Shown piece after piece: positions 1 to 64,000 of a DNA stretch of 64,000 nucleotides. Source of the stretch: Verrucomicrobia bacterium IMCC26134. Its GTDB lineage: Bacteria > Verrucomicrobiota > Verrucomicrobiia > Opitutales > Opitutaceae. A model generated the notes under the pieces. It was not told the DNA's origin, made no database searches, and saw only the letters and a list, made by a program, of their open reading frames with translations. Where the stretch lies: positions 2,093,501-2,157,500 of the forward strand of contig CP011265.1 of the NCBI GenBank assembly GCA_000972765.1, written 5' to 3'. A program made the position numbers and the translations under genes. Every line of letters starts with the position of its first letter. The first letter of the stretch is position 1.

Positions 1-3000
1 CTTGGACGCCTGCGCCCAGGTTCACGGTGGCGCCGCTCATGTTATGATCCGCGTTTAAGCGATAATCATCGGTTCCAGCTCCGGTCGCTGAGATGTTCAG
101 CACACCCGTGAAACCGGGCCAGTTGCCGTTGATGTCCGAGCGGGTTGCGTCAACACTCAGATTAAGGGTGCCCGCACCACTCACCGCCCCGGTGACGCCG
201 CCGCGTTGAGGCAAATAGATATTGGCCGTGACCCCCGTGGCTACCACCAGCGCATTCCGTAGGTTATCATAGGAGGTGCCGTTATCGGTCAAGCCCTGGC
301 CATTCATATAAAGTTTAACGCCATCGCCAAAGGTGATCGTCCCCGTTCCCAGGCCAGACTGACCATTGGCTGCCGTAGCGCCCAGACGGACGATTCCGGA
401 GCCAAGCGTAACCGGCCCGCTAAAGCCGCTATTCAGGCCGGAGAGAGTCAAGTTACCGGAGCCACTCTTGAGCAGAGCGCCCGTGCCCGACATCGCACCT
501 GAGACCGTAAATCCAAGATCAGTGCCGACATTGATTTCACCGCCATTGGCACCGATCACCAAGGCGCGGGAATTTGCCCCCGCGTTGTTAAGCGCCAGGG
601 TCGCCGTTGGCACAAGCACACCTCCATCCAGCGACAGCTTCGCACCCGATGCCTCGGCACCGAGATTGGCGTTGCTGGAGATAATCAGACTGCCGCCCGT
701 GACAGCGGTGGAGCCGGTGTAGGTATTGGAACCAGACAAGGTAAGCGATCCCGCACCGGACTTGGTGAAGGAACCGGTTCCGCCATTACCGATCGTATTG
801 GCGAGGACGACATTGTTGCCGTTAGTATCGATCGTGGCGCCGTTGATCGCGAAGGTGATCACCTTCGACGAAATATCGGCCGTGTTACCCGTATCGTAAC
901 GGAGTGCGCCACCGTTCAGGGTCAATGAACCCGAGCCGAGGCTGCTTGCATTCGCAAAGCCCAACACGCCAGCAGCCACTGCCACATTGCCGCTGAAGCT
1001 ATTGGTGCCGGTCAGGTCGAGGGTGCCTACAGCGGACTTATTGATGCCACCCACGCCGGATACCCCGCCTGAAATAGTGAGGCTGGAGTTTGCAGCTACG
1101 GCGATACCTGCCGTGGAGTTGAGGATAACGGGCGCGGTAATGGTATTATTACCGGCGTCAATCGTCACGCCGGAAGCAGACACACCATTATCCAAGGTGA
1201 GATTGCCACCCGTGCCTTGGGCGATGGTGTAACCACCGCTGCCACCGAAGGCCAATCCCTTGGTCGTGCGATCGCCATCCAAGGTGACTGTGGCAACCGA
1301 GCCGAGCGAGGCCTGGAACTTGGCGGTGTAATTGCTGCCACCACCGGCTGCCGTGGAATCGGTCCAGTTCGCGGCGCTGCCCCAGCTGCCGGAGCCGCCG
1401 GCTGACCACTCAGGTATGACGCCGTTGTTGACGACGTTGAGCGTCACAACGCCACCGCTTGCATCAAAGGTATACGCATAACCGGATGCAGGATTGAAGA
1501 CGGACAAGTTGTTCACCGCCGGGACTGCGCTCCCGGAATATTGCATGATCGTGTAGTTGCCCGTAGCTGCTAATCCATTGGCCGTGCCGGTCGGATTGAG
1601 CGTCAACGAGACGGCCCCATTCAGGCTCAAGCCATCGGTATCGGTCACAACCAACTTATCGTTGGAAGAGGTGGAAGTGAACTCGAGATCCATGAGGGAT
1701 CCCGCAGCGAGATTGAGTTTACCCACGGTCAAGGTGCCCACGCCACCCACGCCAGGTTTAATTTTTCCGCCCGTAGCAACGGAGACACTGCCGGAAACCG
1801 TTCCGGTGCCGCTCAAGACGGTGGTATTCGCTAAGGTAAGATTACCCGAGCCCGTCGCGGAACCAGTGCTGTTGGTGACAACCAAGCCGCCGGCATTAAT
1901 CGCGGTGTTACCCGCATAAAGATTGGCTCCTCCGAGGGTAAGATTGCCTGTGCCGAGTTTGGTGATGCCACCTGTGCCGTTATTGCCGATCGAGTTGGCA
2001 AGCGTTACATTGTTGGCACCGAGTTCCAGCGTAGCGACGCCGGAACTGAGGGTGATCGTGCGGGTGGAAATATCGGTGTTATTCGTGCCCGTCCATTGCA
2101 GTCCGCCGCCGCCAAGATTGATCGGCCCGGTCGCGGCGCCCAAGTTCGACGCCGTGCTGAACGCAATATTACCGGAGTTGATGCTCAAGCTTCCGGTAAA
2201 GGTATTGTTACCCGAGAGGGTCAAATTACCTGTGCCCAGCATCTGGATGGCACCGGCGCCGCTGATAACGTTGGTTTGAGCCCATGCATCCGTGCGATTA
2301 AATGCCAGGGTGCCGGAGTTGGCGATAGGTCCGCTGTTGATGGTGCCCGATGCACCACCGTTACCGACCTGAATAGTGCCCTCGATGATCGTAGTCTGCC
2401 CCCCCAGTGAATTTAAATTACCCGCCAAAATTACTCGTCCCGGGCCGTCTTTATTGAGGCGTGAGCCCGTGCCGGTCGATTGAGTCATCGGATTATTGAG
2501 AATCAAATCACCCGCAGTGTTAAATTGATGGATATAAAAATCAGCATTGGCTCCCATCCGGAACTGACTGGCACCGTTGAACAGAACATTGTGCGCCCCA
2601 ACGTTGGGACCGACCAAAAGGCCGCCGTTACCAATGTTGATATTACGCACAGTGCCGGTGCCATCAATCGTCCAATCCAAACCGGTGGAGTGTAAGGTAT
2701 TGAAACGAAAGCCGGGTGTATTAACCGAGCCGCCAATACGAACCGCGGTCGCGGAGGTGATGGTATTGGAATAAATAACATCTTGCATTCCAACGTTTTG
2801 AGCGGTGCTACCACTACCAATAGAACCAGCCACTGCGCCCGTATTCGGATTCGCTACGTAGGTGCCAAGCGTATTACCCTGGACCAAGGCGGTTTGGGTC
2901 GCGTTGACCGCTGCAAAATCGGAGCCGTTGATCGTCGCGTAAGCGAGAATCGCGTTGGCCGCACCCAACATGGTGTTGGGATTGACCACGCCGGTGCCCG

Positions 3001-3553
3001 TCGCACCTAACTTAACGGTCAACGTAGCGCCGGTGGCGCGGGCAAGCGTGCCGGCCCTGAGGTCTAAGATAGCACCATCTGCCACGGTCCAAGTCTGCGA
3101 TGATCCCAGTGTGACTGCCTGACCATAGAGCTGGGTCTCAGTTCCTGCTGACGCAGCGGACAAATCGATACCCGCTGATCCGATGGTTAATCCGGGCGTG
3201 CCCTGCAGATAGCTATCGATGGCTAAATTCACACCTGCGGCATTAGCCACGCGGATGCCCTTCCACGAAGCCGCAGCGGGGAATGTCATGTAGCTGCGAG
3301 ATACGTTAGGCGTGACTGTTGTGTCTAAAGTCGGAGTGATTCCGGCAACCGTAGCATCAAATACAGCCACATCCGTCGCCACGGGGAGCACCCCGCCAGT
3401 CCAGCTGGTCGTAAGGTTAAGGTTATCGGCGTTATTCGCCTTAAAAACATCCGCCGCGTGAGCCACCGGCACGAGGGCGACGACGGGCGTGATCAAGCAG
3501 AGCAGTTGAGTCCGGGTCAGGCGGAAACGATGGGGTGTAGGGGATTTTTGCAT
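1..3553 (-). CDS. PATR-repeat autotransporter-like surface protein (3' end outside window)
   Basis: The reading frame is open from an ATG at 3553 to the window edge, giving at least 1184 residues. Residues 1-34 form a signal peptide (basic start, hydrophobic LLCLITPVVALVPVA, then AHA/AD). The next stretch has the WTGGVLP..TDVAVFDA pattern seen at the N-terminus of PATR proteins. The rest is Gly/Ser/Thr/Asn-rich beta-helix sequence with recurring units such as KSGAGSLTLSGSNTYTG (about 715-770) and LKSGSGNLTLSGL. Around 1330-1410 a second WSAGGSGSWGSAANWT segment restarts the pattern, so two passenger-like modules seem fused. Family knowledge says such proteins are secreted or surface-exposed; the C-terminal anchor (autotransporter barrel or PEP-CTERM) is not visible. 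A pseudopilin gene lies directly upstream on the same strand. Substrate or adhesion target cannot be told. Confidence 0.88.
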   Translation of the reverse strand, partial: MQKSPTPHRFRLTRTQLLCLITPVVALVPVAHAADVFKANNADNLNLTTSWTGGVLPVATDVAVFDATVAGITPTLDTTVTPNVSRSYMTFPAAASWKGIRVANAAGVNLAIDSYLQGTPGLTIGSAGIDLSAASAGTETQLYGQAVTLGSSQTWTVADGAILDLRAGTLARATGATLTVKLGATGTGVVNPNTMLGAANAILAYATINGSDFAAVNATQTALVQGNTLGTYVANPNTGAVAGSIGSGSTAQNVGMQDVIYSNTITSATAVRIGGSVNTPGFRFNTLHSTGLDWTIDGTGTVRNINIGNGGLLVGPNVGAHNVLFNGASQFRMGANADFYIHQFNTAGDLILNNPMTQSTGTGSRLNKDGPGRVILAGNLNSLGGQTTIIEGTIQVGNGGASGTINSGPIANSGTLAFNRTDAWAQTNVISGAGAIQMLGTGNLTLSGNNTFTGSLSINSGNIAFSTASNLGAATGPINLGGGGLQWTGTNNTDISTRTITLSSGVATLELGANNVTLANSIGNNGTGGITKLGTGNLTLGGANLYAGNTAINAGGLVVTNSTGSATGSGNLTLANTTVLSGTGTVSGSVSVATGGKIKPGVGGVGTLTVGKLNLAAGSLMDLEFTSTSSNDKLVVTDTDGLSLNGAVSLTLNPTGTANGLAATGNYTIMQYSGSAVPAVNNLSVFNPASGYAYTFDASGGVVTLNVVNNGVIPEWSAGGSGSWGSAANWTDSTAAGGGSNYTAKFQASLGSVATVTLDGDRTTKGLAFGGSGGYTIAQGTGGNLTLDNGVSASGVTIDAGNNTITAPVILNSTAGIAVAANSSLTISGGVSGVGGINKSAVGTLDLTGTNSFSGNVAVAAGVLGFANASSLGSGSLTLNGGALRYDTGNTADISSKVITFAINGATIDTNGNNVVLANTIGNGGTGSFTKSGAGSLTLSGSNTYTGSTAVTGGSLIISSNANLGAEASGAKLSLDGGVLVPTATLALNNAGANSRALVIGANGGEINVGTDLGFTVSGAMSGTGALLKSGSGNLTLSGLNSGFSGPVTLGSGIVRLGATAANGQSGLGTGTITFGDGVKLYMNGQGLTDNGTSYDNLRNALVVATGVTANIYLPQRGGVTGAVSGAGTLNLSVDATRSDINGNWPGFTGVLNISATGAGTDDYRLNADHNMSGATVNLGAGVQ

Positions 3554-3610
3554 GGTAGGAAAATCGAAGTTAAGCTGCGGGGATCGGGGTGTTGGTGGGG
3601 GTGGGGTATT

Positions 3611-3641
3611 AAATCAAAGCGCTCCGTAGAAAACGAAGCGC
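3611..3641 (-). terminator. putative weak intrinsic terminator between pseudopilin and PATR gene
   Basis: On the minus strand GCGCTTCG pairs with CGGAGCGC (8 bp with one G-T wobble, arms at 3634-3641 and 3619-3626, 7-nt loop), followed by TTTGATTT. The T run is interrupted, so termination may be partial and the PATR gene may still receive read-through from the pseudopilin gene. Confidence 0.4.
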
Positions 3642-3667
3642 CCTAGATAGGGAGCAAAAGCAGGGAC

Positions 3668-4420
3668 TTAATAGAGCTGAAGGAGGGTGTTATCAAAACT
3701 CGCACCACGGCCCGAGCCGATCGACATATCGTCGATTTTCATGGCTTTGACATGGCCGTCCATAAACACGACCTGGGTGTTTTTGTTATGCCGGGTGGCG
3801 TTCGAAAAGATCGTAAAGAGATTCTTATCCTTATCGATGGTCGCGTTCGCACCGGTGTCTTCACCAGCACCGCCCGAAATATACGGACGCTCGATCAATA
3901 GGATAGTGCGGGAAGGCTGCGCCGCTTTGGCTAAGGGCACGGAAATATTGGAAGCACCCGTGATCGTCTTATTATTCACGTGTGGGGCCGCCAACACGTA
4001 GGCTGTGTAGGAGGGGGTGTTGGTTCCTCCCGCCTGCGCCGCCTTATACTCTTCTATTCCTTGAGAACTTGGGCACTGCTGCCACTCGGCGTAGTTTTTT
4101 GACTGATTGCCTGCGAGATAGGGCATGTATATGCCGCCCGATCCGGTGTTACTGATCTGGCACCAGAGCTCTCCTGCGGCAGTTTTGATGTCGTAGAAGC
4201 CCTTGTGATCATTGGCGTATAAAGTAACCGCCGTGCCCCAGCCTCGAACACGAGCCGCGCACTGGATCGATTTCGCTTTTTCTCTCACGGTTGTGACCGT
4301 GGGAATGATGATCGCCGCAAGGATGCCGATGATCGCGATCACCGTCAGGAGCTCGATAAGCGTGAAGGCGCTTCGGCTGGTGCGTGTGGCTGGGCGTAGA
4401 CGTAGAGATGACGATGCCAT
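3668..4420 (-). CDS. prepilin-type N-terminal cleavage/methylation protein with H-X9-DG motif (type II pseudopilin)
   Basis: 250 residues. Near residues 17-41 the protein has the class III signal peptide: basic leader, then AFTLIELLTVIAIIGILAA, with cleavage expected before the Phe and the conserved Glu at +5 present. The hydrophobic helix would anchor it in the inner membrane until assembly. Close to the C-terminus it carries RHNKNTQVVFMDGHVKAM, an exact H-X9-DG signature that is abundant in Verrucomicrobia and Planctomycetes, where dozens of paralogues occur per genome. The family is linked to type II secretion or type IV pilus-like machines, but the role of the H-X9-DG subgroup is unclear. 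No secretion machinery genes are next to it; the downstream neighbour is a giant PATR surface protein, which suggests paired use in export or display (inference). Confidence 0.9.
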   Translation of the reverse strand: MASSSLRLRPATRTSRSAFTLIELLTVIAIIGILAAIIIPTVTTVREKAKSIQCAARVRGWGTAVTLYANDHKGFYDIKTAAGELWCQISNTGSGGIYMPYLAGNQSKNYAEWQQCPSSQGIEEYKAAQAGGTNTPSYTAYVLAAPHVNNKTITGASNISVPLAKAAQPSRTILLIERPYISGGAGEDTGANATIDKDKNLFTIFSNATRHNKNTQVVFMDGHVKAMKIDDMSIGSGRGASFDNTLLQLY

Positions 4421-4662
4421 ATGGGTAAAAGTTACGGGCTGGGGGTAGATTTCCTAAATAAAGTAATGCTCGCTGTATTTAAATTCCAAGGGTGCTTACC
4501 GCACCGCTCATTGACATAATCGCTCATCCAGTGCGCTTGCTCAGGATGATTGGACTAGCGTAGCGGCATTGACGATAAACGCAAATATGCAGCAAGATAA
4601 ACCGACCCACGCGTATTCACTCAGCGGATAACGCAGGCCTGCTATCAGCCGCTCAATCGGAC

Positions 4663-5559
4663 TCAGACGGGGGGGGGCGCGGCCTTGCCTCCCCGCTTGC
4701 GCAGGGCATCCAACTCACGCCGCATCGGGTCGATACGGTCGATGAAGCGCTCGACCTTCTGATTCTTTTTTTCGCGTCCGGCGATCTGCGTGCGCCACTC
4801 GTTCGGATAGACCTTGAACTTGCGTTTAAAAACCCGGCACAGGTCGCTCGCACTGTTGAAGCCGCTGCGCGCGGCCACCACATCAAGCGTGTCGCCGGTG
4901 TTCGAGAGCAACTGGGCCGCCTTTTCCAACCTCAGGTGACGCAACACCAGATGCGGACTTTGGCCGTAAATTAACTGGAATTGCCGGCGTAGATGGGCGG
5001 TGGAGATGTGAACCACATCTGCAAGCGCCTTAAGCGTAGGACGTTCATGCAAATGCGAAAGATACCACTCAATCACCCGCTCCACGCGATCGACCGCCAC
5101 CGTTTCCAGCGGGAGCACCGCGCTGAAGTCGTTTCCGCGTAAAAACAGCAGGGTCAAATCGATCAAAGCCCGGTCAAAAAGCAGCAGAGAAGTCGGCGTG
5201 GGCGACCGGTAGTGCGCTTTTAGGCTTTTGCCGAGTTCCCGCAGCATCACCACATCGTCTGGCTCCAGCGGAACACTGAGGTAGCCATGCTTGCTGCAGG
5301 CCTCGCGAAGCACATCCGAAACCGACGAAAAGTGAAACACCACCCGGTCGATACTGCGGCGCGTCTCCCAACCATGAGACAGCTCGGGCGGGAAAACCCA
5401 CAAGGTTGGTTTTGAAGAAAAAGGCACGCCCCCCAAACGCGCTCCGGTCGGCCGCAAGGCTCCCTTCAGCGAGGCGTAAAACTCCCAGTTGAAACGAGAC
5501 ATCGACAAAATCGGACTCGTCGAAAAATCCCTGGGACCGTAAGCAAAATAACGCAACAT
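4663..5559 (-). CDS. AraC family transcriptional regulator
   Basis: 298 residues. The C-terminal half has the two helix-turn-helix units of the AraC/XylS family: LKALADVVHISTAHLRRQF (about residues 170-190) and LDVVAARSGFNSASDLCRVF (about 218-238), followed by the usual KVYPNEWR end. The N-terminal 150 residues look like an effector-binding cupin-type domain (..PPELSHGWETRR..). It is transcribed away from deoC with a 263-bp shared intergenic region, so it is a good candidate regulator of the deoC-ALDH operon (inference). Oddity: the last codons before the stop are a run of nine C on the coding strand (4669-4677), encoding a PPP tail; slippage there would only alter the extreme C-terminus. Confidence 0.93.
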   Translation of the reverse strand: MLRYFAYGPRDFSTSPILSMSRFNWEFYASLKGALRPTGARLGGVPFSSKPTLWVFPPELSHGWETRRSIDRVVFHFSSVSDVLREACSKHGYLSVPLEPDDVVMLRELGKSLKAHYRSPTPTSLLLFDRALIDLTLLFLRGNDFSAVLPLETVAVDRVERVIEWYLSHLHERPTLKALADVVHISTAHLRRQFQLIYGQSPHLVLRHLRLEKAAQLLSNTGDTLDVVAARSGFNSASDLCRVFKRKFKVYPNEWRTQIAGREKKNQKVERFIDRIDPMRRELDALRKRGGKAAPPPV

Positions 5560-5822
5560 AGAGGGGCTAAAGTGCCGTCAGACTTCGTTTTTTATCCGTC
5601 CTGTCAACGAACTGAGGATGACGGCATCCTAAGCATCTGACAAACGCCAGCCACCCTGCCCGCGAACCCCGAGCGGTCCCGACCGGGATGAGATTAGAAA
5701 TTCCATTCGCCTAGCCCGAGGGATTCAACACCGAGAAAAAACACGGTAAATAGGTTTCTGTATTTCATAACGCACGGGAGTTTTCGTTTGTTTTCGGCCA
5801 TGGCCACGGCGAGAGTGCGACC

Positions 5823-6764
5823 ATGTTGGCACGTTCCCCCCAAGCCGCGATACAGCGGCTCTTTGACGAAGTCGGTTCCGTGGATCAGGTCGGTATTGAA
5901 GAGCGCGTGGCGAAATACGGCACGCGTTCCATTAAAAAAGCCGCCAAGCTCTGGGGCCTGAAAACCGCCGTCTCCATGGTCGATCTTACGACCCTTGAGG
6001 GCAAAGACACCCCGGGCAAGGTCGCCTCGCTCTGCCAAAAGGCGCTCCGCCCACACGACGATCCCGCCATCCCTCAGGTCGCCGCCGTGTGCGTTTACCC
6101 CGCCATGGTGCGACACGCCCGCCGCGCCCTCGGCAGCGACACGGCAGTGCGCATCGCCTCCGTCGCCACCGCCTTTCCCAGCGGCCAGGCCCCGCTCAAA
6201 ACCCGTCTCGCCGAGGTGAAGGCCGCCGTCGCCGACGGCGCGGACGAGATCGACATGGTCATCAACCGCGGCGCTTTTCTTGCCGGCGAGTTCGGACTCA
6301 TGCAGGACGAGATCGCCGCAGTCATGCAAGCCTGCGGCTCCGCCACGCTCAAGGTCATCCTCGAGGTCAGCGAGCTCGAAACCTACGACAACATCCGAGC
6401 CGCCTCTTTCCTCGCCATGCGCGTCATCCGCCCCGGCGATTTCATCAAGACCAGCACGGGCAAGACCTCGCTCAACGCCACCCTCGGCAACAACCAGGTC
6501 ATGCTCGAGGCCATCCGCGATTTCTATCTCGATACCGGCACCTCCATCGCCATGAAACCCGCCGGCGGCATCCGCACCGCCAAGCAGGCGCTCACCTTCC
6601 TCGTCGCCGTCAAAGAGACCCTCGGCGACGCCTGGCTCAACAACGCCCGCTACCGCTTCGGCGCCAGCTCCCTGTTGAACGACCTGCTCCGCCAGCTCGA
6701 AAAGGAAAGCACCGGCGCCTACCAGGCCCCCTACTATTTCAGCGAAGCCGCCGAATCCTACTAA
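5823..6764 (+). CDS. deoC: deoxyribose-phosphate aldolase
   Basis: 313 residues. DeoC splits 2-deoxy-D-ribose 5-phosphate into glyceraldehyde 3-phosphate and acetaldehyde in the cytosol, the last committed step of deoxynucleoside catabolism. The class I aldolase signature is plain: FIKTSTGKTS with Schiff-base Lys at about 209, IAMKPAGGIRT with the second catalytic Lys at about 245, and Asp in DEIDMVIN at about 144. The protein has an N-terminal extension of some 50 residues relative to the short E. coli form, as in longer DeoC groups. It is the first gene of a probable operon with two aldehyde dehydrogenase-type genes that would deal with the acetaldehyde. An AraC regulator is divergent. The complementary strand also shows a long open frame, an artefact of GC-rich codon use. 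Confidence 0.97.
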   Translation: MLARSPQAAIQRLFDEVGSVDQVGIEERVAKYGTRSIKKAAKLWGLKTAVSMVDLTTLEGKDTPGKVASLCQKALRPHDDPAIPQVAAVCVYPAMVRHARRALGSDTAVRIASVATAFPSGQAPLKTRLAEVKAAVADGADEIDMVINRGAFLAGEFGLMQDEIAAVMQACGSATLKVILEVSELETYDNIRAASFLAMRVIRPGDFIKTSTGKTSLNATLGNNQVMLEAIRDFYLDTGTSIAMKPAGGIRTAKQALTFLVAVKETLGDAWLNNARYRFGASSLLNDLLRQLEKESTGAYQAPYYFSEAAESY

Positions 6765-6768
6765 TTTA

Positions 6769-6848
6769 AACCACGGATGAGCACGGATCGACACGGATTA
6801 GCTTCCTCCGCTTTCAGCATCTGTGTGTATCCGTGTTAATCCTTGGTT
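6769..6848. repeat. intergenic imperfect inverted repeat built of CACGGAT units
   Basis: The left arm (6769-6800) reads AACCACGGAT, GCACGGAT, ACACGGATTA; the right arm (about 6820-6848), when reverse-complemented, reads AACCAAGGATTAACACGGAT followed by ACACACAGAT. The arms thus form an imperfect roughly 80-nt hairpin made of three CACGGAT-like units per arm, sitting between deoC and the aldehyde dehydrogenase gene. Similar repeats occur in intergenic spaces of Verrucomicrobia and Planctomycetes (recalled, not searched). It may moderate read-through within the operon or stabilise the deoC transcript. Confidence 0.7.
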
Positions 6849-6862
6849 AACCTCTTCTTTCC

Positions 6863-8377
6863 ATGCCCGCTTTGACCGCCGCCAAAAAATCGTCCCGCCC
6901 CGCCGCCCGTTCCGTTCCCCACGCCCCCGAGCTCATCTTCGGCGACCTTTGGGAATTCGATCCCGCACCTGAGACCGCCGAACCCAAGCTGAAGTCGCGC
7001 TACGATCTCTTTATTAACGGACAGTTTGTCGCGCCCAAGGGCGGCAAATACTTCGACTCCAATAATCCCGCCAACGAGCAAAAGCTCGCCGAGATCGCCC
7101 TCGCCTCCCCTGCCGACGTCGATGCCGCCTACGCCGCCGCCCAGCGCGCCTACGAGGGTGTCTGGGGCAAGATGCCCGGTCGCGAACGCGCCAAGTATCT
7201 CTTCCGTATCGCCCGTCTCCTGCAGGATCGCGCCCGCGAATTTGCCGTGGCCGAGACGCTCGATGGCGGCAAACCGATCAAGGAGTCGCGCGACTTCGAC
7301 GTGCCCATGGCCGCCGCGCATTTTTTCTACCACGCCGGCTGGGCCGATAAACTCGACTACGTCGCCCCCGGCCGCCGCGTCGCGCCGCTCGGCGTCGTCG
7401 GCCAGGTCATCCCGTGGAATTTCCCTCTCCTGATGTGCGCGTGGAAACTCGCCCCCGCCCTCGCGATGGGCAACACCGTCGTGCTCAAGCCGGCCGAGAC
7501 CACCTCAATCACCGCGCTCAAGCTCGCCGAGGTTTTTCAGGATGCCGGCCTGCCTCCCGGCGTGGTCAACTTCGTCACCGGCGCCGGCGAGATCGGTGCC
7601 GCCGTGATGAACCACCCGACACCCGCCAAGATAGCGTTCACCGGCTCCACCGAGGTCGGAAAAATCATCATGCGCGGCCTCGCCGGCACCGACAAAAAGA
7701 TGACCATGGAGCTCGGCGGCAAGGCGGCCAACATCGTCTTTGACGACGCTCCCCTCGATCAAGCCGTCGAAGGCATCATCAACGGCATTTTCTTCAACCA
7801 AGGTCACGTCTGCTGCGCCGGCTCGCGCCTGCTCGTGCAGGAGAGCATCGCCGAAAAAGTCCTCGCGAAACTCAAAACCCGCATCCGCACCCTCCGCGTC
7901 GGCGACCCGATGGACAAAAACACCGACATCGGCGCCATCAATTCCCGCGAGCAGCTCGACCGTATCACCGCCCTCGTCGCCGCCGGCGTCAAGGAGGGCA
8001 ACGCGCTCTATCAGCCCTCCTGCAAGCTGCCCGCCAAGGGCTTCTACTTCCGCCCCACGATCTTCTCCGGCGTGAGCATGAGCAGCCGCATCGCCCGAGA
8101 AGAGATTTTCGGCCCCGTGCTTTCCGTCCTCACCTTCCGCACCGTGGACGAGGCGATCGAGAAGGCAAACAACACCGCCTACGGACTCAGTGCCGGAGTC
8201 TGGACGGACAAGGGCTCGCGCATCCTCAAGATGTCGACCGAGCTCAAGGCAGGCGTCGTCTGGGCAAACACCTACAACAAGTTTGATCCGACGTCACCCT
8301 TTGGCGGATACAAAGAAAGCGGCTTCGGCCGCGAGGGCGGCCGCCAGGGCCTGCTCGACTACTGCAAACTCGTTTAA
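6863..8377 (+). CDS. NAD-dependent aldehyde dehydrogenase
   Basis: 504 residues, normal length for the ALDH superfamily. It oxidises an aldehyde to the acid with NAD(P)+; acetaldehyde released by DeoC is the likely substrate from context. Catalytic residues are intact: IPWNFP with Asn at about 186, MELGGK with general-base Glu at about 283, and GHVCCAGSR with nucleophile Cys at about 317; the EEIFGPV motif follows near 415. About 50 residues precede the YDLFINGQFV start of the canonical fold, an Ala/Pro-rich extension. It begins 98 bp after deoC and is followed after 20 bp by a half-length ALDH-like gene, so the pair may form a two-chain version of the bipartite ALDH16 type (inference). The chosen ATG at 6863 is the first in frame. 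Confidence 0.96.
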   Translation: MPALTAAKKSSRPAARSVPHAPELIFGDLWEFDPAPETAEPKLKSRYDLFINGQFVAPKGGKYFDSNNPANEQKLAEIALASPADVDAAYAAAQRAYEGVWGKMPGRERAKYLFRIARLLQDRAREFAVAETLDGGKPIKESRDFDVPMAAAHFFYHAGWADKLDYVAPGRRVAPLGVVGQVIPWNFPLLMCAWKLAPALAMGNTVVLKPAETTSITALKLAEVFQDAGLPPGVVNFVTGAGEIGAAVMNHPTPAKIAFTGSTEVGKIIMRGLAGTDKKMTMELGGKAANIVFDDAPLDQAVEGIINGIFFNQGHVCCAGSRLLVQESIAEKVLAKLKTRIRTLRVGDPMDKNTDIGAINSREQLDRITALVAAGVKEGNALYQPSCKLPAKGFYFRPTIFSGVSMSSRIAREEIFGPVLSVLTFRTVDEAIEKANNTAYGLSAGVWTDKGSRILKMSTELKAGVVWANTYNKFDPTSPFGGYKESGFGREGGRQGLLDYCKLV

Positions 8378-8397
8378 CCGCCCCACCCTTTCGCGCC

Positions 8398-9264
8398 ATG
8401 TCCCGACTTCCCATCACCAAGACCCCTAAAGTTTACGTTGGCGGCGCGTTCATCCGCTCCGAAAGCGCGCGCGTTTATCCGCTCAAGGACGCCGCCGGCG
8501 AGTTCTACGCCAATATTCCGCAGTGCACCCGCAAAGACCTGCGCAACGCCGTCGAGGCCGCCGCCAAGGCAGGCCCCGGCTGGGCCAAACGCACCGCCTA
8601 CAACCGCGGCCAGATCCTCTACCGTCTGGGCGAGATGATCGAGGCCCGCGCCGGCGAAATGTCCGGGGCTCTCATCCTGGGCGGAGCCACGCCCACCGCC
8701 GCCGCCCGCGAGGTCGCCGCGTCGGTAGACCGTCTCATCTACTACGCCGGTTGGACCGACAAATACGAACAGGTCCTCGGCAACGTGAACCCCGTCGCCG
8801 CGCCCTACTTCAACTTCACTGTCACCGAGCCCATGGGCATCATCGGCGTCATCGCTCCGGACTCCGCACCGCTGCTCGCGTTGATTTCGCTCGTTGCCCC
8901 GGCCATCACCAGCGGAAATACCGTGGTCGCACTGGCCTCCACCACCCAGCCCTACCCTGCCATCCTGCTCGGAGAGATGCTAGCCACCAGCGACCTGCCC
9001 GGCGGAGTCGTCAACCTGCTCACCGGTTTCCGCAAGGAGATGATCCCCACCTTCGCGACCCACACCCACCTCCGTGCCCTGAGCGGCGTGGTGAACGCCG
9101 AGGAACGCAAGAACCTCGCCCTCGGTGCCGCCGACAGCGTCAAACGCACCCATTTGCTCAAGACCGAAGACAAGCACGACTGGTTCGCCGATACCGCGCA
9201 AAGTGTTTACGCCATCCGCGAAACGCTGGAGTTCAAGACGACCTGGCACCCTGTCGGAGCATGA
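8398..9264 (+). CDS. half-length, non-catalytic aldehyde dehydrogenase-like protein
   Basis: 288 residues, about 60 percent of an ALDH. It starts like an ALDH (KVYVGGAFIRSESARVYPL, then RNAVEAAAKAGPGWAKRTAYNRGQ) and keeps much of the Rossmann region (TEPMGIIGVIAPDSAPLLAL, AITSGNTVVALAS, LPGGVVNLLTG). It then ends where the catalytic domain should begin. There is no ELGGK glutamate and no Cys nucleophile, and IPWNFP is replaced by IAPDSAP. The 200 bp after the stop do not encode the missing half in any frame, so this is not a simple frameshift. A truncated second ALDH unit that lacks the catalytic Cys is what ALDH16-type enzymes carry as their C-terminal domain. A structural or channelling partner of the preceding enzyme is the best guess. 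Confidence 0.88.
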   Translation: MSRLPITKTPKVYVGGAFIRSESARVYPLKDAAGEFYANIPQCTRKDLRNAVEAAAKAGPGWAKRTAYNRGQILYRLGEMIEARAGEMSGALILGGATPTAAAREVAASVDRLIYYAGWTDKYEQVLGNVNPVAAPYFNFTVTEPMGIIGVIAPDSAPLLALISLVAPAITSGNTVVALASTTQPYPAILLGEMLATSDLPGGVVNLLTGFRKEMIPTFATHTHLRALSGVVNAEERKNLALGAADSVKRTHLLKTEDKHDWFADTAQSVYAIRETLEFKTTWHPVGA

Positions 9265-9468
9265 GCCGCCTGCGGGGTTTGGCTGCGACTTAGTCCTGCC
9301 CCTTCAGCGTTGAGCTCTCTGTGAGGGCCCAGCGCTTATCCGGCGATTCAGGCCGCCCCTTTACCATGGGCTTTCCATTTTCGAACAGGACGAAACCGCT
9401 CGCCAATGAAACGCTCCCGCAAATGAGATGGCGGCAGGGAATATGAATCGGTTAAAGATTCTGGCGTC

Positions 9469-9933
9469 ATGACTATCGCTGATCTTGCCAAAATTCCGGG
9501 CGGGACTTTTCCCGCGCAACGTTGGGGACGCGGCCTCGTAGGCCAAGCCACCCAGCCTATTCAAGCCAAGGGTTTTTCCATGGGCTTCTCCGTGCTCGCC
9601 CCCAAGGGCGGCCAAGTTCCCTGGCATAACCAGGAGCAGGAAGAGGTCTACTTTATCGTGCAGGGTGAAGGTGAAATATGCGTGGGCACGGAACGCAGCC
9701 CGATCAAGGCGGGACAAGCGGTCTACATGACACCAGGAATTTTCCACCAGCTTACCAACACGGGAGACGAGCACATGCACATGATTTATGTGTATTGTCC
9801 TGGCGGCGATGTGGCGCACTGGCGTCAAGAACTGGCGGGCACCCTGCCGCCAGCAGGCACAGGCGACATCCCTCCGCTCCCCGTCGGCGCGCAACCCCAA
9901 TGGACCAAGGTGGAGCCCAAGCCTCTCGGCTGA
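9469..9933 (+). CDS. small cupin-domain protein
   Basis: 154 residues forming one conserved beta-barrel. Cupin motif 1 is visible as GGQVPWHNQEQEEVYFIVQG (His, Gln and Glu as metal-ligand candidates) and motif 2 as AGQAVYMTPGIFHQLTNTG (His ligand). Such stand-alone cupins bind a divalent metal and act as small dioxygenases, isomerases or sugar-binding proteins; the substrate cannot be assigned from sequence. It lies 204 bp after the deoC-ALDH operon on the same strand and is closed by a strong terminator, so it is probably its own transcription unit. Confidence 0.88.
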   Translation: MTIADLAKIPGGTFPAQRWGRGLVGQATQPIQAKGFSMGFSVLAPKGGQVPWHNQEQEEVYFIVQGEGEICVGTERSPIKAGQAVYMTPGIFHQLTNTGDEHMHMIYVYCPGGDVAHWRQELAGTLPPAGTGDIPPLPVGAQPQWTKVEPKPLG

Positions 9934-9950
9934 TTGATGCGACGAAAGAC

Positions 9951-9981
9951 AGGCCTGATCCCAAAGATCAGGCCTTTTCTT
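9951..9981 (+). terminator. intrinsic terminator of the cupin gene, overlapping the convergent wzc-like 3' end
   Basis: A perfect 10-bp stem AGGCCTGATC / GATCAGGCCT (9951-9960 and 9966-9975) with loop CCAAA is followed by TTTTCTT on the plus strand. The stop codon of the convergent tyrosine-kinase gene (9968-9970) lies inside the stem, so the element separates the two converging genes and may work in both directions. Confidence 0.85.
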
Positions 9982-12190
9982 CGCGGATGTAGTCCGCGGC
10001 GTATTTCGAGCCGTAATGGCCGTAACTCGAATAATACGCATCCGAGTGCGTGCCGGCGGGCATTCGATTCAACACTATGCCGGCAAGGTCGATCTGCGAA
10101 CGCTTAAACGTCTCGATCAAACGACGCACGCCGGGACGCGAAGTGTAATTGTAGCGAACGACAAAGACGAGCTCACCCGCTTGCTCGGCAAGGACCATCG
10201 CGTCGGAGAAAACGCCGGCGGGCGGGGTGTCGATTATGACTGCGTCATACTGTTTGTGTAGGAAATCGAGCAGGTCTCGAAATGCCGCAGAGTCCAGTAT
10301 CTCGGTTGAACGACGCGTGGTTCCGCCAGACCGAAGCAAATGCAGCGACGGACCAAAGGCGGTAATTCCGAGGGCGGGATCACGCAAAAGCGCAGGCTCG
10401 GTTTTGGACTTGGTGTCCAACCAGCGGAGCAAGCCGGCATCATTGGATTGCCCGTAGTAACGATGGAGCGTGGGCCGGCGAAAATCAGTGTCCACCAGCA
10501 GGGTTTTAATGCCGTGGGAGGCAAAAGATGCCGCCAGATTGGAAGCGACGAAACTCTTGCCTTCACCGGGGAGCGTTGAAGTGACCAGCAGGATCTTCGG
10601 CAGATCGAGTCGGGAACCGGCTTTAAGTTGGCCGTATAGATTGCGGATAGTTTCAGCCGCGTCCTGATCCGCTGCGCGGGTAAGCAGATGCGGAAGAAAC
10701 TCGGTCTTGATTTTATTCAGCAACGGCAGCTCAGCCAACAAGGGAAGCCCGAGATAGTTTTCGACATCGCTCCAGCCCTTGACGCGATTGAAAATGAGTT
10801 CAAGTGCGACAGGATAAGCTACAAACACCCCCAGGCCTAGCACGAGAAGGGTAATGGCTATTTTCCTGGGGTCGGGCTCCAGGGGTAAACCCGCTGGCGT
10901 CCCACCGTCTGCCACGCGGACATTGGAATTGGCAAGCTGGGCCGTGATAGAGGTTTCGTTTAAACGATTAAGTAGTTGGGCATAAGTCGCGCGATTGGTT
11001 TCAGCCTCGCGACGCAATACGTTAAATTGCACGGCCATCTCATCGAGACGGAAGCTTTCCTTCTCGGCTTGGGCGAGCTGGCTTTGCAGCTGCGTCTCCT
11101 CGTTGAGCGCCTTGGCGCGCTGGTTGCGAAGATTCGACATGGCTGCGGTAATGAGCTCGGTGCGCAGTCGTTCCAGCGCCTCGCGCGAGCGGTCGTTTTC
11201 GATCATGGACGGATGGCGGACACCATAACGCTCACCCATGGTGGCACGTTGCGTGCGAAGGGTATCAAGCTGGGATTGAACCGCCGATAGATTTGCGAAC
11301 TCGGTGGCGGCTGCGAGCTCTAGCGGGTCGCCACCACCGGCCATGATGAACTCGGCCTGATTCAAGCGCGCCTCGATGGTCACGCGGGAGACACGGGCTC
11401 CGGTCACAGTGGAGCTAAGCGCCTTCATGCGATCCACGACTATGTTGCGACTCTCGTCCAAAGACACCATGCCGCTCTTTTCGCGGTATTGCTGAAGCGC
11501 ACGCTCGGAAGACTCGGCTTTGACTCGCAGCTCCTGTGTCTGCTCGCGAAGGAAGGCGATGGCGGAATTATTTACAGCGCTATTTCTGTCCAGCAAGTGA
11601 ATGATGAACTGGCTGGCAAAACGAGAAGCGAGGAGTGCGGCAGAATCGGGATCACGCTGCAGGACATTAATTGAAATGAAGAAGGTATTGCCCTGCCGTG
11701 CAGCGGAAACACTGGACCCGATAATCTGCAGCAGAGTGTCGCGGAGAACGGGGGCCGCGGGAGGCGGGGCGTCCTGCTCTGCATAAGGCCTCCAGGCGCT
11801 TAGTTTCTCCGTCTCGCTTAGGGAATCTACGACCCGCACGATCATTGCCGGACTGGTGATCTGCGCGAGATAAGTATCAAACATGGCGTCGTTTTTACCG
11901 CCGCCGACGGATTGATCGACCACCTGAGCGATATCCACAACGCGCTCACTGCGATCCACGAGCAAACGGGAACGAGACTGGTAGACCTTGGGGCGGCTTA
12001 GGAGCCAACCGCCCAGCAGCGAACATATCAACAGCGCCAGGACAAATGAGGTGAGCGCACGCTCGCGAATAGAAAGAAGGATTTCACGCGGACTCAAGGC
12101 ATGTAAACCGCCGGAGGCGGATACTTTGACGGGAGCCCGATGAGAAGACTTACCCGTGTTCGGGTTGGCTGAGGAGCCTGACGATACCAT
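9968..12190 (-). CDS. polysaccharide co-polymerase with C-terminal tyrosine autokinase (Wzc/GumC type)
   Basis: 740 residues. An N-terminal Wzz-type chain-length domain is flanked by membrane segments near 48-66 and 435-455, with a long periplasmic coiled-coil region between them (about 190-400). The cytoplasmic BY-kinase domain has Walker A STLPGEGKS (about 540), Walker A' LLVDTDFRRP (about 567) and Walker B DAVIIDTPP (about 653). The C-terminal tail is a tyrosine cluster (YYSSYGHYGSKYAADY), the usual autophosphorylation site. Family role: phosphorylation-cycled control of polymer length and hand-over to the outer-membrane export channel. The Wza-like gene directly upstream and the beta-barrel gene before it are its natural partners. 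Its presence beside an ABC-type Wzm/Wzt pair is unusual, since Wzc normally serves Wzx/Wzy systems. Confidence 0.95.
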   Translation of the reverse strand: MVSSGSSANPNTGKSSHRAPVKVSASGGLHALSPREILLSIRERALTSFVLALLICSLLGGWLLSRPKVYQSRSRLLVDRSERVVDIAQVVDQSVGGGKNDAMFDTYLAQITSPAMIVRVVDSLSETEKLSAWRPYAEQDAPPPAAPVLRDTLLQIIGSSVSAARQGNTFFISINVLQRDPDSAALLASRFASQFIIHLLDRNSAVNNSAIAFLREQTQELRVKAESSERALQQYREKSGMVSLDESRNIVVDRMKALSSTVTGARVSRVTIEARLNQAEFIMAGGGDPLELAAATEFANLSAVQSQLDTLRTQRATMGERYGVRHPSMIENDRSREALERLRTELITAAMSNLRNQRAKALNEETQLQSQLAQAEKESFRLDEMAVQFNVLRREAETNRATYAQLLNRLNETSITAQLANSNVRVADGGTPAGLPLEPDPRKIAITLLVLGLGVFVAYPVALELIFNRVKGWSDVENYLGLPLLAELPLLNKIKTEFLPHLLTRAADQDAAETIRNLYGQLKAGSRLDLPKILLVTSTLPGEGKSFVASNLAASFASHGIKTLLVDTDFRRPTLHRYYGQSNDAGLLRWLDTKSKTEPALLRDPALGITAFGPSLHLLRSGGTTRRSTEILDSAAFRDLLDFLHKQYDAVIIDTPPAGVFSDAMVLAEQAGELVFVVRYNYTSRPGVRRLIETFKRSQIDLAGIVLNRMPAGTHSDAYYSSYGHYGSKYAADYIREEKA

Positions 12191-12198
12191 AATATAGT

Positions 12199-12786
12199 TT
12201 AGAAAAGTCGCTCGGGGACAAAGAGTGTGTCGCCTGGGTAAACGAGGAAAACCTCGTCGGTGCTCTTTCCTAAAATCATTCGTTCCACGTTAACCGTGAA
12301 ACGCTTCTCTTCACCGGTGCCGGGATCCTTGCGCGTGACACGCACGCTATCCGCCCGGGCGATACGTGAGAAACCGCCGGCGGCACTGACTGCCTGCACG
12401 ATATCGATGGATGCGGACTCTGCAGGGAACTCGACCTTGCCCTGCCGGGCAAACTGACCGAGCACGGAAATCTCTTTTTTGCTATACTCGAGAACCTGCA
12501 AAGTAATCTGCGGCCTCACGAATATCTGTTCACTGATGTAGGTCGCCTGTATTTTTCGCTCGGCTTCAGCCAGTGTGAGACCGGAGACATTCACATCCCC
12601 CAAAAGAGGAACGTTGATATTTCCGTTGCCTGAGATTCGAAGCTGAGTGGCGAGGCCGGTTTCACCATGGACAGAGAACGTGACAACATCGCGAGAGTAG
12701 AGACGGTAGGCAGCCTCATCCACCACAGCGAATGCCGGGGCAACAAAGAGCAATCCGATGAGAACCGATAAATTACCCCAACGCAT
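12199..12786 (-). CDS. polysaccharide biosynthesis/export protein (Wza-like, periplasmic/outer membrane)
   Basis: 195 residues from the ATG at 12786, chosen because it begins with a signal peptide (MRWGNLSVLIGLLFVAPAFA). A longer frame from 12843 would overlap the upstream stop and bury the signal. The Poly_export domain is seen in YRLYSRDVVTFSVHGETGLATQLRI..GNINVPLLGDV and AEAERKIQATYI; an SLBB-like part follows (KKEISVLGQFARQGKVEF..DIVQAVSAAGGFSRIARADSVRV), and the protein ends YPGDTLFVPERLF. It is much shorter than E. coli Wza and lacks the long C-terminal helix that forms the outer-membrane pore. The beta-barrel protein encoded 13 bp upstream may supply that function (inference). Eight bases separate it from the kinase gene, so they are co-transcribed. 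Confidence 0.92.
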   Translation of the reverse strand: MRWGNLSVLIGLLFVAPAFAVVDEAAYRLYSRDVVTFSVHGETGLATQLRISGNGNINVPLLGDVNVSGLTLAEAERKIQATYISEQIFVRPQITLQVLEYSKKEISVLGQFARQGKVEFPAESASIDIVQAVSAAGGFSRIARADSVRVTRKDPGTGEEKRFTVNVERMILGKSTDEVFLVYPGDTLFVPERLF

Positions 12787-12799
12787 TATGTGTAGATGA

Positions 12800-13942
12800 T
12801 CAAAACGAAAGATTAACCCCGGCTGAAACCACCGTGCGGACATAATCGCCGAGCGCTATACTGGATTTATTTAAACGATGGGTGATACCTGCGTTTGTGC
12901 TCCAGTTATCGTTGAGCGCGTAAGACAAACTGACGCCCAGCAAATAGGCATCATCGCTACGGGAAACAGGTCCGGGCTTCTGATCAATCTGTGAGTGTTG
13001 GTAACCTAAAGATCCACCCAAAACGAGTTTTTCGGTCAATGCCTGACGGCCACCAAGGGATACATCGAGGATTCGGGCTGACTCTGCACCGGCAGTCGTA
13101 TCAAAGTTATTCGAGGCAGACAGGGTGAAGCTGGATTTTTCAACGGGATTCCATAAAAGATCGACTCCAAGAAGTGCGGTATCGTCGGAACCACCAAGGT
13201 CAAAAGAACGGTAAGCATAGCCTAGGCTGACGCTGCCATTGAGTTTGGGCGCAAGCTGCCCCTCGAGGCCGAACGCAAACCGATGGTTCTTACTGCTGGG
13301 ATCACTCAAGGGACCCGCCAGATTAATGGCCTTCTCAGGGCTAAAATCATAGGTTGCAGATGCCGTGAGTTTGGAGGAATACCGATAGATCAATCCACCG
13401 CCCAAACCATAGGAAGATATACTGTTGTAACCAAATGTATTATACTCGGATCGTCTGAAATTTGCATCGACCCTGATACCGGTCTTTTCGCTGTAAAAAT
13501 AATTTACCCGACCGCTGCTCCGATATTCATCGGATTGAGTGCGGGCGAGCAGCAAATTATTGGCCGCGGTAGAACGGGTGTAACCAAGCGATACGGTGGC
13601 CGAACCCTTTTCAGCGCGATCCAAGTTTAACGTGGTATTGAGGAAGGGGTCCACTGAATCCTGGCTACTACTGTCGGCAAAGCTCACCGCGCTAACGCCA
13701 CTTTCAATCGAAACACTAAGATTTCCGGCGTCGCGTAGATAGGACAATCCGGGACTAAAAGTAGCGTTAAAATCATCCACCTCGCTGCTGTTGCCAAATA
13801 TATTGGTATCGTATGAGGATACCAGACTGGCATTAGCGACTAAATTACCTCTTGCGAACTCGGTAAAACCGAAGGCCGAGGGAATAAAAGAAGCGCCAAC
13901 AGCCAAAGATGCTTTCGTGAGATGGAGCTTGGAGAGTTTCAT
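12800..13942 (-). CDS. outer-membrane beta-barrel protein of exopolysaccharide locus (BBP2-like)
   Basis: 380 residues. A signal peptide is present (MKLSKLHLTKASLAVGASFIPSAFG). The rest is a ladder of amphipathic beta strands with alternating aromatic residues (for example SGRVNYFYSEKTGIRVDANF, SSYGLGGGLIYRYSSKL), and the final residue is Phe (SAGVNLSF), typical of BamA-inserted barrels. It resembles the putative beta-barrel porin 2 family found next to Wza/Wzc genes in Gram-negative EPS loci. Position immediately before the short Wza-like gene suggests it forms the outer-membrane exit for the polymer. The gene starts in the context ACCATCATGAA without an evident Shine-Dalgarno, the same context as the FecR gene at 41814. 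The 134 bp upstream contain a short hairpin (CACGA/TCGTG) just after the sugar-transferase stop. Confidence 0.85.
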   Translation of the reverse strand: MKLSKLHLTKASLAVGASFIPSAFGFTEFARGNLVANASLVSSYDTNIFGNSSEVDDFNATFSPGLSYLRDAGNLSVSIESGVSAVSFADSSSQDSVDPFLNTTLNLDRAEKGSATVSLGYTRSTAANNLLLARTQSDEYRSSGRVNYFYSEKTGIRVDANFRRSEYNTFGYNSISSYGLGGGLIYRYSSKLTASATYDFSPEKAINLAGPLSDPSSKNHRFAFGLEGQLAPKLNGSVSLGYAYRSFDLGGSDDTALLGVDLLWNPVEKSSFTLSASNNFDTTAGAESARILDVSLGGRQALTEKLVLGGSLGYQHSQIDQKPGPVSRSDDAYLLGVSLSYALNDNWSTNAGITHRLNKSSIALGDYVRTVVSAGVNLSF

Positions 13943-14076
13943 GATGGTTAGAAAGGATTGCGGGTGAACAACGTTTAAACAAATAGAAGGTCAAATACCT
14001 AGTAAACAAGAAGCATTCTTGATGCAAGGTGGTTAATAAAATGAAAATTTGTGAAGGACACGACCGAATCGTGCCT

Positions 14077-15471
14077 TTAGCGTGCTGAGACCGGAGGTAA
14101 GATTATCTGACGGGCTGTTTTAATGATGATCACGATATCCATCCAAAAGGACCAAGTCCGGATGTATTCGAGATCAAGCTGCACCCGGCGCAGCAGAAGT
14201 TCCGGCGTTGAGGTTAGACCGCGGTAACCATTGCATTGAGCTAATCCGGTGATGCCCGGCTTCACGAAGTAACGCAACAAGTAGACGTCAATTTCGCGGG
14301 AAAAAGCCTGACTGTGGGCAAGCAAGTGAGGACGCGGTCCCACGGTGCTCATTTCACCACGTATGACGTTTATGAACTGGGGTATCTCATCCAGACTCGA
14401 ACGACGTAAAAAAACCCCAAAACTGAAAATGCGTGCATCGTCCTTACCCGCCTGGCGATTGATGTCATCATTCGAAACATGCATCGAACGGAACTTCCAT
14501 ATCTTGAAACGCGAGTGATTGTGGCCTGTCCGGACTTGGGTATGGAAGATCGGTCCGGGAGACTGAATCCGCTGCATCAAAGCAACAATGAGCGTGAGGA
14601 CAGGAAACACCAGCAAGAGCACCAGAGTTGCGATAACAATATCGAGCCCCCGCTTCAAGAATCGATTAAGCGGATCTTCGAGAGGTTCGTCATGGAGCGT
14701 CAAAAAGCTGTAGTTGTTATCGTTCACTATTTCAAAAGCGTAACCCAGTTTGTTGACGAAATTATTATGTATCAGGAGGCGTGAACCATGCATCAGGCAG
14801 GCGTCTACCAGCCTCTCGGCATCGGCATTGTTCTCCGGAAAATCCAACATCACAACCTGCGCGACTTTTTTATCCGATATCACACGCTCAAGAACTTCGA
14901 ACCCGCCAAGACAGGGTGTATTAGGCAGCGACAGGTTTTGCCCACGATAAGCAAGGCATCCGACTGGCGAAGCACCGACACGCTGTAGATTATCGAGCCA
15001 GATTGAAAGTTCAGGAAATCCGACTGAACCACCGATAAAAAGGGTCGAAACGGGCTTTTTATGGAAAATGAACCGCCAGACGAGCCAACCAGGTTGATGA
15101 CGATTCAGCATCACCAAAACGGGCCCGAGGAGACAAAAATAAATTAAAAGGAATAAACGGCTTATCCCTGAGTCCTTGAAGAGCGCAACACAGGCAAAAA
15201 CAGAAGCGCAGGCGAATCCGAGTTGGCGCAGCGCGAGCCTTGTAGAATCATACAAGGCCATGCGTCGCATAATGCCAGGAATGGCGGCATTCCGGTCCGA
15301 TTGCGCCCCCATCAAGACGCCCGCAAAAACCGCGATCGGATAAACCCAAAATGGAAGCAAGGTGCTGAATCTAATCCCCGATTGGCTCAAAAAAACCCAC
15401 AGCAATGCTGCCTCAAAGGCTACGATAGCCTGCAGAAGCGAAACTAAACCTGCATTACGTCTTGCGAGCAT
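14077..15471 (-). CDS. polyprenyl-phosphate sugar-1-phosphate transferase (WcaJ/WbaP-like initiating enzyme)
   Basis: 464 residues. The N-terminal part holds about four membrane helices (residues 10-140) and a nucleotide-fold-like middle region (LFIGGSVGFPELSIWLDNL). The catalytic bacterial sugar-transferase domain spans about 260-460: KRGLDIVIATLVLLLVFPVL, SPGPIFHTQVRTGHN, FKIWKFRSM, RRSSLDEIPQFINVIRGEM, STVGPRPH and KPGITGLAQ. It would move a sugar 1-phosphate from a UDP-sugar onto undecaprenyl phosphate at the inner membrane, starting repeat-unit assembly. The glycosyltransferases of the right arm would extend that lipid-linked sugar. The gene is preceded by a 324-bp spacer with AT-rich, promoter-like sequence. 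Confidence 0.95.
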   Translation of the reverse strand: MLARRNAGLVSLLQAIVAFEAALLWVFLSQSGIRFSTLLPFWVYPIAVFAGVLMGAQSDRNAAIPGIMRRMALYDSTRLALRQLGFACASVFACVALFKDSGISRLFLLIYFCLLGPVLVMLNRHQPGWLVWRFIFHKKPVSTLFIGGSVGFPELSIWLDNLQRVGASPVGCLAYRGQNLSLPNTPCLGGFEVLERVISDKKVAQVVMLDFPENNADAERLVDACLMHGSRLLIHNNFVNKLGYAFEIVNDNNYSFLTLHDEPLEDPLNRFLKRGLDIVIATLVLLLVFPVLTLIVALMQRIQSPGPIFHTQVRTGHNHSRFKIWKFRSMHVSNDDINRQAGKDDARIFSFGVFLRRSSLDEIPQFINVIRGEMSTVGPRPHLLAHSQAFSREIDVYLLRYFVKPGITGLAQCNGYRGLTSTPELLLRRVQLDLEYIRTWSFWMDIVIIIKTARQIILPPVSAR

Positions 15472-15795
15472 TTTACGTAAAAATCCTATTCTTTAAGTGA
15501 TTCGCACGAAACGCGCCACATATCTGCACGCAAGGCGAATAAATGCATCAAGACACTAAATTGCCACTATAGGTCGATGTCCTATATATAGTTATAGATA
15601 AAAGACAGGTTCCCGTGGATCAAAAGCCGAGAACCCTTGGTTAGGATAACGCCAGATTGAGGCGCGTAACTCGACCGTGAATCCACACCCGATAGCCCAA
15701 AAGCGCGATCGCCCAAGCAGACCGCGACGTCGCGAAACTTTACCGAAAGGCAATTGGGATAAAACCACGATCGCAAAGAGGTAGGTAGTCCCTCG
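15472..15795. other. spacer between polymerase-like gene and sugar-transferase gene
   Basis: 324 bases without a convincing gene. The AT-rich stretch around 15575-15605 (CCTATATATAGTTATAGAT) is a plausible promoter for the sugar-transferase gene on the minus strand. An 80-codon open frame on the minus strand (15582-15824) overlaps the end of the upstream gene and has no recognisable feature. Confidence 0.4.
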
Positions 15796-17286
15796 TCATT
15801 TTGGACTCCCGGAGTCCAACGCACTCGCCGTGCAAATCAAGACCGTGAACATAAACAAGACCGCCGGGCACTGAAATGGGAAATCGATCAGTGCGTAGGC
15901 AAGCAATACCACTGCACCAGCCCGTCCCCATCGCTTTAAAACCCCCGTGGATCTAGCACCCTGCGCAAGCAAAATGATTACCGGAAGAGTTAGAACCAAT
16001 ACACCGACCACGCCCATCTCAGCCGCCATTTCAGCCCAATCATTGTGAGCATGCATTACCCGCGTGCTGGTCTCACCTGAGGCGGATTTTAGATAATTCC
16101 CTTGGAAAAGCGGAAACACTAGGCCGAAAGAGCCGACACCCCACCCCCACACCGGACGATCAAACGCCATACGGCATGCATCACGACTCAAACTATATCG
16201 GAGGTCTTCCTGGCCCGCGACTACCTCTTTGAACTGATTTTGTGTGCGCAACCAGTGCGGCCTGATCGTATCTCGGTTGAATGCTATTCCGGCGATCACG
16301 ATGCCCCCGACAAAAACCAATCCAACCGCCAATCGCACCGTTCTTGCGAGATAAGTGGGGGCCTGCGAATTATGCGTGCGCAAAAGCATCCAGCTGAAAC
16401 GTCCCAATCCGACCATCAACATCAGCAGTGCAATCATCAGTCCCGAGCGAGATCCAGGCATGGCTATGGTAATGGTCAGCACCAATGCACTTCCCCACCC
16501 GATCGAGGTGCTATCCAACCGCCCTCGGCCCGTTTGCCATGCACGCAGCGCGGAAAGTGCGAACCCCACGGCCACCGCGATGTGAAGCAGCATGAAGGCA
16601 CTCCAGTGGTTGCGATATAGAAAAGTTGCAAAGTGGTAACCCTGTCGTGCTTTCACGAACCCCAAGATGTGGCCGCGATCTATGAAAAAGAAGTAGATGC
16701 CGACCAGCGCCACCAAGACGCAATGTCCCAGCAGTGCCCCCCACAGCAACCGCGCTGCACGCCGTCCCAATTCCGCCTGCCGTAATGCCGCCCCCAGCAA
16801 AAGAGCCGAGAGCCATGGCAGCATTGCTGACACCGTGATCGCGGGAGCAACCGTAGACGGCAGCCAGGTAAGATAAGCCTCCCGCTCCATCCACGCATCC
16901 GCACGTCCCGGCACACGTTGATGCGAAGGGTTAAATATGCTCGCCACCACGATGAGCGCAAATGCAATGAAAGGGATAAAAGCCCGCCCGTTAAAACGCA
17001 GCCCTTCGCGACGCGAACTCAACACAGAGACGGCAGCCGCTAAAAACGAAAGAACCGTGAAACCGAGCGGGGCCCATGATGACTTCCCCGCAAAACCCCA
17101 CGTCGTGATCGCCACAGTGGCAAACCCCAACACGCCCACCATCCATTCGGTGCGTCGCAGAGAAGGCGTCGAGGCGTTGTCATAATTGGACATGTTCGTA
17201 ATCGCTGGAAGACTGCCCGTCGTCCTGAAAGGTGCGAGAAAAGGATTTCGGAGCAGAAAAATAACACCACGGCGATCCAGCTTCAT
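15796..17286 (-). CDS. O-antigen ligase/polymerase family membrane protein
   Basis: 496 residues with ten or more predicted membrane helices. The Wzy_C/WaaL-type signature lies in the last third: a large periplasmic loop followed by RPVWGWGVGSFGLVFPLFQGNYLKS, then MHAHNDWAEMAAEMGVVGVLVL, with the His and Arg residues expected in this family. It either polymerises lipid-linked repeat units or ligates the finished chain. The start is uncertain: ATG at 17286, or ATG at 17193 (MSNYDN), which would drop a 31-residue basic leader; neither has a clear ribosome binding site. It is the first gene of the left arm, divergent from the GbsR-type regulator. A second, shorter protein of the same general type is encoded at 33868-35196. 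Confidence 0.9.
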   Translation of the reverse strand: MKLDRRGVIFLLRNPFLAPFRTTGSLPAITNMSNYDNASTPSLRRTEWMVGVLGFATVAITTWGFAGKSSWAPLGFTVLSFLAAAVSVLSSRREGLRFNGRAFIPFIAFALIVVASIFNPSHQRVPGRADAWMEREAYLTWLPSTVAPAITVSAMLPWLSALLLGAALRQAELGRRAARLLWGALLGHCVLVALVGIYFFFIDRGHILGFVKARQGYHFATFLYRNHWSAFMLLHIAVAVGFALSALRAWQTGRGRLDSTSIGWGSALVLTITIAMPGSRSGLMIALLMLMVGLGRFSWMLLRTHNSQAPTYLARTVRLAVGLVFVGGIVIAGIAFNRDTIRPHWLRTQNQFKEVVAGQEDLRYSLSRDACRMAFDRPVWGWGVGSFGLVFPLFQGNYLKSASGETSTRVMHAHNDWAEMAAEMGVVGVLVLTLPVIILLAQGARSTGVLKRWGRAGAVVLLAYALIDFPFQCPAVLFMFTVLICTASALDSGSPK

Positions 17287-17432
17287 ATTGTTTTGCCCAA
17301 GGCATGGATTGAGCTAAATGTGAGTATCCCGCTTGGCACCGATTTCCGATCCGCCAACCGTGACGCCCCGTGCGGTCGTCCCCTTCCAGCGCTCACCCTT
17401 TCACCAGACATCACAGGGACGTGATGGGGCGA

Positions 17433-17460
17433 AGCTTGTTCATTTTTTTCTAAACAAGCT
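17433..17460. promoter_or_regulatory. inverted repeat in the divergent promoter region, candidate GbsR operator
   Basis: AGCTTGTT (17433-17440) and AACAAGCT (17453-17460) form a perfect 8-bp inverted repeat around a T-rich 12-base spacer. It lies 24 bp before the gbsR-type start codon, between the two arms of the polysaccharide locus. Position and symmetry suit an operator for the dimeric MarR-fold protein encoded next to it, allowing autoregulation and control of both arms. This is inference from layout only. Confidence 0.45.
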
Positions 17461-17483
17461 AAATTTACTAGTCTAACAGCTAC

Positions 17484-18023
17484 ATGGCCAAATCATATCC
17501 CATGCGATCAACCGAATCGCCCCAAGTCACAAACGAGCCATCGGAAAGCCAACGCGCCATCCAGGCGCAGTGCATAGAAATCTTCGTGTCGGCGGCGGCG
17601 GTGCTGGGCGTTCCGCGCTCCATCGGTGAGATCTACGGAGTGATTTTTGCCGCGCCACGTCCGCTAACCTTTCAAGAGATTGTGGAGCGGTTGAACCTGA
17701 GCAAGGGTTCGGTGAGCCAGGGTTTGCGCGCACTACGAAGCCTGGGCGCAGTGCGCACGGCCTACGTGCCTGGAGATCGACGCGACTACTTTGAGCCCGA
17801 GACTGAGCTGCGCAATCTGGTGGCAGGGCTGCTAAGGGACAGGATCAATCCCCACCTGGAGCAAGCAAAAGACAGACTGACCCGGGTTCAACAGCAGGTC
17901 ACCGACGGAGGAGGATTAAACGCCGACGAGGCCGTGGTCTTGCGGGCCCGTCTGGCCAAACTGGAGAGCTGGCGGAAGAAAAGCGCCTTGTTTTTACCGC
18001 TTATAACGAAGGTGCTAGGGTAA
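17484..18023 (+). CDS. GbsR/MarR family transcriptional regulator
   Basis: 179 residues. The winged-helix domain spans about 25-100: RSIGEIYGVIFAAPRPLTFQEIVERLNLSKGSVSQGLRALRSLGAV, then the wing VRTAYVPGDRRDYFEPE. The C-terminal third is helical and probably serves dimerisation. Members of the GbsR subgroup regulate osmolyte genes in Bacillus, and many verrucomicrobial homologues sit at the head of polysaccharide clusters. Here it is the first gene of the right arm, 36 bp before the ABC permease, and divergent from the ligase-like gene, so it is the obvious local regulator. A palindrome sits just upstream. The effector is unknown. Confidence 0.92.
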   Translation: MAKSYPMRSTESPQVTNEPSESQRAIQAQCIEIFVSAAAVLGVPRSIGEIYGVIFAAPRPLTFQEIVERLNLSKGSVSQGLRALRSLGAVRTAYVPGDRRDYFEPETELRNLVAGLLRDRINPHLEQAKDRLTRVQQQVTDGGGLNADEAVVLRARLAKLESWRKKSALFLPLITKVLG

Positions 18024-18059
18024 CCTTGGCTCACCATTCCTCCAATTGCACCCAAATCT

Positions 18060-18914
18060 ATGAAATCCCTTGAACCAGTCGAACTGCGCATTCGTGCGCG
18101 TTCAGGATGGCTGTGGCTGGATTGGCGCGGCCTCGTCGCCTACCGCGACCTGATCGTCCTGCTGGTCCGGCGAGACTACGTCTCGAAATACAAGCAAACC
18201 ATCCTCGGCCCGGCTTGGGCGGTGGTGACGCCAATCATTACGGCCGTCGTATTTGGCTTTGTCTTCGGTCGGGTGCTCGGTGTCCAGACCGACGGCGTGC
18301 CGCCTTCGCTCTTTTACCTGTGCGGCTTGCTGGGGTGGAACTATTTCAATCAGACTCTGACCGCCACCAGCAACACCCTCAGGGGCAACTATGCGATCTT
18401 CAGCAAAGTGTATTTTCCCCGGCTCGTGACACCGCTCGCGACCGCACTGTCCAACCTCGCATCGTCCGGGGTGCAGTTGCTCACCTTCGGCGTGATCTAC
18501 GCCGTGGCGATCGGAGCGAACACCGGAATGACGGCGCGCCCCACCTGGGCCGCGTTCACCTTGCCCTTGCTCTTTGTGCACCTCGCTTCGCTCGCCCTCG
18601 GTGGCGGACTGCTCCTTTCAGCGGTGACCGCAAAGTATCGGGATTTTCAACAAGTGGCCCCCTTCCTCCTCAACCTGCTTCTCTATGTCACTCCGGTGAT
18701 TTATCCCATGTCGCAGATACCTGAAAAATGGCGCTGGCTGGCGGCGATCAACCCGGTGTCGCCGGTGATCGAGGCCTTCCGCGCCGTGCTGCTGGGCACG
18801 TCCAGCTTCGACCCCGCGCACTACGCGCTCTCCGTCGTGGTCAGCGCCGCAGTGCTCGTGATCGGCGTAGGCTATTATCAACGGCTCGCGAGGGATTTTG
18901 TGGATTACGCCTGA
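18060..18914 (+). CDS. ABC-2 polysaccharide export permease (Wzm-like)
   Basis: 284 residues with six predicted membrane helices in the ABC-2 arrangement. The characteristic N-terminal amphipathic segment RDLIVLLVRRDYVSKYKQTILGPAWAVVTPI is followed by FYLCGLLGWNYFNQTL, and later by TPVIYPMSQIPEKWRWLAAINPVSPVIEAFRAVLLG. It exports completed lipid-linked polysaccharide across the inner membrane together with the ATPase encoded next. The 64 bp to the ATPase start contain no other gene. In classical ABC-dependent systems chain growth finishes in the cytoplasm, which makes the Wzc-like and polymerase-like genes in the same locus noteworthy. Confidence 0.96.
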   Translation: MKSLEPVELRIRARSGWLWLDWRGLVAYRDLIVLLVRRDYVSKYKQTILGPAWAVVTPIITAVVFGFVFGRVLGVQTDGVPPSLFYLCGLLGWNYFNQTLTATSNTLRGNYAIFSKVYFPRLVTPLATALSNLASSGVQLLTFGVIYAVAIGANTGMTARPTWAAFTLPLLFVHLASLALGGGLLLSAVTAKYRDFQQVAPFLLNLLLYVTPVIYPMSQIPEKWRWLAAINPVSPVIEAFRAVLLGTSSFDPAHYALSVVVSAAVLVIGVGYYQRLARDFVDYA

Positions 18915-18978
18915 GCCCGTCCCGCACCTTCCTTTAAATCGCCAAGCCTCGCAGCCGCCCTCTCCTCCAAATCTATCC

Positions 18979-20253
18979 ATGGCCCGCCCAATTATCGAAG
19001 TTTCCGGTCTCTCCAAACGCTACCAGCTCGGGGATTTCGGCTTCTCCAGTTTCCGCGAGGAAGCGGAAAAATGGCTGCGACGCCTGCGCAAGACTCCCGA
19101 GGCGGAGCCAGGTGGCGCCGCTTCCAAAAGCGACGAATTCTGGGCCCTGCGCGACGTGTCGTTCAATGTCCAGCCCGGCGAGGTGGTAGGCATCATCGGC
19201 CGAAATGGCGCGGGCAAGAGCACCCTCCTCAAACTGCTCAGCCGCATCACCGAACCCACCTCCGGCGAAATCATACTGCGTGGCCGCGTGGCGAGCCTGC
19301 TTGAGGTCGGCACGGGGTTTCACCCCGAGCTCAGCGGACGTGAAAACATCTTTCTGAACGGTGCCATACTCGGAATGAAACACGCAGAGATCTCCTCAAA
19401 ATTCGATGAGATCGTGGCCTTCGCGGAGATAGAACAGTTCATCGACACCCCGGTGAAACGCTACTCCAGCGGCATGTATGTGCGCCTGGCCTTCGCCGTG
19501 GCCGCCCATCTGGAGCCTGAAATCTTGATCGTGGACGAGGTGCTCGCCGTGGGTGACGTCCAGTTTCAAAAAAAATGCATGGGAAAGATGCAAGATGTGG
19601 CCCGGAAAACCGGTCGCACCGTTCTGTTTGTGAGTCACAACATGGACGCGATCGCCCGCCTTTGCCCCCGCTGTATCTTGCTTTCCGGTGGCCAAGTGGC
19701 TTTTGCCGGAGAAACCACACACGCCGTCGACATCTACCAGAATGGCACTTCCTCCGGTCGCGATACCCAGATGGAAACATGGACTCCCCTTCCCGCTCCG
19801 AGCGGTGGCGAGTCCCCCGCTTCGTTTAGCCGGTTTCGCCTGCGCAACCTGACGAGACCGACGGCAGTCACCGTTCGCACCGGCGAACGCCTCGCAATCG
19901 ATTTGGAGGTGGAGTGCAGTCAACCGATCTCCGTCTCAAATCTGGCGGTCATGCTGAGCACGCCGGCGGGAGTGCGGCTTATCAACGCCGACACCGGCAA
20001 GCTCGGCCAGCAGCTTTCGCTACGCAAGGGACTCCAGCAATTCACCCTTCAGCTTGAACAACTCCCCCTTTCAGTCGGCGACTACTGCCTTAATTTCTAT
20101 CTGGCCAACACCCGATCGAGGCAGGTCTTCCATTCCGTCACGGAACAGAATCTCCTGCGCATAAGCCCCTCGGTGCGGATCGGTCCGGTTGATATCCCGG
20201 AGGTTGACGGCCTGCTAGACGTGCCGTTCTCAGTGGACCCCATCTCAGCTTAA
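18979..20253 (+). CDS. ABC polysaccharide export ATPase with C-terminal carbohydrate-binding domain (Wzt-like)
   Basis: 424 residues from the ATG at 18979 (MARPIIEVSGLSKRYQ); a longer frame begins upstream with non-homologous sequence. The nucleotide-binding domain has Walker A GRNGAGKSTLL (about 73), the signature YSSGMYVRLAFA (about 161, the variant typical of Wzt/TagH proteins), Walker B ILIVDE (about 182) and the switch His in FVSHNMD. Residues about 285-424 form a separate beta-sandwich like the Wzt C-terminal domain (SRFRLRNLTRPTAVTVRTGE, LSVGDYCLNFYLAN), which in known cases recognises the modified non-reducing end of the exported glycan. Such recognition implies a specific terminal cap added by enzymes of this cluster. 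Confidence 0.96.
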   Translation: MARPIIEVSGLSKRYQLGDFGFSSFREEAEKWLRRLRKTPEAEPGGAASKSDEFWALRDVSFNVQPGEVVGIIGRNGAGKSTLLKLLSRITEPTSGEIILRGRVASLLEVGTGFHPELSGRENIFLNGAILGMKHAEISSKFDEIVAFAEIEQFIDTPVKRYSSGMYVRLAFAVAAHLEPEILIVDEVLAVGDVQFQKKCMGKMQDVARKTGRTVLFVSHNMDAIARLCPRCILLSGGQVAFAGETTHAVDIYQNGTSSGRDTQMETWTPLPAPSGGESPASFSRFRLRNLTRPTAVTVRTGERLAIDLEVECSQPISVSNLAVMLSTPAGVRLINADTGKLGQQLSLRKGLQQFTLQLEQLPLSVGDYCLNFYLANTRSRQVFHSVTEQNLLRISPSVRIGPVDIPEVDGLLDVPFSVDPISA

Positions 20254-20266
20254 CCGCCCGTCACCC

Positions 20267-21187
20267 ATGCCACGGCTTTCAATCATCGTTTGCACCCATA
20301 ATCCAAATCTGACGAATTTGGATCGCACACTCGCCGCTCTGCAGGCGCAAGACCTGGCCGTTGAACAGTGGGAGTTGATCGTCATCGACAACGCCTCGGC
20401 CCTCCCACTCGCCCCGCGCATCGACTTGCAGTGGCATCGTCAGGCCCGGGTCTGCCGCGAGGAAACGTTGGGGCTTATTCACGCTCGGCTCCACGGCATG
20501 AGAGTCGCCAGCGGCGAACTCATCGTTTTCGTCGACGACGATAACTTGCTCGCCTCCGACTACCTTTCCAAAACGGTCGCAATCGCGGATACGCGGCCTT
20601 GGCTGGGCGCTTGGGGAGCCACCATCCGCGGCGAATTCGCCTCCAAGCCGCCAGATTGGATTCAGCCTTATCTTTATGGACTGGCCGTCCGCGAAATCAT
20701 GCGCGAACGCTGGCAAAATCTGCCCGCGCCATCCTCCGCTGTGCCTGCCGGCGCTGGGATGACCCTGCGTCGCAGCGTCTGTCATCGATACCTGGACGTC
20801 TGCAACACTGACCCCCGCCGTTTAAAACTTGGCCGCAGCGGACAAGCCCTGAGTTCGGGCGAGGATGTCGATATCGCGTTGACCGCAACGGATCTTGGCC
20901 TGGGCTTCGGCATTTTTCCCGAGCTCCGACTGACCCACCTCATACCGGCCAACCGTCTTGAAATTGGCTATGTCTCACGGCTCATGGAAAGCATCGAGCA
21001 AAGCCATCATCTCCTCCTCTATCTGCGCGACGCCAGTTACCGTCCACCGGGCCACTTCGGAGAAGACCTGCTCATCCGCTGGCGTATGCGTCACATGTCT
21101 CCCGAACGGCGATTGATCGAACGATCCATCGCACGAGGCCGGCGCAATGCCCTCCGCGCCATCAAGGAGCTCGCTCGCACCCCATGA
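20267..21187 (+). CDS. glycosyltransferase family 2 (GT-A)
   Basis: 306 residues. The GT-A nucleotide-binding start RLSIIVCTHNPNLTNLDRTL and the metal-binding acidic motif VFVDDDN (about 88-94) are present. The acceptor-side region has SGEDVDIALTATDLGLGFG with the catalytic ED pair at about 202. It transfers a sugar from a nucleotide sugar to the growing chain on the cytoplasmic face; donor and linkage cannot be read from sequence. It starts 14 bp after the Wzt-like gene, and its stop overlaps the next start by ATGA. Confidence 0.92.
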   Translation: MPRLSIIVCTHNPNLTNLDRTLAALQAQDLAVEQWELIVIDNASALPLAPRIDLQWHRQARVCREETLGLIHARLHGMRVASGELIVFVDDDNLLASDYLSKTVAIADTRPWLGAWGATIRGEFASKPPDWIQPYLYGLAVREIMRERWQNLPAPSSAVPAGAGMTLRRSVCHRYLDVCNTDPRRLKLGRSGQALSSGEDVDIALTATDLGLGFGIFPELRLTHLIPANRLEIGYVSRLMESIEQSHHLLLYLRDASYRPPGHFGEDLLIRWRMRHMSPERRLIERSIARGRRNALRAIKELARTP

Positions 21188-22341
21188 CCTCGAAAAAGCG
21201 TCCCCGCATTGCCTTCGTCTCCCTGCTCGATAACGGGAGCTGGGGCGCGAGCGAATACCTTTGGAGCGAGACCGCGCGTCTTCTGGTGAAAAACGGCCAC
21301 GAGGTCATCGCCTGCATCCACGGGGGTGCAAAACGGCCACCGCCCCTGGATCGACTCTCGCTCGACTGCGTCTCCTTGATCGAACGGTTTCCGCCACGCG
21401 GCGCCCGCCTGCGTGACTTCGTTAACCAGCTCCGCCACCCGGGTCGCGTGGACACGATGCAAGCCCAAGCCATCGGCCGCGTTCTCCGTCACCAGCCCGA
21501 CCTCGTCTTGATTTCCTGCACATGGGCGACAAATCCCGGCCTGGCCGGTTGGTGTGAACATCTCCAGACCGCCGGCATACGCTATGCCGTATTAATCCAC
21601 ACCCACGTCGGCCATTGGTGGCCGCTCGAACCCAGTGCCACGCGGCTGGGCAATGCTCTCGCCAAGGCCGAATCAGTTTACTTCGTGTCCGAAGACAACC
21701 GCGAGATGCTCGTCCGCCAACTCGGCCTGCCCGTCGCACGCACCTCCGTCGTGCGTAACCCCCTCGCGATCGACCGCGATACCGCGCCCCCCTGGCCGTC
21801 CGGCCCCGAGGCTCGCCTCGCCTGCGTCGGACGACTCGATCCAGCCCAAAAGGGTCAGGATATTTTGCTGGCCTGCCTACACGATGCCCGTTGGCGCGAC
21901 CGTTCCGTCACGGTCGGTTTTTTCGGCGAAGGCCCAGCCCGTGATCGTCTGGGCGAACTGGCCACAGGCCTCCGAGATGGCCTCGTCACCTTTCACGGAC
22001 ACGTGGATCGCCCCGCCTCCATTTGGGAAACCCACCACCTTCTTGTGTTCCCGTCCCGCTTCGAGGGCCTGGGCCTCGTCGTAGCCGAAGCGCAACTGTG
22101 CGGACGTCCGGTGCTCATCACCGACTGCGCGGCACGCGAGCTGGTCATCGACGGAGAGACCGGCTTCATCGCCGCTTCGGCGACCGTCCCCGCCCTTCAA
22201 GCCGCCCTTGACCGCGCCTGGTCCCGACGAGCCGACTGGCCGCAGATGGGCGCCGCCGCCCGACAGCACATGCTAAAACTGCTCCCCCCCGACCCGGTCG
22301 GCGACTTTGCCCAAGCCTTGCGGACGCTCTGTGCTTCATAA
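21184..22341 (+). CDS. glycosyltransferase family 4-like (GT-B)
   Basis: 385 residues with two Rossmann-like halves. The N-terminal part begins RIAFVSLLDNGSWGASEYLW, with the glycine-rich acceptor loop. The C-terminal GT4 domain shows LACVGRLDPAQKGQDILL and the E-X7-E signature in PSRFEGLGLVVAEAQ (about 290-304), which binds the donor nucleotide sugar. Retaining mechanism expected from family. It overlaps the preceding gene by four bases and its own 3' end overlaps the next frame. Confidence 0.92.
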   Translation: MTSKKRPRIAFVSLLDNGSWGASEYLWSETARLLVKNGHEVIACIHGGAKRPPPLDRLSLDCVSLIERFPPRGARLRDFVNQLRHPGRVDTMQAQAIGRVLRHQPDLVLISCTWATNPGLAGWCEHLQTAGIRYAVLIHTHVGHWWPLEPSATRLGNALAKAESVYFVSEDNREMLVRQLGLPVARTSVVRNPLAIDRDTAPPWPSGPEARLACVGRLDPAQKGQDILLACLHDARWRDRSVTVGFFGEGPARDRLGELATGLRDGLVTFHGHVDRPASIWETHHLLVFPSRFEGLGLVVAEAQLCGRPVLITDCAARELVIDGETGFIAASATVPALQAALDRAWSRRADWPQMGAAARQHMLKLLPPDPVGDFAQALRTLCAS

Positions 22342-23659
22342 GCCAGCGCTCGCTCACATAATTCCCCGCACAGGAGTCGATTTTCCAGCCGTTGATCCCT
22401 CTTCGATTTTGAAGATTTCCTACGTTAACAACCACTACCAGCTCGGCGGCGCGGAGACCGTCGTGCGGCAGCTGCACGAGGGCGCGCTGGCCGCCGGACA
22501 CGACTCGCGTCTGCACGTCACCGAAGGCAAGACGTGGCCCCTCGCGCCGGGACTGCGTCCGTTGTATCCTCGCTTGCTCGCGCGACTGGAACACTCCCGA
22601 GCGCACGATCTCGTGCAACGCCTGACCCCTCGTTGGACGTGGACAGATCGCGCGTTCCGTCAGCTTGCAAGCGGCGATGCCGACCTCGTCCACGTGCATA
22701 GTTTCCACGGACTCTACGCGTCCCTTGAAAGCTTCGCGGTCGTGGCCCGCGCCAAACCGCTGCTGTGGACCTTCCACCGCTTCTGGGGAATCACCGGCGG
22801 GTGCGACCATCCCTTTGGCTGCGAGCGCTACCAGACCGGTTGCGGTGACTGTCCACAAGTGGGCCGCTTCGCCGTCGGTCCCGTGGATCGCACTGCCTCC
22901 GAGTGGAACCAAAAACGCACCCACCTCGCGCCATTGCCCTTGCACATCATTTCACCATCCCGACATCTCGCCCAGCGAGTGAAGTCGAGCGTGTTAGGTC
23001 GAGATTGGACGGTCCACATCATCCCCAACGGCGTCGATCCGGCATCCTTCACGGGCGCGCGAAAACGCTCACCTGCCCTGCGCCAAGAACTCGGTCTGCA
23101 CCCTGAGAAACGCGTCGTCCTCGTCGCGTGCCGTGATTTCAAGGATCCCATCAAGGGCTTCCCGACCATCGAGCGCGCCCTGGCCTCGTGTGTCTGGCCT
23201 GGTTTGCAAGTGGTGCTCGCAGGCGAAAACGCCGCCTGGGCCCGTGCCCGCCTGCCGAGCGAACTCGCGGTCGTGAACCACGGCTATGTGCGCGAGCGAG
23301 ATCGCATGGCTACCCTCTGCGAGGCCGCTGATTTTTTCCTCTTCGCCTCGGACGGCGAAAACTTCCCTTGCATCGTCATCGAGGCAATGGCCGCCGAATG
23401 CGTGGTGGTAAGCTCTCCGGTGGATGGTGTTATGGAGCAAGTCGAGGACGGCGTCACCGGTCTTATCGCGCCCGACGCCTCGGCAGAATCACTCGGCAGA
23501 TTGCTGGCCAGCGCACTCAGCTTATCCCAAGAGCGGCAACAGGCCCTGGGCGCCGCCGCCCGCCGGCGTGTTGAAACGGAGTTTAGCGAAGACCGGATGA
23601 TCGAGGCCCATCTCAAACTCTACGCCCGACTCATTCGCGAACAACAGCTAGGCCGATGA
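22307..23659 (+). CDS. glycosyltransferase family 4-like (GT-B), WcaC-like architecture
   Basis: 450 residues if started at the ATG at 22307, which overlaps the upstream gene by 35 bases. Homologous sequence begins only at ILKISYVNNHYQLGGAETVVRQL, so a TTG start at 22409 is a reasonable alternative. The region FHRFWGITGGCDHPFGCERYQTGCGDCPQ holds a Cys cluster found in a subgroup of GT4 enzymes of EPS clusters. The donor site has VVLVACRDFKDPIKGF and the E-X7-E in ASDGENFPCIVIEAMA (about 348-363). It ends with an ATGA overlap into the next gene. Likely adds one sugar of the repeat unit. Confidence 0.9.
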   Translation: MPKPCGRSVLHKPALAHIIPRTGVDFPAVDPSSILKISYVNNHYQLGGAETVVRQLHEGALAAGHDSRLHVTEGKTWPLAPGLRPLYPRLLARLEHSRAHDLVQRLTPRWTWTDRAFRQLASGDADLVHVHSFHGLYASLESFAVVARAKPLLWTFHRFWGITGGCDHPFGCERYQTGCGDCPQVGRFAVGPVDRTASEWNQKRTHLAPLPLHIISPSRHLAQRVKSSVLGRDWTVHIIPNGVDPASFTGARKRSPALRQELGLHPEKRVVLVACRDFKDPIKGFPTIERALASCVWPGLQVVLAGENAAWARARLPSELAVVNHGYVRERDRMATLCEAADFFLFASDGENFPCIVIEAMAAECVVVSSPVDGVMEQVEDGVTGLIAPDASAESLGRLLASALSLSQERQQALGAAARRRVETEFSEDRMIEAHLKLYARLIREQQLGR

Positions 23660-24519
23660 CCCCGACGTCCTCCTCAACACCGCACATCGTCGGTTTCGTG
23701 CCGGCCTACAATGCCGCCGCCACCGTGGCGAACGCGGTGCACAGTCTGCGTGCGCAATCACCGACCGCCCTTGAGGTGCTGGTGATCGATGACGCCTCCA
23801 CCGACGGCACCGCAGAAGCCGCCATCTCAGCCGGTGCCCGTGTCGAACGCCTGAAAACCAACTCGGGACGCGGTGCGGTGCGGGCCCTGAGCATGGAGCG
23901 ACTGCACGCCGACTTCATCGTCAGTTTGGACGCGGGCAACCGTGTGGGGCCTGACTTCGTCGCCCGCGCCCTGCCCTGCTTCGCCGACCCCAAAGTGGCG
24001 GCAGTCGTCGGCGCCTGGCACGATCCCGGCGCGACCGCCTGCGCCTCACCCAATCTCGCCCGCCGCTGGCGCGCACGGCACCTGTTTAAAATTGAGCGGC
24101 AGCCCATGGCTGGCGAAGCGCGCAACCTCGCCACGCATGGCTGTATTTTAAGGCGCGCGGCCGTGCTCGATGCCGGCAACTTCGACCCCCGACTCCGCCA
24201 CACCGAGGATGCCATGCTCGGCTGGATACTCCAGCAACGCGGTTGGCGCATCGTCACTTGCAGCCAGGCGAACGTTGAACCGCAGACCGAAGACAGCTTA
24301 GTCGCCCTGGCCGAACGTTATTGGCGTTGGCACACCGGCACCCGTGAAAGATGGTCGCCCGGCCGTTATATCGACATGATAAAAAACTCCCTCCGGATCA
24401 TGGCTCCGCTAGATCTGAACGCACGTGATTTTCCCGCGCTGCTCTTCACGCTTTTAATCCCGCACTGGATCACCGTGCTCACGCTCGCACGCAACCTCGC
24501 TGGAAAGGTCCAAAAATGA
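23656..24519 (+). CDS. glycosyltransferase family 2
   Basis: 287 residues. The GT-A core begins HIVGFVPAYNAAATVANAV, followed by LVIDDASTDGTAEAA (about 40-55) and the metal motif variant SLDAGNRVGPDF (about 94). The RHTEDAMLGWILQQRGWRI region gives the catalytic ED. C-terminal residues about 240-285 include a hydrophobic stretch (LLFTLLIPHWITVLTLA) that may associate with the membrane. It is coupled by ATGA overlaps to both neighbours. Confidence 0.9.
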   Translation: MTPTSSSTPHIVGFVPAYNAAATVANAVHSLRAQSPTALEVLVIDDASTDGTAEAAISAGARVERLKTNSGRGAVRALSMERLHADFIVSLDAGNRVGPDFVARALPCFADPKVAAVVGAWHDPGATACASPNLARRWRARHLFKIERQPMAGEARNLATHGCILRRAAVLDAGNFDPRLRHTEDAMLGWILQQRGWRIVTCSQANVEPQTEDSLVALAERYWRWHTGTRERWSPGRYIDMIKNSLRIMAPLDLNARDFPALLFTLLIPHWITVLTLARNLAGKVQK

Positions 24520-25367
24520 AACTTTCTATTATCGTTCCTACCCATGAGCGGCCTGATGCCCTGCGCGCCTGCCTGGAGAGTATCTACGTGGCGATGGATT
24601 CTTCTCCGGGGTTCGATTACGAGATCATCGTCAGTGATGACGGCACGCGGACCCGCGCACAATCAATGCTCGGCGCCGATTTCCCCTTGGTGAAATGGAT
24701 AGCAGGCCCCCGCCGAGGCCCGGCCGCCAACCGCAACGCCGGGGCGGCGAGGGCAAGCGGAGAGGTGATAATCTTCCTGGACGACGACTGTCTGCCCACC
24801 CCCGGTCTGCTCTCGGCCTACGCGAACGCGTTCACCAACCCAGCGCTGCTCGCCGCCGAAGGGCGTATCCGCGCCGATCGCCCGCACATGCGCATGGACG
24901 AGGAAGCCCCAGTCAACGAACACGGCGATTGCTTCTGGAGCTGCAACATCGCACTTCGTCGCGAATTTTTCCTCACGATAGGCGGTTTCGACGAGCGCTT
25001 CCCGTCCGCCGCTATGGAAGACGTGGAACTGCGTGAACGAATCAAACGATTCGGCACCACCATTCTCTTTGTGCCAGAAGCACTCGTCATCCACCCCCTT
25101 CGTCGCACGGGCGGTTGGAAGGCCCTGCGCACGCGCGCACACGGACACGGGGTCTATGCGCTCATACCAGGCTGCCACCTCCCTCCACCCAGTTACCTGA
25201 GCGCGATCTGGGCAACGCTTCGCGTCCTGCGTCGGCGTTTCCTGCCCCGCTTCATCGAGCTGCGCGGACGTGGCGCGCTACGTGCCAGCCTGAGCATCCT
25301 GCTCCCGCTTTTGTCCACTTATGAGATGAAAAAAGCTCTGCGCGCCTCCAAGTCACAAAAACCATGA
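24516..25367 (+). CDS. glycosyltransferase family 2
   Basis: 283 residues, a clear GT-A fold: KLSIIVPTHERPDALRACLE, IIVSDDGTRTRAQ (about 34-46), IFLDDDCLPTPGLL (DXD at about 88-92) and AAMEDVELRERIKRFG (catalytic acid region near 168). It belongs to the large GT2 group acting on lipid-linked oligosaccharides in the cytoplasm. Both ends overlap the adjacent genes by ATGA, so translation is probably coupled. The sugar transferred cannot be assigned. Confidence 0.92.
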   Translation: MKLSIIVPTHERPDALRACLESIYVAMDSSPGFDYEIIVSDDGTRTRAQSMLGADFPLVKWIAGPRRGPAANRNAGAARASGEVIIFLDDDCLPTPGLLSAYANAFTNPALLAAEGRIRADRPHMRMDEEAPVNEHGDCFWSCNIALRREFFLTIGGFDERFPSAAMEDVELRERIKRFGTTILFVPEALVIHPLRRTGGWKALRTRAHGHGVYALIPGCHLPPPSYLSAIWATLRVLRRRFLPRFIELRGRGALRASLSILLPLLSTYEMKKALRASKSQKP

Positions 25368-26440
25368 ACCCACCGGCGCGCATCACATTGATCGCAGCCC
25401 GTTTGGACTCCGGAGGTGTGGCCGACCACGTAAACTCGCTCGCTCTCGCACTGAGAGCACGCGGTGCGACGGTAGCGGCTTTCGCCCGCGAAGATTACTC
25501 CGTTAAACCGCTTCGAGACGGTCACGAACCAGGAACCGGTCACTGGATCGGCCTGCATTTCGTGGCCTACGGTTGGGCAAAACACGGCATCCTCAGGCGA
25601 TCCGACATCGAGCAAATCCGAGAAGCCTGCGCCGGTCATCGCATCGTGATATATTTACACGAGCTCTGGATCGGCGCGGAGCTGGGCTCATCGGTCAAAC
25701 ATCGCTTGATTGGCGCCCTTCAACGGCGCGGCCTGCTTCGTTTACTTTCCGTTCTCCAACCCGCGCGGGTGCTCACCAGCAACCCGGTTTATCAGGCCAT
25801 GCTGGCCCGCGAGGGCATAGCCGCCACCCAACTCTCCTTGCCGGGAAACCTGCCCGTGCCCTCAGGGTCGGATCGCCGCGCTGCCCGCGAATGGCTGGCG
25901 ACCGCCGGGCTGGCCGAGGCACGTGCGCCCGCACTTGCAGCTGTCTTTGGTCTGATCCATCCGGAATGGGACGCCCGAGTCGCTATCGCCGACTGGCATG
26001 CACACGCCGAGCGCAATAAAAGATCGCCCGCTGTCCTCGCTCTGGGTCGGCACGGCGCCGCCGGATCGCGCAAACTGGCCGCGCTACGGGAACACATTCC
26101 GAACCTGCGTGTGATCTGCGCCGGCGAACAACCGGCGCCCCTGCTTGCCGGCCTTCTCGCCGAATGTTCGCTCGGGCTCGCCACCTCGCCCTGGTCTTTG
26201 ATCGGGAAGAGCGGCACCGCCGCCGCGTTCCTGGAGGCCGGCCTTCCCGTGATCGTGACTCGCGACGACTGGCACTGGCGCCCCGGCCCCACCCCGGCTC
26301 CGGTCCCGCACCCTCGGCTTTGGAAATGGACTGCCTCCTCGCCCTTCGCGTGGGACCAGTTTCTGGCAACTCGCGACCGCCCTGCTCCGGGACTCGCACA
26401 AGTCACGGACACCTGGCTTCAACTCATCTCCGAACAGTGA
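25364..26440 (+). CDS. divergent GT-B-like glycosyltransferase, not assigned to a family
   Basis: 358 residues. It starts RITLIAARLDSGGVADHVNSLALAL, like the N-terminal Rossmann half of GT-B enzymes, and has a second half with LRVICAGEQPAPLLAGLLAECSLG and SGTAAAFLEAGLPVIV, where the final Glu matches the second Glu of the GT4 E-X7-E motif while the first is replaced (IGKSGTAAAFLE). The usual GRL..KG stretch is absent. From position it is a glycosyltransferase of this cluster, but with a weakened donor motif it may use an unusual donor or be a non-catalytic relative. It overlaps the preceding gene by ATGA. Confidence 0.75.
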   Translation: MNPPARITLIAARLDSGGVADHVNSLALALRARGATVAAFAREDYSVKPLRDGHEPGTGHWIGLHFVAYGWAKHGILRRSDIEQIREACAGHRIVIYLHELWIGAELGSSVKHRLIGALQRRGLLRLLSVLQPARVLTSNPVYQAMLAREGIAATQLSLPGNLPVPSGSDRRAAREWLATAGLAEARAPALAAVFGLIHPEWDARVAIADWHAHAERNKRSPAVLALGRHGAAGSRKLAALREHIPNLRVICAGEQPAPLLAGLLAECSLGLATSPWSLIGKSGTAAAFLEAGLPVIVTRDDWHWRPGPTPAPVPHPRLWKWTASSPFAWDQFLATRDRPAPGLAQVTDTWLQLISEQ

Positions 26441-26448
26441 TCCGGCCT

Positions 26449-27474
26449 ATGCGAATCCTGCTCATGACCCACCTGTTCTCCCCTAGCATCGGTGGCATAG
26501 AAACGATGTCACTCTTGCTGGCGCGCGCTTTCGCCGACGCCGGGCACGACGTGCGCATCGTCACCACGACGCCGTCGGGCGATGCCGGGCACGACCACAG
26601 CCTGACAGTCCTGCGTCGTCCCGGTCCCCTTGCCTTGTTGCACGCCGTCTCTTGGTGCGACGTGTGTTTTCACAACAACATCTCACTGCTTTTCGCCTGG
26701 CCGGCTCTGCTGCTAGGCAAACCTTGGGTGGTCACCAGCCAAACTTGGATCGCCAGAGTCGACGGGGCGCTCGGCTGGCGGGAGCACCTGAAGCGCTTGC
26801 TGCTTCGTCATGCCTGGCCCGTCGCCATCAGCCGGGCGATCGCGGACGCCCTGCCCGTGCCCTCGTTGATCATCCCCAACAGCTACGACTCCGCTGTTTT
26901 TCACCACGTCGCGCCCGCTGGGATTCCACGCTCGAAAGACCTGATTTTTGTCGGGCGTCTGGTCTCGGACAAAGGTGCCGCACTCGCTCTTTTGGCTCTC
27001 ACCTACCTGCGTGAAATCGGGTTGAGTCCAACACTCACCATCGTCGGGGATGGACCCGAGCGTGAACGCCTGGTGTCAATGGTCGCCGAAAATAAACTCG
27101 ACGCCCAGGTTGTTTTTCTCGGCCCACGGCAAGGCGCAGCGCTGGCCCGGGAGTTTCATCGTCACCGCATTCAGCTCGTGCCCTCGCGCTGGGCCGAGCC
27201 CTTTGGGATCGTCGCGCTAGAAGGCGCGGCGTGCGGTTGCCTGGTCATCGGCTCGGCCGACGGAGGCTTGTCCGATGCCATCGGGCCTTGCGGCCACACC
27301 TTCCCGAACGGCGATGCGCGTAAACTCGCCAATCTACTGGAGATCGCGCTGCGGAACGCTCTGCCGCCGGCCAACACCCTCGCACAAAGCCGGCACCTTC
27401 ATCGACACGACCCGTCCACGGTCACGGCCGCGTATCTGGATTTATTTAAAGGTCTCGTGCGGGATCACCCATGA
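26449..27474 (+). CDS. glycosyltransferase family 4
   Basis: 341 residues from the ATG at 26449, 8 bp after the previous stop; longer upstream frames are overlap with the preceding gene. Start MRILLMTHLFSPSIGGIETMSLLLARAF is the classic GT4 N-terminus. Donor site motifs: LIFVGRLVSDKGAALAL (about 165), IVGDGPERERL (about 200) and PSRWAEPFGIVALEGAA with E-X7-E (about 245-260). It is relatively short, ending soon after the donor domain. It overlaps the next gene by ATGA. Confidence 0.93.
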   Translation: MRILLMTHLFSPSIGGIETMSLLLARAFADAGHDVRIVTTTPSGDAGHDHSLTVLRRPGPLALLHAVSWCDVCFHNNISLLFAWPALLLGKPWVVTSQTWIARVDGALGWREHLKRLLLRHAWPVAISRAIADALPVPSLIIPNSYDSAVFHHVAPAGIPRSKDLIFVGRLVSDKGAALALLALTYLREIGLSPTLTIVGDGPERERLVSMVAENKLDAQVVFLGPRQGAALAREFHRHRIQLVPSRWAEPFGIVALEGAACGCLVIGSADGGLSDAIGPCGHTFPNGDARKLANLLEIALRNALPPANTLAQSRHLHRHDPSTVTAAYLDLFKGLVRDHP

Positions 27475-28367
27475 ATCATTTCCTGTCCATGACCAGCTCT
27501 CCTCGCATTTCCGTGATCATCGCCGTTTTTAACGGTGCCAAGCACCTCTCCGCGCAGATGGACGCCCTACTCGCCCAGCGCTGCGACTTCCCTTGGGAGG
27601 CGATCTACGTGGACAACGGATCCACCGACACCAGTCGTGAGCTGATCTCCGCGCGCATCTCGGAGGACAACCTGTCACATGTGCATCTCATCGACGGTTC
27701 GCAGGAGCGTGGCCAGGTTTACGCCCGTAATCATGGCGGTCGATTGGCCCGCACCAGCTTGCTCGCCTACACCGACCAGGACGACCTGCCCGCCCCTGAT
27801 TGGGTGACGGAGATGGTCAAGGCCCTGCAAAACTCCGATGCCATCGCAGGGGGTATAATCTACACGCCGCATGGATATGCCCTCGTCAATAATCAGGACA
27901 CCGGTCAGGAACCACCTAGATCCTTAAAATGCTGGAACGGGTTTGATTATGCGCTCGGCACAAATTTCGGCGTCCATCGACACGTGCTGGAAGCCCTTGG
28001 GGGATGGCAGGAACTGGGCGTTCATGCCGGCGAAGACGTCGATCTATGCATACGCCTGAAGCTTGCCGGCTATAAAATCAGCTACGCGCCAATGGTTCGC
28101 GTCACATGGAGATCCCGGATCGAGATCGGTGACATCTTCAGACAAGGGGTGACCTACGGTCGGAGCGACGTTCTGCTCTACCTTAAATTCCGCAAGCACG
28201 GGGTGCAGCGTCGCAGTCTGCGGTCCATGTTGCGCGTCATTAAGCAGACCCTACAGCCTTTGGGCGGGCTCTTCCAAACGCCACGTTCCTATTGGGGCGT
28301 TATCAAGCTCGGCGTTCTGACAGGACGCCTTCTGCAATGCCTCCGTTCACGAACCCTTTATATTTAA
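27471..28367 (+). CDS. glycosyltransferase family 2
   Basis: 298 residues. GT-A motifs: RISVIIAVFNGAKHLSAQMDALL, IYVDNGSTDTSREL (about 44-57), LAYTDQDDLPAPDWV (DXD-like at about 102-105) and HAGEDVDLCIRLKLAGY (about 184-200). The start overlaps the previous stop by ATGA; an internal ATG six codons later is an alternative. The Gln in the DQDD metal motif is common in GT2 rhamnosyl-type enzymes, but assignment to a sugar would be a guess. Confidence 0.92.
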   Translation: MNHFLSMTSSPRISVIIAVFNGAKHLSAQMDALLAQRCDFPWEAIYVDNGSTDTSRELISARISEDNLSHVHLIDGSQERGQVYARNHGGRLARTSLLAYTDQDDLPAPDWVTEMVKALQNSDAIAGGIIYTPHGYALVNNQDTGQEPPRSLKCWNGFDYALGTNFGVHRHVLEALGGWQELGVHAGEDVDLCIRLKLAGYKISYAPMVRVTWRSRIEIGDIFRQGVTYGRSDVLLYLKFRKHGVQRRSLRSMLRVIKQTLQPLGGLFQTPRSYWGVIKLGVLTGRLLQCLRSRTLYI

Positions 28368-28431
28368 TGCAAGCCACACCGGAAAACCCACGCTTTTGGA
28401 CAAGCAAGATCAGGCCGGGAGTTTAACCAAA

Positions 28432-29697
28432 ATGCAGCCTGCTAAACCCCCTTTGCTAAGGTTCCTGCTCCGCTGGCTCGACAGCAACGAGCTCGCCTGG
28501 ATGCCGCCTCGCTGGTGGCACGGCACACCTACGGAGCGTGAGGTCTGGCACCTGCGCAAACTGGCCCGCCGGCGGATCCGAAGGGAGCTCATCGCCCGAC
28601 AAGGTCTGGCGCGCACCCTCACCCAGGCTGCCGTCTGGCCGGTTTGGGCTTTGCTCAAAACGGTGATACACTTACGCCAACGACCGCTCCGAAAACCCGG
28701 GCTTGGTGCGTGGGCTCTGCGTTTCCTCGATATTTACTGGCTTCAAATGGCCTACAATATCGGGATCAGCGACCAGTTCGACGGCCGGATGGAACTACCC
28801 GAATTCCGCAGACTCATTCGCCTTACTGCCGTATGCCGCGAGCATCAGTCGCTGCTTTCGAGCACCCATCTGATTGCGCGAGGCTATCCCAATATCGGCG
28901 GCAAGCAGGTCTTTGCTAAATTTTGTTTGGAACATGGCCTCCCGACCGTGCCCGTGCTTTGCGCGGGTCGTGGTGACCAACTCCTCCCTGGCGCAGTCGA
29001 TTGGCCGCCCCGGGATGTTTTCTTCAAGCCAGCGAACATGGCCAAAGGACTCGGCATGGAGGTATTTTCCTACGACGCGACCACCGGACAGTGGCGCACC
29101 GAAGCAGGTATCATCGTGACACCGCAATCGCTGCCCGCCTACGCCAGACGAAAACTCGGCCAGGACGTGGAATGGCTTCTTCAGCCGCGCATCTCCAACT
29201 CCTCCGCTTGGCCGGCCTATGGCTCGGGCGCGCTCTCGACCTGCCGGATTATGACCGGAAGATTGGGCCCGAACGAAACTGACATCGTGATACTCGGAGC
29301 GTTTATACGCTGTTCGCTGGTCAATCCCATCGTGGATAACATGTCAGCTGGAGGCATCGGCATCGGCATCGATCTAACGCAGGAGCGACTCACGTTCGGG
29401 CTGGAGTGGGTTAACTACGATCCGCCGCTGAGTCACATCCCCTCTACCGGCGCAGCGATCACCGGCACAACGGTCCCTGCCTTATCTGAAATAGTGAACC
29501 TTGCCCTGCGGGCACACCGTGCGGCAGGTAACTGGAGCTCGGTCGGCTGGGACCTCGCGCTCCTCGAAGAGGGTCCGGTTTTAATCGAAGCGAACCTCCA
29601 ATGGGCCATCAATCCCTTCCTCCCCTTCGGCATGAGCCGGTTGCCCGAGGTTTTGCGAACTTGCTTTGGCCCTCACTACGAACGCCTCCCCTCGTGA
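28432..29697 (+). CDS. sugar-transfer-associated ATP-grasp protein, copy 1
   Basis: 421 residues from the ATG at 28432; a TTG at 28396 would add 12 residues. The ATP-grasp core is visible: DVFFKPANMAKGLGMEVF (ATP-binding Lys), WLLQPRISNSSAWPAYGSGALSTCRI, VDNMSAGGIGIGIDL and SVGWDLALLEEGPVLIEANLQW (metal-binding Glu and Asn). The N-terminal 130 residues are basic and Trp-rich and lack a known catalytic motif. The family is named for its position in polysaccharide clusters; ATP-grasp enzymes activate a carboxylate as acyl phosphate and join it to an amine or thiol, so decoration of the glycan with an amino-acid-like group is possible. Its actual reaction has not been established to my knowledge. 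The next gene is a paralogue whose start overlaps this stop by one base (TGATG). Confidence 0.88.
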   Translation: MQPAKPPLLRFLLRWLDSNELAWMPPRWWHGTPTEREVWHLRKLARRRIRRELIARQGLARTLTQAAVWPVWALLKTVIHLRQRPLRKPGLGAWALRFLDIYWLQMAYNIGISDQFDGRMELPEFRRLIRLTAVCREHQSLLSSTHLIARGYPNIGGKQVFAKFCLEHGLPTVPVLCAGRGDQLLPGAVDWPPRDVFFKPANMAKGLGMEVFSYDATTGQWRTEAGIIVTPQSLPAYARRKLGQDVEWLLQPRISNSSAWPAYGSGALSTCRIMTGRLGPNETDIVILGAFIRCSLVNPIVDNMSAGGIGIGIDLTQERLTFGLEWVNYDPPLSHIPSTGAAITGTTVPALSEIVNLALRAHRAAGNWSSVGWDLALLEEGPVLIEANLQWAINPFLPFGMSRLPEVLRTCFGPHYERLPS

Positions 29698-30971
29698 TGC
29701 CACCCGTGCCCCCCTGCAACGATTCCTCCTCGAACCCGCCGCGAGGCCTTCTCAAGGCGTTCAAAGCCCTCATAGACGCCCAGGAATTCCCTTGGCTGCC
29801 CCCTTGGCGGAGGGGGCAGGATAAACGCGAACGCGACGTATTGCACATACGCCGAATTGCCCTGCGCCTCATCCGGCAAAGCACGAATCTATCGCGGGCA
29901 AAACTCACCCTGCGATCGCTCGCCTGGCCGCTTTTATTGCCACTCAAGGCATTGCAGCCAGCCCTGGCCTGCACCCAGCAGGGCTTGCCGCGACGCTTTC
30001 TGCGCGGCGCCGCCGATCTCGCTTTGCATAATATACGCGCCGATGCACTGGGGGCCCTGCGCGATACAAGACCGGGTAACCGCCACCTCGCCCGTCTCTA
30101 CGTGCCGGATAGGGAAAACCAGGCCCTGCTCATCCATCTCAACCGGGATCAAGCGGAGAGCGCTATCGGCGACAAGCTGGCCTTCGTCGCCTTTTGCAGA
30201 AAGCACCACCTTCCCCACATTCCCGTGCTCGCCCACGGTCAAGGGGCCACCCTGCTCGCTTCTCCCGAGGAATGGCCCGCGACCGATCTCTTCGTCAAGC
30301 CGACCAACCTCTGGGGCGGCCAAGGCGCGGCCGTGCTTGAGCATGTGGCCGCAGGCGGGTGGCGCGATGCCGGCGGCCGGTTGCTCCACCCGCACGAGTT
30401 CGCCGCCTGGGCCGGGCGGCATTACGGCGATGCCCCTTGGCTGATTCAGCCGATGCTGCGGGTGGATCCAACCTGGAGTGATTGGAGCCCGGGACCGCTC
30501 GGCACCGTGCGCGTCGTCACCGTCATTGTGCGCCCCGGCGAGTCGCCCGAACTGATCGCCGCGTCCATGCGGCTTCCTCGCGCGAACATGGTCGTGGATA
30601 ATTTTTCCGCCGGAGCGCTCTCCGCCGAGATCGATTGGCGTGTTGGCAGACTCGGGCCGGCGCTCGGACACGGCTCGTTTCGCCGTTGGCATGATCGACA
30701 CCCCGACACTGGAGCCGCCATCACCGGCGCCCGTATTCCTCGCTGGGAGGAGGTGTGCTCGCTGGCTTGCGCCGCCCACGCCGCCGCGCCGGGCCTCGTC
30801 GCCGTAGGCTGGGATATCACCTGTCGTGCAGGAAGCCCGATAGTAATCGAGGCCAACCCGGTTTTCAATCTGGCGCCCACCGTCATTCTTGGCGAAACCC
30901 GCTGGCTCGATGCGATTCAGAATCGTCTCGCTTCCCTTGATCCGAAATACGACGCACGCCTTCAATCATGA
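29697..30971 (+). CDS. sugar-transfer-associated ATP-grasp protein, copy 2
   Basis: 424 residues from the ATG at 29697, which shares one base with the preceding stop; longer frames to 29601 are overlap. The order of motifs equals that of copy 1: basic N-terminal region with PWLPPWRRGQDKRERDVLHIRR (compare MPPRWWHGTPTEREVWHLRK in copy 1), DLFVKPTNLWGGQGAAVL, WLIQPMLRVDPTWSDWSPGPLGTVRV, VVDNFSAGALSAEIDW and VGWDITCRAGSPIVIEANPVF. Catalytic Lys, Glu and Asn are retained in both copies, yet the paralogues are clearly diverged, which suggests different substrates rather than a recent duplication. The GT8 gene follows with ATGA overlap, making a modification-transfer unit likely (inference). Confidence 0.88.
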   Translation: MPPVPPCNDSSSNPPRGLLKAFKALIDAQEFPWLPPWRRGQDKRERDVLHIRRIALRLIRQSTNLSRAKLTLRSLAWPLLLPLKALQPALACTQQGLPRRFLRGAADLALHNIRADALGALRDTRPGNRHLARLYVPDRENQALLIHLNRDQAESAIGDKLAFVAFCRKHHLPHIPVLAHGQGATLLASPEEWPATDLFVKPTNLWGGQGAAVLEHVAAGGWRDAGGRLLHPHEFAAWAGRHYGDAPWLIQPMLRVDPTWSDWSPGPLGTVRVVTVIVRPGESPELIAASMRLPRANMVVDNFSAGALSAEIDWRVGRLGPALGHGSFRRWHDRHPDTGAAITGARIPRWEEVCSLACAAHAAAPGLVAVGWDITCRAGSPIVIEANPVFNLAPTVILGETRWLDAIQNRLASLDPKYDARLQS

Positions 30972-31891
30972 CCCCATCCCTCACCCTCGCCTTTGCATCC
31001 GACGAGAACTACCTCGATGGTCTCGTCGGCACGCTCTCCGGCGTGGTCCGATCCGCCCCGGGCGCGACCATCCGGGCCTACGTGCTCGACTGCGGCATCC
31101 AGGACGCCGGGTGGCGAGAGCTGGAGCAAACCCTGCGCGCCCGATTCAGCCGCCTCGAGCTTGTTCGGCAGGTGATCAAACCGAGTCAACTCAGTGCATT
31201 TAACCCGCAGAATCAGAATAATCGCCTCAACAACTCCTCCTACGCGCGTCTTCTCCTGCCCGAGTTACTGCCGGATACGGAGCGTATACTCTACCTCGAC
31301 TGCGATTTGCTGGTGGATGCCGACCTGCGCCCCTTGTTCAGCACTCAGCTCGAGGGTGCGCTAATCGGTGCCGTGGCCGAAGGTCATCTTCCGTTGCTCG
31401 TCCAAAACGTGTTACCCGAACTCATCCCCCCTGCAGAAAAAGACAGTCTCGCCTTCAACTCAGGGGTCATGCTCATGGATTTAGCGGCCATGCGGCGCGC
31501 CGGTTTAATCGCCGCGCTCAAGAGCAATCCCCCTGCGTTGAGCTTAAAGATGCAGGATCAAGCGTCGCTCAACCTTGCCTTGATGTCTCGTTGGAAAAAA
31601 CTCCCCACCCGCTGGAACCACCAGCGTTTCGTCACCGAGCATTTTTCCATTTATCGGGATTATCCAGACACGGTCTGGCACTTCATCGGCAAGATGAAGC
31701 CATGGCATTTCGACCCGGACCACGCCCGCGGACTCATGGCTGAATTTCAACGCGACATCATCACCACCGGATGGACACCGCGACAAAAGGGGACTTGGCG
31801 CACGCTCAGCCCGGCCTGGCGCGATTTCCTAAAAGCGTCGCACGCCTTTGCCCGACGCCACGGATTCTACGGTCGCAGTCGGTCCGCCTGA
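30968..31891 (+). CDS. glycosyltransferase family 8
   Basis: 307 residues with clear GT8 motifs: LTLAFASDENYLDGLVGTLSG at the start, ILYLDCDLLVDADLRPL with the DXD metal site (about 108-114), LAFNSGVMLMDLAAMR (about 160) and the C-terminal WHFIGKMKPWH His/Lys-Gly pattern (about 238-248). GT8 enzymes are retaining and commonly transfer glucose or galactose to LPS core or similar acceptors. It is the only GT8 among about fifteen transferases here and sits between the ATP-grasp pair and an acyltransferase. Confidence 0.94.
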   Translation: MTPSLTLAFASDENYLDGLVGTLSGVVRSAPGATIRAYVLDCGIQDAGWRELEQTLRARFSRLELVRQVIKPSQLSAFNPQNQNNRLNNSSYARLLLPELLPDTERILYLDCDLLVDADLRPLFSTQLEGALIGAVAEGHLPLLVQNVLPELIPPAEKDSLAFNSGVMLMDLAAMRRAGLIAALKSNPPALSLKMQDQASLNLALMSRWKKLPTRWNHQRFVTEHFSIYRDYPDTVWHFIGKMKPWHFDPDHARGLMAEFQRDIITTGWTPRQKGTWRTLSPAWRDFLKASHAFARRHGFYGRSRSA

Positions 31892-31917
31892 TCCGTTTGC
31901 TTCACCCAGTGCCCGCC

Positions 31918-32574
31918 ATGCCTCTCACCGATCTGACTTTTCTTGTGCGCCTTTACAACTGGTGGCACGGCTCGCGTGTAGTCCGTGAGGGCCCCGGACA
32001 TCGCCTCCGATCTTCAAACGCCCGCCTGCGCGGCACCCGCGTCGAGTTCAGCGGTCGCGACGGCGAGATCGTGCTGGGCCGCGACGTGCGTCTCTTCGAT
32101 TGCACCATCACGCTGCGGGGGACCTCGCCGCGCCTGATTATCGGCGCCGAGACACGGTTGCGCGGCGTGCGCATCGTCGTCGAGGATCGCGGCAGCCGCC
32201 TGCACATCGGCGCATCGACCTCGATGACCGGTGCGATCCTGCAAGCCAAGGAGGGCGGTTTGGTCGAGTTCGGAACCGACTGCATGGTGGGCAGCGGTGC
32301 GGACATCAGCAACAGCGACAGCCACTCGTTGATCGATGCAGCCGACGGCGAGCGCCTCAATCCCGCCCGCGACATCGTCATCGGCAACCACGTTTGGCTC
32401 GGCTCGGGCGCATGGGTTTCCAAGGGCTCGCGCATCGGCTCGGGCAGCGTCATCGCCGCTCGTTCCCGGGTGGTGGGCGAAGTGCCTTCCAACGTGCTGG
32501 CCGCCGGCTCGCCCGCCAGCATCAAACGCACCGGAGTAAGCTGGAGCCGGGAACGTCTGGGCGTGGAGTCCTGA
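31918..32574 (+). CDS. left-handed beta-helix acyltransferase (hexapeptide repeat)
   Basis: 218 residues from the ATG at 31918, chosen because the upstream frame runs through the GT8 gene. The hexapeptide-repeat helix extends from about 60 to 200 (LIIGAETRLRGVRIVVED, GSGADISNSDSHSLID, IVIGNHVWLGSGAWVSKGSRIGSGSVIAARSRVV), ending AAGSPASIKR as in serine O-acetyltransferase and WcaF-like enzymes. The His in SDSHSLID is the expected catalytic base. It probably acetylates a sugar of the polymer using acetyl-CoA in the cytoplasm. Confidence 0.9.
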   Translation: MPLTDLTFLVRLYNWWHGSRVVREGPGHRLRSSNARLRGTRVEFSGRDGEIVLGRDVRLFDCTITLRGTSPRLIIGAETRLRGVRIVVEDRGSRLHIGASTSMTGAILQAKEGGLVEFGTDCMVGSGADISNSDSHSLIDAADGERLNPARDIVIGNHVWLGSGAWVSKGSRIGSGSVIAARSRVVGEVPSNVLAAGSPASIKRTGVSWSRERLGVES

Positions 32575-32606
32575 ACGGTGGCCATGCTTGCCACCTGCCG
32601 CCCCAG

Positions 32607-33851
32607 ATGATCCTACAAGCCCACCCCACCGGAAACGCATTCGTCCGCGCACTCGCCTCAGGGCTGGCGGACGCAAGGATGCTGGCGGAGTTCCATACCT
32701 GCCTCGACTGCCCGGCCGACGAGCGGTGGCTGCGTATACTGCCCGGGCGCTTACGGAGCGAGGCCCGCCGCCGACGCCTGCCCGCCGCAGTCAAACCCTA
32801 CGCCCATCTGCACCCGTGGCGCGAGCTCGGGCGCCTCGGCGCGGCCCGGCTCGGCGCAACCCGTCTGCTTAGCCACGAAAAAGGCTGCTTCTCAGTAGAC
32901 CAGGTTTACCAAGCGCTGGACCGCAAGGTCGGCGCACGTCTGCCCGCCCTGCCCAATCTAAAGGGGGTATATCTGTATGAGGACGGCGCGGCCGCCGGCT
33001 TCGCCGCCGCTCAAAAAATAGGCCTGCAGACCTTCTATGATTTGCCGATCGGATATTGGCGCATGGCGGCCCGTATCCTGGGCGAGGAGGCAGCACTCTC
33101 CCCAGAGTGGGCCGGCACCCTGTCCGGCCTGCTCGACAGCCCGGCGAAACTGGCCCGCAAGGACGAGGAACTGGCCCGGGCCGGAACCGTCTTTGTCGCC
33201 TCCAGTTTCACTCGCGCCTCTTTGGTCGAAGCGGCGCAGGTCCCGGGCGATGTGGTAATGATTCCTTACGGTGCGCCGTCGCCACCGGCCGGCGCTTCTT
33301 TCGCGCGACGCAAACCCGGGGAGCCGTTGCGTGTGCTCTTCGTCGGATCACTCGGACAGCGCAAAGGCACGCGCTACCTGCTCGACGCGATGGCAGCACT
33401 GGGCGCGGGCTTCGAACTTACGCTCATCGGCACGGTCCCGGACGCCCGCTGCGATCCGCTGGCTGTCGCGCTGCGAAAGCACCGGCACATCCCAAGCCTG
33501 CCCCACTCCGCGATCCTCGATGAGATGACACGCCACCATGCCTTTGTCTTCCCCTCGCTTTTCGAAGGCTTCGGTCTGGTGCTGCTGGAGGCGATGGCGT
33601 GCGGCTTGCCGGTCATCGCCACACCGCATACCGCCGCGCCCGACATCGTGCGCGAAGGGAGGGATGGCTTCGTGGTCCCTATTCGCAGTTCCGCCGCGAT
33701 CGCCGACCGCCTGACCTGGCTCGCCACCGACGAGGACCGCCGACAGGCCATGGGGGCACACGCACGCACCCGCGCGGCGCAGTTCACCTGGACCGATTAT
33801 GCAAAGCGTATGACAGATACCCTGGGATCGCGTCTCGCCCGCCGCACGTAA
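32607..33851 (+). CDS. glycosyltransferase family 4
   Basis: 414 residues from the ATG at 32607; the open frame continues far upstream through the acyltransferase gene but without homologous sequence. The donor domain has LRVLFVGSLGQRKGTRYLLDAM (about 240), LTLIGTVPDARCDPL and PSLFEGFGLVLLEAMACGLPVI with E-X7-E (about 314-328). The N-terminal half includes SHEKGCFSVDQVYQALDRKV and TFYDLPIGYWRMAARIL, the pattern of GT4 enzymes in which the acceptor domain is mostly helical. Spacing to the acyltransferase gene is 32 bp. Confidence 0.9.
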   Translation: MILQAHPTGNAFVRALASGLADARMLAEFHTCLDCPADERWLRILPGRLRSEARRRRLPAAVKPYAHLHPWRELGRLGAARLGATRLLSHEKGCFSVDQVYQALDRKVGARLPALPNLKGVYLYEDGAAAGFAAAQKIGLQTFYDLPIGYWRMAARILGEEAALSPEWAGTLSGLLDSPAKLARKDEELARAGTVFVASSFTRASLVEAAQVPGDVVMIPYGAPSPPAGASFARRKPGEPLRVLFVGSLGQRKGTRYLLDAMAALGAGFELTLIGTVPDARCDPLAVALRKHRHIPSLPHSAILDEMTRHHAFVFPSLFEGFGLVLLEAMACGLPVIATPHTAAPDIVREGRDGFVVPIRSSAAIADRLTWLATDEDRRQAMGAHARTRAAQFTWTDYAKRMTDTLGSRLARRT

Positions 33852-33867
33852 ACCACCCTCCCCTCGC

Positions 33868-35196
33868 ATGGACCAAGCCATCAAACGACTCCTCTGGCTC
33901 TATTTTCTCCTTCTCGTAGGCGAGGGCGTGCTTCGGAAATGGATCGCCCCGGGGCTGTCCGAGCCGCTCCTCATCATCCGCGATCCGGTGGTTTTTGCGA
34001 TTTACGGACTCGCGTTTATGCGCGGCGAATTTCCGGCGCGGCTATCCATGCTGGTGCTGGCTTTTCTGGCGGTCGCCTCGTTCGTTTTCGCCGTCGTTGC
34101 GGGTTCGCCTTTGCTGGTCGCGCTCTACGGACTGCGCATCAACTACCTTCATGTGCCGCTCATTTTCATCATGGGGACCACGCTCACGCGAGAGGATGTG
34201 CTGCGCTATGGCCGCGTCGTGCTCTGGCTTACCCCTCCGATCGCGGCCTTGATGGTTTTGCAATATCAGGCCGGATCAGGCTCGAGGCTCAACGTCGGTG
34301 CGGGCGGGGAACTCGACGGTCAGCTGCGCGGTGCGTTGGACAAGATGCGGCCGTCCGGGCCCTTCTCGTTTATCACCGGCCCGATTCTGTGGTTTTCTCT
34401 CGCGAGCGCCTTTATTTTTCATGGCTGGACCAGTAACGGCACTCACCCGCGCTGGCTCCTGGGTATCGCGACGCTCATGCTTGTGGTCGCGGTGCCGGTT
34501 TCGATCAGCCGCAGCTTGCTGTTCTCCGTTCTAGTGGTCGTGCTTTTCGGATTAACCGCCATATTACGCGCGCCGAAACAAGCCTTTGCGGTGCTGGTTC
34601 CAGCCGGTCTCGTGCTGGGCACTCTGATGATGTTGAACGGCAGCGAGCTGAGCTCGGCCTTTGGCGCACGTTGGCAAAGTTCGATTGGCACAGGTGTGGA
34701 GGAATCCATCTTTAAGCGTTTTCTCGGAGACTTTGAATCCGGCCTTTCCCTGGTTTCCTCCGCTCCTCTTTTCGGTCACGGGGTGGGTATGGGCTCAAAT
34801 GTGGGCACACGCTACGTTTCCGGCAGCATGGGCTTCGCCCTCGCCGAATCGGAATGGGCCAAGATCATCCTCGAGCTCGGCCCGTTGCTCGGCCTCGCTT
34901 TCATCGCCTACCGCGGCTGGCTCGCCTTCACTCTGCTCTCCAGCGCAGCCCGACATTTGCTGCAAAATACGGATGGCCTGCCTTGGTTGCTCGCTGCTGC
35001 GTGCCTGCTGCCCGTGATCTCCGGCCAATGGGCGCCGCCAACTATCCTGGGCTTCGCGGTGTTTGGCGGAGGCCTCGTGCTCGCCGCGCTCAACACCCCC
35101 GGGGACACGGACAACGTTCCCGAGGACGACGCCCATCCCGCTGACGAAATCGTGACCGAAAAACCCATCCCGCGTAACCATGTCCGTCGCGTCTGA
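33868..35196 (+). CDS. polytopic O-antigen polymerase-like protein (Wzy-like)
   Basis: 442 residues with about ten membrane helices, the first at MDQAIKRLLWLYFLLLVGEGVLRKWIAP. A hydrophilic loop holds PLFGHGVGMGSNVGTRYVSGSMG and ESEWAKIILELGPLLGLAFIAY (about 305-350), which corresponds to the loop-plus-Glu region of Wzy/ligase proteins. The sequence is weakly conserved, as is normal for polymerases. It is the second polymerase/ligase-like protein of the locus besides the 496-residue one at 15796-17286. Its 3' end overlaps the next glycosyltransferase start by 17 bases. A hydrophilic acidic tail (about residues 410-442) is probably cytoplasmic. Confidence 0.8.
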   Translation: MDQAIKRLLWLYFLLLVGEGVLRKWIAPGLSEPLLIIRDPVVFAIYGLAFMRGEFPARLSMLVLAFLAVASFVFAVVAGSPLLVALYGLRINYLHVPLIFIMGTTLTREDVLRYGRVVLWLTPPIAALMVLQYQAGSGSRLNVGAGGELDGQLRGALDKMRPSGPFSFITGPILWFSLASAFIFHGWTSNGTHPRWLLGIATLMLVVAVPVSISRSLLFSVLVVVLFGLTAILRAPKQAFAVLVPAGLVLGTLMMLNGSELSSAFGARWQSSIGTGVEESIFKRFLGDFESGLSLVSSAPLFGHGVGMGSNVGTRYVSGSMGFALAESEWAKIILELGPLLGLAFIAYRGWLAFTLLSSAARHLLQNTDGLPWLLAAACLLPVISGQWAPPTILGFAVFGGGLVLAALNTPGDTDNVPEDDAHPADEIVTEKPIPRNHVRRV

Positions 35197-36376
35197 TCTA
35201 TTCGCCGTCCCTCGCCCGTTGCGGATCTTGCTCGTCGGCAACTTCGCGCCCGACGAGCAGGAGAGCATGTTGCGCTTCGAGCAAATGATGGCGGTCGGGC
35301 TCCGCGCACGAGGCCACGTGGTGGAAACTATTTCCCCGGTGCCGATTCTCGCCCGTCTAGCCCGTCCCTACCGTTATGCGGGATGGCCCAAGCTATTAGG
35401 CTATGCAGATAAGTTCCTCATTTTCCCTCTCGCCTTGCGTCGCCACGTCCGTGGCTTCGCGCCCGACGTCGTGCACATCGTAGATCACGCCAATGCGGGC
35501 TACGCCCGAAACACAGCGACGAAGCCTTGTCTCGTCACCTGCCATGATCTGCTGCAAATTCGCGTCGCTCGAGGAGAGTTTCCCGTCCCCCGCCCCAGCC
35601 TGAGCGGACGCTGGTTTCAGGCGCGGATACGCCACCACCTTTCCCGCCTTGCCCATGTGGCGTGCGTATCGGAGCAAACCCGGGTCGACCTCCGCCGAAT
35701 CGCCGGGCTCAAGACTGAACAGATCGACGTCGTGCACAACGGACTCAACCAGCCCTTCCGCCGCGTGCCCGTGGCCGAGGCTCGCTCGGTGCTCGCGCCC
35801 TTGCTTGCGAGAACAGGGCTCTCCGCTGGCGTGCTTGGCTGCTTCCTGTTCAATATCGGCGGGACCCAATGGTATAAAAACCGGTCCGGTCTGCTATCGA
35901 TTTACGCCGAGCTGCGCCGCCTGCTGCCCTCACCGCCCGCGCTTTTGCTGGCAGGCAAGGCCCTTTCACCCGAGCTGCTCGCACAATGCGAAGCGCTGGG
36001 CATTCAAAGCCACGTAATACCACTCGGCACTGTCACCGCCGCCGAGCTGGAGTCGCTCTACTCGCTGGCGGAAGGCCTGCTTTTCCCCTCTTGGGCCGAG
36101 GGCTTCGGCTGGCCCATCGCGGAAGCACAAACGTGCGGTTGCCCAGTTTTTACTTCGAATCGCGCGCCGTTGACCGAGGTAGGCGGAGATGCCGCCGTGT
36201 ATTTCGATCCAGCCGATCCGCTAGACGCGGCCAGACAGATCTCCGCGCACTGGACACGGCGCACCGAGCTTAGGTCTGCGGGTTTGCAGCGGGCGGAATT
36301 GTGGTCGCCGCAGCGCATGCTGGCAGCCTACGAAAATCTCTATCGGCGTATGCTCGCCATTCCTCGCGCACAATGA
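35180..36376 (+). CDS. glycosyltransferase family 4 (mannosyltransferase-like)
   Basis: 398 residues. N-terminal acceptor half: LRILLVGNFAPDEQESMLRFEQM and the DVVHIVDHANAGYARN region typical of WbaZ/MtfB-like mannosyltransferases. The donor half has GCFLFNIGGTQWYKNRSGLL and PSWAEGFGWPIAEAQTCGCPV with the Glu pair of E-X7-E (about 305-313). The start overlaps the membrane-protein gene by 17 bases and the stop overlaps the next gene by ATGA. Mannose is a suggestion from resemblance only. Confidence 0.92.
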   Translation: MSVASDLFAVPRPLRILLVGNFAPDEQESMLRFEQMMAVGLRARGHVVETISPVPILARLARPYRYAGWPKLLGYADKFLIFPLALRRHVRGFAPDVVHIVDHANAGYARNTATKPCLVTCHDLLQIRVARGEFPVPRPSLSGRWFQARIRHHLSRLAHVACVSEQTRVDLRRIAGLKTEQIDVVHNGLNQPFRRVPVAEARSVLAPLLARTGLSAGVLGCFLFNIGGTQWYKNRSGLLSIYAELRRLLPSPPALLLAGKALSPELLAQCEALGIQSHVIPLGTVTAAELESLYSLAEGLLFPSWAEGFGWPIAEAQTCGCPVFTSNRAPLTEVGGDAAVYFDPADPLDAARQISAHWTRRTELRSAGLQRAELWSPQRMLAAYENLYRRMLAIPRAQ

Positions 36377-37494
36377 AGCCCCTGCGAATCACCATTCTTC
36401 AGGGAGCGTTTTTCCCCGTTCCTGCGGTGCGCGGCGGAGCGGTGGAGAAGCTCTGGTGCGGACTCGCCGTGACTTTCGCCCGGGCCGGGCACAGCGTCAC
36501 CCAGGTCTCGCGGGCGGTGCCCGAGTTGCCCGCCACGGACGTGCTTAACGGCGTGCGGCACGTGCGGGTGGCAGGCTACGACCAACCGGCGGGCATGCTG
36601 CGGCTGAAGTGGCGCGACCTGCTCTACACGCGAAGGGCGCTCGCAGCGGCGCCGGCGTCGGACATTCTGGTGACAAACACGTTTTGGGCCCCGCTGATGG
36701 CGCGCCGCGCACAGGGGGCGATCTACGTCAGCGTGGAGCGCAGACCGAAAGGCCAGATGCGCCTCTACGGCCGGGCGGCGCGCCTGCGCGCCTGCTCGCA
36801 GGCGGTGGCTGACGCGATCATCGCGGAGTCGCCGGGCCTGGCCGCGCGGGTGCGCGTGATCCCGAATCCACTTCCGTTCGCGACCCATGAGCCGGTGCAG
36901 CCGCGAAACGAATCGGGCCGGTTTTTATTCGTCGGTCGCATCCACCCGGCAAAGGGCGTGGAGTTGCTGTTGCAGGCCTTTGCGCAAGCGAAGGACGCGG
37001 GCGAGCTGCCGGACGGCGCAAGCTTGGAACTCGTGGGCCCAGCCGAGGAGGGCCGGGGCGGCGGGGGCGAGACGTGGTGGCGCGGAGTGCTGACGCGTCA
37101 CGCCAGGCCGGACGTCACATGGGCGGGCCCGATCTATGATGCGGAGACGCTCAACGCACGTTACCGCGCAGCCACGGTCTTCGTTTATCCCTCACTCGAC
37201 GCCGCAGGCGAGGCGATGCCCATCGCTCCACTCGAGGCCATGGCCTGGGGCTGCATCCCGGTGGTATCCGATCTGGCCTGTTTTCGCGATTACCTGTGCC
37301 CCGGCCGCAACGGCTTCGTTTTCGACCCTCAAGCGGCAGACCGGGTGGAGCGACTGGCCGCGATCCTCGCGAAGGCGGCCGGGGCCGATGCGCAGGCACT
37401 GCGCCCAGAGGTGACCCAAGTGCGCCAGAGCCATGCCTTGGAGACGATAGGAGCCCGCTTCATCGAAGATTTTTATTCGCTTCTCAGGGGATAA
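36373..37494 (+). CDS. glycosyltransferase family 4
   Basis: 373 residues from the ATG at 36373 (ATGA overlap). N-terminal motif LRITILQGAFFPVPAVRGGAVEKLWCGLA has the Gly-Gly acceptor loop; VIPNPLPF leads into the donor domain with FLFVGRIHPAKGVELLLQAF (about 183-205), LELVGPAEEGRGGGGETWW and YPSLDAAGEAMPIAPLEAMA (E-X7-E variant at about 275-295). The inserted GRGGGGETWW loop before the Glu pair occurs in GT4 enzymes of several EPS loci. The nearest upstream frame extension to 36301 is not homologous. Confidence 0.92.
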   Translation: MKPLRITILQGAFFPVPAVRGGAVEKLWCGLAVTFARAGHSVTQVSRAVPELPATDVLNGVRHVRVAGYDQPAGMLRLKWRDLLYTRRALAAAPASDILVTNTFWAPLMARRAQGAIYVSVERRPKGQMRLYGRAARLRACSQAVADAIIAESPGLAARVRVIPNPLPFATHEPVQPRNESGRFLFVGRIHPAKGVELLLQAFAQAKDAGELPDGASLELVGPAEEGRGGGGETWWRGVLTRHARPDVTWAGPIYDAETLNARYRAATVFVYPSLDAAGEAMPIAPLEAMAWGCIPVVSDLACFRDYLCPGRNGFVFDPQAADRVERLAAILAKAAGADAQALRPEVTQVRQSHALETIGARFIEDFYSLLRG

Positions 37495-37519
37495 ATCCGC
37501 CAAACCCCTATCGACACCC

Positions 37520-38380
37520 GTGATTAAAGTTCCTGTTTCAATCCTCATCCCGATCAAGAACGAAGCAGGTAATCTGCCTCGATGCCTTGCCGCGGTGGCG
37601 TGGGCCGATGAAATCATCGTGGTCGATTCGCACAGCACCGACGACTCCGCCGGCATCGCGCAAGCCGCGGGCGCCACCCTCGTGCAGTTCGATTTCAACG
37701 GCACCTGGCCGAAGAAAAAAAACTGGTCGCTGGAAACCGTCCCCTTCCGCCACGAATGGGTGTTCATTCTGGATGCGGACGAAGTGCTTCCACCGGGAGC
37801 TGAAACAGAACTGCGCTCGATTGTAGAAAACCCCGGGCATCCCGTGGACGGATACTGGATAAACCGTCGCTTCATGTTCATGGGGAAATGGCTGCGGCAC
37901 GCTTATTATCCCAATTGGAACCTGCGCCTGTTTCGCCATAAACGAGGACGCTACGAAAAAATTACCGACGCGCCCACCGCGAGCGGAGACAACGAGGTGC
38001 ATGAACATGTGATCGTGCGGGGCACGACTGGCCGTTTAAGAACCGAGATGGATCATTACGCCTTTCCCTCGGTCGAGGTGTTTGTCGAAAAACACAACCG
38101 CTACTCAAACTGGGAGGCACGCGTCGAGGTCGATGGCTTGCTATCCAACAAGTCCCTTCAAAATCGTGACGTAGGCTGGCGTCGCCGCCTGAAGTCGTGG
38201 ACACAAAAACTCCCGTTCCGGCCTTGGTTGCGTTTTTCATATGTTTATTTCTGGCAACGCGGTTTTCTGGATGGGCGCGAGGGATACTACTTCGCACGCC
38301 TACACGGCATGTATGAACTCATGACGGTGGCTAAAACTTACGAACTGCGAAAGCAGCCATCACCATCAAGGCCCCGATGA
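37520..38380 (+). CDS. glycosyltransferase family 2 (WaaE/KdtX-like)
   Basis: 286 residues from a GTG start at 37520. GT-A motifs are VSILIPIKNEAGNLPRCLA, EIIVVDSHSTDDSAGIA (about 32-48) and WVFILDADEVLPPGAE (about 80-96). The middle part WLRHAYYPNWNLRLFRHKRGRYEKI, with EVHEHVIVRG following, is typical for the GT2 group that includes LPS core beta-glucosyltransferase WaaE. The C-terminal part (FVEKHNRYSNWEA, FYVYFWQRGFLDGREGYYFA-like) is amphipathic and may touch the membrane. ATGA overlap with the following gene. Confidence 0.93.
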   Translation: MIKVPVSILIPIKNEAGNLPRCLAAVAWADEIIVVDSHSTDDSAGIAQAAGATLVQFDFNGTWPKKKNWSLETVPFRHEWVFILDADEVLPPGAETELRSIVENPGHPVDGYWINRRFMFMGKWLRHAYYPNWNLRLFRHKRGRYEKITDAPTASGDNEVHEHVIVRGTTGRLRTEMDHYAFPSVEVFVEKHNRYSNWEARVEVDGLLSNKSLQNRDVGWRRRLKSWTQKLPFRPWLRFSYVYFWQRGFLDGREGYYFARLHGMYELMTVAKTYELRKQPSPSRPR

Positions 38381-39585
38381 GCGAAGCCGAATCCATCCCT
38401 AGAAAAACGGAGTCTGACCGCCCGCTGCGCCTCCTGCACGTCGTGCACACGCTTCGCGGTTCCTCGGGCGGTCCGGCGGAAGTCGTCCGGCGCTCGACTG
38501 AAGCGCTGCTCGCGCAAGGCCACCAAGTTGAAATCGCGACGCTTGACGGCCGCAGTTGCATCGCGGCAGACGAAACCCTTGCCGTCCACCCTCTCGGGAG
38601 TGCAGCGGAGGCAACCGGCTATGGCTCGACGCCACATCTGGTGCCTTGGTTGAAATCGGAAATACGGCGATTCGACGCCGTGCTCGTCCACGGACTCTGG
38701 CAATATCAGGGCTGGGGCACGCATACCGCGCTCAAGGACGGGGTAACGCCTTATCTGGTTTTCCCTCACGGCATGCTGGACCCATGGTTTCGCCGGAGCT
38801 ATCCGCTCAAGCACCTCAAAAAGCAGATTTATTGGAAGCTGCGCGAAAGCCGGGTTCTGGGAGGAGCGGCTGCCGTCTGTTTTACCTGCGATGAAGAACG
38901 CCGCCTGGCGCGAGATTCTTTCAGGCCCTACCAGGTCAAGGAACGGGTGGTCGCTTTCGGCACAGCCGATTCCATTTACGATCCAGCAAGGCAAAGCGCC
39001 GCCTGGGCGCGATGTTGTCCGGCGGCGCAGATGCGTCCGTATCTGCTTTTTCTTGGACGCCTGCATCCCAAGAAAAACATCGAAGCCCTGCTCCGGGCGC
39101 ATGGACAGCGGGCCGCCAGGAATCCGTTCGCACCGGACCTCGTCATCGCAGGTCCCGGGCTGGAGACTTCCTATGGCCAGAGCTTGCTTCGACTTGCTAA
39201 CAATGTCTGCCGCCAAGGCACGGTGCACTGGACCGGCATGATCGAAAATGCGGTCAAGTGGGGCGCCTTGCGCGGTTGCGAAGCCTTCGTGCTGGCCTCG
39301 CACCAGGAAAACTTTGGCATCGCGGTCGCCGAGGCGCTGGCTTGTTCCCGTCCGGTCTTGATCAGCAATAAGGTCAATATCTGGCGAGAAATCGAGATAG
39401 ATGGAGCGGGCTTGGTGCGGGGAGATTCTCCTGGAGAGGTAGCGGGCTTGCTGGACGACTGGATGGCGGTAAGACCTGCGAAAAGAGATGAAATGAAACG
39501 CGCGGCGCGCCGCTGTTTTGATTCACGCTTCCACATTAAAAAAGCGACTGAATCCCTGGTGGCGGTCGTGCGCGAGGCGCTCTGA
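38377..39585 (+). CDS. glycosyltransferase family 4
   Basis: 402 residues. N-terminal half: LRLLHVVHTLRGSSGGPAEVVRRSTEALL with the acceptor glycine loop and VLVHGLWQYQGWGTHTAL; FPHGMLDPWFRRSYPLKHLKK is a recurring stretch of GT4 enzymes in capsule clusters. The donor half has YLLFLGRLHPKKNIEALLRA (about 225) and ASHQENFGIAVAEALACSRPVL (E-X7-E at about 308-322). It precedes the WcaF-like acetyltransferase by 77 bp, the longest gap since the exporter genes. Confidence 0.93.
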   Translation: MSEAESIPRKTESDRPLRLLHVVHTLRGSSGGPAEVVRRSTEALLAQGHQVEIATLDGRSCIAADETLAVHPLGSAAEATGYGSTPHLVPWLKSEIRRFDAVLVHGLWQYQGWGTHTALKDGVTPYLVFPHGMLDPWFRRSYPLKHLKKQIYWKLRESRVLGGAAAVCFTCDEERRLARDSFRPYQVKERVVAFGTADSIYDPARQSAAWARCCPAAQMRPYLLFLGRLHPKKNIEALLRAHGQRAARNPFAPDLVIAGPGLETSYGQSLLRLANNVCRQGTVHWTGMIENAVKWGALRGCEAFVLASHQENFGIAVAEALACSRPVLISNKVNIWREIEIDGAGLVRGDSPGEVAGLLDDWMAVRPAKRDEMKRAARRCFDSRFHIKKATESLVAVVREAL

Positions 39586-39662
39586 GGGAAATGAACTGCA
39601 TCGAGAAGCATCCCTGCACGCGTCTTGAATGACCGCGATTTCTAGCCGAGATTACCACTTAC

Positions 39663-40199
39663 ATGGCCTTTAAACTGCACGAAACGAGCGCGACGATCAG
39701 GGGTGCTTCGCCTTGGAGTCAAAGGCAACGCGCAGCCCTCCTGGTCTGGGAGTATGCGTGGCCCTTGTTGTGTGGATGGACACCGAAGCCGTGCAATGGC
39801 TGGCGGCTCTGCATCCTGCGTATTTTCGGAGCGAAGATTCAAGGCCGTCCCTTTGTCCACCAAAGAGCCCGCATTCAAATTCCCTGGAATATCAGCCTCG
39901 GCGAAGGCGCCTGCATCGGCGATCGGACGACACTCTACAGCCTTGATAAAATCGAAGTCGGGGCCCAGGCAGTCATCGCCCAAGAAGCCTACATCTGCAC
40001 CGGAACCCATGATTTCAATCAAGACAGCCTTCCGCTTCTAACCGCACCCGTGCGAATCCACCAAAGGGCTTTCGTCGGTGCCCGGGCCTTCGTGATGCCA
40101 GACGTGACAATTGGAACCGGGGCCATAGTGGGCGCGTGTGCAGTGGTCACTCGAGATGTGCCGGATGGCGGAAAGGTGAAGGGCAATCCCGCGCGATGA
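39663..40199 (+). CDS. WcaF-like acetyltransferase (hexapeptide repeat)
   Basis: 178 residues. The N-terminal segment WSQRQRAALLVWEYAWPLLCGWTPKPCNGWRLCILRIFGAKI is the usual Trp-rich start of putative colanic-acid acetyltransferases. The beta-helix follows with IGDRTTLYSLDKIEVGAQAVIAQEAYICTGTHDFNQ, whose His is the catalytic base, and VGARAFVMPDVTIGTGAIVGACAVVTRDV; it ends KGNPAR, matching the family end. It probably O-acetylates a repeat-unit sugar. Its stop overlaps the start of the next gene by ATGA. Confidence 0.94.
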   Translation: MAFKLHETSATIRGASPWSQRQRAALLVWEYAWPLLCGWTPKPCNGWRLCILRIFGAKIQGRPFVHQRARIQIPWNISLGEGACIGDRTTLYSLDKIEVGAQAVIAQEAYICTGTHDFNQDSLPLLTAPVRIHQRAFVGARAFVMPDVTIGTGAIVGACAVVTRDVPDGGKVKGNPAR

Positions 40200-41005
40200 A
40201 AGCTGGATCTGAAAACACTCGGGAAACCGCTCCGCCATCGAGTGCGGAAACCATATTGGGGATAAAGTTTCACACCGGAAGTAAGGCAGCGGCGGTCGAC
40301 GCCGCGTTAACGGGCGCCTTGGTGCTGGCGCCGTCTGGCCCTGGTCTCGCGACGGATTTGATCAGCTCGGCATCCTATCGTGAGGCCCTGTTAAGCGCGG
40401 ATATCAATCTGACGGATAGCGGTTTTATGCTGCTCCTTTGGCGAATGCGCACCGGCAGGAAGCTGCCTCGTTTATCGGGATTGGGTTATCTCCGTGAGTT
40501 GTTGATCCAACCCAAAATCAAAGCCGCAGGTGGCACGTTCTGGGTTATGCCCACCGAGCAGGATAGAACGACCAACTTGGCCTGGCTTAAAACCAACGGT
40601 GTAATCGCCGAGGCTGATGACTGTTATGTGGCACCGACCTACGGGCCGGGCCCCTTGGAGGACAGCGAACTGCTCTCACGCGTTCGTTTACGCCAACCGA
40701 AAGTCGTGGTGATTACGATCGGTGGAGGCGTCCAAGAACGTCTGGGAAAGGCGCTTTGTGTTGCGCTGAAGAACGATCAAAACCGTCCCGGCATCGTCTG
40801 CATCGGAGCGGCAATCTCATTCCTCAACGGCACCCAGGCAAACATACCGCCTTGGGCTGACCGGTGGTTGCTAGGCTGGTGGCTCAGAGTCGCATACGCT
40901 CCAAAGCTTTACCTTCCGCGATACTGGCGAGCACTCAGGCTCTTTGGCTTGGTGCTTCGAAACGGTCAGGAACTGCCGCCCTTAAGGCGGCAGGCAAGAC
41001 ACTAG
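40196..41005 (+). CDS. divergent WecG/TagA/CpsF family glycosyltransferase
   Basis: 269 residues from the ATG at 40196. The overall pattern follows WecG/TagA: ADINLTDSGFMLLLWRMRTG, LPRLSGLGYLRELL, GTFWVMPTEQDRTTNLAWL, PKVVVITIGGGVQERL, CIGAAISFLNGTQANIPPWADRWLLGWWLRVAYAPKLY (shown in parts). Family members transfer N-acetylmannosamine or its uronic acid to lipid-linked GlcNAc. Several conserved positions differ from the E. coli WecG pattern I remember: the N-A-E motif after the second strand is APSGPG here, A-D-G is T-D-S-G, and S-P-K-Q-E is G-G-V-Q-E. The catalytic Asp equivalent appears retained. It is the last gene of the polysaccharide locus. Confidence 0.82.
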   Translation: MKAGSENTRETAPPSSAETILGIKFHTGSKAAAVDAALTGALVLAPSGPGLATDLISSASYREALLSADINLTDSGFMLLLWRMRTGRKLPRLSGLGYLRELLIQPKIKAAGGTFWVMPTEQDRTTNLAWLKTNGVIAEADDCYVAPTYGPGPLEDSELLSRVRLRQPKVVVITIGGGVQERLGKALCVALKNDQNRPGIVCIGAAISFLNGTQANIPPWADRWLLGWWLRVAYAPKLYLPRYWRALRLFGLVLRNGQELPPLRRQARH

Positions 41006-41029
41006 ATCCAGACTGTCGGAGAACTCGTA

Positions 41030-41054
41030 AACCGCCCGCGAAGCGCGGGGGGTT
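41030..41054. terminator. GC-rich hairpin between polysaccharide locus and convergent fecR-type gene
   Basis: CCCGCG (41035-41040) pairs with CGCGGG (41044-41049) across an AAG loop, extended by AACC/GGTT outside. It lies 24 bp after the last polysaccharide gene and overlaps the stop codon (41053-41055) of the convergent gene. No real T run follows on the plus strand, so it may be a weak bidirectional or rho-assisted end. Confidence 0.4.
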
Positions 41055-41814
41055 ACAGAGTGTCTTTACTCAATATTTGATCGGTCGGCTTCGGGGTGAG
41101 CAAAAGCTTGGCCTCGTTGATCACCGGCTCAAATAACTTAAAAACAGCAGCGATTTCAGACTGCGTGAGCGTGCCTTGAACCGTGTTTTTGATCGTAATG
41201 TTTCCGTTATCGTCCACATCGAAAAAGATTTTGATATCCTGCCCTCCGTCCACGGGGATCTCCACGTTGCTGGTGTTGGTGAAGACCACTTTACCCTCTG
41301 CGGTGAGAACCTTGAGCGTCTTTTGAACCGGATCATAGACCACCTGGAAGCTGGTGCCACGCACTCCAGCGGCGCCGATCGGGGTCTTGACCACAAAGGT
41401 GGATTGCGGACGCAGTTTATTGACGCGACTGGTGACGGAGCCTTTGTTGAGATGGATCTCGGTTTGGGAAATGGAGGGCTCGCCCTTGGGACCGTTGACA
41501 GCGACTCCCTCGAACAGTTCCTGCTCGAACTTGCTGATGAAAACCTGAGACTTTTCGCCTACCACGGCAGTGGAACCGCTGGAGAAAACGAGCACCACAC
41601 TGGATCCTTCAGCAGTGCTAATAATGGCACCGGCCGGCAATATTTTATCAGCCAGCAGGGGTTCACTGACTCCGTTGGCCGAATCCTGCCACTGGACGGA
41701 GCCATTAACCGACGCGGCCCGATAAGTGTTAGGGGCGAGGTCCTTTGCTGCGCTTGCGATCGAACTAAACACTAGCAGACCGATAAAAAATGATAAAAAC
41801 TTGAAAGGCTTCAT
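41053..41814 (-). CDS. FecR-domain periplasmic protein
   Basis: 253 residues with a signal peptide (MKPFKFLSFFIGLLVFSSIASA). The FecR domain is seen at about 60-150: ILPAGAIISTAEGSSVVLVFSSGSTAVVGEKS, KGSVTSRVNKLRPQSTFVVKTPIGAAGVRGTSFQVVYD, LTAEGKVVFTN. Classical FecR is an anti-sigma regulator with a cytoplasmic helix; this protein has instead a cleavable signal peptide and no neighbouring ECF sigma factor or TonB receptor, so it belongs to the stand-alone, secreted FecR type often found near polysaccharide or surface-protein genes. The start context ACCATCATGAAG equals that of the EPS outer-membrane protein gene. The 231 bp upstream are AT-rich and gene-free. Confidence 0.9.
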   Translation of the reverse strand: MKPFKFLSFFIGLLVFSSIASAAKDLAPNTYRAASVNGSVQWQDSANGVSEPLLADKILPAGAIISTAEGSSVVLVFSSGSTAVVGEKSQVFISKFEQELFEGVAVNGPKGEPSISQTEIHLNKGSVTSRVNKLRPQSTFVVKTPIGAAGVRGTSFQVVYDPVQKTLKVLTAEGKVVFTNTSNVEIPVDGGQDIKIFFDVDDNGNITIKNTVQGTLTQSEIAAVFKLFEPVINEAKLLLTPKPTDQILSKDTL

Positions 41815-42045
41815 GATGGTAAAATTTATTATGGTTACGTTAAGTAGAAATAAGCTTATAATGAATAACCGTTAGTAAGCGAGCGCAGAGAAATAGCAAC
41901 TAAACCCAGTGGACCGGTATTTTCTTCATCCGCTACTGCGCCTTCCACGCCAGTTTGCAGGCAAATGGTTCCGGTAAATTCATGGCAGTGAAAATATTTT
42001 GATAACACTCCGCAAAACCAACGCACAGGAAGCCTTCTTCGCGCT

Positions 42046-42870
42046 TCATTGCCGGCGCCAGGCGCTTGGAGTCAGACCGGTCTGCTTTCGAAACCAGCGC
42101 GTAAAATAGTTGGGGTCGTCAAATCCAGCCCTCCCCGCCGCCGCACCGATACCGGCCGATTCCCTCAGGGCAGACTGGGCAATCTGAAGGCGTTCTTGAT
42201 CACGCAATGCCCGCAGGCCTAGTCCGTGTTCGCGCTTCAAACGTCGGCTCAAGGCATCACGCACGTAGCCGCTCTCCCGTGCGATCTCAGTCAATGGCTT
42301 GTCGCTGCGCAGACTTTCGCGAACACGCACGACCAGGGGAGACGCCGCTGACGGCGTTGGCAAGGAGTCGGTCCGCGGCGGCTCGAGCAACAAAGCGATG
42401 ACCGAAAGGATGGTCGGATAGTCGGAAAGCGCAGGCCGCCCCTTGGTCGGCACCCGGGCCAGCAGCGCGTTGAGTTCATTGAGCACTTGCCGCGGCAAGT
42501 GGCGATGCAACACCCGGCTGCCCGGCCGCCTGCTCTCATATTCCAGAACGAGGCACAAAGGCCGGCTGGCCCCGGAAAGGGAGAATCCGTGATCCACCCC
42601 CGGCGGAATCAAAAACAAATCACCCGCCCGGGCATCGATCCGGCGATCGCGCAACACCTGCACCCCTTCTCCCGATAAATAAAGGATCAGCTGATTGAAC
42701 GCATGCCGGTGATTCGAGACCTCGGTTTCGCGGTGCCGGTTTAATTGCAACTTACGCAGCACAAAACCAAGCGCATGAATCTCGATTTTCTGGATAAGAA
42801 TGGGACTCCAAGCGAGCATTAGGATAGGGCGGGTTTGTGCTACGCTGGGTCGGCTTCGTTCTAACTGCAA
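42046..42870 (-). CDS. AraC family regulator with N-terminal cupin sensor domain
   Basis: 274 residues. The sensor half has SNHRHAFNQLILYLSGEGVQVL and ARAGDLFLIPPGVDHGFSLSG, the two cupin motifs of sugar-sensing AraC proteins. The DNA-binding half has LTEIARESGYVRDALSRRLKREHG (about 193-216) and IGAAAGRAGFDDPNYFTRWFRKQTGLTPSAWRR (about 240-272), the latter a textbook AraC signature. It is divergent from the Gfo/Idh/MocA oxidoreductase gene with only 69 bp between starts, so that gene is its likely target. The inducer is probably a sugar or sugar-derived metabolite (inference). Confidence 0.94.
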   Translation of the reverse strand: MQLERSRPSVAQTRPILMLAWSPILIQKIEIHALGFVLRKLQLNRHRETEVSNHRHAFNQLILYLSGEGVQVLRDRRIDARAGDLFLIPPGVDHGFSLSGASRPLCLVLEYESRRPGSRVLHRHLPRQVLNELNALLARVPTKGRPALSDYPTILSVIALLLEPPRTDSLPTPSAASPLVVRVRESLRSDKPLTEIARESGYVRDALSRRLKREHGLGLRALRDQERLQIAQSALRESAGIGAAAGRAGFDDPNYFTRWFRKQTGLTPSAWRRQ

Positions 42871-42939
42871 GCCAGCTTTTAGCGTAAGGTCATGGGCGCT
42901 TCGGCACCCTCACAACTTCTATTTATCCAAACCAACACA

Positions 42940-44091
42940 ATGCATACGCACAAAGTCGGCATCATCATGAACGGCGTCACCGGACGCATGGGCACCAACC
43001 AGCATTTGCTGCGCTCCATCAAAGCCATTATCGACCAGGGCGGCATCAAGCTGTCCGACAGCGAGTGCATCATGCCCGACCCCATCCTGGTCGGTCGCAG
43101 CGCCCCCAAACTCGCTGAGCTCGCCCGTCGCGCCGGCCTGCCCGAGGACCGCATCAGCACCGACCTCGAAGCCGTGCTCGCCGACAAATACAACCAGATC
43201 TATTTCGACTCCACCCTCACCGGTCAGCGTCCCAACGGCGTTCGCAAAGCCATCGCCGCCGGCAAACACATCTATTGCGAGAAGCCCACCGCCACGACCT
43301 CTCAGGAGGCCCTCGCGCTCTTCAAGGAAGTCTCCGCCGCCGGCCTCAAAAACGGCGTCGTCCAGGACAAGCTCTGGCTGCCCGGCCTGGTGAAGTTAAA
43401 GTATCTCATCGATACCGGTTTCTTTGGCAAAATCCTCTCCGTGCGCGGCGAATTCGGCTACTGGGTTTTCACAGGCGAATACGAGAAACTGCAACGCCCC
43501 TCCTGGAACTACCGCAAGGAAGATGATGGCGGCATCATCGTGGACATGCTCTGCCACTGGCAGTATGTGATCCAGAATCTCTTCGGTGACATCAAGAGCC
43601 TCTCCTGCCTCGGTGCCACTCACATCCCCGAGCGCTGGGATGAAGCCGGCAAGAAATACAAGTGCACCGCCGACGACTCCGCCTACGCCACCTTCGAACT
43701 CAAGAACGGCGTCGTCTGCCACTTCAACTCCTCATGGACCGTGCGCGTTGACCGCGACGATCTGCTCACCCTCCAAGTCGACGGCACGCACGGATCCGCC
43801 GTCGCCGGCCTCCGCGATTGCAAAGCCCAAGCCCTCGCCGCCACACCGCGCTGCACCTGGAATCCCGACATCGACAGCCCCGTGAAATACAAAGACGGCT
43901 GGGTCCGCGTGCCTGACCAGGGCCACTATGACAACGCCTTCAAGGTGCAGTGGGAACTCTTCCTGCGCCACGTCGTCAAAGACGAGGCCTTCCCCTGGAC
44001 GCTCGAGGAAGGTGCGAAAGGAGTTCAACTCGCCGAACTCGGTCTCCAATCCTGGGCCGAGCGCCGCTGGGTGGACGTCCCTTCGCTCTAA
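42940..44091 (+). CDS. Gfo/Idh/MocA family NAD(P)-dependent oxidoreductase
   Basis: 383 residues from the ATG at 42940 (MHTHKVGIIMNGVTGRMG); a longer frame from 42892 adds non-homologous residues and would approach the divergent gene. The Rossmann start GVTGRMGTNQHLLRS and the family motif HIYCEKPTATT (about 108-118), where Lys is the catalytic lysine, are present; WNYRKEDDGGIIVDMLCHWQYVIQNLFG carries the D-X3-H pattern (about 190-215). Enzymes of this group oxidise or reduce sugars, inositols or glycosides. It is followed by a good terminator and faces an AraC regulator, forming a small sugar-use unit. The substrate is not identifiable. Confidence 0.94.
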   Translation: MHTHKVGIIMNGVTGRMGTNQHLLRSIKAIIDQGGIKLSDSECIMPDPILVGRSAPKLAELARRAGLPEDRISTDLEAVLADKYNQIYFDSTLTGQRPNGVRKAIAAGKHIYCEKPTATTSQEALALFKEVSAAGLKNGVVQDKLWLPGLVKLKYLIDTGFFGKILSVRGEFGYWVFTGEYEKLQRPSWNYRKEDDGGIIVDMLCHWQYVIQNLFGDIKSLSCLGATHIPERWDEAGKKYKCTADDSAYATFELKNGVVCHFNSSWTVRVDRDDLLTLQVDGTHGSAVAGLRDCKAQALAATPRCTWNPDIDSPVKYKDGWVRVPDQGHYDNAFKVQWELFLRHVVKDEAFPWTLEEGAKGVQLAELGLQSWAERRWVDVPSL

Positions 44092-44155
44092 AGCCCTGCG
44101 CCCCCACGCTCGAACCGCACCCCGTCCCAGTGACTGGGCTGCGGCCCCTCCGATC

Positions 44156-44188
44156 AACCGCTGCGGTTACAAACGGCAGCGGTTTTTT
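44156..44188 (+). terminator. intrinsic terminator of the oxidoreductase gene
   Basis: AACCGCTGC (44156-44164) pairs perfectly with GCAGCGGTT (44176-44184) around an 11-nt loop and is followed by TTTT on the plus strand. Confidence 0.85.
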
Positions 44189-44329
44189 CATGCACCGCCG
44201 GTTCCCCTTGCAAAGTCGCTTCTCCTGCGTGTGTTGCAAGACATCGACTCCCGATGCACCACCCTTTTAATGTCCGGATTCTCTGCTAACCCTTAGCCCT
44301 CAAACCCAACTTCCAAACCCCTCATCCTC

Positions 44330-45025
44330 ATGAACCCTCTCTATCTCATCCTCCTCTTCATCGGGCCGATGCTCTTCGGCTTTTACGCGCAGATGAAGAT
44401 CCGCAGCGCCTACGCGAAGAACCTCCAGATCGACTCCCGTGGCGGCATCACCGGCCGCGAGGCCGCCGAGGCGGTCATCCGCTCCGCTGGGATTGACGAT
44501 GTCGAAATCATAGAGGTTCCAGGCGAACTGAGCGACCACTACGATCCGATGCACAAACGCCTCGCCCTCTCCACCCACAACTACCGGGGCACCAGCCTGG
44601 CTGCCCTCGGGGTCGCGGCGCACGAAGCTGGTCATGCCATTCAGCACAAGGTCGGCTACAGCATGATGACCGTTCGCCAGACCTTGGTGCCGGTCACGCA
44701 GATTGCCTCCAGTGTATCCACCTTCGTCATGATCGCGGGCTTCTTCCTCGCCGGTGCCTTCGGTCCCGGCCTGCTCTGGATTGGAGTGATCGCGCTCTCG
44801 ATCATCTGCTTGTTCCAATTCATCACGCTGCCGGTCGAGTTTGACGCCAGCCGGCGCGCCAAAGAGCAACTCGTCGGTCTCGGGATCCTCGACCGCGACG
44901 AGATGGGCGGAGTCAAAGAAACCCTCGACGCCGCTGCGCTTACCTATGTGGCCGCCTTCATCGTCGCGCTCGGCTCCCTGCTGCACCTCTTGCTCCTTTT
45001 AATGGGCAACCGCAATCGCGACTAA
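44330..45025 (+). CDS. YugP-type membrane zinc metallopeptidase
   Basis: 231 residues. Membrane helix at the N-terminus (MNPLYLILLFIGPMLFGFYA), then the zinc site AAHEAGHAIQHKVGY with HEXXH at residues 98-102, two further helices (about 120-170, VSTFVMIAGFFLAG and LLWIGVIALSIICLFQFITL), the family stretch LPVEFDASRRAKEQLVGLGIL with the Glu/Asp of the third ligand, and a C-terminal helix. Length matches the Zn_peptidase_2 family (about 225). Physiological substrates are not known. It is monocistronic, closed by a strong terminator. Confidence 0.95.
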   Translation: MNPLYLILLFIGPMLFGFYAQMKIRSAYAKNLQIDSRGGITGREAAEAVIRSAGIDDVEIIEVPGELSDHYDPMHKRLALSTHNYRGTSLAALGVAAHEAGHAIQHKVGYSMMTVRQTLVPVTQIASSVSTFVMIAGFFLAGAFGPGLLWIGVIALSIICLFQFITLPVEFDASRRAKEQLVGLGILDRDEMGGVKETLDAAALTYVAAFIVALGSLLHLLLLLMGNRNRD

Positions 45026-45038
45026 GCCCGAAAACCTC

Positions 45039-45069
45039 GCCGCCCCTATTCCAAGGGGCGGTTTTTTTT
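45039..45069 (+). terminator. strong intrinsic terminator of the YugP-type gene
   Basis: CCGCCCCT (45039-45046) pairs with AGGGGCGG (45053-45060) around a 6-nt loop, followed by G and eight T on the plus strand. Confidence 0.93.
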
Positions 45070-45222
45070 GCGCCTGTGGATCGTCCTGGCGCATTGCAAC
45101 CGGAAGCTTAGACGCGAGAGAACACAAGGAGCGCAACGAACGACCGCCTTATGGCAGGAAGATACCGCTAGGCCCGCCGCGAAATACCGCTGGAGAATTT
45201 ATACCAACGTCCCGCATAATCT

Positions 45223-45325
45223 AGACTTCATTAACGCAAAGTCGCCAAGATAAAGGGCGCAACGACCTGACAACGAAATAAATCTTTGCGTATCTCCGCG
45301 CCTCTGCGTCTTTGCGTTAAAGTCT
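45223..45325. repeat. intergenic inverted repeat built of GCAAAG / CTTTGCG units
   Basis: TTAACGCAAAG (45231-45241) is the exact reverse complement of CTTTGCGTTAA (45310-45320); the arms extend outward as AGACTT and AAGTCT, and inward with further copies (CGCCAAGATAAAGGGCGCAACG against CTTTGCGTATCTCCGCGCCTCTGCGT, shown in part). The element, about 100 bp, lies between convergent genes. Similar CTTTGCGTCTTTGCG repeats are scattered in intergenic DNA of several phyla (recalled, not searched). It may act as a transcription barrier or be a non-autonomous mobile remnant. Confidence 0.7.
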
Positions 45326-45346
45326 GAAAGTTACGGGCGATTGGTA

Positions 45347-48300
45347 TTACTGCGTGGTCACGCGCAGCCGCAGGAACTTCTTGGGTCCGTCCAGGGGCAC
45401 GCTGAAGCTGTGCACGGGGGCGATGCCGGTGTCGGTCACAGGCTGCCAATCGTTGCCCAGCGTCGCGCTCCACTCGGCGCCGTAGGTGAGACCGCTGACG
45501 CCTGCCGGCTCGGTGAACTGGTAGTTCAATGTGCCTCCGCTCGCGACAGCCTGCGGCAGTTGACTGACTCGGGCCGTGGCGGGATCCTGGGCCGGGCCGA
45601 AGAAAGCAAAGACCAGAAGGTTCGGGACGCCGGTGTAGTAGGGATCAGCCGTGTCGGCGGCGGTGCCGGTGTTGGTGGCGGTGTTGCCAAACTTGGTTTG
45701 GCGCCAGCTCTCGAGGGCGGAGAGCGGGGCGCTGTAGGTGAAGGTTACCACGTCGGTGGAACTGCCTCCCGGCGTCGTGACCACCACATTGACCGCACCG
45801 GCGGCATGGGCCGGACTGGTGGCGGTGATGCTGGTGTGGGAAGTCGAGACAATGGTCGCGGCGGTGCCGCCGAAGGTGACTGAGCTGGCGTTGAGCAGGT
45901 TTGCACCGGTGATCGTCACGCTGGTGCCGCCGGTGGTGGGGCCGTGCGCGGGCGCAACACTGGTGAGTGTAGGCGCATCGTAGGTGAAGGTCACCGCGTT
46001 GGAACTGCCGCCGGGCGTCGTGACCACTACATTCACCGCGCCGCCGGCGTGCGCCGGACTGGTGGCGGTGATGCTGGTGTGGGAAGTCGAGACGATGGTC
46101 GCGGCGGTGCCGTCGAAGGTGACCGAGCTGGCGTTGAGCAGATTTGCACCGGAGATCGTCACGCTGGTGCCGCCTGTGGTGGGGCCGTGCGCGGGCGCAA
46201 AGCTGGTGAGTATCGGCGCATCGTAGGTAAAGGTCACCGCGTTGGAACTGCCGCCAGGCGTCGTGACCACGACATTGACCGCGCCGCCGGCGTGCGCCGG
46301 GCTGATGGCGGTGATGCTGGTGTGGGCAGTTGAGACAATGGTCGCGGCGGTGCCGCCGAAGGTGACCGAGCTGGCGTTGAGCAGGTTTGCGCCGGTGATC
46401 GTCACGCTGGTGCCGCCGGTAGTGGGGCCGTTCGCGGGCGCAAAGCTGGTGAGTATCGGCGCGTCGTAGGTGAAGGTCACCACGTTGGAACTGCCACCCG
46501 GCGTCGCGACCACCACATTGACCGCGCCGCCGGCGTGCGCCGGGCTGATGGCGGTGATGCTGGTGCGGGTAGTTGAGACGATGGTCGCGGCGGTGCCGCC
46601 GAAGGTGACCGAGCTGGTGTTGAGTAGATTTGCACCGGAAATCGTCACGCTGGTGCCGCCGGTGGTGGGGCCGTGCGCGGGCGAGAGGACATCAACCACC
46701 GGGGCATCGACCAGGAAGTTGGCGGTCACGCTCTGGGTGGCGGTCACGTTGGTGTCGGTGCGCGGGTTGGCGGTCGAGGCGTCGCTCCAGTTCACGAAGT
46801 GGTATCCGGTGGCCGGCACGGCGGTGACGGCGGTGCCGCTGCCTGAGGATAAAACCAACTGAGTCGTGTTGCCGGATACGGTGCCGTTGGCGCCGGCGGT
46901 GTAGGTCAGGGCGTAGGGGATGAGAACGGAGTTGGAGGTGCCTGTGGTGAGGCTGGTGCCGATGGCATTACTGGCGGCGACAGTGAAGGTGTAGGCGGTG
47001 CCGTTCGCCAGACCAGTGACGGTGATAGCGGCGGCCGCTCCGACCGAGGTGCCCGTGAGACCGCCGGGATTGGAGGTGGCGATGTAGCTGGTGATGGCAG
47101 AGCCCCCATTGTAGGACGGGGTGGTGAAGGTAAGGGAGGCTTGACCGTTTCCAGCAGTGGCGACGACGTTCGTGGGATCCGCGGGCGCCGGGGCGGTATG
47201 CGTGTGCACGGGCATTTCTGCGGCGGTGAGGGTAATCGTTTCCGCGCCCCACTTTTGTCCAATCGCACGGTTGGTTAACCCAGCGCCTTGGCCAGTGCTG
47301 ACGGGGTTGCGGCCTTGCAGGTCAGGAAGGGCGAAATTTTGAATTCCGTTACCGCCAAAGGCGGTGCCGAGCAGGGAAAAAAGGGCGGTGTATTGGCTAA
47401 TGGACTTCAAGGCTCCATCGCAGTTCACAAAGCCAGTCGTGGTTGAAGTTTGGGCAAAGAAGCGCACCTCGCCGAGGGCGGGGGCAAAATCCGAAGTATC
47501 ACCATAAGCACCTTGCATCGCAATCATGGCTTTCAGCGCCAGGGAAGGCTGGGTCTTGTTCAAGGCCGTGGCGCTGCCGGTGATACCGGTCGTGCCGACT
47601 GCCAGGGCATGACTGTGCAGAGGGAGTTGGCTGGTGGTTAGGATCAGACTGCTGGCTCCGCTTTTTTCGCCGATTTGGCGGGAAGTCAGACCGGCGCCGG
47701 CACCGATGCCGAGAAAAGTGCGTCCACGCAAATCCGGCAGACCAAAGGTATCGAATCCATTGCCGCCGAAGGTGGTGCCGATTTGCTGGAAGAGGGTTTC
47801 ATTCGAGCTAATCTGCTCCATCCCACCCGTGCAGGGGTAAAATCCAGCGGGGGTGAAATTATATGGAAAAACACGAATCCAGCCGGTGGACGAAAAAGCT
47901 CCGCCGCCTTGAATGCCGATGTTCAGTGCAAGGTAAGGCTGTTGGTTGCTCAACGCTTGGTTGGCGCCGGTGGCGCCGGTGCTATTGGGGGCAACCGTGA
48001 TGCTGTGGCTGTGGCTCGGCAGTTGGGAGGAGTTTAGAGTCACTGATTCTTGACCACCAGCGACACCCAGTTCGTATGGGGGATTTCCAGGCGAGACCCC
48101 GACGGGCACCCGGCCACGCAGGTCAGGGAGGGCGAAAGTGGTGCGGCCATCTCCGCCAAACGTGGTGCCGAACAGGGAAAAAAGGGCGGTGTTTTGGCTG
48201 AGGGGTAAAAGTCGGCCATCACAGGGCAGAAAGCCTGTAAGTGAGTCAAAAGTGACACAACGGATTTCGCCGAGGTAAGGACCGTCCGCTGAACTGACGG

Positions 48301-49954
48301 CACCCCCACCGTCTCTACTTGGAAAAAGGCCCGATATACAAATCATCCAATTGAGAACGAGGCTGGGGTTGGTGGTGTCCACCGGGGCAGGGTTGTTGGC
48401 ACCTGTCGCCGCGGTGAGGGTGTAGCCGGCGGTGAAGTTGGCGGTGACGCTCTTGTTGGCCGTGACGTTGGTGTCGGTGCGGGGGTTGGCGGTGGAGCCG
48501 TCGCTCCAATTGACGAAGTTATAGTTGGCCGCTGGGACGGCGGTGACGGCGGTGCCGCTGGTGTTGTAGTTGACCGTCTGGGGCGTGGTGCCGGAGATCG
48601 AGCCGTTGGCGCCTGCGGTGTAGGTCAGGGTGTAGGTGTTGATGGCGAAGTTGGCGGTGACGTTCTTATTCGTCATCACGTTGGTGTCGGTGCGGGGATT
48701 GGCGGTGGAGCCGTCGCTCCAGTTCACGAAGCGGTAGCCGGTGGCCGGGACGGCGGTGACGGCAGTGCCGCTAGCGCTGTAGTTGACCGTCTGCGGAGTG
48801 GTGCCGGTGAGCGAGCCGTTTGCGCCTGCCGTGTAGGTCAGGGTGTAGGTGTTGATTACGAAGTTGGCGGTGACGTTCTTGGCGGCTGTCACGTTGGTGT
48901 CGGTGCGGGGGTTGGCGGTGGAGCTATCGCTCCAATTCACGAAAGAGTAGCCGGTGGCCGGGACGGCGGTGACGGGGGAGCCACTGGCGTTGTAGTTGAC
49001 CGTCTGGGGCGTGGTGCCGGTGAGCGAGCCGTTGGCGCCTGCCGTATAGGTCAGGATGTAGGTGTTGATCGCGAAGGTCGCGACGACGCTCTTATCCGTC
49101 ATCACGTTGGTGTCGGTGCGGGGATTGGCGGTGGAGCCGTCGCTCCAGTTCACGAAGCGGTAGCCGGTGGCCGGGACGGCGGTGACGGCAGTGCCGCTGG
49201 CGGCGTGAACGACAGTCTGAGGCGTGGTGCCGGCGATCGAGCCGTTGGCACCCGCAAAATAGGTAAGTTTGTAGCCACCGGTGGCGAAGTTGGCGGTGAC
49301 GTTCACGTTAGCCGTCACGGGTGTGTCGGTGCGTGGGTTGACGCTGGAGAAGTCGCTCCAGTTCACGAAGTGGTAGCCGGTGGCGGGCACGGCCGTCACC
49401 GCCGAACCCGTGGCGGTAGAAAAGACCACCTGGGGCGTGGTGCCGGTCAGGGTGCCGTTGGCGCCGGCGGTGTAGGTGAGCTTGAGCTGGGCGGTGGCCT
49501 GGATGGCGAAGTCGTAGGGGTTCTCGTTGCTGTCGTTGTTGGCGATCGAGAGGGTCGCGTTGTGGATCCCGCCAAAGCTCGGAGTCCAGGTGATCACGAC
49601 GGTGGTGGATGCGCCCGGCGCCACCGAGGCCGCCGGTTGCGTGGTCACCACGAAGTCTCCCGGATTGGCCCCGCCGATGACGGCACGGGTGGTGCCGGTA
49701 AGGTTGAGGTTGTCTCCGGCGGTGGTGCTGAGGTTTTTGATCGTAAAAGTCTGGACGAGGTTTCCCGCACCGACTGTCTGCACGCCAAAGAAGGTTAAAT
49801 CTTCAACGCGGGGAGTGCTATCCCCATCGACAATTTCGAGGTTATTGCTGAGGACCTGGATTTCGGCCGCTTGGGCGGACGGGATGACGTGAGTCAAGAG
49901 CCCCGCTGCCAGTATGGCAACGAGGGTGAAGAGGCTGCGGAGGGAGGTCATCAT
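45347..49954 (-). CDS. large secreted multi-domain repeat protein (anchor-D, InlB-type repeats, tail-collar, FnIII, IPT/TIG)
   Basis: 1535 residues from the ATG at 49954, chosen because the signal peptide starts there (MTSLRSLFTLVAILAAGLLTH..AQAAE); the frame also runs upstream to 50086. Order: choice-of-anchor-D type domain (31-155); five InlB-type B-repeats of 71 residues, LTYTAGANGSLTGTTPQTV..FVNWSDGSTANPRTDTNV (158-510); three phage tail-collar domains with TFGGDGRTTFALPDLRGRVPVG-like cores (533-631, 655-755, 798-905); an FnIII domain (918-1011); a sixth InlB-type repeat (1013-1081); four IPT/TIG domains of 81 residues (1085-1408); and an end LESWRQTKFGN..ADTADPYYTG..LLVF..PKKFLRLRVTT resembling those of other verrucomicrobial surface proteins. 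A surface or matrix adhesin role is inferred. No catalytic domain is seen. Some repeat units are almost identical at DNA level, so copy number can change. Confidence 0.9.
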   Translation of the reverse strand: MMTSLRSLFTLVAILAAGLLTHVIPSAQAAEIQVLSNNLEIVDGDSTPRVEDLTFFGVQTVGAGNLVQTFTIKNLSTTAGDNLNLTGTTRAVIGGANPGDFVVTTQPAASVAPGASTTVVITWTPSFGGIHNATLSIANNDSNENPYDFAIQATAQLKLTYTAGANGTLTGTTPQVVFSTATGSAVTAVPATGYHFVNWSDFSSVNPRTDTPVTANVNVTANFATGGYKLTYFAGANGSIAGTTPQTVVHAASGTAVTAVPATGYRFVNWSDGSTANPRTDTNVMTDKSVVATFAINTYILTYTAGANGSLTGTTPQTVNYNASGSPVTAVPATGYSFVNWSDSSTANPRTDTNVTAAKNVTANFVINTYTLTYTAGANGSLTGTTPQTVNYSASGTAVTAVPATGYRFVNWSDGSTANPRTDTNVMTNKNVTANFAINTYTLTYTAGANGSISGTTPQTVNYNTSGTAVTAVPAANYNFVNWSDGSTANPRTDTNVTANKSVTANFTAGYTLTAATGANNPAPVDTTNPSLVLNWMICISGLFPSRDGGGAVSSADGPYLGEIRCVTFDSLTGFLPCDGRLLPLSQNTALFSLFGTTFGGDGRTTFALPDLRGRVPVGVSPGNPPYELGVAGGQESVTLNSSQLPSHSHSITVAPNSTGATGANQALSNQQPYLALNIGIQGGGAFSSTGWIRVFPYNFTPAGFYPCTGGMEQISSNETLFQQIGTTFGGNGFDTFGLPDLRGRTFLGIGAGAGLTSRQIGEKSGASSLILTTSQLPLHSHALAVGTTGITGSATALNKTQPSLALKAMIAMQGAYGDTSDFAPALGEVRFFAQTSTTTGFVNCDGALKSISQYTALFSLLGTAFGGNGIQNFALPDLQGRNPVSTGQGAGLTNRAIGQKWGAETITLTAAEMPVHTHTAPAPADPTNVVATAGNGQASLTFTTPSYNGGSAITSYIATSNPGGLTGTSVGAAAAITVTGLANGTAYTFTVAASNAIGTSLTTGTSNSVLIPYALTYTAGANGTVSGNTTQLVLSSGSGTAVTAVPATGYHFVNWSDASTANPRTDTNVTATQSVTANFLVDAPVVDVLSPAHGPTTGGTSVTISGANLLNTSSVTFGGTAATIVSTTRTSITAISPAHAGGAVNVVVATPGGSSNVVTFTYDAPILTSFAPANGPTTGGTSVTITGANLLNASSVTFGGTAATIVSTAHTSITAISPAHAGGAVNVVVTTPGGSSNAVTFTYDAPILTSFAPAHGPTTGGTSVTISGANLLNASSVTFDGTAATIVSTSHTSITATSPAHAGGAVNVVVTTPGGSSNAVTFTYDAPTLTSVAPAHGPTTGGTSVTITGANLLNASSVTFGGTAATIVSTSHTSITATSPAHAAGAVNVVVTTPGGSSTDVVTFTYSAPLSALESWRQTKFGNTATNTGTAADTADPYYTGVPNLLVFAFFGPAQDPATARVSQLPQAVASGGTLNYQFTEPAGVSGLTYGAEWSATLGNDWQPVTDTGIAPVHSFSVPLDGPKKFLRLRVTTQ
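45730..46710 (-). repeat. four tandem 243-bp IPT/TIG-encoding repeats
   Basis: Within the large surface-protein gene, units starting near 45735, 45981, 46224 and 46467 repeat with a period of 243 bp (81 codons; the terminal unit has one extra codon). Long stretches differ by only a few bases between units. The high identity points to recent tandem duplication or gene conversion, and makes the tract prone to assembly collapse. Confidence 0.85.
48425..49480 (-). repeat. five tandem 213-bp InlB-type B-repeat units
   Basis: Units such as those around 48629, 48846 and 49059 start with the same bases (GTAGGTGTTGAT on the plus strand) at 213-bp (71-codon) steps. They encode Thr/Gly/Asn-rich B-repeats of the surface protein. 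A diverged sixth unit lies apart at about 46710-46915. Confidence 0.8.
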
Positions 49955-50290
49955 TTTAGAGTATTGGAAAGGGTGGCTGGGGAGGGAGTGGCGGACAGCC
50001 GCCTGGTGAACCGGAGCCCCGCGGCGCTGAGGGCGCGACTTAGGGTATAAATTGTTTAAAAAAATTAAATTACGCTTAATTGCCATAATCTTTCATGATT
50101 ATTATCGTTCGGGGCGGCTAATGAGTTGGCGATGGTCGGTGAAGAAGAGGAAGTGCAACCGAGGGGCCGAAAGGGCGGCGCATCACCCTGAACCCATAGA
50201 TCGCGCAGCCGGGCTGGTGATTTTCAGCACCCATAATCGTTGCAGGAGTATTTGATGAGTTAGCCTTTGGGTGCTAGTTAGTCGCCACGC
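49955..50290. other. divergent promoter region of the surface protein and ctaG genes
   Basis: 336 bases with no supported gene. The part near 50045-50110 is AT-rich and probably contains the minus-strand promoter. An 8-bp inverted repeat AGCACCCA (50226-50233) / TGGGTGCT (50268-50275) sits 15 bp before the ctaG start and could be a leader hairpin or operator. Confidence 0.5.
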
Positions 50291-51094
50291 ATGATCGACT
50301 GGACCCACTGGCATAACGAACCCTACCTGGTAGGCGGACTGATTATTTTAGGCTGGCTCTACGCCTTGGCCACGGGGCCGTTTCGCCCGCGCCTCGCCCC
50401 GAATGGCACCCCCTACCCCGCCGCGCAGGCCGTTTGTTTCTACTCTGCCCTGACGATCTTTTACCTGGCGGTCGGCTCGCCGCTAGATCAGGCGGGCGAA
50501 CGCTTCCTGCTCACCGCGCACATGGTTCAGCACATGCTGCTGATCTATCCCGCCGCGATACTCCTGCTCTCCGGCATGCCGGCATGGCTTGTCTCCGCTC
50601 TCATCGGACGTCCCGCCCTGCGGCGTCCGCTTGGAGTGATTTTCCATCCCGCCTTCTGCGCCGTCGCCTACACTGCCACGATTTCGATCTGGCACCTGCC
50701 CTCTCTCTACGACTGGGCCTTGCGAGATAAATTCGTCCATGTCGTCGAGCACGTCACCTTCTTTGGCGCCGCCCTGCTTTTCTGGTGGCCACTCTTGAGT
50801 CCCAGCCGGGAAAATCCCCCGGCCAAGTATGGTTTGCAAATGCTCTATCTGGTCGCCGTCACGCTGCTGATGACCCCGCTCTTTGCCTACCTGGCCTTTT
50901 CCCCCGACATCTTATATCCGACCTACGAATACGCACCGCGACTGTTCGAGGGGTTCTCCGCCGCACAAGATCAGTTGCTCGGCGCCGCCACCATGAAACT
51001 CGGCGGTATGTTCATGAGCTTCCTCGCTCTCATCCGCGCATTTTACCTCTGGTATCAAGCCACCGAACGTGACGGTAAAAAGCTCGGCGCCTGA
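50291..51094 (+). CDS. ctaG: cytochrome c oxidase assembly factor CtaG (caa3 type)
   Basis: 267 residues, all membrane: about seven helices, with conserved family pieces TGPFRPRLAP, FYLAVGSPLDQAGERFLLTAHMVQHMLL (His pair), FHPAFCAVAYTATISIWHLPSLYDWALRD, HVVEHVTFFGAALLFWWPLL, and a C-terminal AAQDQLLGAATMKLGGMFMSFLAL. The family helps insert copper into caa3-type cytochrome oxidase; the bacterial proteins of this fold are unrelated to the soluble-domain Cox11 also called CtaG. No oxidase subunit genes lie in the window, but a cytochrome b562-like gene follows after 70 bp, so an electron-transfer link is possible. Confidence 0.92.
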   Translation: MIDWTHWHNEPYLVGGLIILGWLYALATGPFRPRLAPNGTPYPAAQAVCFYSALTIFYLAVGSPLDQAGERFLLTAHMVQHMLLIYPAAILLLSGMPAWLVSALIGRPALRRPLGVIFHPAFCAVAYTATISIWHLPSLYDWALRDKFVHVVEHVTFFGAALLFWWPLLSPSRENPPAKYGLQMLYLVAVTLLMTPLFAYLAFSPDILYPTYEYAPRLFEGFSAAQDQLLGAATMKLGGMFMSFLALIRAFYLWYQATERDGKKLGA

Positions 51095-51164
51095 TTTTAT
51101 AAAACGCGATTAACCACTTGCCCGGAATAGGACAGCAGGCAAGGGTCTACACCTCCTTATAACC

Positions 51165-51620
51165 ATGAAACTACGCCTGCCCCACCTTGCCTTGCTGATG
51201 CTTTTCGTCGCCCCCGCGATGACCCGAGCCGATGAGGGAGGCCAAAAGGGTGAGCAATCTTCGGAACTGGGTGACTCGATGGAGAAAATGAACGGCGCTT
51301 TCCGCAAGCTGCGTCGTCAAGTCGCCGATCCCGCCCAGAACGAATCCTCGCTCGCCCTCGTCGCCAAGATGCGTTCAACCGTTGTTGAATCGGCCAAGTA
51401 TCTACCGGATAAAATCTCCAAACTCCCCGCAGAAGCGCAGGCTGAGGCCAAGGCGTCTTATGCGGATAAAATGAAAGAGCTGCTCGCCACAACCGACGAG
51501 TTGGCCGAAGCCTTGAAAGCCGGTAAAAACGAACAGGCGGTCAAGATCATCGAGGAACTGCACCTCCAGGAAGAAGCCGGCCACAAAGCCTTCCGCCCCA
51601 AAAAACAAAAAAAGGATTAA
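51165..51620 (+). CDS. cytochrome b562-like periplasmic four-helix protein
   Basis: 151 residues. A signal peptide (MKLRLPHLALLMLFVAPAMTRA) precedes an all-helical, highly charged mature part of about 129 residues. It aligns by eye with cytochrome b562: ELGDSMEKMNGAFRKL matches LEDNMETLNDNLKVI with the heme-ligand Met at 39, and LQEEAGHKAFR matches TTRNAYHQKYR with the second ligand His at 140; TKMRAAALDAQK is matched by AKMRSTVVESAK. Both axial ligands are therefore retained, with a 101-residue separation against 95 in E. coli. A four-helix bundle binding b-type heme in the periplasm is expected. Lys-rich tail at the C-terminus. Heme binding is not proven by sequence. Confidence 0.8.
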   Translation: MKLRLPHLALLMLFVAPAMTRADEGGQKGEQSSELGDSMEKMNGAFRKLRRQVADPAQNESSLALVAKMRSTVVESAKYLPDKISKLPAEAQAEAKASYADKMKELLATTDELAEALKAGKNEQAVKIIEELHLQEEAGHKAFRPKKQKKD

Positions 51621-51977
51621 CGCTTGGCGTTTCTCTGCCCGCCTGCGTCCTGGCCGTTGAAGGCTGAACGCTGCGGATGATCCAGCTGGGCCACGGTCCG
51701 GCTGCGCTCGAGCGGAGTCGGTTCATACCCGACTCCACTTGAGTATTTTAAATAAACCTGTCGCCGTTGCGAAGGTAGGACGTGACCGCTGGGCGCGCCG
51801 AGTTTGAATATGATTTCCAAAGGTATTTCGCGGCGTGACCGCAGCGGTCACGCACAGCCTTGGAACGACCTGATTGCGGCTAAAGTTTTCCTCAACGATC
51901 TCTGTTTTTTCCACAAAAAAGCCGCCGGCAAAACGCCGGCGGCTTTGAGCTTAAAAAACTGCGTGTGTGTAAACGAA
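51621..51977. other. convergent intergenic region with hairpins
   Basis: 357 bases between the converging b562-like and ndk genes. It holds an 8-bp perfect stem GGAGTCGG (51714-51721) / CCGACTCC (51729-51736) with a 7-nt loop, possibly ending the plus-strand transcript, and the ndk terminator (51915-51943). A T-arm-like look at 51714-51736 was examined for a tRNA and not supported. No gene is seen. Confidence 0.5.
51915..51943 (-). terminator. intrinsic terminator of the photolyase-ndk strand
   Basis: On the minus strand GCCGCCGGC and GCCGGCGGC pair perfectly (9 bp, 5-nt loop GTTTT) and are followed by six T (plus-strand A run at 51915-51920). It lies 35 bp after the ndk stop. Confidence 0.92.
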
Positions 51978-52394
51978 TCAGGCGAAAATCTCTTCCGCTT
52001 TGAAGAAGCGGGCGATTTCGATGAGACCGTTGGCGTCGCTATCGGAGGCATGCACCACGTTCTGCATCATCTCGGTGCCGAAGTCGCCGCGGATCGTGCC
52101 CTTGGGGGCTTTGCGGGAATCGGTCGGGCCGAGTAGATCGCGCACCTTGGCTACGATGCCTTCGCCGCGAAGCGCCAGCACGATAACGGGGCGTGAGCTC
52201 ATAAACGCCTCGATCTCAGGATAAAACGGCTTGTCGGCCACGTGCGCGTAGTGCTCGCGCAGTTGGGCGGCGGTGAGGCGCGTCATCTTGCAGCCAACGA
52301 TCTCGAAACCGGCTTGTTCAAAGCGGTCGACGACGTTGCCCACATGTTTTTTGTCCATGCAATCAGGCTTACAGATGATTAGAGTTTTCTGCAT
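51978..52394 (-). CDS. ndk: nucleoside diphosphate kinase
   Basis: 138 residues from the ATG at 52394 (MQKTLIICKPDCMDKKHVGNVV); the same frame is open far upstream but that part is not homologous. Ndk swaps the gamma phosphate between NTPs and NDPs. The KPD start, the phospho-acceptor His at 115 in NVVHASDS and the RPVIVLALRGEG, GTIRGDFG motifs are intact. It follows the photolyase-type operon on the same strand after 71 bp; it may have its own promoter. A strong terminator follows. Confidence 0.97.
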   Translation of the reverse strand: MQKTLIICKPDCMDKKHVGNVVDRFEQAGFEIVGCKMTRLTAAQLREHYAHVADKPFYPEIEAFMSSRPVIVLALRGEGIVAKVRDLLGPTDSRKAPKGTIRGDFGTEMMQNVVHASDSDANGLIEIARFFKAEEIFA

Positions 52395-52465
52395 AAGAGG
52401 AAAAAATGTAAAGGTCCGCCCCCCGTCATGGGAAGTCTCTTTTGCGCGGCTTTGGAAATAGGACG

Positions 52466-53716
52466 TCACGTCGTCGCAATGGCCTCGGCCACCGCCTGCC
52501 CCGCCGCCATCGCACCTTGGATCGACGCCGATGCGCGATGGTCGCCGCAAACCCACACTCCGGCCCGCAATGGCTTGCCTGACTTCGCGCCCGAATCCGG
52601 AGAGAGCACGGGCAAAGCCTGCCGGATGCGCTGCACCGCCAGGGGCCGCCAGTTCAGCGCGGCCGGACCATGTCGCTCCCGCAGCTCGAGACGCAGCGCA
52701 TCGATCAACGTTTCGTCCGCCTCGGGCCTTGCCCCGATCAGGGTCGTCGAAACCAGCGCCATTCCCGGCGGCGCATAGCCGGCCGCGACATCGCTGGGCA
52801 CCACGAGGTTGTTGACCAGCCCGCGACCGCTGCCGTTGAGCCATAAAACCGGCTCGCCCCCAAGCGGGCTCTCGGGAGCCGCCCACTGCACGCAAGTCAC
52901 GCTCCGCCACTTGGGCGCTTCGACGCCGGCCACCAATCGGGAGGCCGTCGTTCCATCGGTCGCGAGGACGATATGCCGGGCCTGAAGCACCTCGCCATCG
53001 CTTAACTCCACCGAGCCGCCGCCCTTGCCACCGTCAGGGTGCACCCTCGCCACCGCCGCACCCAGCCTGCAACTGCCAGCGCGCAACCCGGCGGCCAGCT
53101 GCTCGGGGATGCGTTGCATGCCGCCCGCCGGCAGCGCCGCGTAGCCCTCGGAAAACATCCGGTAGACGAAGAACAGCATCCGGTTCGATGTCTCCAACTC
53201 ACGCTCCAAAAAAATCCCGCCCAGCCACGGTCTTAAAAACCGCTCCAGCATAACCGGGGAAAATCCCCGCGCCGCCAGCTCGTCCGCGGTGCTCCGCTCC
53301 GGCCGCGCCCAGGGCGAGTCCGCACCGCCCTGCGTCGCCGCCAGCCGCAGTGCACCGACCCGCAGCTTATCCGCCAGCGTGCCGATCGGGGCCCGCAGCG
53401 TCTGCCACGCTCGTGCGGGCTCGCGCCAGGGGTCGCTAACCCGGGCATCGCCCGCCGCCGTGGACACCCGCGCGCCCGCCGCAAAGCGCCCGAGTCGCAG
53501 GGAACCGTAATCCAGCCAGGCTTGGGCCGCAGGGTAAGCGGTGAGCAAGACCTGAAACCCGCGATCCAGGCGGTAGCCATCCACGTCGTCCGTGCGCACC
53601 CTGCCACCCACCGCGTCGGACGCATCGAGTAAAAGGCAGTCCGCCCCCCTCGCCTGCAAGGCTCTCACACAGGTCAGGCCGGCCAGCCCCGCTCCGACCA
53701 CCACCACGTCTCTCAT
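52466..53716 (-). CDS. FAD-dependent amine-oxidase-type oxidoreductase (phytoene-desaturase-like fold)
   Basis: 416 residues from the ATG at 53716 (MRDVVVVGAGLAGLTCVRAL). The dinucleotide-binding GAGLAGL motif, followed by LLLDASDAVGGRVRTDDVDGYRLDRGFQVLL (about 30-60), places it in the amine oxidase/desaturase superfamily. A second part QARHIVLATDG completes the FAD site, and GVWVCGDHRASASIQGAMAAGQAVAEAI is the family's C-terminal FAD motif. Substrate unknown; relatives act on carotenoids, porphyrins or amines. Its start overlaps the upstream oxidoreductase gene by ATGA. It belongs to a photolyase-containing operon, so a light-related pigment or quinone role is possible. Confidence 0.9.
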   Translation of the reverse strand: MRDVVVVGAGLAGLTCVRALQARGADCLLLDASDAVGGRVRTDDVDGYRLDRGFQVLLTAYPAAQAWLDYGSLRLGRFAAGARVSTAAGDARVSDPWREPARAWQTLRAPIGTLADKLRVGALRLAATQGGADSPWARPERSTADELAARGFSPVMLERFLRPWLGGIFLERELETSNRMLFFVYRMFSEGYAALPAGGMQRIPEQLAAGLRAGSCRLGAAVARVHPDGGKGGGSVELSDGEVLQARHIVLATDGTTASRLVAGVEAPKWRSVTCVQWAAPESPLGGEPVLWLNGSGRGLVNNLVVPSDVAAGYAPPGMALVSTTLIGARPEADETLIDALRLELRERHGPAALNWRPLAVQRIRQALPVLSPDSGAKSGKPLRAGVWVCGDHRASASIQGAMAAGQAVAEAIATT

Positions 53717-54660
53717 TTGCGCAACTCCGCGAGCAAGCGGCGGGCCATTGCCAGTCCCGACAAGGCCGCACCTTCCACCCGCGGTCCGCCAAAAGCATCC
53801 CCCGCGAACCCCAGCTTGAACTCCGGCAGCCACACGCAGGGCTCGGCATGAGTCGCCAGCGCGTGGGCGAACTTCCAACGGTGCAAGGTCACCGAGGCGA
53901 TGCCCGCCCCGATGAGTTGCTCGGCTTCGCTGCGCACGAGTTCCAGCACCTCGGCCTCGCCGAGCCCGTAGTGCCGTGTGGAAAACTCCGCCGATAAATG
54001 CAGGGTCACCGCCGCCACCAGGGGCGACACGCCTTTGCGCTGGTTGTCCGCCGCCCAGCGCACATCGCCTTCCGCCTTGGTCACGCCGTCCACCGGCAGA
54101 CGACAGGGGCCGGTCAACGTCACCAACAGCGCAAGGCACGGGCTGTAGGTTAACTTCGCCAGTTCCGATGCGAACTCCGCCGGCAACTCCACGCCGCCCG
54201 CCGCCAGCAAGGCGAGGCTTTGCGGAACCGGTGAGGTGAGCACCACACGCGCCGCGCAGATGTAACCGTGATTCTCCACTTCGATGCACCAGCGTTCCCC
54301 GACCCGGGTGATTTTGGTGACCTTGTGATCACGCTTCACCTCGACGCCGTCAGCCAGCGTCTTTGCCACCGCCGTCATGCTGGGGCGGCCGATAAATCTC
54401 CGGTGCGCACTCTCCGGCCAGGGTGAAACCGCGCCGATCACCTGCCATCCCGCCACCCAGGATTCGAAAAGCGGATCCTTCACGGTAAAATACTGCGCGC
54501 CCTGATCAAACACCGCATCGCCCACCCGCTTGGTCGCGAGTCGGCCGCCCAGCCCCCGGCTTTTCTCCAACACCATCACCTGCGCGCCCTCAATCTGCAG
54601 CGCCTTTGCCGCGATCAAGCCCGACATTCCCGCACCGATGATGACTGTAGTGTTGTCCAT
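53713..54660 (-). CDS. renalase-like NAD(P)/FAD-dependent oxidoreductase
   Basis: 315 residues from the ATG at 54660 (MDNTTVIIGAGMSGLIAAKAL). GAGMSGL with VLEKSRGLGGRLATKRVGDAVFDQGAQYFTVKDP is typical of the short renalase-type flavoproteins found in cyanobacteria and proteobacteria beside photolyase genes. The C-terminal FAD motif FKLGFAGDAFGGPRVEGAALSGLAMARRL is intact. Bacterial renalases oxidise aberrant dihydro-NAD(P) isomers; whether this one does is not clear. It sits 10 bp after the epimerase gene and is translationally coupled to the next oxidoreductase. Confidence 0.9.
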   Translation of the reverse strand: MDNTTVIIGAGMSGLIAAKALQIEGAQVMVLEKSRGLGGRLATKRVGDAVFDQGAQYFTVKDPLFESWVAGWQVIGAVSPWPESAHRRFIGRPSMTAVAKTLADGVEVKRDHKVTKITRVGERWCIEVENHGYICAARVVLTSPVPQSLALLAAGGVELPAEFASELAKLTYSPCLALLVTLTGPCRLPVDGVTKAEGDVRWAADNQRKGVSPLVAAVTLHLSAEFSTRHYGLGEAEVLELVRSEAEQLIGAGIASVTLHRWKFAHALATHAEPCVWLPEFKLGFAGDAFGGPRVEGAALSGLAMARRLLAELRK

Positions 54661-54670
54661 GGAAAAGGGC

Positions 54671-56056
54671 CTAAGGTGCACAGCCCAGCATTTCATGCAA
54701 CGCGGCGTCCACGTTTTCATGCCTGAAACGATAACCCGAATCCTCGAGCAACCCCGGGCGCACGCGCTGGCTGGCCAGCATGGCCTCGTCAGCCATTTCC
54801 CCCAGCGCCAGCCGCAGGGCCCACGCCGGCGCAGGCAGGCAGGCCGGACGATGCAGCACCCGGCCAAGAGCCTGGGCAAACTCCGCGCTTCGCACCGGCA
54901 CGGGCGACACTGCGTTCATCGGGCCGCGAACCCTCTCGGTTATCAAGGCGTGTCCGATCGCCCCGGCGAGATCGTCGATCCCTATCCACGACCACCACTG
55001 GCCGCCGCTGCCCACCGCCCCGCCCAGACCGGCGCGAAACAAGGGCAACATCTTCGCCAGAGCCCCGCCCGCCGGACTCAACACCACCCCGGTGCGCAGA
55101 TAAACCAGCCGCGTTCCATAGGTTTGGAGCGCGGACCACGCCGCCTCCCACGCCCCGGTCACTTCCGCCAGAAACCCCGTGCCTCCGGGGGCGCTCTCAT
55201 CGAGCCATGCGTCGCCACCTTCCCCGTAGAAACCGATCGCCGAGCCTCCGATCACCACCCGGGGCGGCTCCGCCAGCGCCGCCAGTTTGCGTGCCAGCAA
55301 GAGCGTGCCACCCACCCTGCTCTCGCGGATCACACGTTTGCGCGCCTGCGTCCAGCGTCCGTCCGCGATGCCCGCCCCCGCCAGATGCACCACCGCATCG
55401 ATACGACCGGCCGCGCTTAAATCCAGCAGGCCGCGCTCCGGGTCCCAAAACACTTCTTCCGGTGTCCGCACCGGGCGGCGCACCAATCGCAGCACTTCGT
55501 GCCCTTGCGTGGTCAAGAACGGAACCAAGGCCCGGCCGACCAGACCGGACGCCCCGCTCACCAGCACGCGCAGCGGTTTTGCCCCGGCGTGGTCGCGGGC
55601 GAAGCGCAGGTCCGCCCGTGTGACGGCGTGCCTGTAGGCGAACATCGCCGCCAGTTTTCGCCGCACATAGCCGCCCGCCACCAACCGTCCGGGCAGACCG
55701 CCCGGCAAGGCATACTCCACCCGGTCCGTGAGCTCGCAGCCGCCATCCTCTGTATCCGAAAACATATGACGGTGGTCCCATTGCGCGAAGGGGCCGCTCA
55801 GCGCCACGTCGCGAAACAACCTGCCTGGCTCGTAGTCGCGGTGCTCCGCCACCCAGTCGAGACTCAAGAGCCCCAGCTTGGTCCGCAGGGTCACGCGCGC
55901 GCCGGTTTTCAGTCCTTCACCCGAGCGCTCCACCAGTTCGGCCCGCTCCCAGGGCGGCATCAGACGCTCCAGCGCGCCCGCCCTTTCGTGCCAGGCAAAG
56001 GCCTGCGCCGCCGTCGCCGGCAGCCTGGTCTTCAGTTCAAACCGCTCGAGTTTCAT
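54671..56056 (-). CDS. TIGR01777 family NAD-dependent epimerase with N-terminal SRPBCC domain
   Basis: 461 residues from the ATG at 56056 (TGATG overlap with the DUF2256 gene). Residues 1-160 look like the SRPBCC/cell-division-inhibitor type lipid-binding domain (ERFELKTRLPATAAQAFAWHERAGALERLMPPWE, SGPFAQWDHRHMF). Residues about 165-455 are a Rossmann short-chain dehydrogenase of the SulA/YfcH type: VLVSGASGLVGRALVPFL, AVVHLAGAGIADGRW, VVIGGSAIGFYGEGG, and the DUF1731-like end LRLALGEMADEAMLASQRVRPGLLEDSGYRF. Fusion of these two domains is known in this family. The reaction is not established. Its place next to photolyase and flavoprotein genes is recurrent in bacteria. Confidence 0.93.
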   Translation of the reverse strand: MKLERFELKTRLPATAAQAFAWHERAGALERLMPPWERAELVERSGEGLKTGARVTLRTKLGLLSLDWVAEHRDYEPGRLFRDVALSGPFAQWDHRHMFSDTEDGGCELTDRVEYALPGGLPGRLVAGGYVRRKLAAMFAYRHAVTRADLRFARDHAGAKPLRVLVSGASGLVGRALVPFLTTQGHEVLRLVRRPVRTPEEVFWDPERGLLDLSAAGRIDAVVHLAGAGIADGRWTQARKRVIRESRVGGTLLLARKLAALAEPPRVVIGGSAIGFYGEGGDAWLDESAPGGTGFLAEVTGAWEAAWSALQTYGTRLVYLRTGVVLSPAGGALAKMLPLFRAGLGGAVGSGGQWWSWIGIDDLAGAIGHALITERVRGPMNAVSPVPVRSAEFAQALGRVLHRPACLPAPAWALRLALGEMADEAMLASQRVRPGLLEDSGYRFRHENVDAALHEMLGCAP

Positions 56057-56220
56057 CAGGAGGTTTGCGCCTCCCTGGCGCGTTTTTTCATCCGGCATGC
56101 GTCGGAGCAATACTTCACGTCCGCCCAGACTTTTTCCCACTTCTTCCGCCAGGTGAACGGACGATCACAGACCACGCAAAGCTTGGTCGGGAGGTCGGAT
56201 TTTTTGCGCATTTTTGCCAT
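56056..56220 (-). CDS. DUF2256 small Cys-rich protein
   Basis: 54 residues, found by reading the minus strand between the epimerase and photolyase genes. It starts MAKMRKKSDLPTKLCVVC and continues DRPFTWRKKWEKVWADVKYC, SDACRMKKRAREAQTS. The two CX2C/CX4C pairs (C15-X2-C18 and C38-X3-C42) with Phe-Trp-Arg-Lys-Lys-Trp between them match DUF2256, a zinc-ribbon-like family of about 50 residues. DUF2256 genes are very often neighbours of cryptochrome/photolyase genes, as here. Function is unknown. Its stop overlaps the next start (TGATG) and it follows the Fe-S photolyase gene by 14 bp, so it is within the operon. Confidence 0.93.
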   Translation of the reverse strand: MAKMRKKSDLPTKLCVVCDRPFTWRKKWEKVWADVKYCSDACRMKKRAREAQTS

Positions 56221-56234
56221 GGTCGGTCCTTACC

Positions 56235-57824
56235 CTACGGAAATAAGGTGGTTTGGCCACCGCTCGAAGGCGGTTTGCCGCCGTGCACTCGAATAAGTGC
56301 CGCCTTCGCGACGATCTCGGCGCGGCTGGCCGGGTTGAGTCGCGCCAGGTTTTTGACTTGCAGGGCCATGCGCTGGTTTGCGGCCAGCACTTTCTCGTGT
56401 CGCAGCAAAAAATCCCAATACAAGGTCGTAAACGGGCACGCGTCCTCGCCGGTGGATTTCGCCGGATCGAAGCGACATCCTTTACAGTAGTTGCTCATGC
56501 GCTGGATGTATTTGCCGGTCGCCGCATAGGGCTTGGATGCCATGATCCCCCCGTCCGCATACTGCGACATGCCAAGCGTGTTGGGCAGCTCGACCCACTC
56601 CACCGCATCCACGTAAACCGCTAGATACCACTGATGGGTTTTTTGCGGGTCCACGCCGAGCAGCAGCGAATAAAGTCCCGTCACCATGAGGCGCTGGATG
56701 TGGTGCGCATAGCCGTGGTCGAGCGTCTGCCCGATGGCGTCCCGCAGGCAGGCCATCTCGGTGTCGCCGGTCCAGTAGAAACCAGGGAGCGGTTGCCCGG
56801 CACCAAGGGCGTTTTTCACGGCGTAGTCCGGCATGAAGTGCCAATAGATGCCGCGCACGTATTCGCGCCAGCCTAGTATCTGCCGGATGAAACCCTCCGC
56901 GCTCGCAAGCGGAACGCTTCCCCCGCCTTCACGATAAGCCCGCTCGGCCGCCGTGACGACGTCCCGGGGATCGATCAGTTTTAGGTTCAAAGCAACCGAG
57001 AGGCGCGAATGGTAGAGCCAGGGCTCTTTCGTCCACATCGCGTCCTGGTAGCGTCCGAACTCCGCCAACCGGTGCGCGATAAAATCGTCCAGTGCGCGGC
57101 GGGCCTCGGCAGGGGTCACCGGCCAGTCGAAAGCGTCGAGTTTGCCGGGGTGGGAAGCGAAGCGTGTCTCCACCAGAGCCAGCACCTCGCGCGTGGTGGC
57201 GTCGGGCTTGAAGGTAACAGGCGGACGAAGGTCCTTGGGGCCGCCTTTTGCGAAAGTGCCGCGATTATCATGATCGAAATTCCACTGGCCGCCTTCGGGC
57301 TCACCCTTGGTGTCGAGCAGCACCGCATTTTTACGGCGCAGCTCGCGGTAGAAAAACTCAAGCCGAAGCTGTTTTCGACCGAGCGCGTGTTCTTTGAAAT
57401 CCGCGATGCTTGCGTAGAAATGCCTGTCAACCCGCACCTCCAGCGGCAGGCCGAGTGCGGTCGCGGTCGCCTCGAGCGCCTGCCATACGCGCCATTCGCC
57501 CGGCTCGCAAACCACGAGACGGGAGGGCCGCAGGGTTTTGACCGCGCGAACGAGTTCGGCCGACAAGGTGCCCGTGTTTAGCGGATCATCGAGTGGCGTG
57601 TAATGAACGGGTTTACCCTCCTTGAGACGCGCATCGCGGAAGTGGCGCATTCCGGCAAGAAACACCGCGATGCGGGGCTTGCCGGTCCAGACGTGCTCGG
57701 ACTCCTCCGCGACCTCCGCCATCCATATCGCGTCCTGCCCGGCGTCGAAGCCGTCGAACGCCGAGGAGTCCGCATTGAGCTGGTCGCCGAGCACCAGCAC
57801 GAGTTGGCGGAGCGGCGATTTCAT
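56235..57824 (-). CDS. iron-sulfur bacterial cryptochrome/photolyase (PhrB-like, (6-4) type)
   Basis: 529 residues. The N-terminal alpha/beta domain starts QLVLVLGDQLNADSSAFDGF; the C-terminal half is the helical FAD domain (EGFIRQILGWREYVRGIYW, YAHHIQRLMVTGLYSLLLGV, WVELPNTLGMSQYADGGIMASKPYAATG). Four cysteines at 359, 447, 450 and 463 match the 4Fe-4S ligands of Agrobacterium PhrB (350, 438, 441, 454) with identical spacing of 88, 3 and 13. PhrB repairs (6-4) photoproducts with FAD and a lumazine antenna. The gene overlaps the photolyase gene upstream by four bases and is followed by DUF2256. Confidence 0.95.
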   Translation of the reverse strand: MKSPLRQLVLVLGDQLNADSSAFDGFDAGQDAIWMAEVAEESEHVWTGKPRIAVFLAGMRHFRDARLKEGKPVHYTPLDDPLNTGTLSAELVRAVKTLRPSRLVVCEPGEWRVWQALEATATALGLPLEVRVDRHFYASIADFKEHALGRKQLRLEFFYRELRRKNAVLLDTKGEPEGGQWNFDHDNRGTFAKGGPKDLRPPVTFKPDATTREVLALVETRFASHPGKLDAFDWPVTPAEARRALDDFIAHRLAEFGRYQDAMWTKEPWLYHSRLSVALNLKLIDPRDVVTAAERAYREGGGSVPLASAEGFIRQILGWREYVRGIYWHFMPDYAVKNALGAGQPLPGFYWTGDTEMACLRDAIGQTLDHGYAHHIQRLMVTGLYSLLLGVDPQKTHQWYLAVYVDAVEWVELPNTLGMSQYADGGIMASKPYAATGKYIQRMSNYCKGCRFDPAKSTGEDACPFTTLYWDFLLRHEKVLAANQRMALQVKNLARLNPASRAEIVAKAALIRVHGGKPPSSGGQTTLFP

Positions 57825-59311
57825 GCATCCCGTTCGATGATATCCCCGCGCAGGGCCTTGAAGGCCGCGAGCGCGTCAGCCCGTGCCTCGGCGTGATCCA
57901 CGATCGGACGCGGATAAGTCTCGCCCAGCTTCACCCGGGCGAATTCCAGCAAGCTCTCCGGCGCCGTCCAGGGCGCATGCAGGTATTTATCCGGCAACTT
58001 CGCCAGCTCCGGCACCCACTGGCGCACATACCGGCCCTCGCCGTCGAAGCGTTCGCCCTGCGTCACCGGCGCGAAAATCCGGAAATACGGCGCCGCATCC
58101 GCGCCGCAGCCCGCGCTCCATTGCCAGCCAAGTGTGTTGCTCGCCAGATCCGCGTCGACCAGGGTGTCCCAAAACCACGCCGCGCCGTGCTGCCAGGGCA
58201 GGCGCAGATGCTTTACCAAAAACGACGCCGTGATCATACGCACGCGGTTGTGCATCCAGCCCGTGGCCCAGAGCTGGCGCATGCCTGCGTCCACGATCGG
58301 GTAGCCCGTCAGTCCCCGCTGCCAGGCGCGCAACTTCACCCCGCCGGCGTCCTCCGCCCAGGGGAAGCGTTCGAAATCCGCCCGCAGCGGCTTGGCCGGC
58401 GTGTGCTCAAAGTGAAAGAGCAGGTGGTGGGCAAACTCGCGCCAGCCCACTTCACTCAAAAACACTCGCGCGCCATTGCTCGCCGGATCGAGGCCCGAAG
58501 CCTTGCCGAGCGCCTTCACCGCCGCCGCGATCTGCCTTGGCCCGATCTCCCCCCAGTGCAAGTGCGGCGCGAGCCCCGAGGTGCCCTCGATGGCGGGCAA
58601 GTTGCGTTGCGCGTCGTAATCATGCACCGCACCGCCGCGTAAAAACTGCTTCAAGCGCTGCTGCGCGCCTGCCTCGCCGGGCATCCAGACCTTGCCGAAG
58701 GCAGCATCCCACGGGATCGCCGGCAGCAGCCCGAGCGCGGCGTTTTCCAACGACGCCGGCCACTTCGCCGGAGCAGGGAAATGCGTCACCGCGCCTTTGC
58801 CCGCCTCCACCGGTTCCGGCATGGGCAGAGCCAGACAATGCCGCCAGTAGGGTGTAAAAACCTGGAAGGGCCTGCTTTGCTTGTTCTGGATCGTATGCGG
58901 CTCGAACAAGAGCGCGGAGTTAAAGCTCTTCGCATCCAGCCCTTCGTTGGTGAACGCCGCCTTTATCGCCGCGTCCCGCGCACGCACCGCCGGTTCGTAG
59001 CGCCGGTTCCAATAGACCGCTCCCGCACCGGTTGCCTTGACCAAGCGCCGCAGTTCGGTCGCGGAGTCGCCTCTCGCCAAGACCAGTTGCGAGCCACGAC
59101 TGCGCAAGTCGGCGTCCAGGGCGGAGAGCGAATGATGCAGCCACCAGCGAGACGCGCCCCCGAGGGACCAATCGCCTTCGCCGGCGTCGTCGAGAATGAA
59201 CACCGGCACCACCGCGCCGCCGCGCTGAAGCGCCGCCGCAAGGGCAGGATTATCCGCGAGGCGGAGATCCTGGCGAAACCAGAGCAAGGTGGGGGCAAGG
59301 GGAGCTGACAC
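57821..59311 (-). CDS. deoxyribodipyrimidine photolyase (cryptochrome/photolyase family)
   Basis: 496 residues from a GTG at 59311 (SAPLAPTLLWFRQDLRLADNPAL), chosen because homology begins there; the frame also extends to a GTG at 59422, which would run past the divergent start at 59401. Photolyase antenna domain at the N-terminus, FAD domain at the C-terminus with VFLSEVGWREFAHHLLFHF, AWQRGLTGYPIVDAGMRQLWATGWMHNRVRM and DADLASNTLGWQWSAGCGADAAPYFRIFAPVTQGERFD (in pieces). It repairs UV-made cyclobutane pyrimidine dimers using blue light. It is the first gene of the operon, divergent from the creatininase-type gene with 89 bp between starts. The FAD-site Asn in the family's N-G-W-Q-W region is conserved as SNTLGWQW. 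Confidence 0.95.
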   Translation of the reverse strand: MSAPLAPTLLWFRQDLRLADNPALAAALQRGGAVVPVFILDDAGEGDWSLGGASRWWLHHSLSALDADLRSRGSQLVLARGDSATELRRLVKATGAGAVYWNRRYEPAVRARDAAIKAAFTNEGLDAKSFNSALLFEPHTIQNKQSRPFQVFTPYWRHCLALPMPEPVEAGKGAVTHFPAPAKWPASLENAALGLLPAIPWDAAFGKVWMPGEAGAQQRLKQFLRGGAVHDYDAQRNLPAIEGTSGLAPHLHWGEIGPRQIAAAVKALGKASGLDPASNGARVFLSEVGWREFAHHLLFHFEHTPAKPLRADFERFPWAEDAGGVKLRAWQRGLTGYPIVDAGMRQLWATGWMHNRVRMITASFLVKHLRLPWQHGAAWFWDTLVDADLASNTLGWQWSAGCGADAAPYFRIFAPVTQGERFDGEGRYVRQWVPELAKLPDKYLHAPWTAPESLLEFARVKLGETYPRPIVDHAEARADALAAFKALRGDIIERDA

Positions 59312-59400
59312 AGCGCAAAAGAGCGACGAGCGACTGCGTTTGCAAGTCGAGGCGATAAAATCCCCTCGCACCTGACTCGGCCGCTCGCAAAGTTGCCCGC

Positions 59401-60960
59401 ATGACCATGACTTGGCTTGCACGCCTCCATCCCGAGACGTCCTGGGCCCATCTCGCCACCACTGATTTCGCCGCCTGCGCCGCCCTTCCCGGCGCGCTCG
59501 CCGTGCTGCCCGTGCACGGCTACGCGGACCATGGCATGGGGCTGAGTCTGGATGCCGAGGAGGCGCTCGCCTCCCGGTTGCTCACCGAGGCCTGCGCGCA
59601 GTCATCGGCCCACTGCGCACCGTGCGTGTTGCCACCGCTCCGTTTCGGCCCCGCCCCCTCACCGGCTTGCACGTGGTTCGGCCTCCCGCTCGATAACGCG
59701 CATGCCGTCGTGCGCGAGCTCGCCCGGGGCGTGCGCTTTGCCGGTTTTTCCAAGCTGCTTTTGTTCTCCAGCAGCCCTTGGCACAAAGAGTGGCTCGATG
59801 CCGTCGCGGTGGATATCCGGGTGGAAACCGGCCTCACCGTTTATCGGGTTCACCTCGGTTCGCTGGGCTTCGATTTCCATCCCGCCGCCCCCGCTGCCCA
59901 GCGCCTCATCGCCCAGGCCGCGGTCTCGCTCGTGCTGGGTCATCCGCCGGTCGAGTCCCGCCCGCAACTCTCGACCGACGAGGAATTCCGCCCCGGTCGC
60001 TGGACCAATCCGCCCCCGCTGCCCGCCGGCCCCATCACGCCTGAAACCGCCGCCAGCGCCACCGGGTTGATGAGCGCCGCCGCCGGGCGCCTTGCCCGGC
60101 TCTTAAGCGAAGCGGCCTGGCATGGGCACCCTCCCGCCTCGCGCTGCGCGCGCACGCCCCACCTCGCCCATACCTCGCTGGAGCCAGCCCCTCTCTGGCG
60201 GCCTTACGGCGCGCGTATGCTGGGCGCACTCGATGCCTCCGCGCTCAGCGCCGCCGCCAGCCGGCCAGGCGCCCTCGCCATCCTCCCCACCGCCGCCATC
60301 GAGCAACACGGACCGCACCTGCCTGTCGGCGTTGACGCCATGATCGGCCAAGGTCTCTTAGCCCGCGCGCTGGAGCAGTTGCCTCACGATTGCCCGGTCT
60401 TCGTAGCGCCGCCGCTGCTCGTCGGGAAAAGCACCGAGCACGCTGATTTCCCCGGCACCCTCAGTCTCAGCACCGCGACTTTTTCCGCCATGGTCCGCGC
60501 GCAGGTGGACCAGCTTCGCGGACTCGGTTTTCAACGCATCGCGTTCTGGAACACCCATGGCGGCAACAGCGCGGTGCTCGTGCCGCTCATCCGCGAATTA
60601 CAAAGCCTCCCTGGCCTGCGAATCGGTATGCTTCAGCACGGCTTCAAACCCGAACAGAGTCCGCAGGAAGCCGCCTGCGGTTTCCACGCCGGAGAGTGGG
60701 AAACCGCCCTCATGCTGGCCCTCGCTCCGGTCCTCGTGAATCAAGCCCGGGCTTCCTGCCATTACCCGGCCCGACTTGAAGACGCGGGCGAACTGCGTCC
60801 CGTAGGCGCTGCCCTCACCTTTGGCTGGAGCACGCGAGACATCGCTCCGGCGGGCGTGATCGGTGACGCGACGCTCGCCACCACCGCGCATGGCGAGGCC
60901 TGGGTCGCCGCCACCGCTAACGCCCTCGCCGGTCGCATCGCCGCCCTCGCCCGCCCCTAG
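59401..60960 (+). CDS. double-domain creatininase family protein
   Basis: 519 residues, about twice the length of a creatininase (240-260). The C-terminal half (about 275-519) is canonical: AAIEQHGPHLPVGVD with E301, H303, H306 and D312, FWNTHGGN with H386, and GFHAGEWETAL with E432, all metal ligands or active-site residues. The N-terminal half (about 10-230) follows the same fold outline (GALAVLPVHGYADHGMGLSLDAEEALASRLL, VVRELARGVRFAGFSKLLLF) but lacks the Glu ligand and the N-T-H-G-G-N motif, so it is probably a degenerate, non-catalytic copy. Creatininase-type enzymes hydrolyse cyclic amides, for example creatinine or formamidopyrimidines in flavin-like cofactor synthesis. Divergent from the photolyase operon. 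Confidence 0.88.
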   Translation: MTMTWLARLHPETSWAHLATTDFAACAALPGALAVLPVHGYADHGMGLSLDAEEALASRLLTEACAQSSAHCAPCVLPPLRFGPAPSPACTWFGLPLDNAHAVVRELARGVRFAGFSKLLLFSSSPWHKEWLDAVAVDIRVETGLTVYRVHLGSLGFDFHPAAPAAQRLIAQAAVSLVLGHPPVESRPQLSTDEEFRPGRWTNPPPLPAGPITPETAASATGLMSAAAGRLARLLSEAAWHGHPPASRCARTPHLAHTSLEPAPLWRPYGARMLGALDASALSAAASRPGALAILPTAAIEQHGPHLPVGVDAMIGQGLLARALEQLPHDCPVFVAPPLLVGKSTEHADFPGTLSLSTATFSAMVRAQVDQLRGLGFQRIAFWNTHGGNSAVLVPLIRELQSLPGLRIGMLQHGFKPEQSPQEAACGFHAGEWETALMLALAPVLVNQARASCHYPARLEDAGELRPVGAALTFGWSTRDIAPAGVIGDATLATTAHGEAWVAATANALAGRIAALARP

Positions 60961-61024
60961 CCGCCACGAGCCCCCCTGCTTTTCCCGCTTCCCTCCCCTC
61001 TCGTTCCGTCTCCCTCTTTCAACC

Positions 61025-62713
<1,689 letters not shown>

Positions 62714-62909
62714 GGCTGTCATGCCCGAGCCGCGCCCGCCTTCCCTGCCCCCTGGGAACGCCGAGCTCCAGCTCGGATCTGTCTCCCTGATCCGTCCCGC
62801 CTTCGCCCTCATTTGCGTCCGGGAATAAACCGCACCCGCTCCCTGCGCCCAACGCGCCCAACGCCCTTGCCCGCTCCCGGCACCTCATAGTTATGCCCTG
62901 CCCTCCCGG

Positions 62910-62942
62910 GACACAGAGTAACCTATTAGGTTACTTTGTCTT
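62910..62942. promoter_or_regulatory. imperfect palindrome 1 upstream of msrA
   Basis: The right arm TAGGTTACTTTGTCTT (62927-62942) pairs with the left arm 62910-62925 with three mismatches in 16, around a single central T at 62926. The inner core AGTAACCTA-T-TAGGTTACT is perfect. The right arm is identical to that of palindrome 2, including the following CC, and the centres are 79 bp apart. Confidence 0.6.
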
Positions 62943-62988
62943 CCGGCAAACGGCCCATCTCACAAGCGTAATTCGCCATCGCGACCCC

Positions 62989-63021
62989 AAGACAAAGTAA
63001 CCTAATAGGTTACTTTGTCTT
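62989..63021. promoter_or_regulatory. perfect 33-bp palindrome 2 upstream of msrA
   Basis: AAGACAAAGTAACCTA (62989-63004), central A (63005), and TAGGTTACTTTGTCTT (63006-63021) form a perfect inverted repeat of 16 plus 1 plus 16 bases. Such length and perfection exceed chance in a GC-rich genome. It lies 85 bp before the msrA start. It could be a repressor operator (TetR- or MarR-like dimers), a transcribed hairpin, or a short mobile or REP-like element; the sequence does not decide between these. Confidence 0.65.
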
Positions 63022-63106
63022 CCCACCGCTTTCCTGAAAGCGATGAGCGATTTAGCCCCCTTATTGCTTTCGGGAATAAAGCGCGCAGGTTTGCGCCCCC
63101 AAGATC

Positions 63107-63754
63107 ATGCGCCTTCCGTCTCCTTTCACCCGCCTGCTCCCGTTCCTCACCCTCTGCACCCTCGCCATGACCGCCTGCGCCGACTCCTCCTCCGATCCCG
63201 TCAAACCCGCCGCCCCCGTCGTCATTCCTGCCAACGCCGAGACCCTCATCCTCGGCGGCGGTTGTTTCTGGTGCGTCGAGGCCGCCTACGAACTCGTCCC
63301 CGGCGTGCTCGCCGCCGAGAGCGGCTACGCCGGCGGCACTCGCCCCAACCCGTCCTACGAGCAGGTCTGCACCGGCGCCTCCGGTCACGCCGAGGTGGTC
63401 AAGATCACCTTCGACCCCGCCAAGGTCACCCGCGCCCAGTTGGTCGACTTTTTCTGGGATATCCACGACCCCACCACCCTCAACCGCCAGGGCAACGACG
63501 AGGGCAGCCAGTATCGCTCGGTGATCTACTATGCCAACGAAGCCGAACACGCGCTCCTCCTCGCCTCCCGCGACCGCGCCTCCTCCGCTTGGGGCGGCAA
63601 GATCGTGACCGAGATTTCAGCGCTTCCCGCCTTCTATCCCGCCGAAGCCTATCATCAGGATTACTACCGCCACAACCCCTCCGCGGGCTACTGCCGAGTC
63701 GTCATTAAACCCAAGATCGATAAGCTTAAAAAAGCACCGTTGGTGAATCCCTAG
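63107..63754 (+). CDS. msrA: peptide-methionine (S)-S-oxide reductase, lipoprotein-like
   Basis: 215 residues. MsrA repairs oxidised methionine using thiol reductants. The catalytic motif GGGCFWCVE with nucleophile Cys53 is intact, followed by [53 protein letters not shown] and [11 protein letters not shown], all standard. The N-terminus is a signal sequence ending MTAC (Cys24), with ADSSSDP after it, which looks like a lipobox; the enzyme would then be anchored to a membrane facing the periplasm, unlike the cytosolic E. coli enzyme. No MsrB gene or domain is adjacent within the window. Two palindromes precede it. Confidence 0.96.
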
Positions 63755-63810
63755 ATTTTTTTGACCACTCGACTGTTTTGGCCCGCTTTACGCTCTTTTT
63801 ACGGGGACGC

Positions 63811-64000
63811 ATGAACATCCCCGCCAAACCCAAAGGAAAACACACCGCCACCAAGCCCATTTCCGTCGGTCTGAGCTGCTGGTTTTGGGAACGAGGCCAC
63901 ACCCAGAAAATCCAAACCCTCGGGGCACGGATCGGCGTAAACCTGCAAATCACCGAGCATATTCACGGACTGCGGCGAGATATACAGTGTCAGGTCACGG
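63811..64000 (+). CDS. hypothetical protein, 5' part only
   Basis: An open frame from the ATG at 63811 reaches the window edge (63 codons). It reads MNIPAKPKGKHTATKPISVG and LSCWFWERGHTQKIQTLGAR, a basic, soluble-looking start with no signal peptide. No family is recognised from this fragment, and the reality of the gene rests only on the open frame and its position 56 bp after msrA. Confidence 0.4.
   Translation, partial: MNIPAKPKGKHTATKPISVGLSCWFWERGHTQKIQTLGARIGVNLQITEHIHGLRRDIQCQVT

Follow-up and report, generated by a model that had tools for sequence, protein, structure and literature searches.

A tandem pair of PF14397 ATP-grasp genes in a surface-polysaccharide cluster of Verrucomicrobia bacterium IMCC26134 encodes putative successive carboxylate-amine ligases

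One of the closest described systems is found in the Campylobacter capsule. According to the accessible part of PMC11800379, amidation of glucuronic acid is reported for the C-terminal, TupA-like (PF14305) ATP-grasp domain of Cj1438 (Cj1438C), a protein that has a GT2 domain at its N terminus: the carboxylate of the glycan is activated and an amine is added. TupA-like domains and the family ATPgrasp_ST (PF14397) have in common the ATP-grasp fold class and their occurrence in surface-polysaccharide loci. When PF14397 rows and TupA were compared as profiles, a weak test because it involved two TupA sequences, no relationship was detected (probability 0.2%, E 0.37), so that the Campylobacter precedent applies through fold class and context only. 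For PF14397 itself, the family name, Pfam name and number led to no paper, and no paper with a reaction was found among the wider literature matches listed. An ATP-grasp gene of Pseudomonas syringae that is mutated under phage pressure and lies, in the available part of PMC11167607, in a metabolism and ABC-transporter operon was considered and set aside.

We analyzed a window of 64,000 nucleotides from Verrucomicrobia bacterium IMCC26134 (contig CP011265.1, positions 2,093,501 to 2,157,500) that contains two adjacent PF14397 genes, A and B (Table 1). In a Pfam search at E 0.1 both matched PF14397 alone, and both scores lie above the curated cut-off of 31.4 bits (gene B was scanned from position 29634). 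The stop codon of A (TGA, 29695-29697) overlaps the start codon of B (ATG, 29697-29699) in the motif TGATG. The two proteins align nearly end to end with an identity of 33% (138 out of 421 alignment columns). No further PF14397 match was found in the genome at E 0.001, and A and B are therefore its sole copies.

The ATP-grasp lysine and arginine as well as the metal-site aspartate, glutamate and asparagine are present in both proteins. In the alignment the conserved residues are K158, K199, R272, D374, E386 and N388 of A and K160, K201, R272, D373, E385 and N387 of B (K160 was read off the alignment). Over the 54 rows of the family alignment, the KP-lysine, the arginine and the aspartate are each kept in 53, the glutamate in 52 and the asparagine in 51. 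With PF14397 in general, A and B share the motifs KP, R, GWD and ExN and the polysaccharide context; they differ as diverged tandem copies whose low divergence from a congener is shared with the neighboring GT8 and acyltransferase genes. An earlier note, made from the sequence alone, had described the TGATG-linked pair with intact Lys, Glu and Asn, coupled to a GT8 gene, followed by an acyltransferase and set in a polysaccharide-export context, and had named residue loss in an alignment as grounds for refutation. Its description and coordinates (28432-31891, with the acyltransferase just beyond) agree with our data, and neither A nor B has lost these residues.

The best NCBIfam match of both proteins is TIGR02291 (rimK_rel_E_lig, alpha-L-glutamate ligase-like), which belongs to the same wider PF14397 family. 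The scores of 31.3 and 35.6 bits place A and B outside this model (cut-off 314.2), and the eight rows that we took as TIGR02291 type by their long scores form a separate clade (100/100). A sequence search of the PDB gave no convincing solved relative; the best matches were unrelated, and a D-alanine-D-alanine ligase appeared at E 0.82. AlphaFold2 models of A and B, built from four-row alignments, reached pLDDT values of 38 and 42, too low for a comparison of the pockets.

Table 1. Genes of the cluster around A and B, in window coordinates.
Feature	Position	Strand	Evidence or remark
Wzm-type ABC permease	18060-18914	+	NF050109 galactan export permease model, 58 bits, below cut-off 380
Wzt-type ABC ATPase with Wzt_C domain	18979-20253	+	ABC_tran 86.4 bits, Wzt_C 34.8 (cut-off 30.4)
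Upstream cluster genes, GT2/GT4 types	20267-27474	+	25364-26440 weakly GT4-like; scan excluded 21184 and 22409
GT2 glycosyltransferase, directly upstream of A	27471-28367	+	Glycos_transf_2
Gene A, PF14397 ATP-grasp protein, 421 aa, ATG start	28432-29697	+	Pfam 98.1 bits, 6.7e-28
Gene B, PF14397 ATP-grasp protein, 424 aa, ATG start	29697-30971	+	Pfam 115.2 bits, 4.1e-33
GT8 glycosyltransferase	30968-31891	+	PF01501, 2.7e-36
Hexapeptide-repeat acyltransferase, 221 aa	31909-32574	+	Hexapep 25.4 bits, below cut-off 27 (longer frame starting at 31771)
Downstream cluster genes, GT4s and GT2	32607-41005	+	profile matches
Polymerase/ligase-like gene	33868-35196	+	without Pfam match
Hexapeptide acyltransferase-like gene	39663	+	downstream cluster
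WecG-type gene	40196	+	downstream cluster

The pair is embedded in a polysaccharide cluster with Wzm/Wzt genes and twelve clear glycosyltransferase matches nearby. B and the GT8 gene are coupled by an ATGA overlap of stop and start codons. The acyltransferase that follows is matched by many NCBIfam acetyltransferase models, all below their cut-offs. Among the cluster genes scanned (all but 21184 and 22409) we found none supplying a nucleotide sugar or an amino acid. Outside the window the genome encodes sugar aminotransferases and a nucleotide-sugar dehydrogenase that is closest to UDP-glucose dehydrogenases.

A comparison with the congener G001 sets four genes apart from their surroundings. 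A, B, GT8 and the acyltransferase are 91-94% identical between the two genomes, with dS values of 0.27, 0.18, 0.25 and 0.16, respectively. Seven flanking cluster genes gave dS values of 1.22-1.87, comprising the upstream genes 25364 and 26449 (1.64 and 1.34) and five downstream genes (1.22-1.87; one saturated). For rpoB the value is 0.53. The upstream GT2 gene (27471) is nearly identical to its G001 counterpart over its first ~190 bases, after which G001 lacks about 450 bases; the remaining 144 codons have a dS of 0.46. In G001, two contigs with an exact overlap of 149 bases join to give an uninterrupted pair. Since dS is low in these four genes relative to their surroundings, they were probably exchanged as one unit. 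Eight out of nine other window genes have dS values of 0.94-2.0, and the ninth, 61025, has 0.30; because this unrelated gene is also low, part of the low divergence of the block could reflect constraint rather than exchange. Both paralogues are under purifying selection, with dN/dS values of 0.18 for A and 0.17 for B (413 codons).

Tandem PF14397 genes were present in 11 of the 29 records examined, and the tree suggests that pairing arose separately at least six times. This tree contains 54 rows, eight of them TIGR02291-like, after exclusion of rows under 110 bits, a contig-edge fragment (L115) and repeat loci of the same gene. Twelve plasmid records matched B, four of which were included, and no stretch related to A or B was found in viral contigs. 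The family search scored at most four candidates per genome, so copy counts are lower bounds. Gene starts in the loci of relatives came from a simple caller that lost or fused genes in L022, L024, L025, L063 and L105; we therefore used stop-to-stop frames for the PF14397 rows. The frames of one pair (G435) are interrupted. AU tests spoke against orthology between the window pair and that of G078, rejecting each of the five groupings tried, which were picked after viewing the tree (p = 0.003, 0.0065, 2e-5, 4e-5 and 0.001). Gene conversion within pairs could mimic this picture.

The neighborhoods of these relatives vary. GT8 was rejected as a general partner of the family: beyond G001, the 28 loci searched yielded one weak match (G368). 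The acyltransferase is the more recurrent neighbor in these loci, with homologues that adjoin PF14397 genes or lie close to them in G078 (45%), G028 (46%) and, weakly, G429 (30%). In Ensifer and G033 the locus with the pair also holds TupA as a third ATP-grasp gene, and in G655 and G573 TupA shares a locus with PF14397 genes. In our genome no PF14305 match was found by the same search that detected it in five other genomes. The G470 locus combines three PF14397 genes with an amino acid permease gene and two genes of the ATP-grasp_4 type, and next to the PF14397 gene of Shinella lie genes for a PLP-dependent enzyme, an AMP-binding protein and an acyl carrier protein. Membership of the family does not require a glycan context, because a Lachnospiraceae relative (L020) carries its PF14397 gene without surrounding polysaccharide genes, as read by eye.

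We propose, with a probability of roughly 0.55, that A and B are successive carboxylate-amine ligases decorating an exported surface glycan. The cluster itself would synthesize this glycan, and either its Wzm/Wzt or the neighboring Wza/Wzc-type machinery would export it. Each ligase would spend ATP on activating a carboxylate as an acyl phosphate and then transfer the acyl group to an amine, yielding an amide on the glycan; the two enzymes may act sequentially or modify separate positions. Two more enzymes, GT8 and the acyltransferase, would serve the same decorated branch. As in Campylobacter, the glycan could provide the carboxylate through a uronic acid; alternatively, the carboxylate could belong to an amino acid joined to an amino sugar. 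Gene content does not decide between these acceptors, because the genome has enzymes for both. From the sequences we infer the ligase chemistry, the glycan as substrate, any order of action and the exchange as a block alike. The earlier note had suggested that the pair attaches an amino acid or another carboxylate to a glycan. Ligase-type decoration still appears to be the best explanation, although the Campylobacter precedent adds an amine instead, and the note's term "undescribed decoration" is too strong in general given the amidation of glucuronic acid reported for Cj1438C in the accessible part of PMC11800379.

Other roles for the pair have to be weighed against this proposal. Joining of small molecules is common among ATP-grasp enzymes, and some PF14397 loci (G470, Shinella) include amino-acid-handling genes. 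The product of A and B might thus be a small soluble amide, for instance of an amino acid, or a dipeptide, that reaches the glycan by way of a separate transferase, with no contact between the ligases and the sugar. The obvious transferases of the block, however, are two glycosyltransferases and a hexapeptide acyltransferase, whose usual donors are nucleotide sugars and acyl-CoA, and we consider this route unlikely. The ATP-grasp fold also includes kinases, and residue conservation at the ATP and metal sites would fit a kinase as well as a ligase. Phosphorylation of a sugar or glycan hydroxyl, with no amide formed, nevertheless seems very improbable: the nearest NCBIfam model is the RimK-related, ligase-like TIGR02291 (31 and 36 against 314 bits, its function unproven), and the Campylobacter capsule reaction is amide formation in the part of PMC11800379 available.

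The pair could also contain a single enzyme, the other copy being a redundant or structural duplicate without a separate function. Tandem gene duplication is common in surface-sugar loci, and one family member (G027) has lost all catalytic residues that were checked. A and B, in contrast, both keep theirs, are just 33% identical and have similarly low dN/dS values in the congener comparison, which makes a non-functional partner quite unlikely.

Support for successive ligation on the glycan, our preferred reading, does not extend to recognition by the exporter. The earlier note had proposed that the C-terminal domain of Wzt could read the decoration and had asked whether tandem copies track with Wzt_C type. 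In the three tandem loci with Wzm/Wzt, a small sample, the ATPase parts are 57-67% identical and the C-terminal parts 21-27%, which lends no support to either idea. The other tandem loci, within the stretches that were read, gave no such Wzm/Wzt homologue at E 1e-6 apart from a weak Wzt match in Ensifer (28% over 271 aa), where the pair adjoins a flippase-family gene.

A broader and rather doubtful extension is that surface-glycan loci of distant microbes use series of ATP-grasp ligases (two to five, of the PF14397, TupA and ATP-grasp_4 types) to build a short peptide-like or oligo-amide side chain stepwise, one residue per ligase; the window block would then represent a mobile form of this with two steps. 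When surface glycans carry amides, their charge, recognition and phage access change, and for many such decorations we know of no assigned enzyme. The shared low divergence of the block, the recurrent tandem pairing of PF14397 genes and the TupA genes accompanying such pairs are new here. A compact block with two putative ligases and low divergence between congeners, from a family with recurrent pairs, offers a defined target for assigning the PF14397 reaction, and serial action of such ligases is a testable idea raised by the block and the recurrent tandem pairs.

The two ATP-grasp genes, here called A and B, have overlapping reading frames (TGATG). Both belong to PF14397, the sugar-transfer associated ATP-grasp family, and a search of the whole 4.0-Mb genome yielded only these two matches. 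Their proteins share 33% identity in an alignment spanning almost the full length, so we regard them, judging by sequence, as old paralogues and not as products of a recent duplication. The earlier note had read the ATP-grasp residues as intact in both genes, and this was borne out by a family alignment of 54 rows. All five catalytic residues checked are present in A and B; across the family the KP-lysine, the arginine and the GWD aspartate are each found in 53 rows, the glutamate in 52 and the asparagine in 51. Predicted-structure models of both proteins were of poor quality. A PF14397 relative in genome G027 (locus L027, 8814–10013) looks like a catalytically dead copy, since all five residues (KP-lysine, Arg, Asp, Glu, Asn) are replaced, by R, K, E, G and S, respectively.

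Features of the ATP-grasp locus and the associated transporter genes (window positions)
Feature	Position	Product length	Observations
Wzm and Wzt genes	18060–20253		Wzt_C domain present
Gene A	28432–29697	421 aa	PF14397, 98.1 bits (Pfam cut-off 31.4)
Gene B	29697–30971	424 aa	PF14397, 115.2 bits (Pfam cut-off 31.4)
GT8 gene	30968–31891		start overlaps the end of gene B in ATGA
Hexapeptide-repeat acyltransferase gene	31909–32574		next after GT8; just below Pfam cut-off; many acetyltransferase models match

The surrounding polysaccharide cluster contains twelve clear glycosyltransferase matches, including a WecG-type gene, and a weak one (25364; genes are labelled by start coordinate), with 21184 and 22409 outside the scan. 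A second hexapeptide acyltransferase-like gene is located at 39663. The opposite strand encodes a Wzc-like kinase, a Poly_export protein, a porin, a sugar-phosphate transferase and a Wzy_C protein. No nucleotide-sugar biosynthesis gene was found among the cluster genes scanned (all but 21184 and 22409). Outside the cluster, the genome carries a single nucleotide-sugar dehydrogenase, most similar to UDP-glucose dehydrogenases. DegT-type aminotransferases are encoded at several sites, and three of these enzymes were scanned further. Within 45195–45373, a stretch of ~150 bases (around query 1399–1551) matches 19 contigs of the congener G001 and is therefore probably a dispersed repeat. A PF14397-like gene of a Lachnospiraceae genome (L020, 9491–10504) has no adjoining polysaccharide genes, its neighbours being judged by eye.

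The four genes from A to the acyltransferase are more alike between the window and G001 than nearly all genes measured nearby. At the DNA level, A is 91% identical (dS 0.27), B 94% (dS 0.18), GT8 92% (dS 0.25) and the acyltransferase 94% (dS 0.16). The upstream cluster genes 25364 and 26449 gave a dS of 1.64 and 1.34, the downstream genes 32607, 33868, 35180, 36373 and 38377 values from 1.22 to 1.87, and 37520 was saturated. For the GT2 gene 27471, which adjoins A, dS is 0.46 over its 144 remaining codons. Gene 20267 (dS 1.62, 28% protein identity) was probably compared with a non-orthologous gene. Eight of nine window genes tested elsewhere fall between 0.94 and 2.0, and rpoB has a dS of 0.53. 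The ninth gene (61025–62713, dS 0.30) is possibly another exchanged or an unusually constrained one. Since the divergence of the four genes lies below nearly all values measured around them, a recent exchange of this block is the best reading of the sequences. Its upstream edge is a mosaic, because 27360–27660, which spans the end of one gene and the beginning of GT2 gene 27471, is near-identical in G001, the following ~450 bases are absent there and the next piece is only ~70% alike. The A–B junction of G001 is covered by two contigs with an exact 149-base overlap, and TGATG is kept. The dN/dS ratios of 0.18 (A) and 0.17 (B) point to purifying selection on both genes. A gene B 94% identical to that of the window occurs on a contig labelled as an Akkermansia muciniphila MAG (L019, CAMDHP010000079.1); this species label may be wrong.

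PF14397 matched in 13 of 57 relatives (above cut-off in 11) and in 64 of 384 genomes of the class (above cut-off in 38). A profile of A/B-like rows matched at 1e-10 in at least 56 of 387 phylum genomes, with up to four candidates scored per genome; the three samples overlap one another. The highest PF14397 scores lie mostly within one separate clade, which we took for the TIGR02291 type (alpha-L-glutamate ligase-like proteins). Our tree comprised 46 rows from 29 records outside this clade and eight rows inside it. Eleven of the 29 records (the window genome, G001, G033, G078, G132, G202, G435, G470, G549, G655 and an Ensifer plasmid) have PF14397 genes lying in tandem on the same strand, the frames being interrupted in G435. 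Among called genes, partner frames overlap by 1 to 28 bases in seven of the 11 and lie ~53 to 66 bases apart in G132, G470 and G655 (G435 left out).

Tandem partners mostly group together or inside their own clade. The window and G001 genes form a group (support 100/98) that includes the single-copy relative G024, the G078 partners (91/87) include G028, and the g67 genus group (99/98) includes three single-copy members; the partners of G549 (97/84), G435 (100/100) and G470 (96/87) also group. The first genes of Ensifer and G033 fall together, as do their second genes (100/99 each), and the G655 partners are not sisters. On a simple reading, this tree would imply that pairs formed separately at least six times, but it has several long branches, and the letter make-up of the gene B row was flagged as unusual. 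One-to-one orthology of the window and G078 pairs was rejected by AU tests, a result that gene conversion within pairs could mimic. Two loci (L064 in G132, L065 in G202) contain three PF14397 genes each. In L064 a pyruvyl-transferase family gene separates the second from the third, which is followed by a GT25 gene; the layout of L065, judged by gene lengths, matches.

Some of these loci contain additional ATP-grasp genes, putatively for ligases. The gene order is TupA–PF14397–PF14397 in Ensifer, an alphaproteobacterium, and PF14397–PF14397–Wzm–Wzt–TupA in G033, which belongs to the window genome's own family; the TupA (PF14305) proteins are 52% identical and the PF14397 partners 44 and 50%. 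TupA genes occur in 5 of 24 genomes with PF14397 outside the TIGR02291-like clade, in the same locus in three (G033, G655, G573), and above cut-off in 16 of 368 genomes sampled from the class; as the samples are unmatched, this co-occurrence amounts to a lead rather than a test. G470 combines three PF14397 genes, two ATP-grasp_4 genes and an amino acid permease in ~11 kb. In G259 (C33, 14948–18043), three TupA genes form a tandem ATP-grasp array in this second family.

The suggestion that the Wzt C-terminal domain reads the decoration found no support. Three tandem loci carry Wzm/Wzt, and among them Wzt is 57–67% identical in its ATPase part but 21–27% in its C-terminal part. In the stretches examined of the other tandem loci no Wzm/Wzt of this kind was found, save one weak Wzt match in Ensifer.

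Literature searches by family name, Pfam name and Pfam number, with most subscription papers outside their reach, returned no paper on PF14397, and no reaction of the family appeared among the matches listed in broader searches. We take PA1766 to be a PF14397 member. This predicted ATP-grasp gene is among the suppressor hits in a Pseudomonas exopolysaccharide study (PMC7314104). A role for ATP-grasp amino-acid ligases in surface-polysaccharide operons has been proposed before: one paper has an 'ATP-grasp amino acyl ligase' in its table for a Clostridium operon of this type (PMC4000134), and another predicts amino-acid ligation to cell-surface polymers (PMC2824669).

In Campylobacter, Cj1438 carries at its C-terminus a TupA-like ATP-grasp domain that is reported to amidate glucuronic acid at its C6 carboxylate, using either serinol phosphate or ethanolamine phosphate (PMC11800379). 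No sequence relation between PF14397 and TupA was detectable in our comparison, so that the ligase reading is an argument from context. By fold class and context, A and B would most simply be ligases that act in two steps and form amides on the glycan of this cluster, and the glycan could serve either as the carboxylate or as the amine donor.
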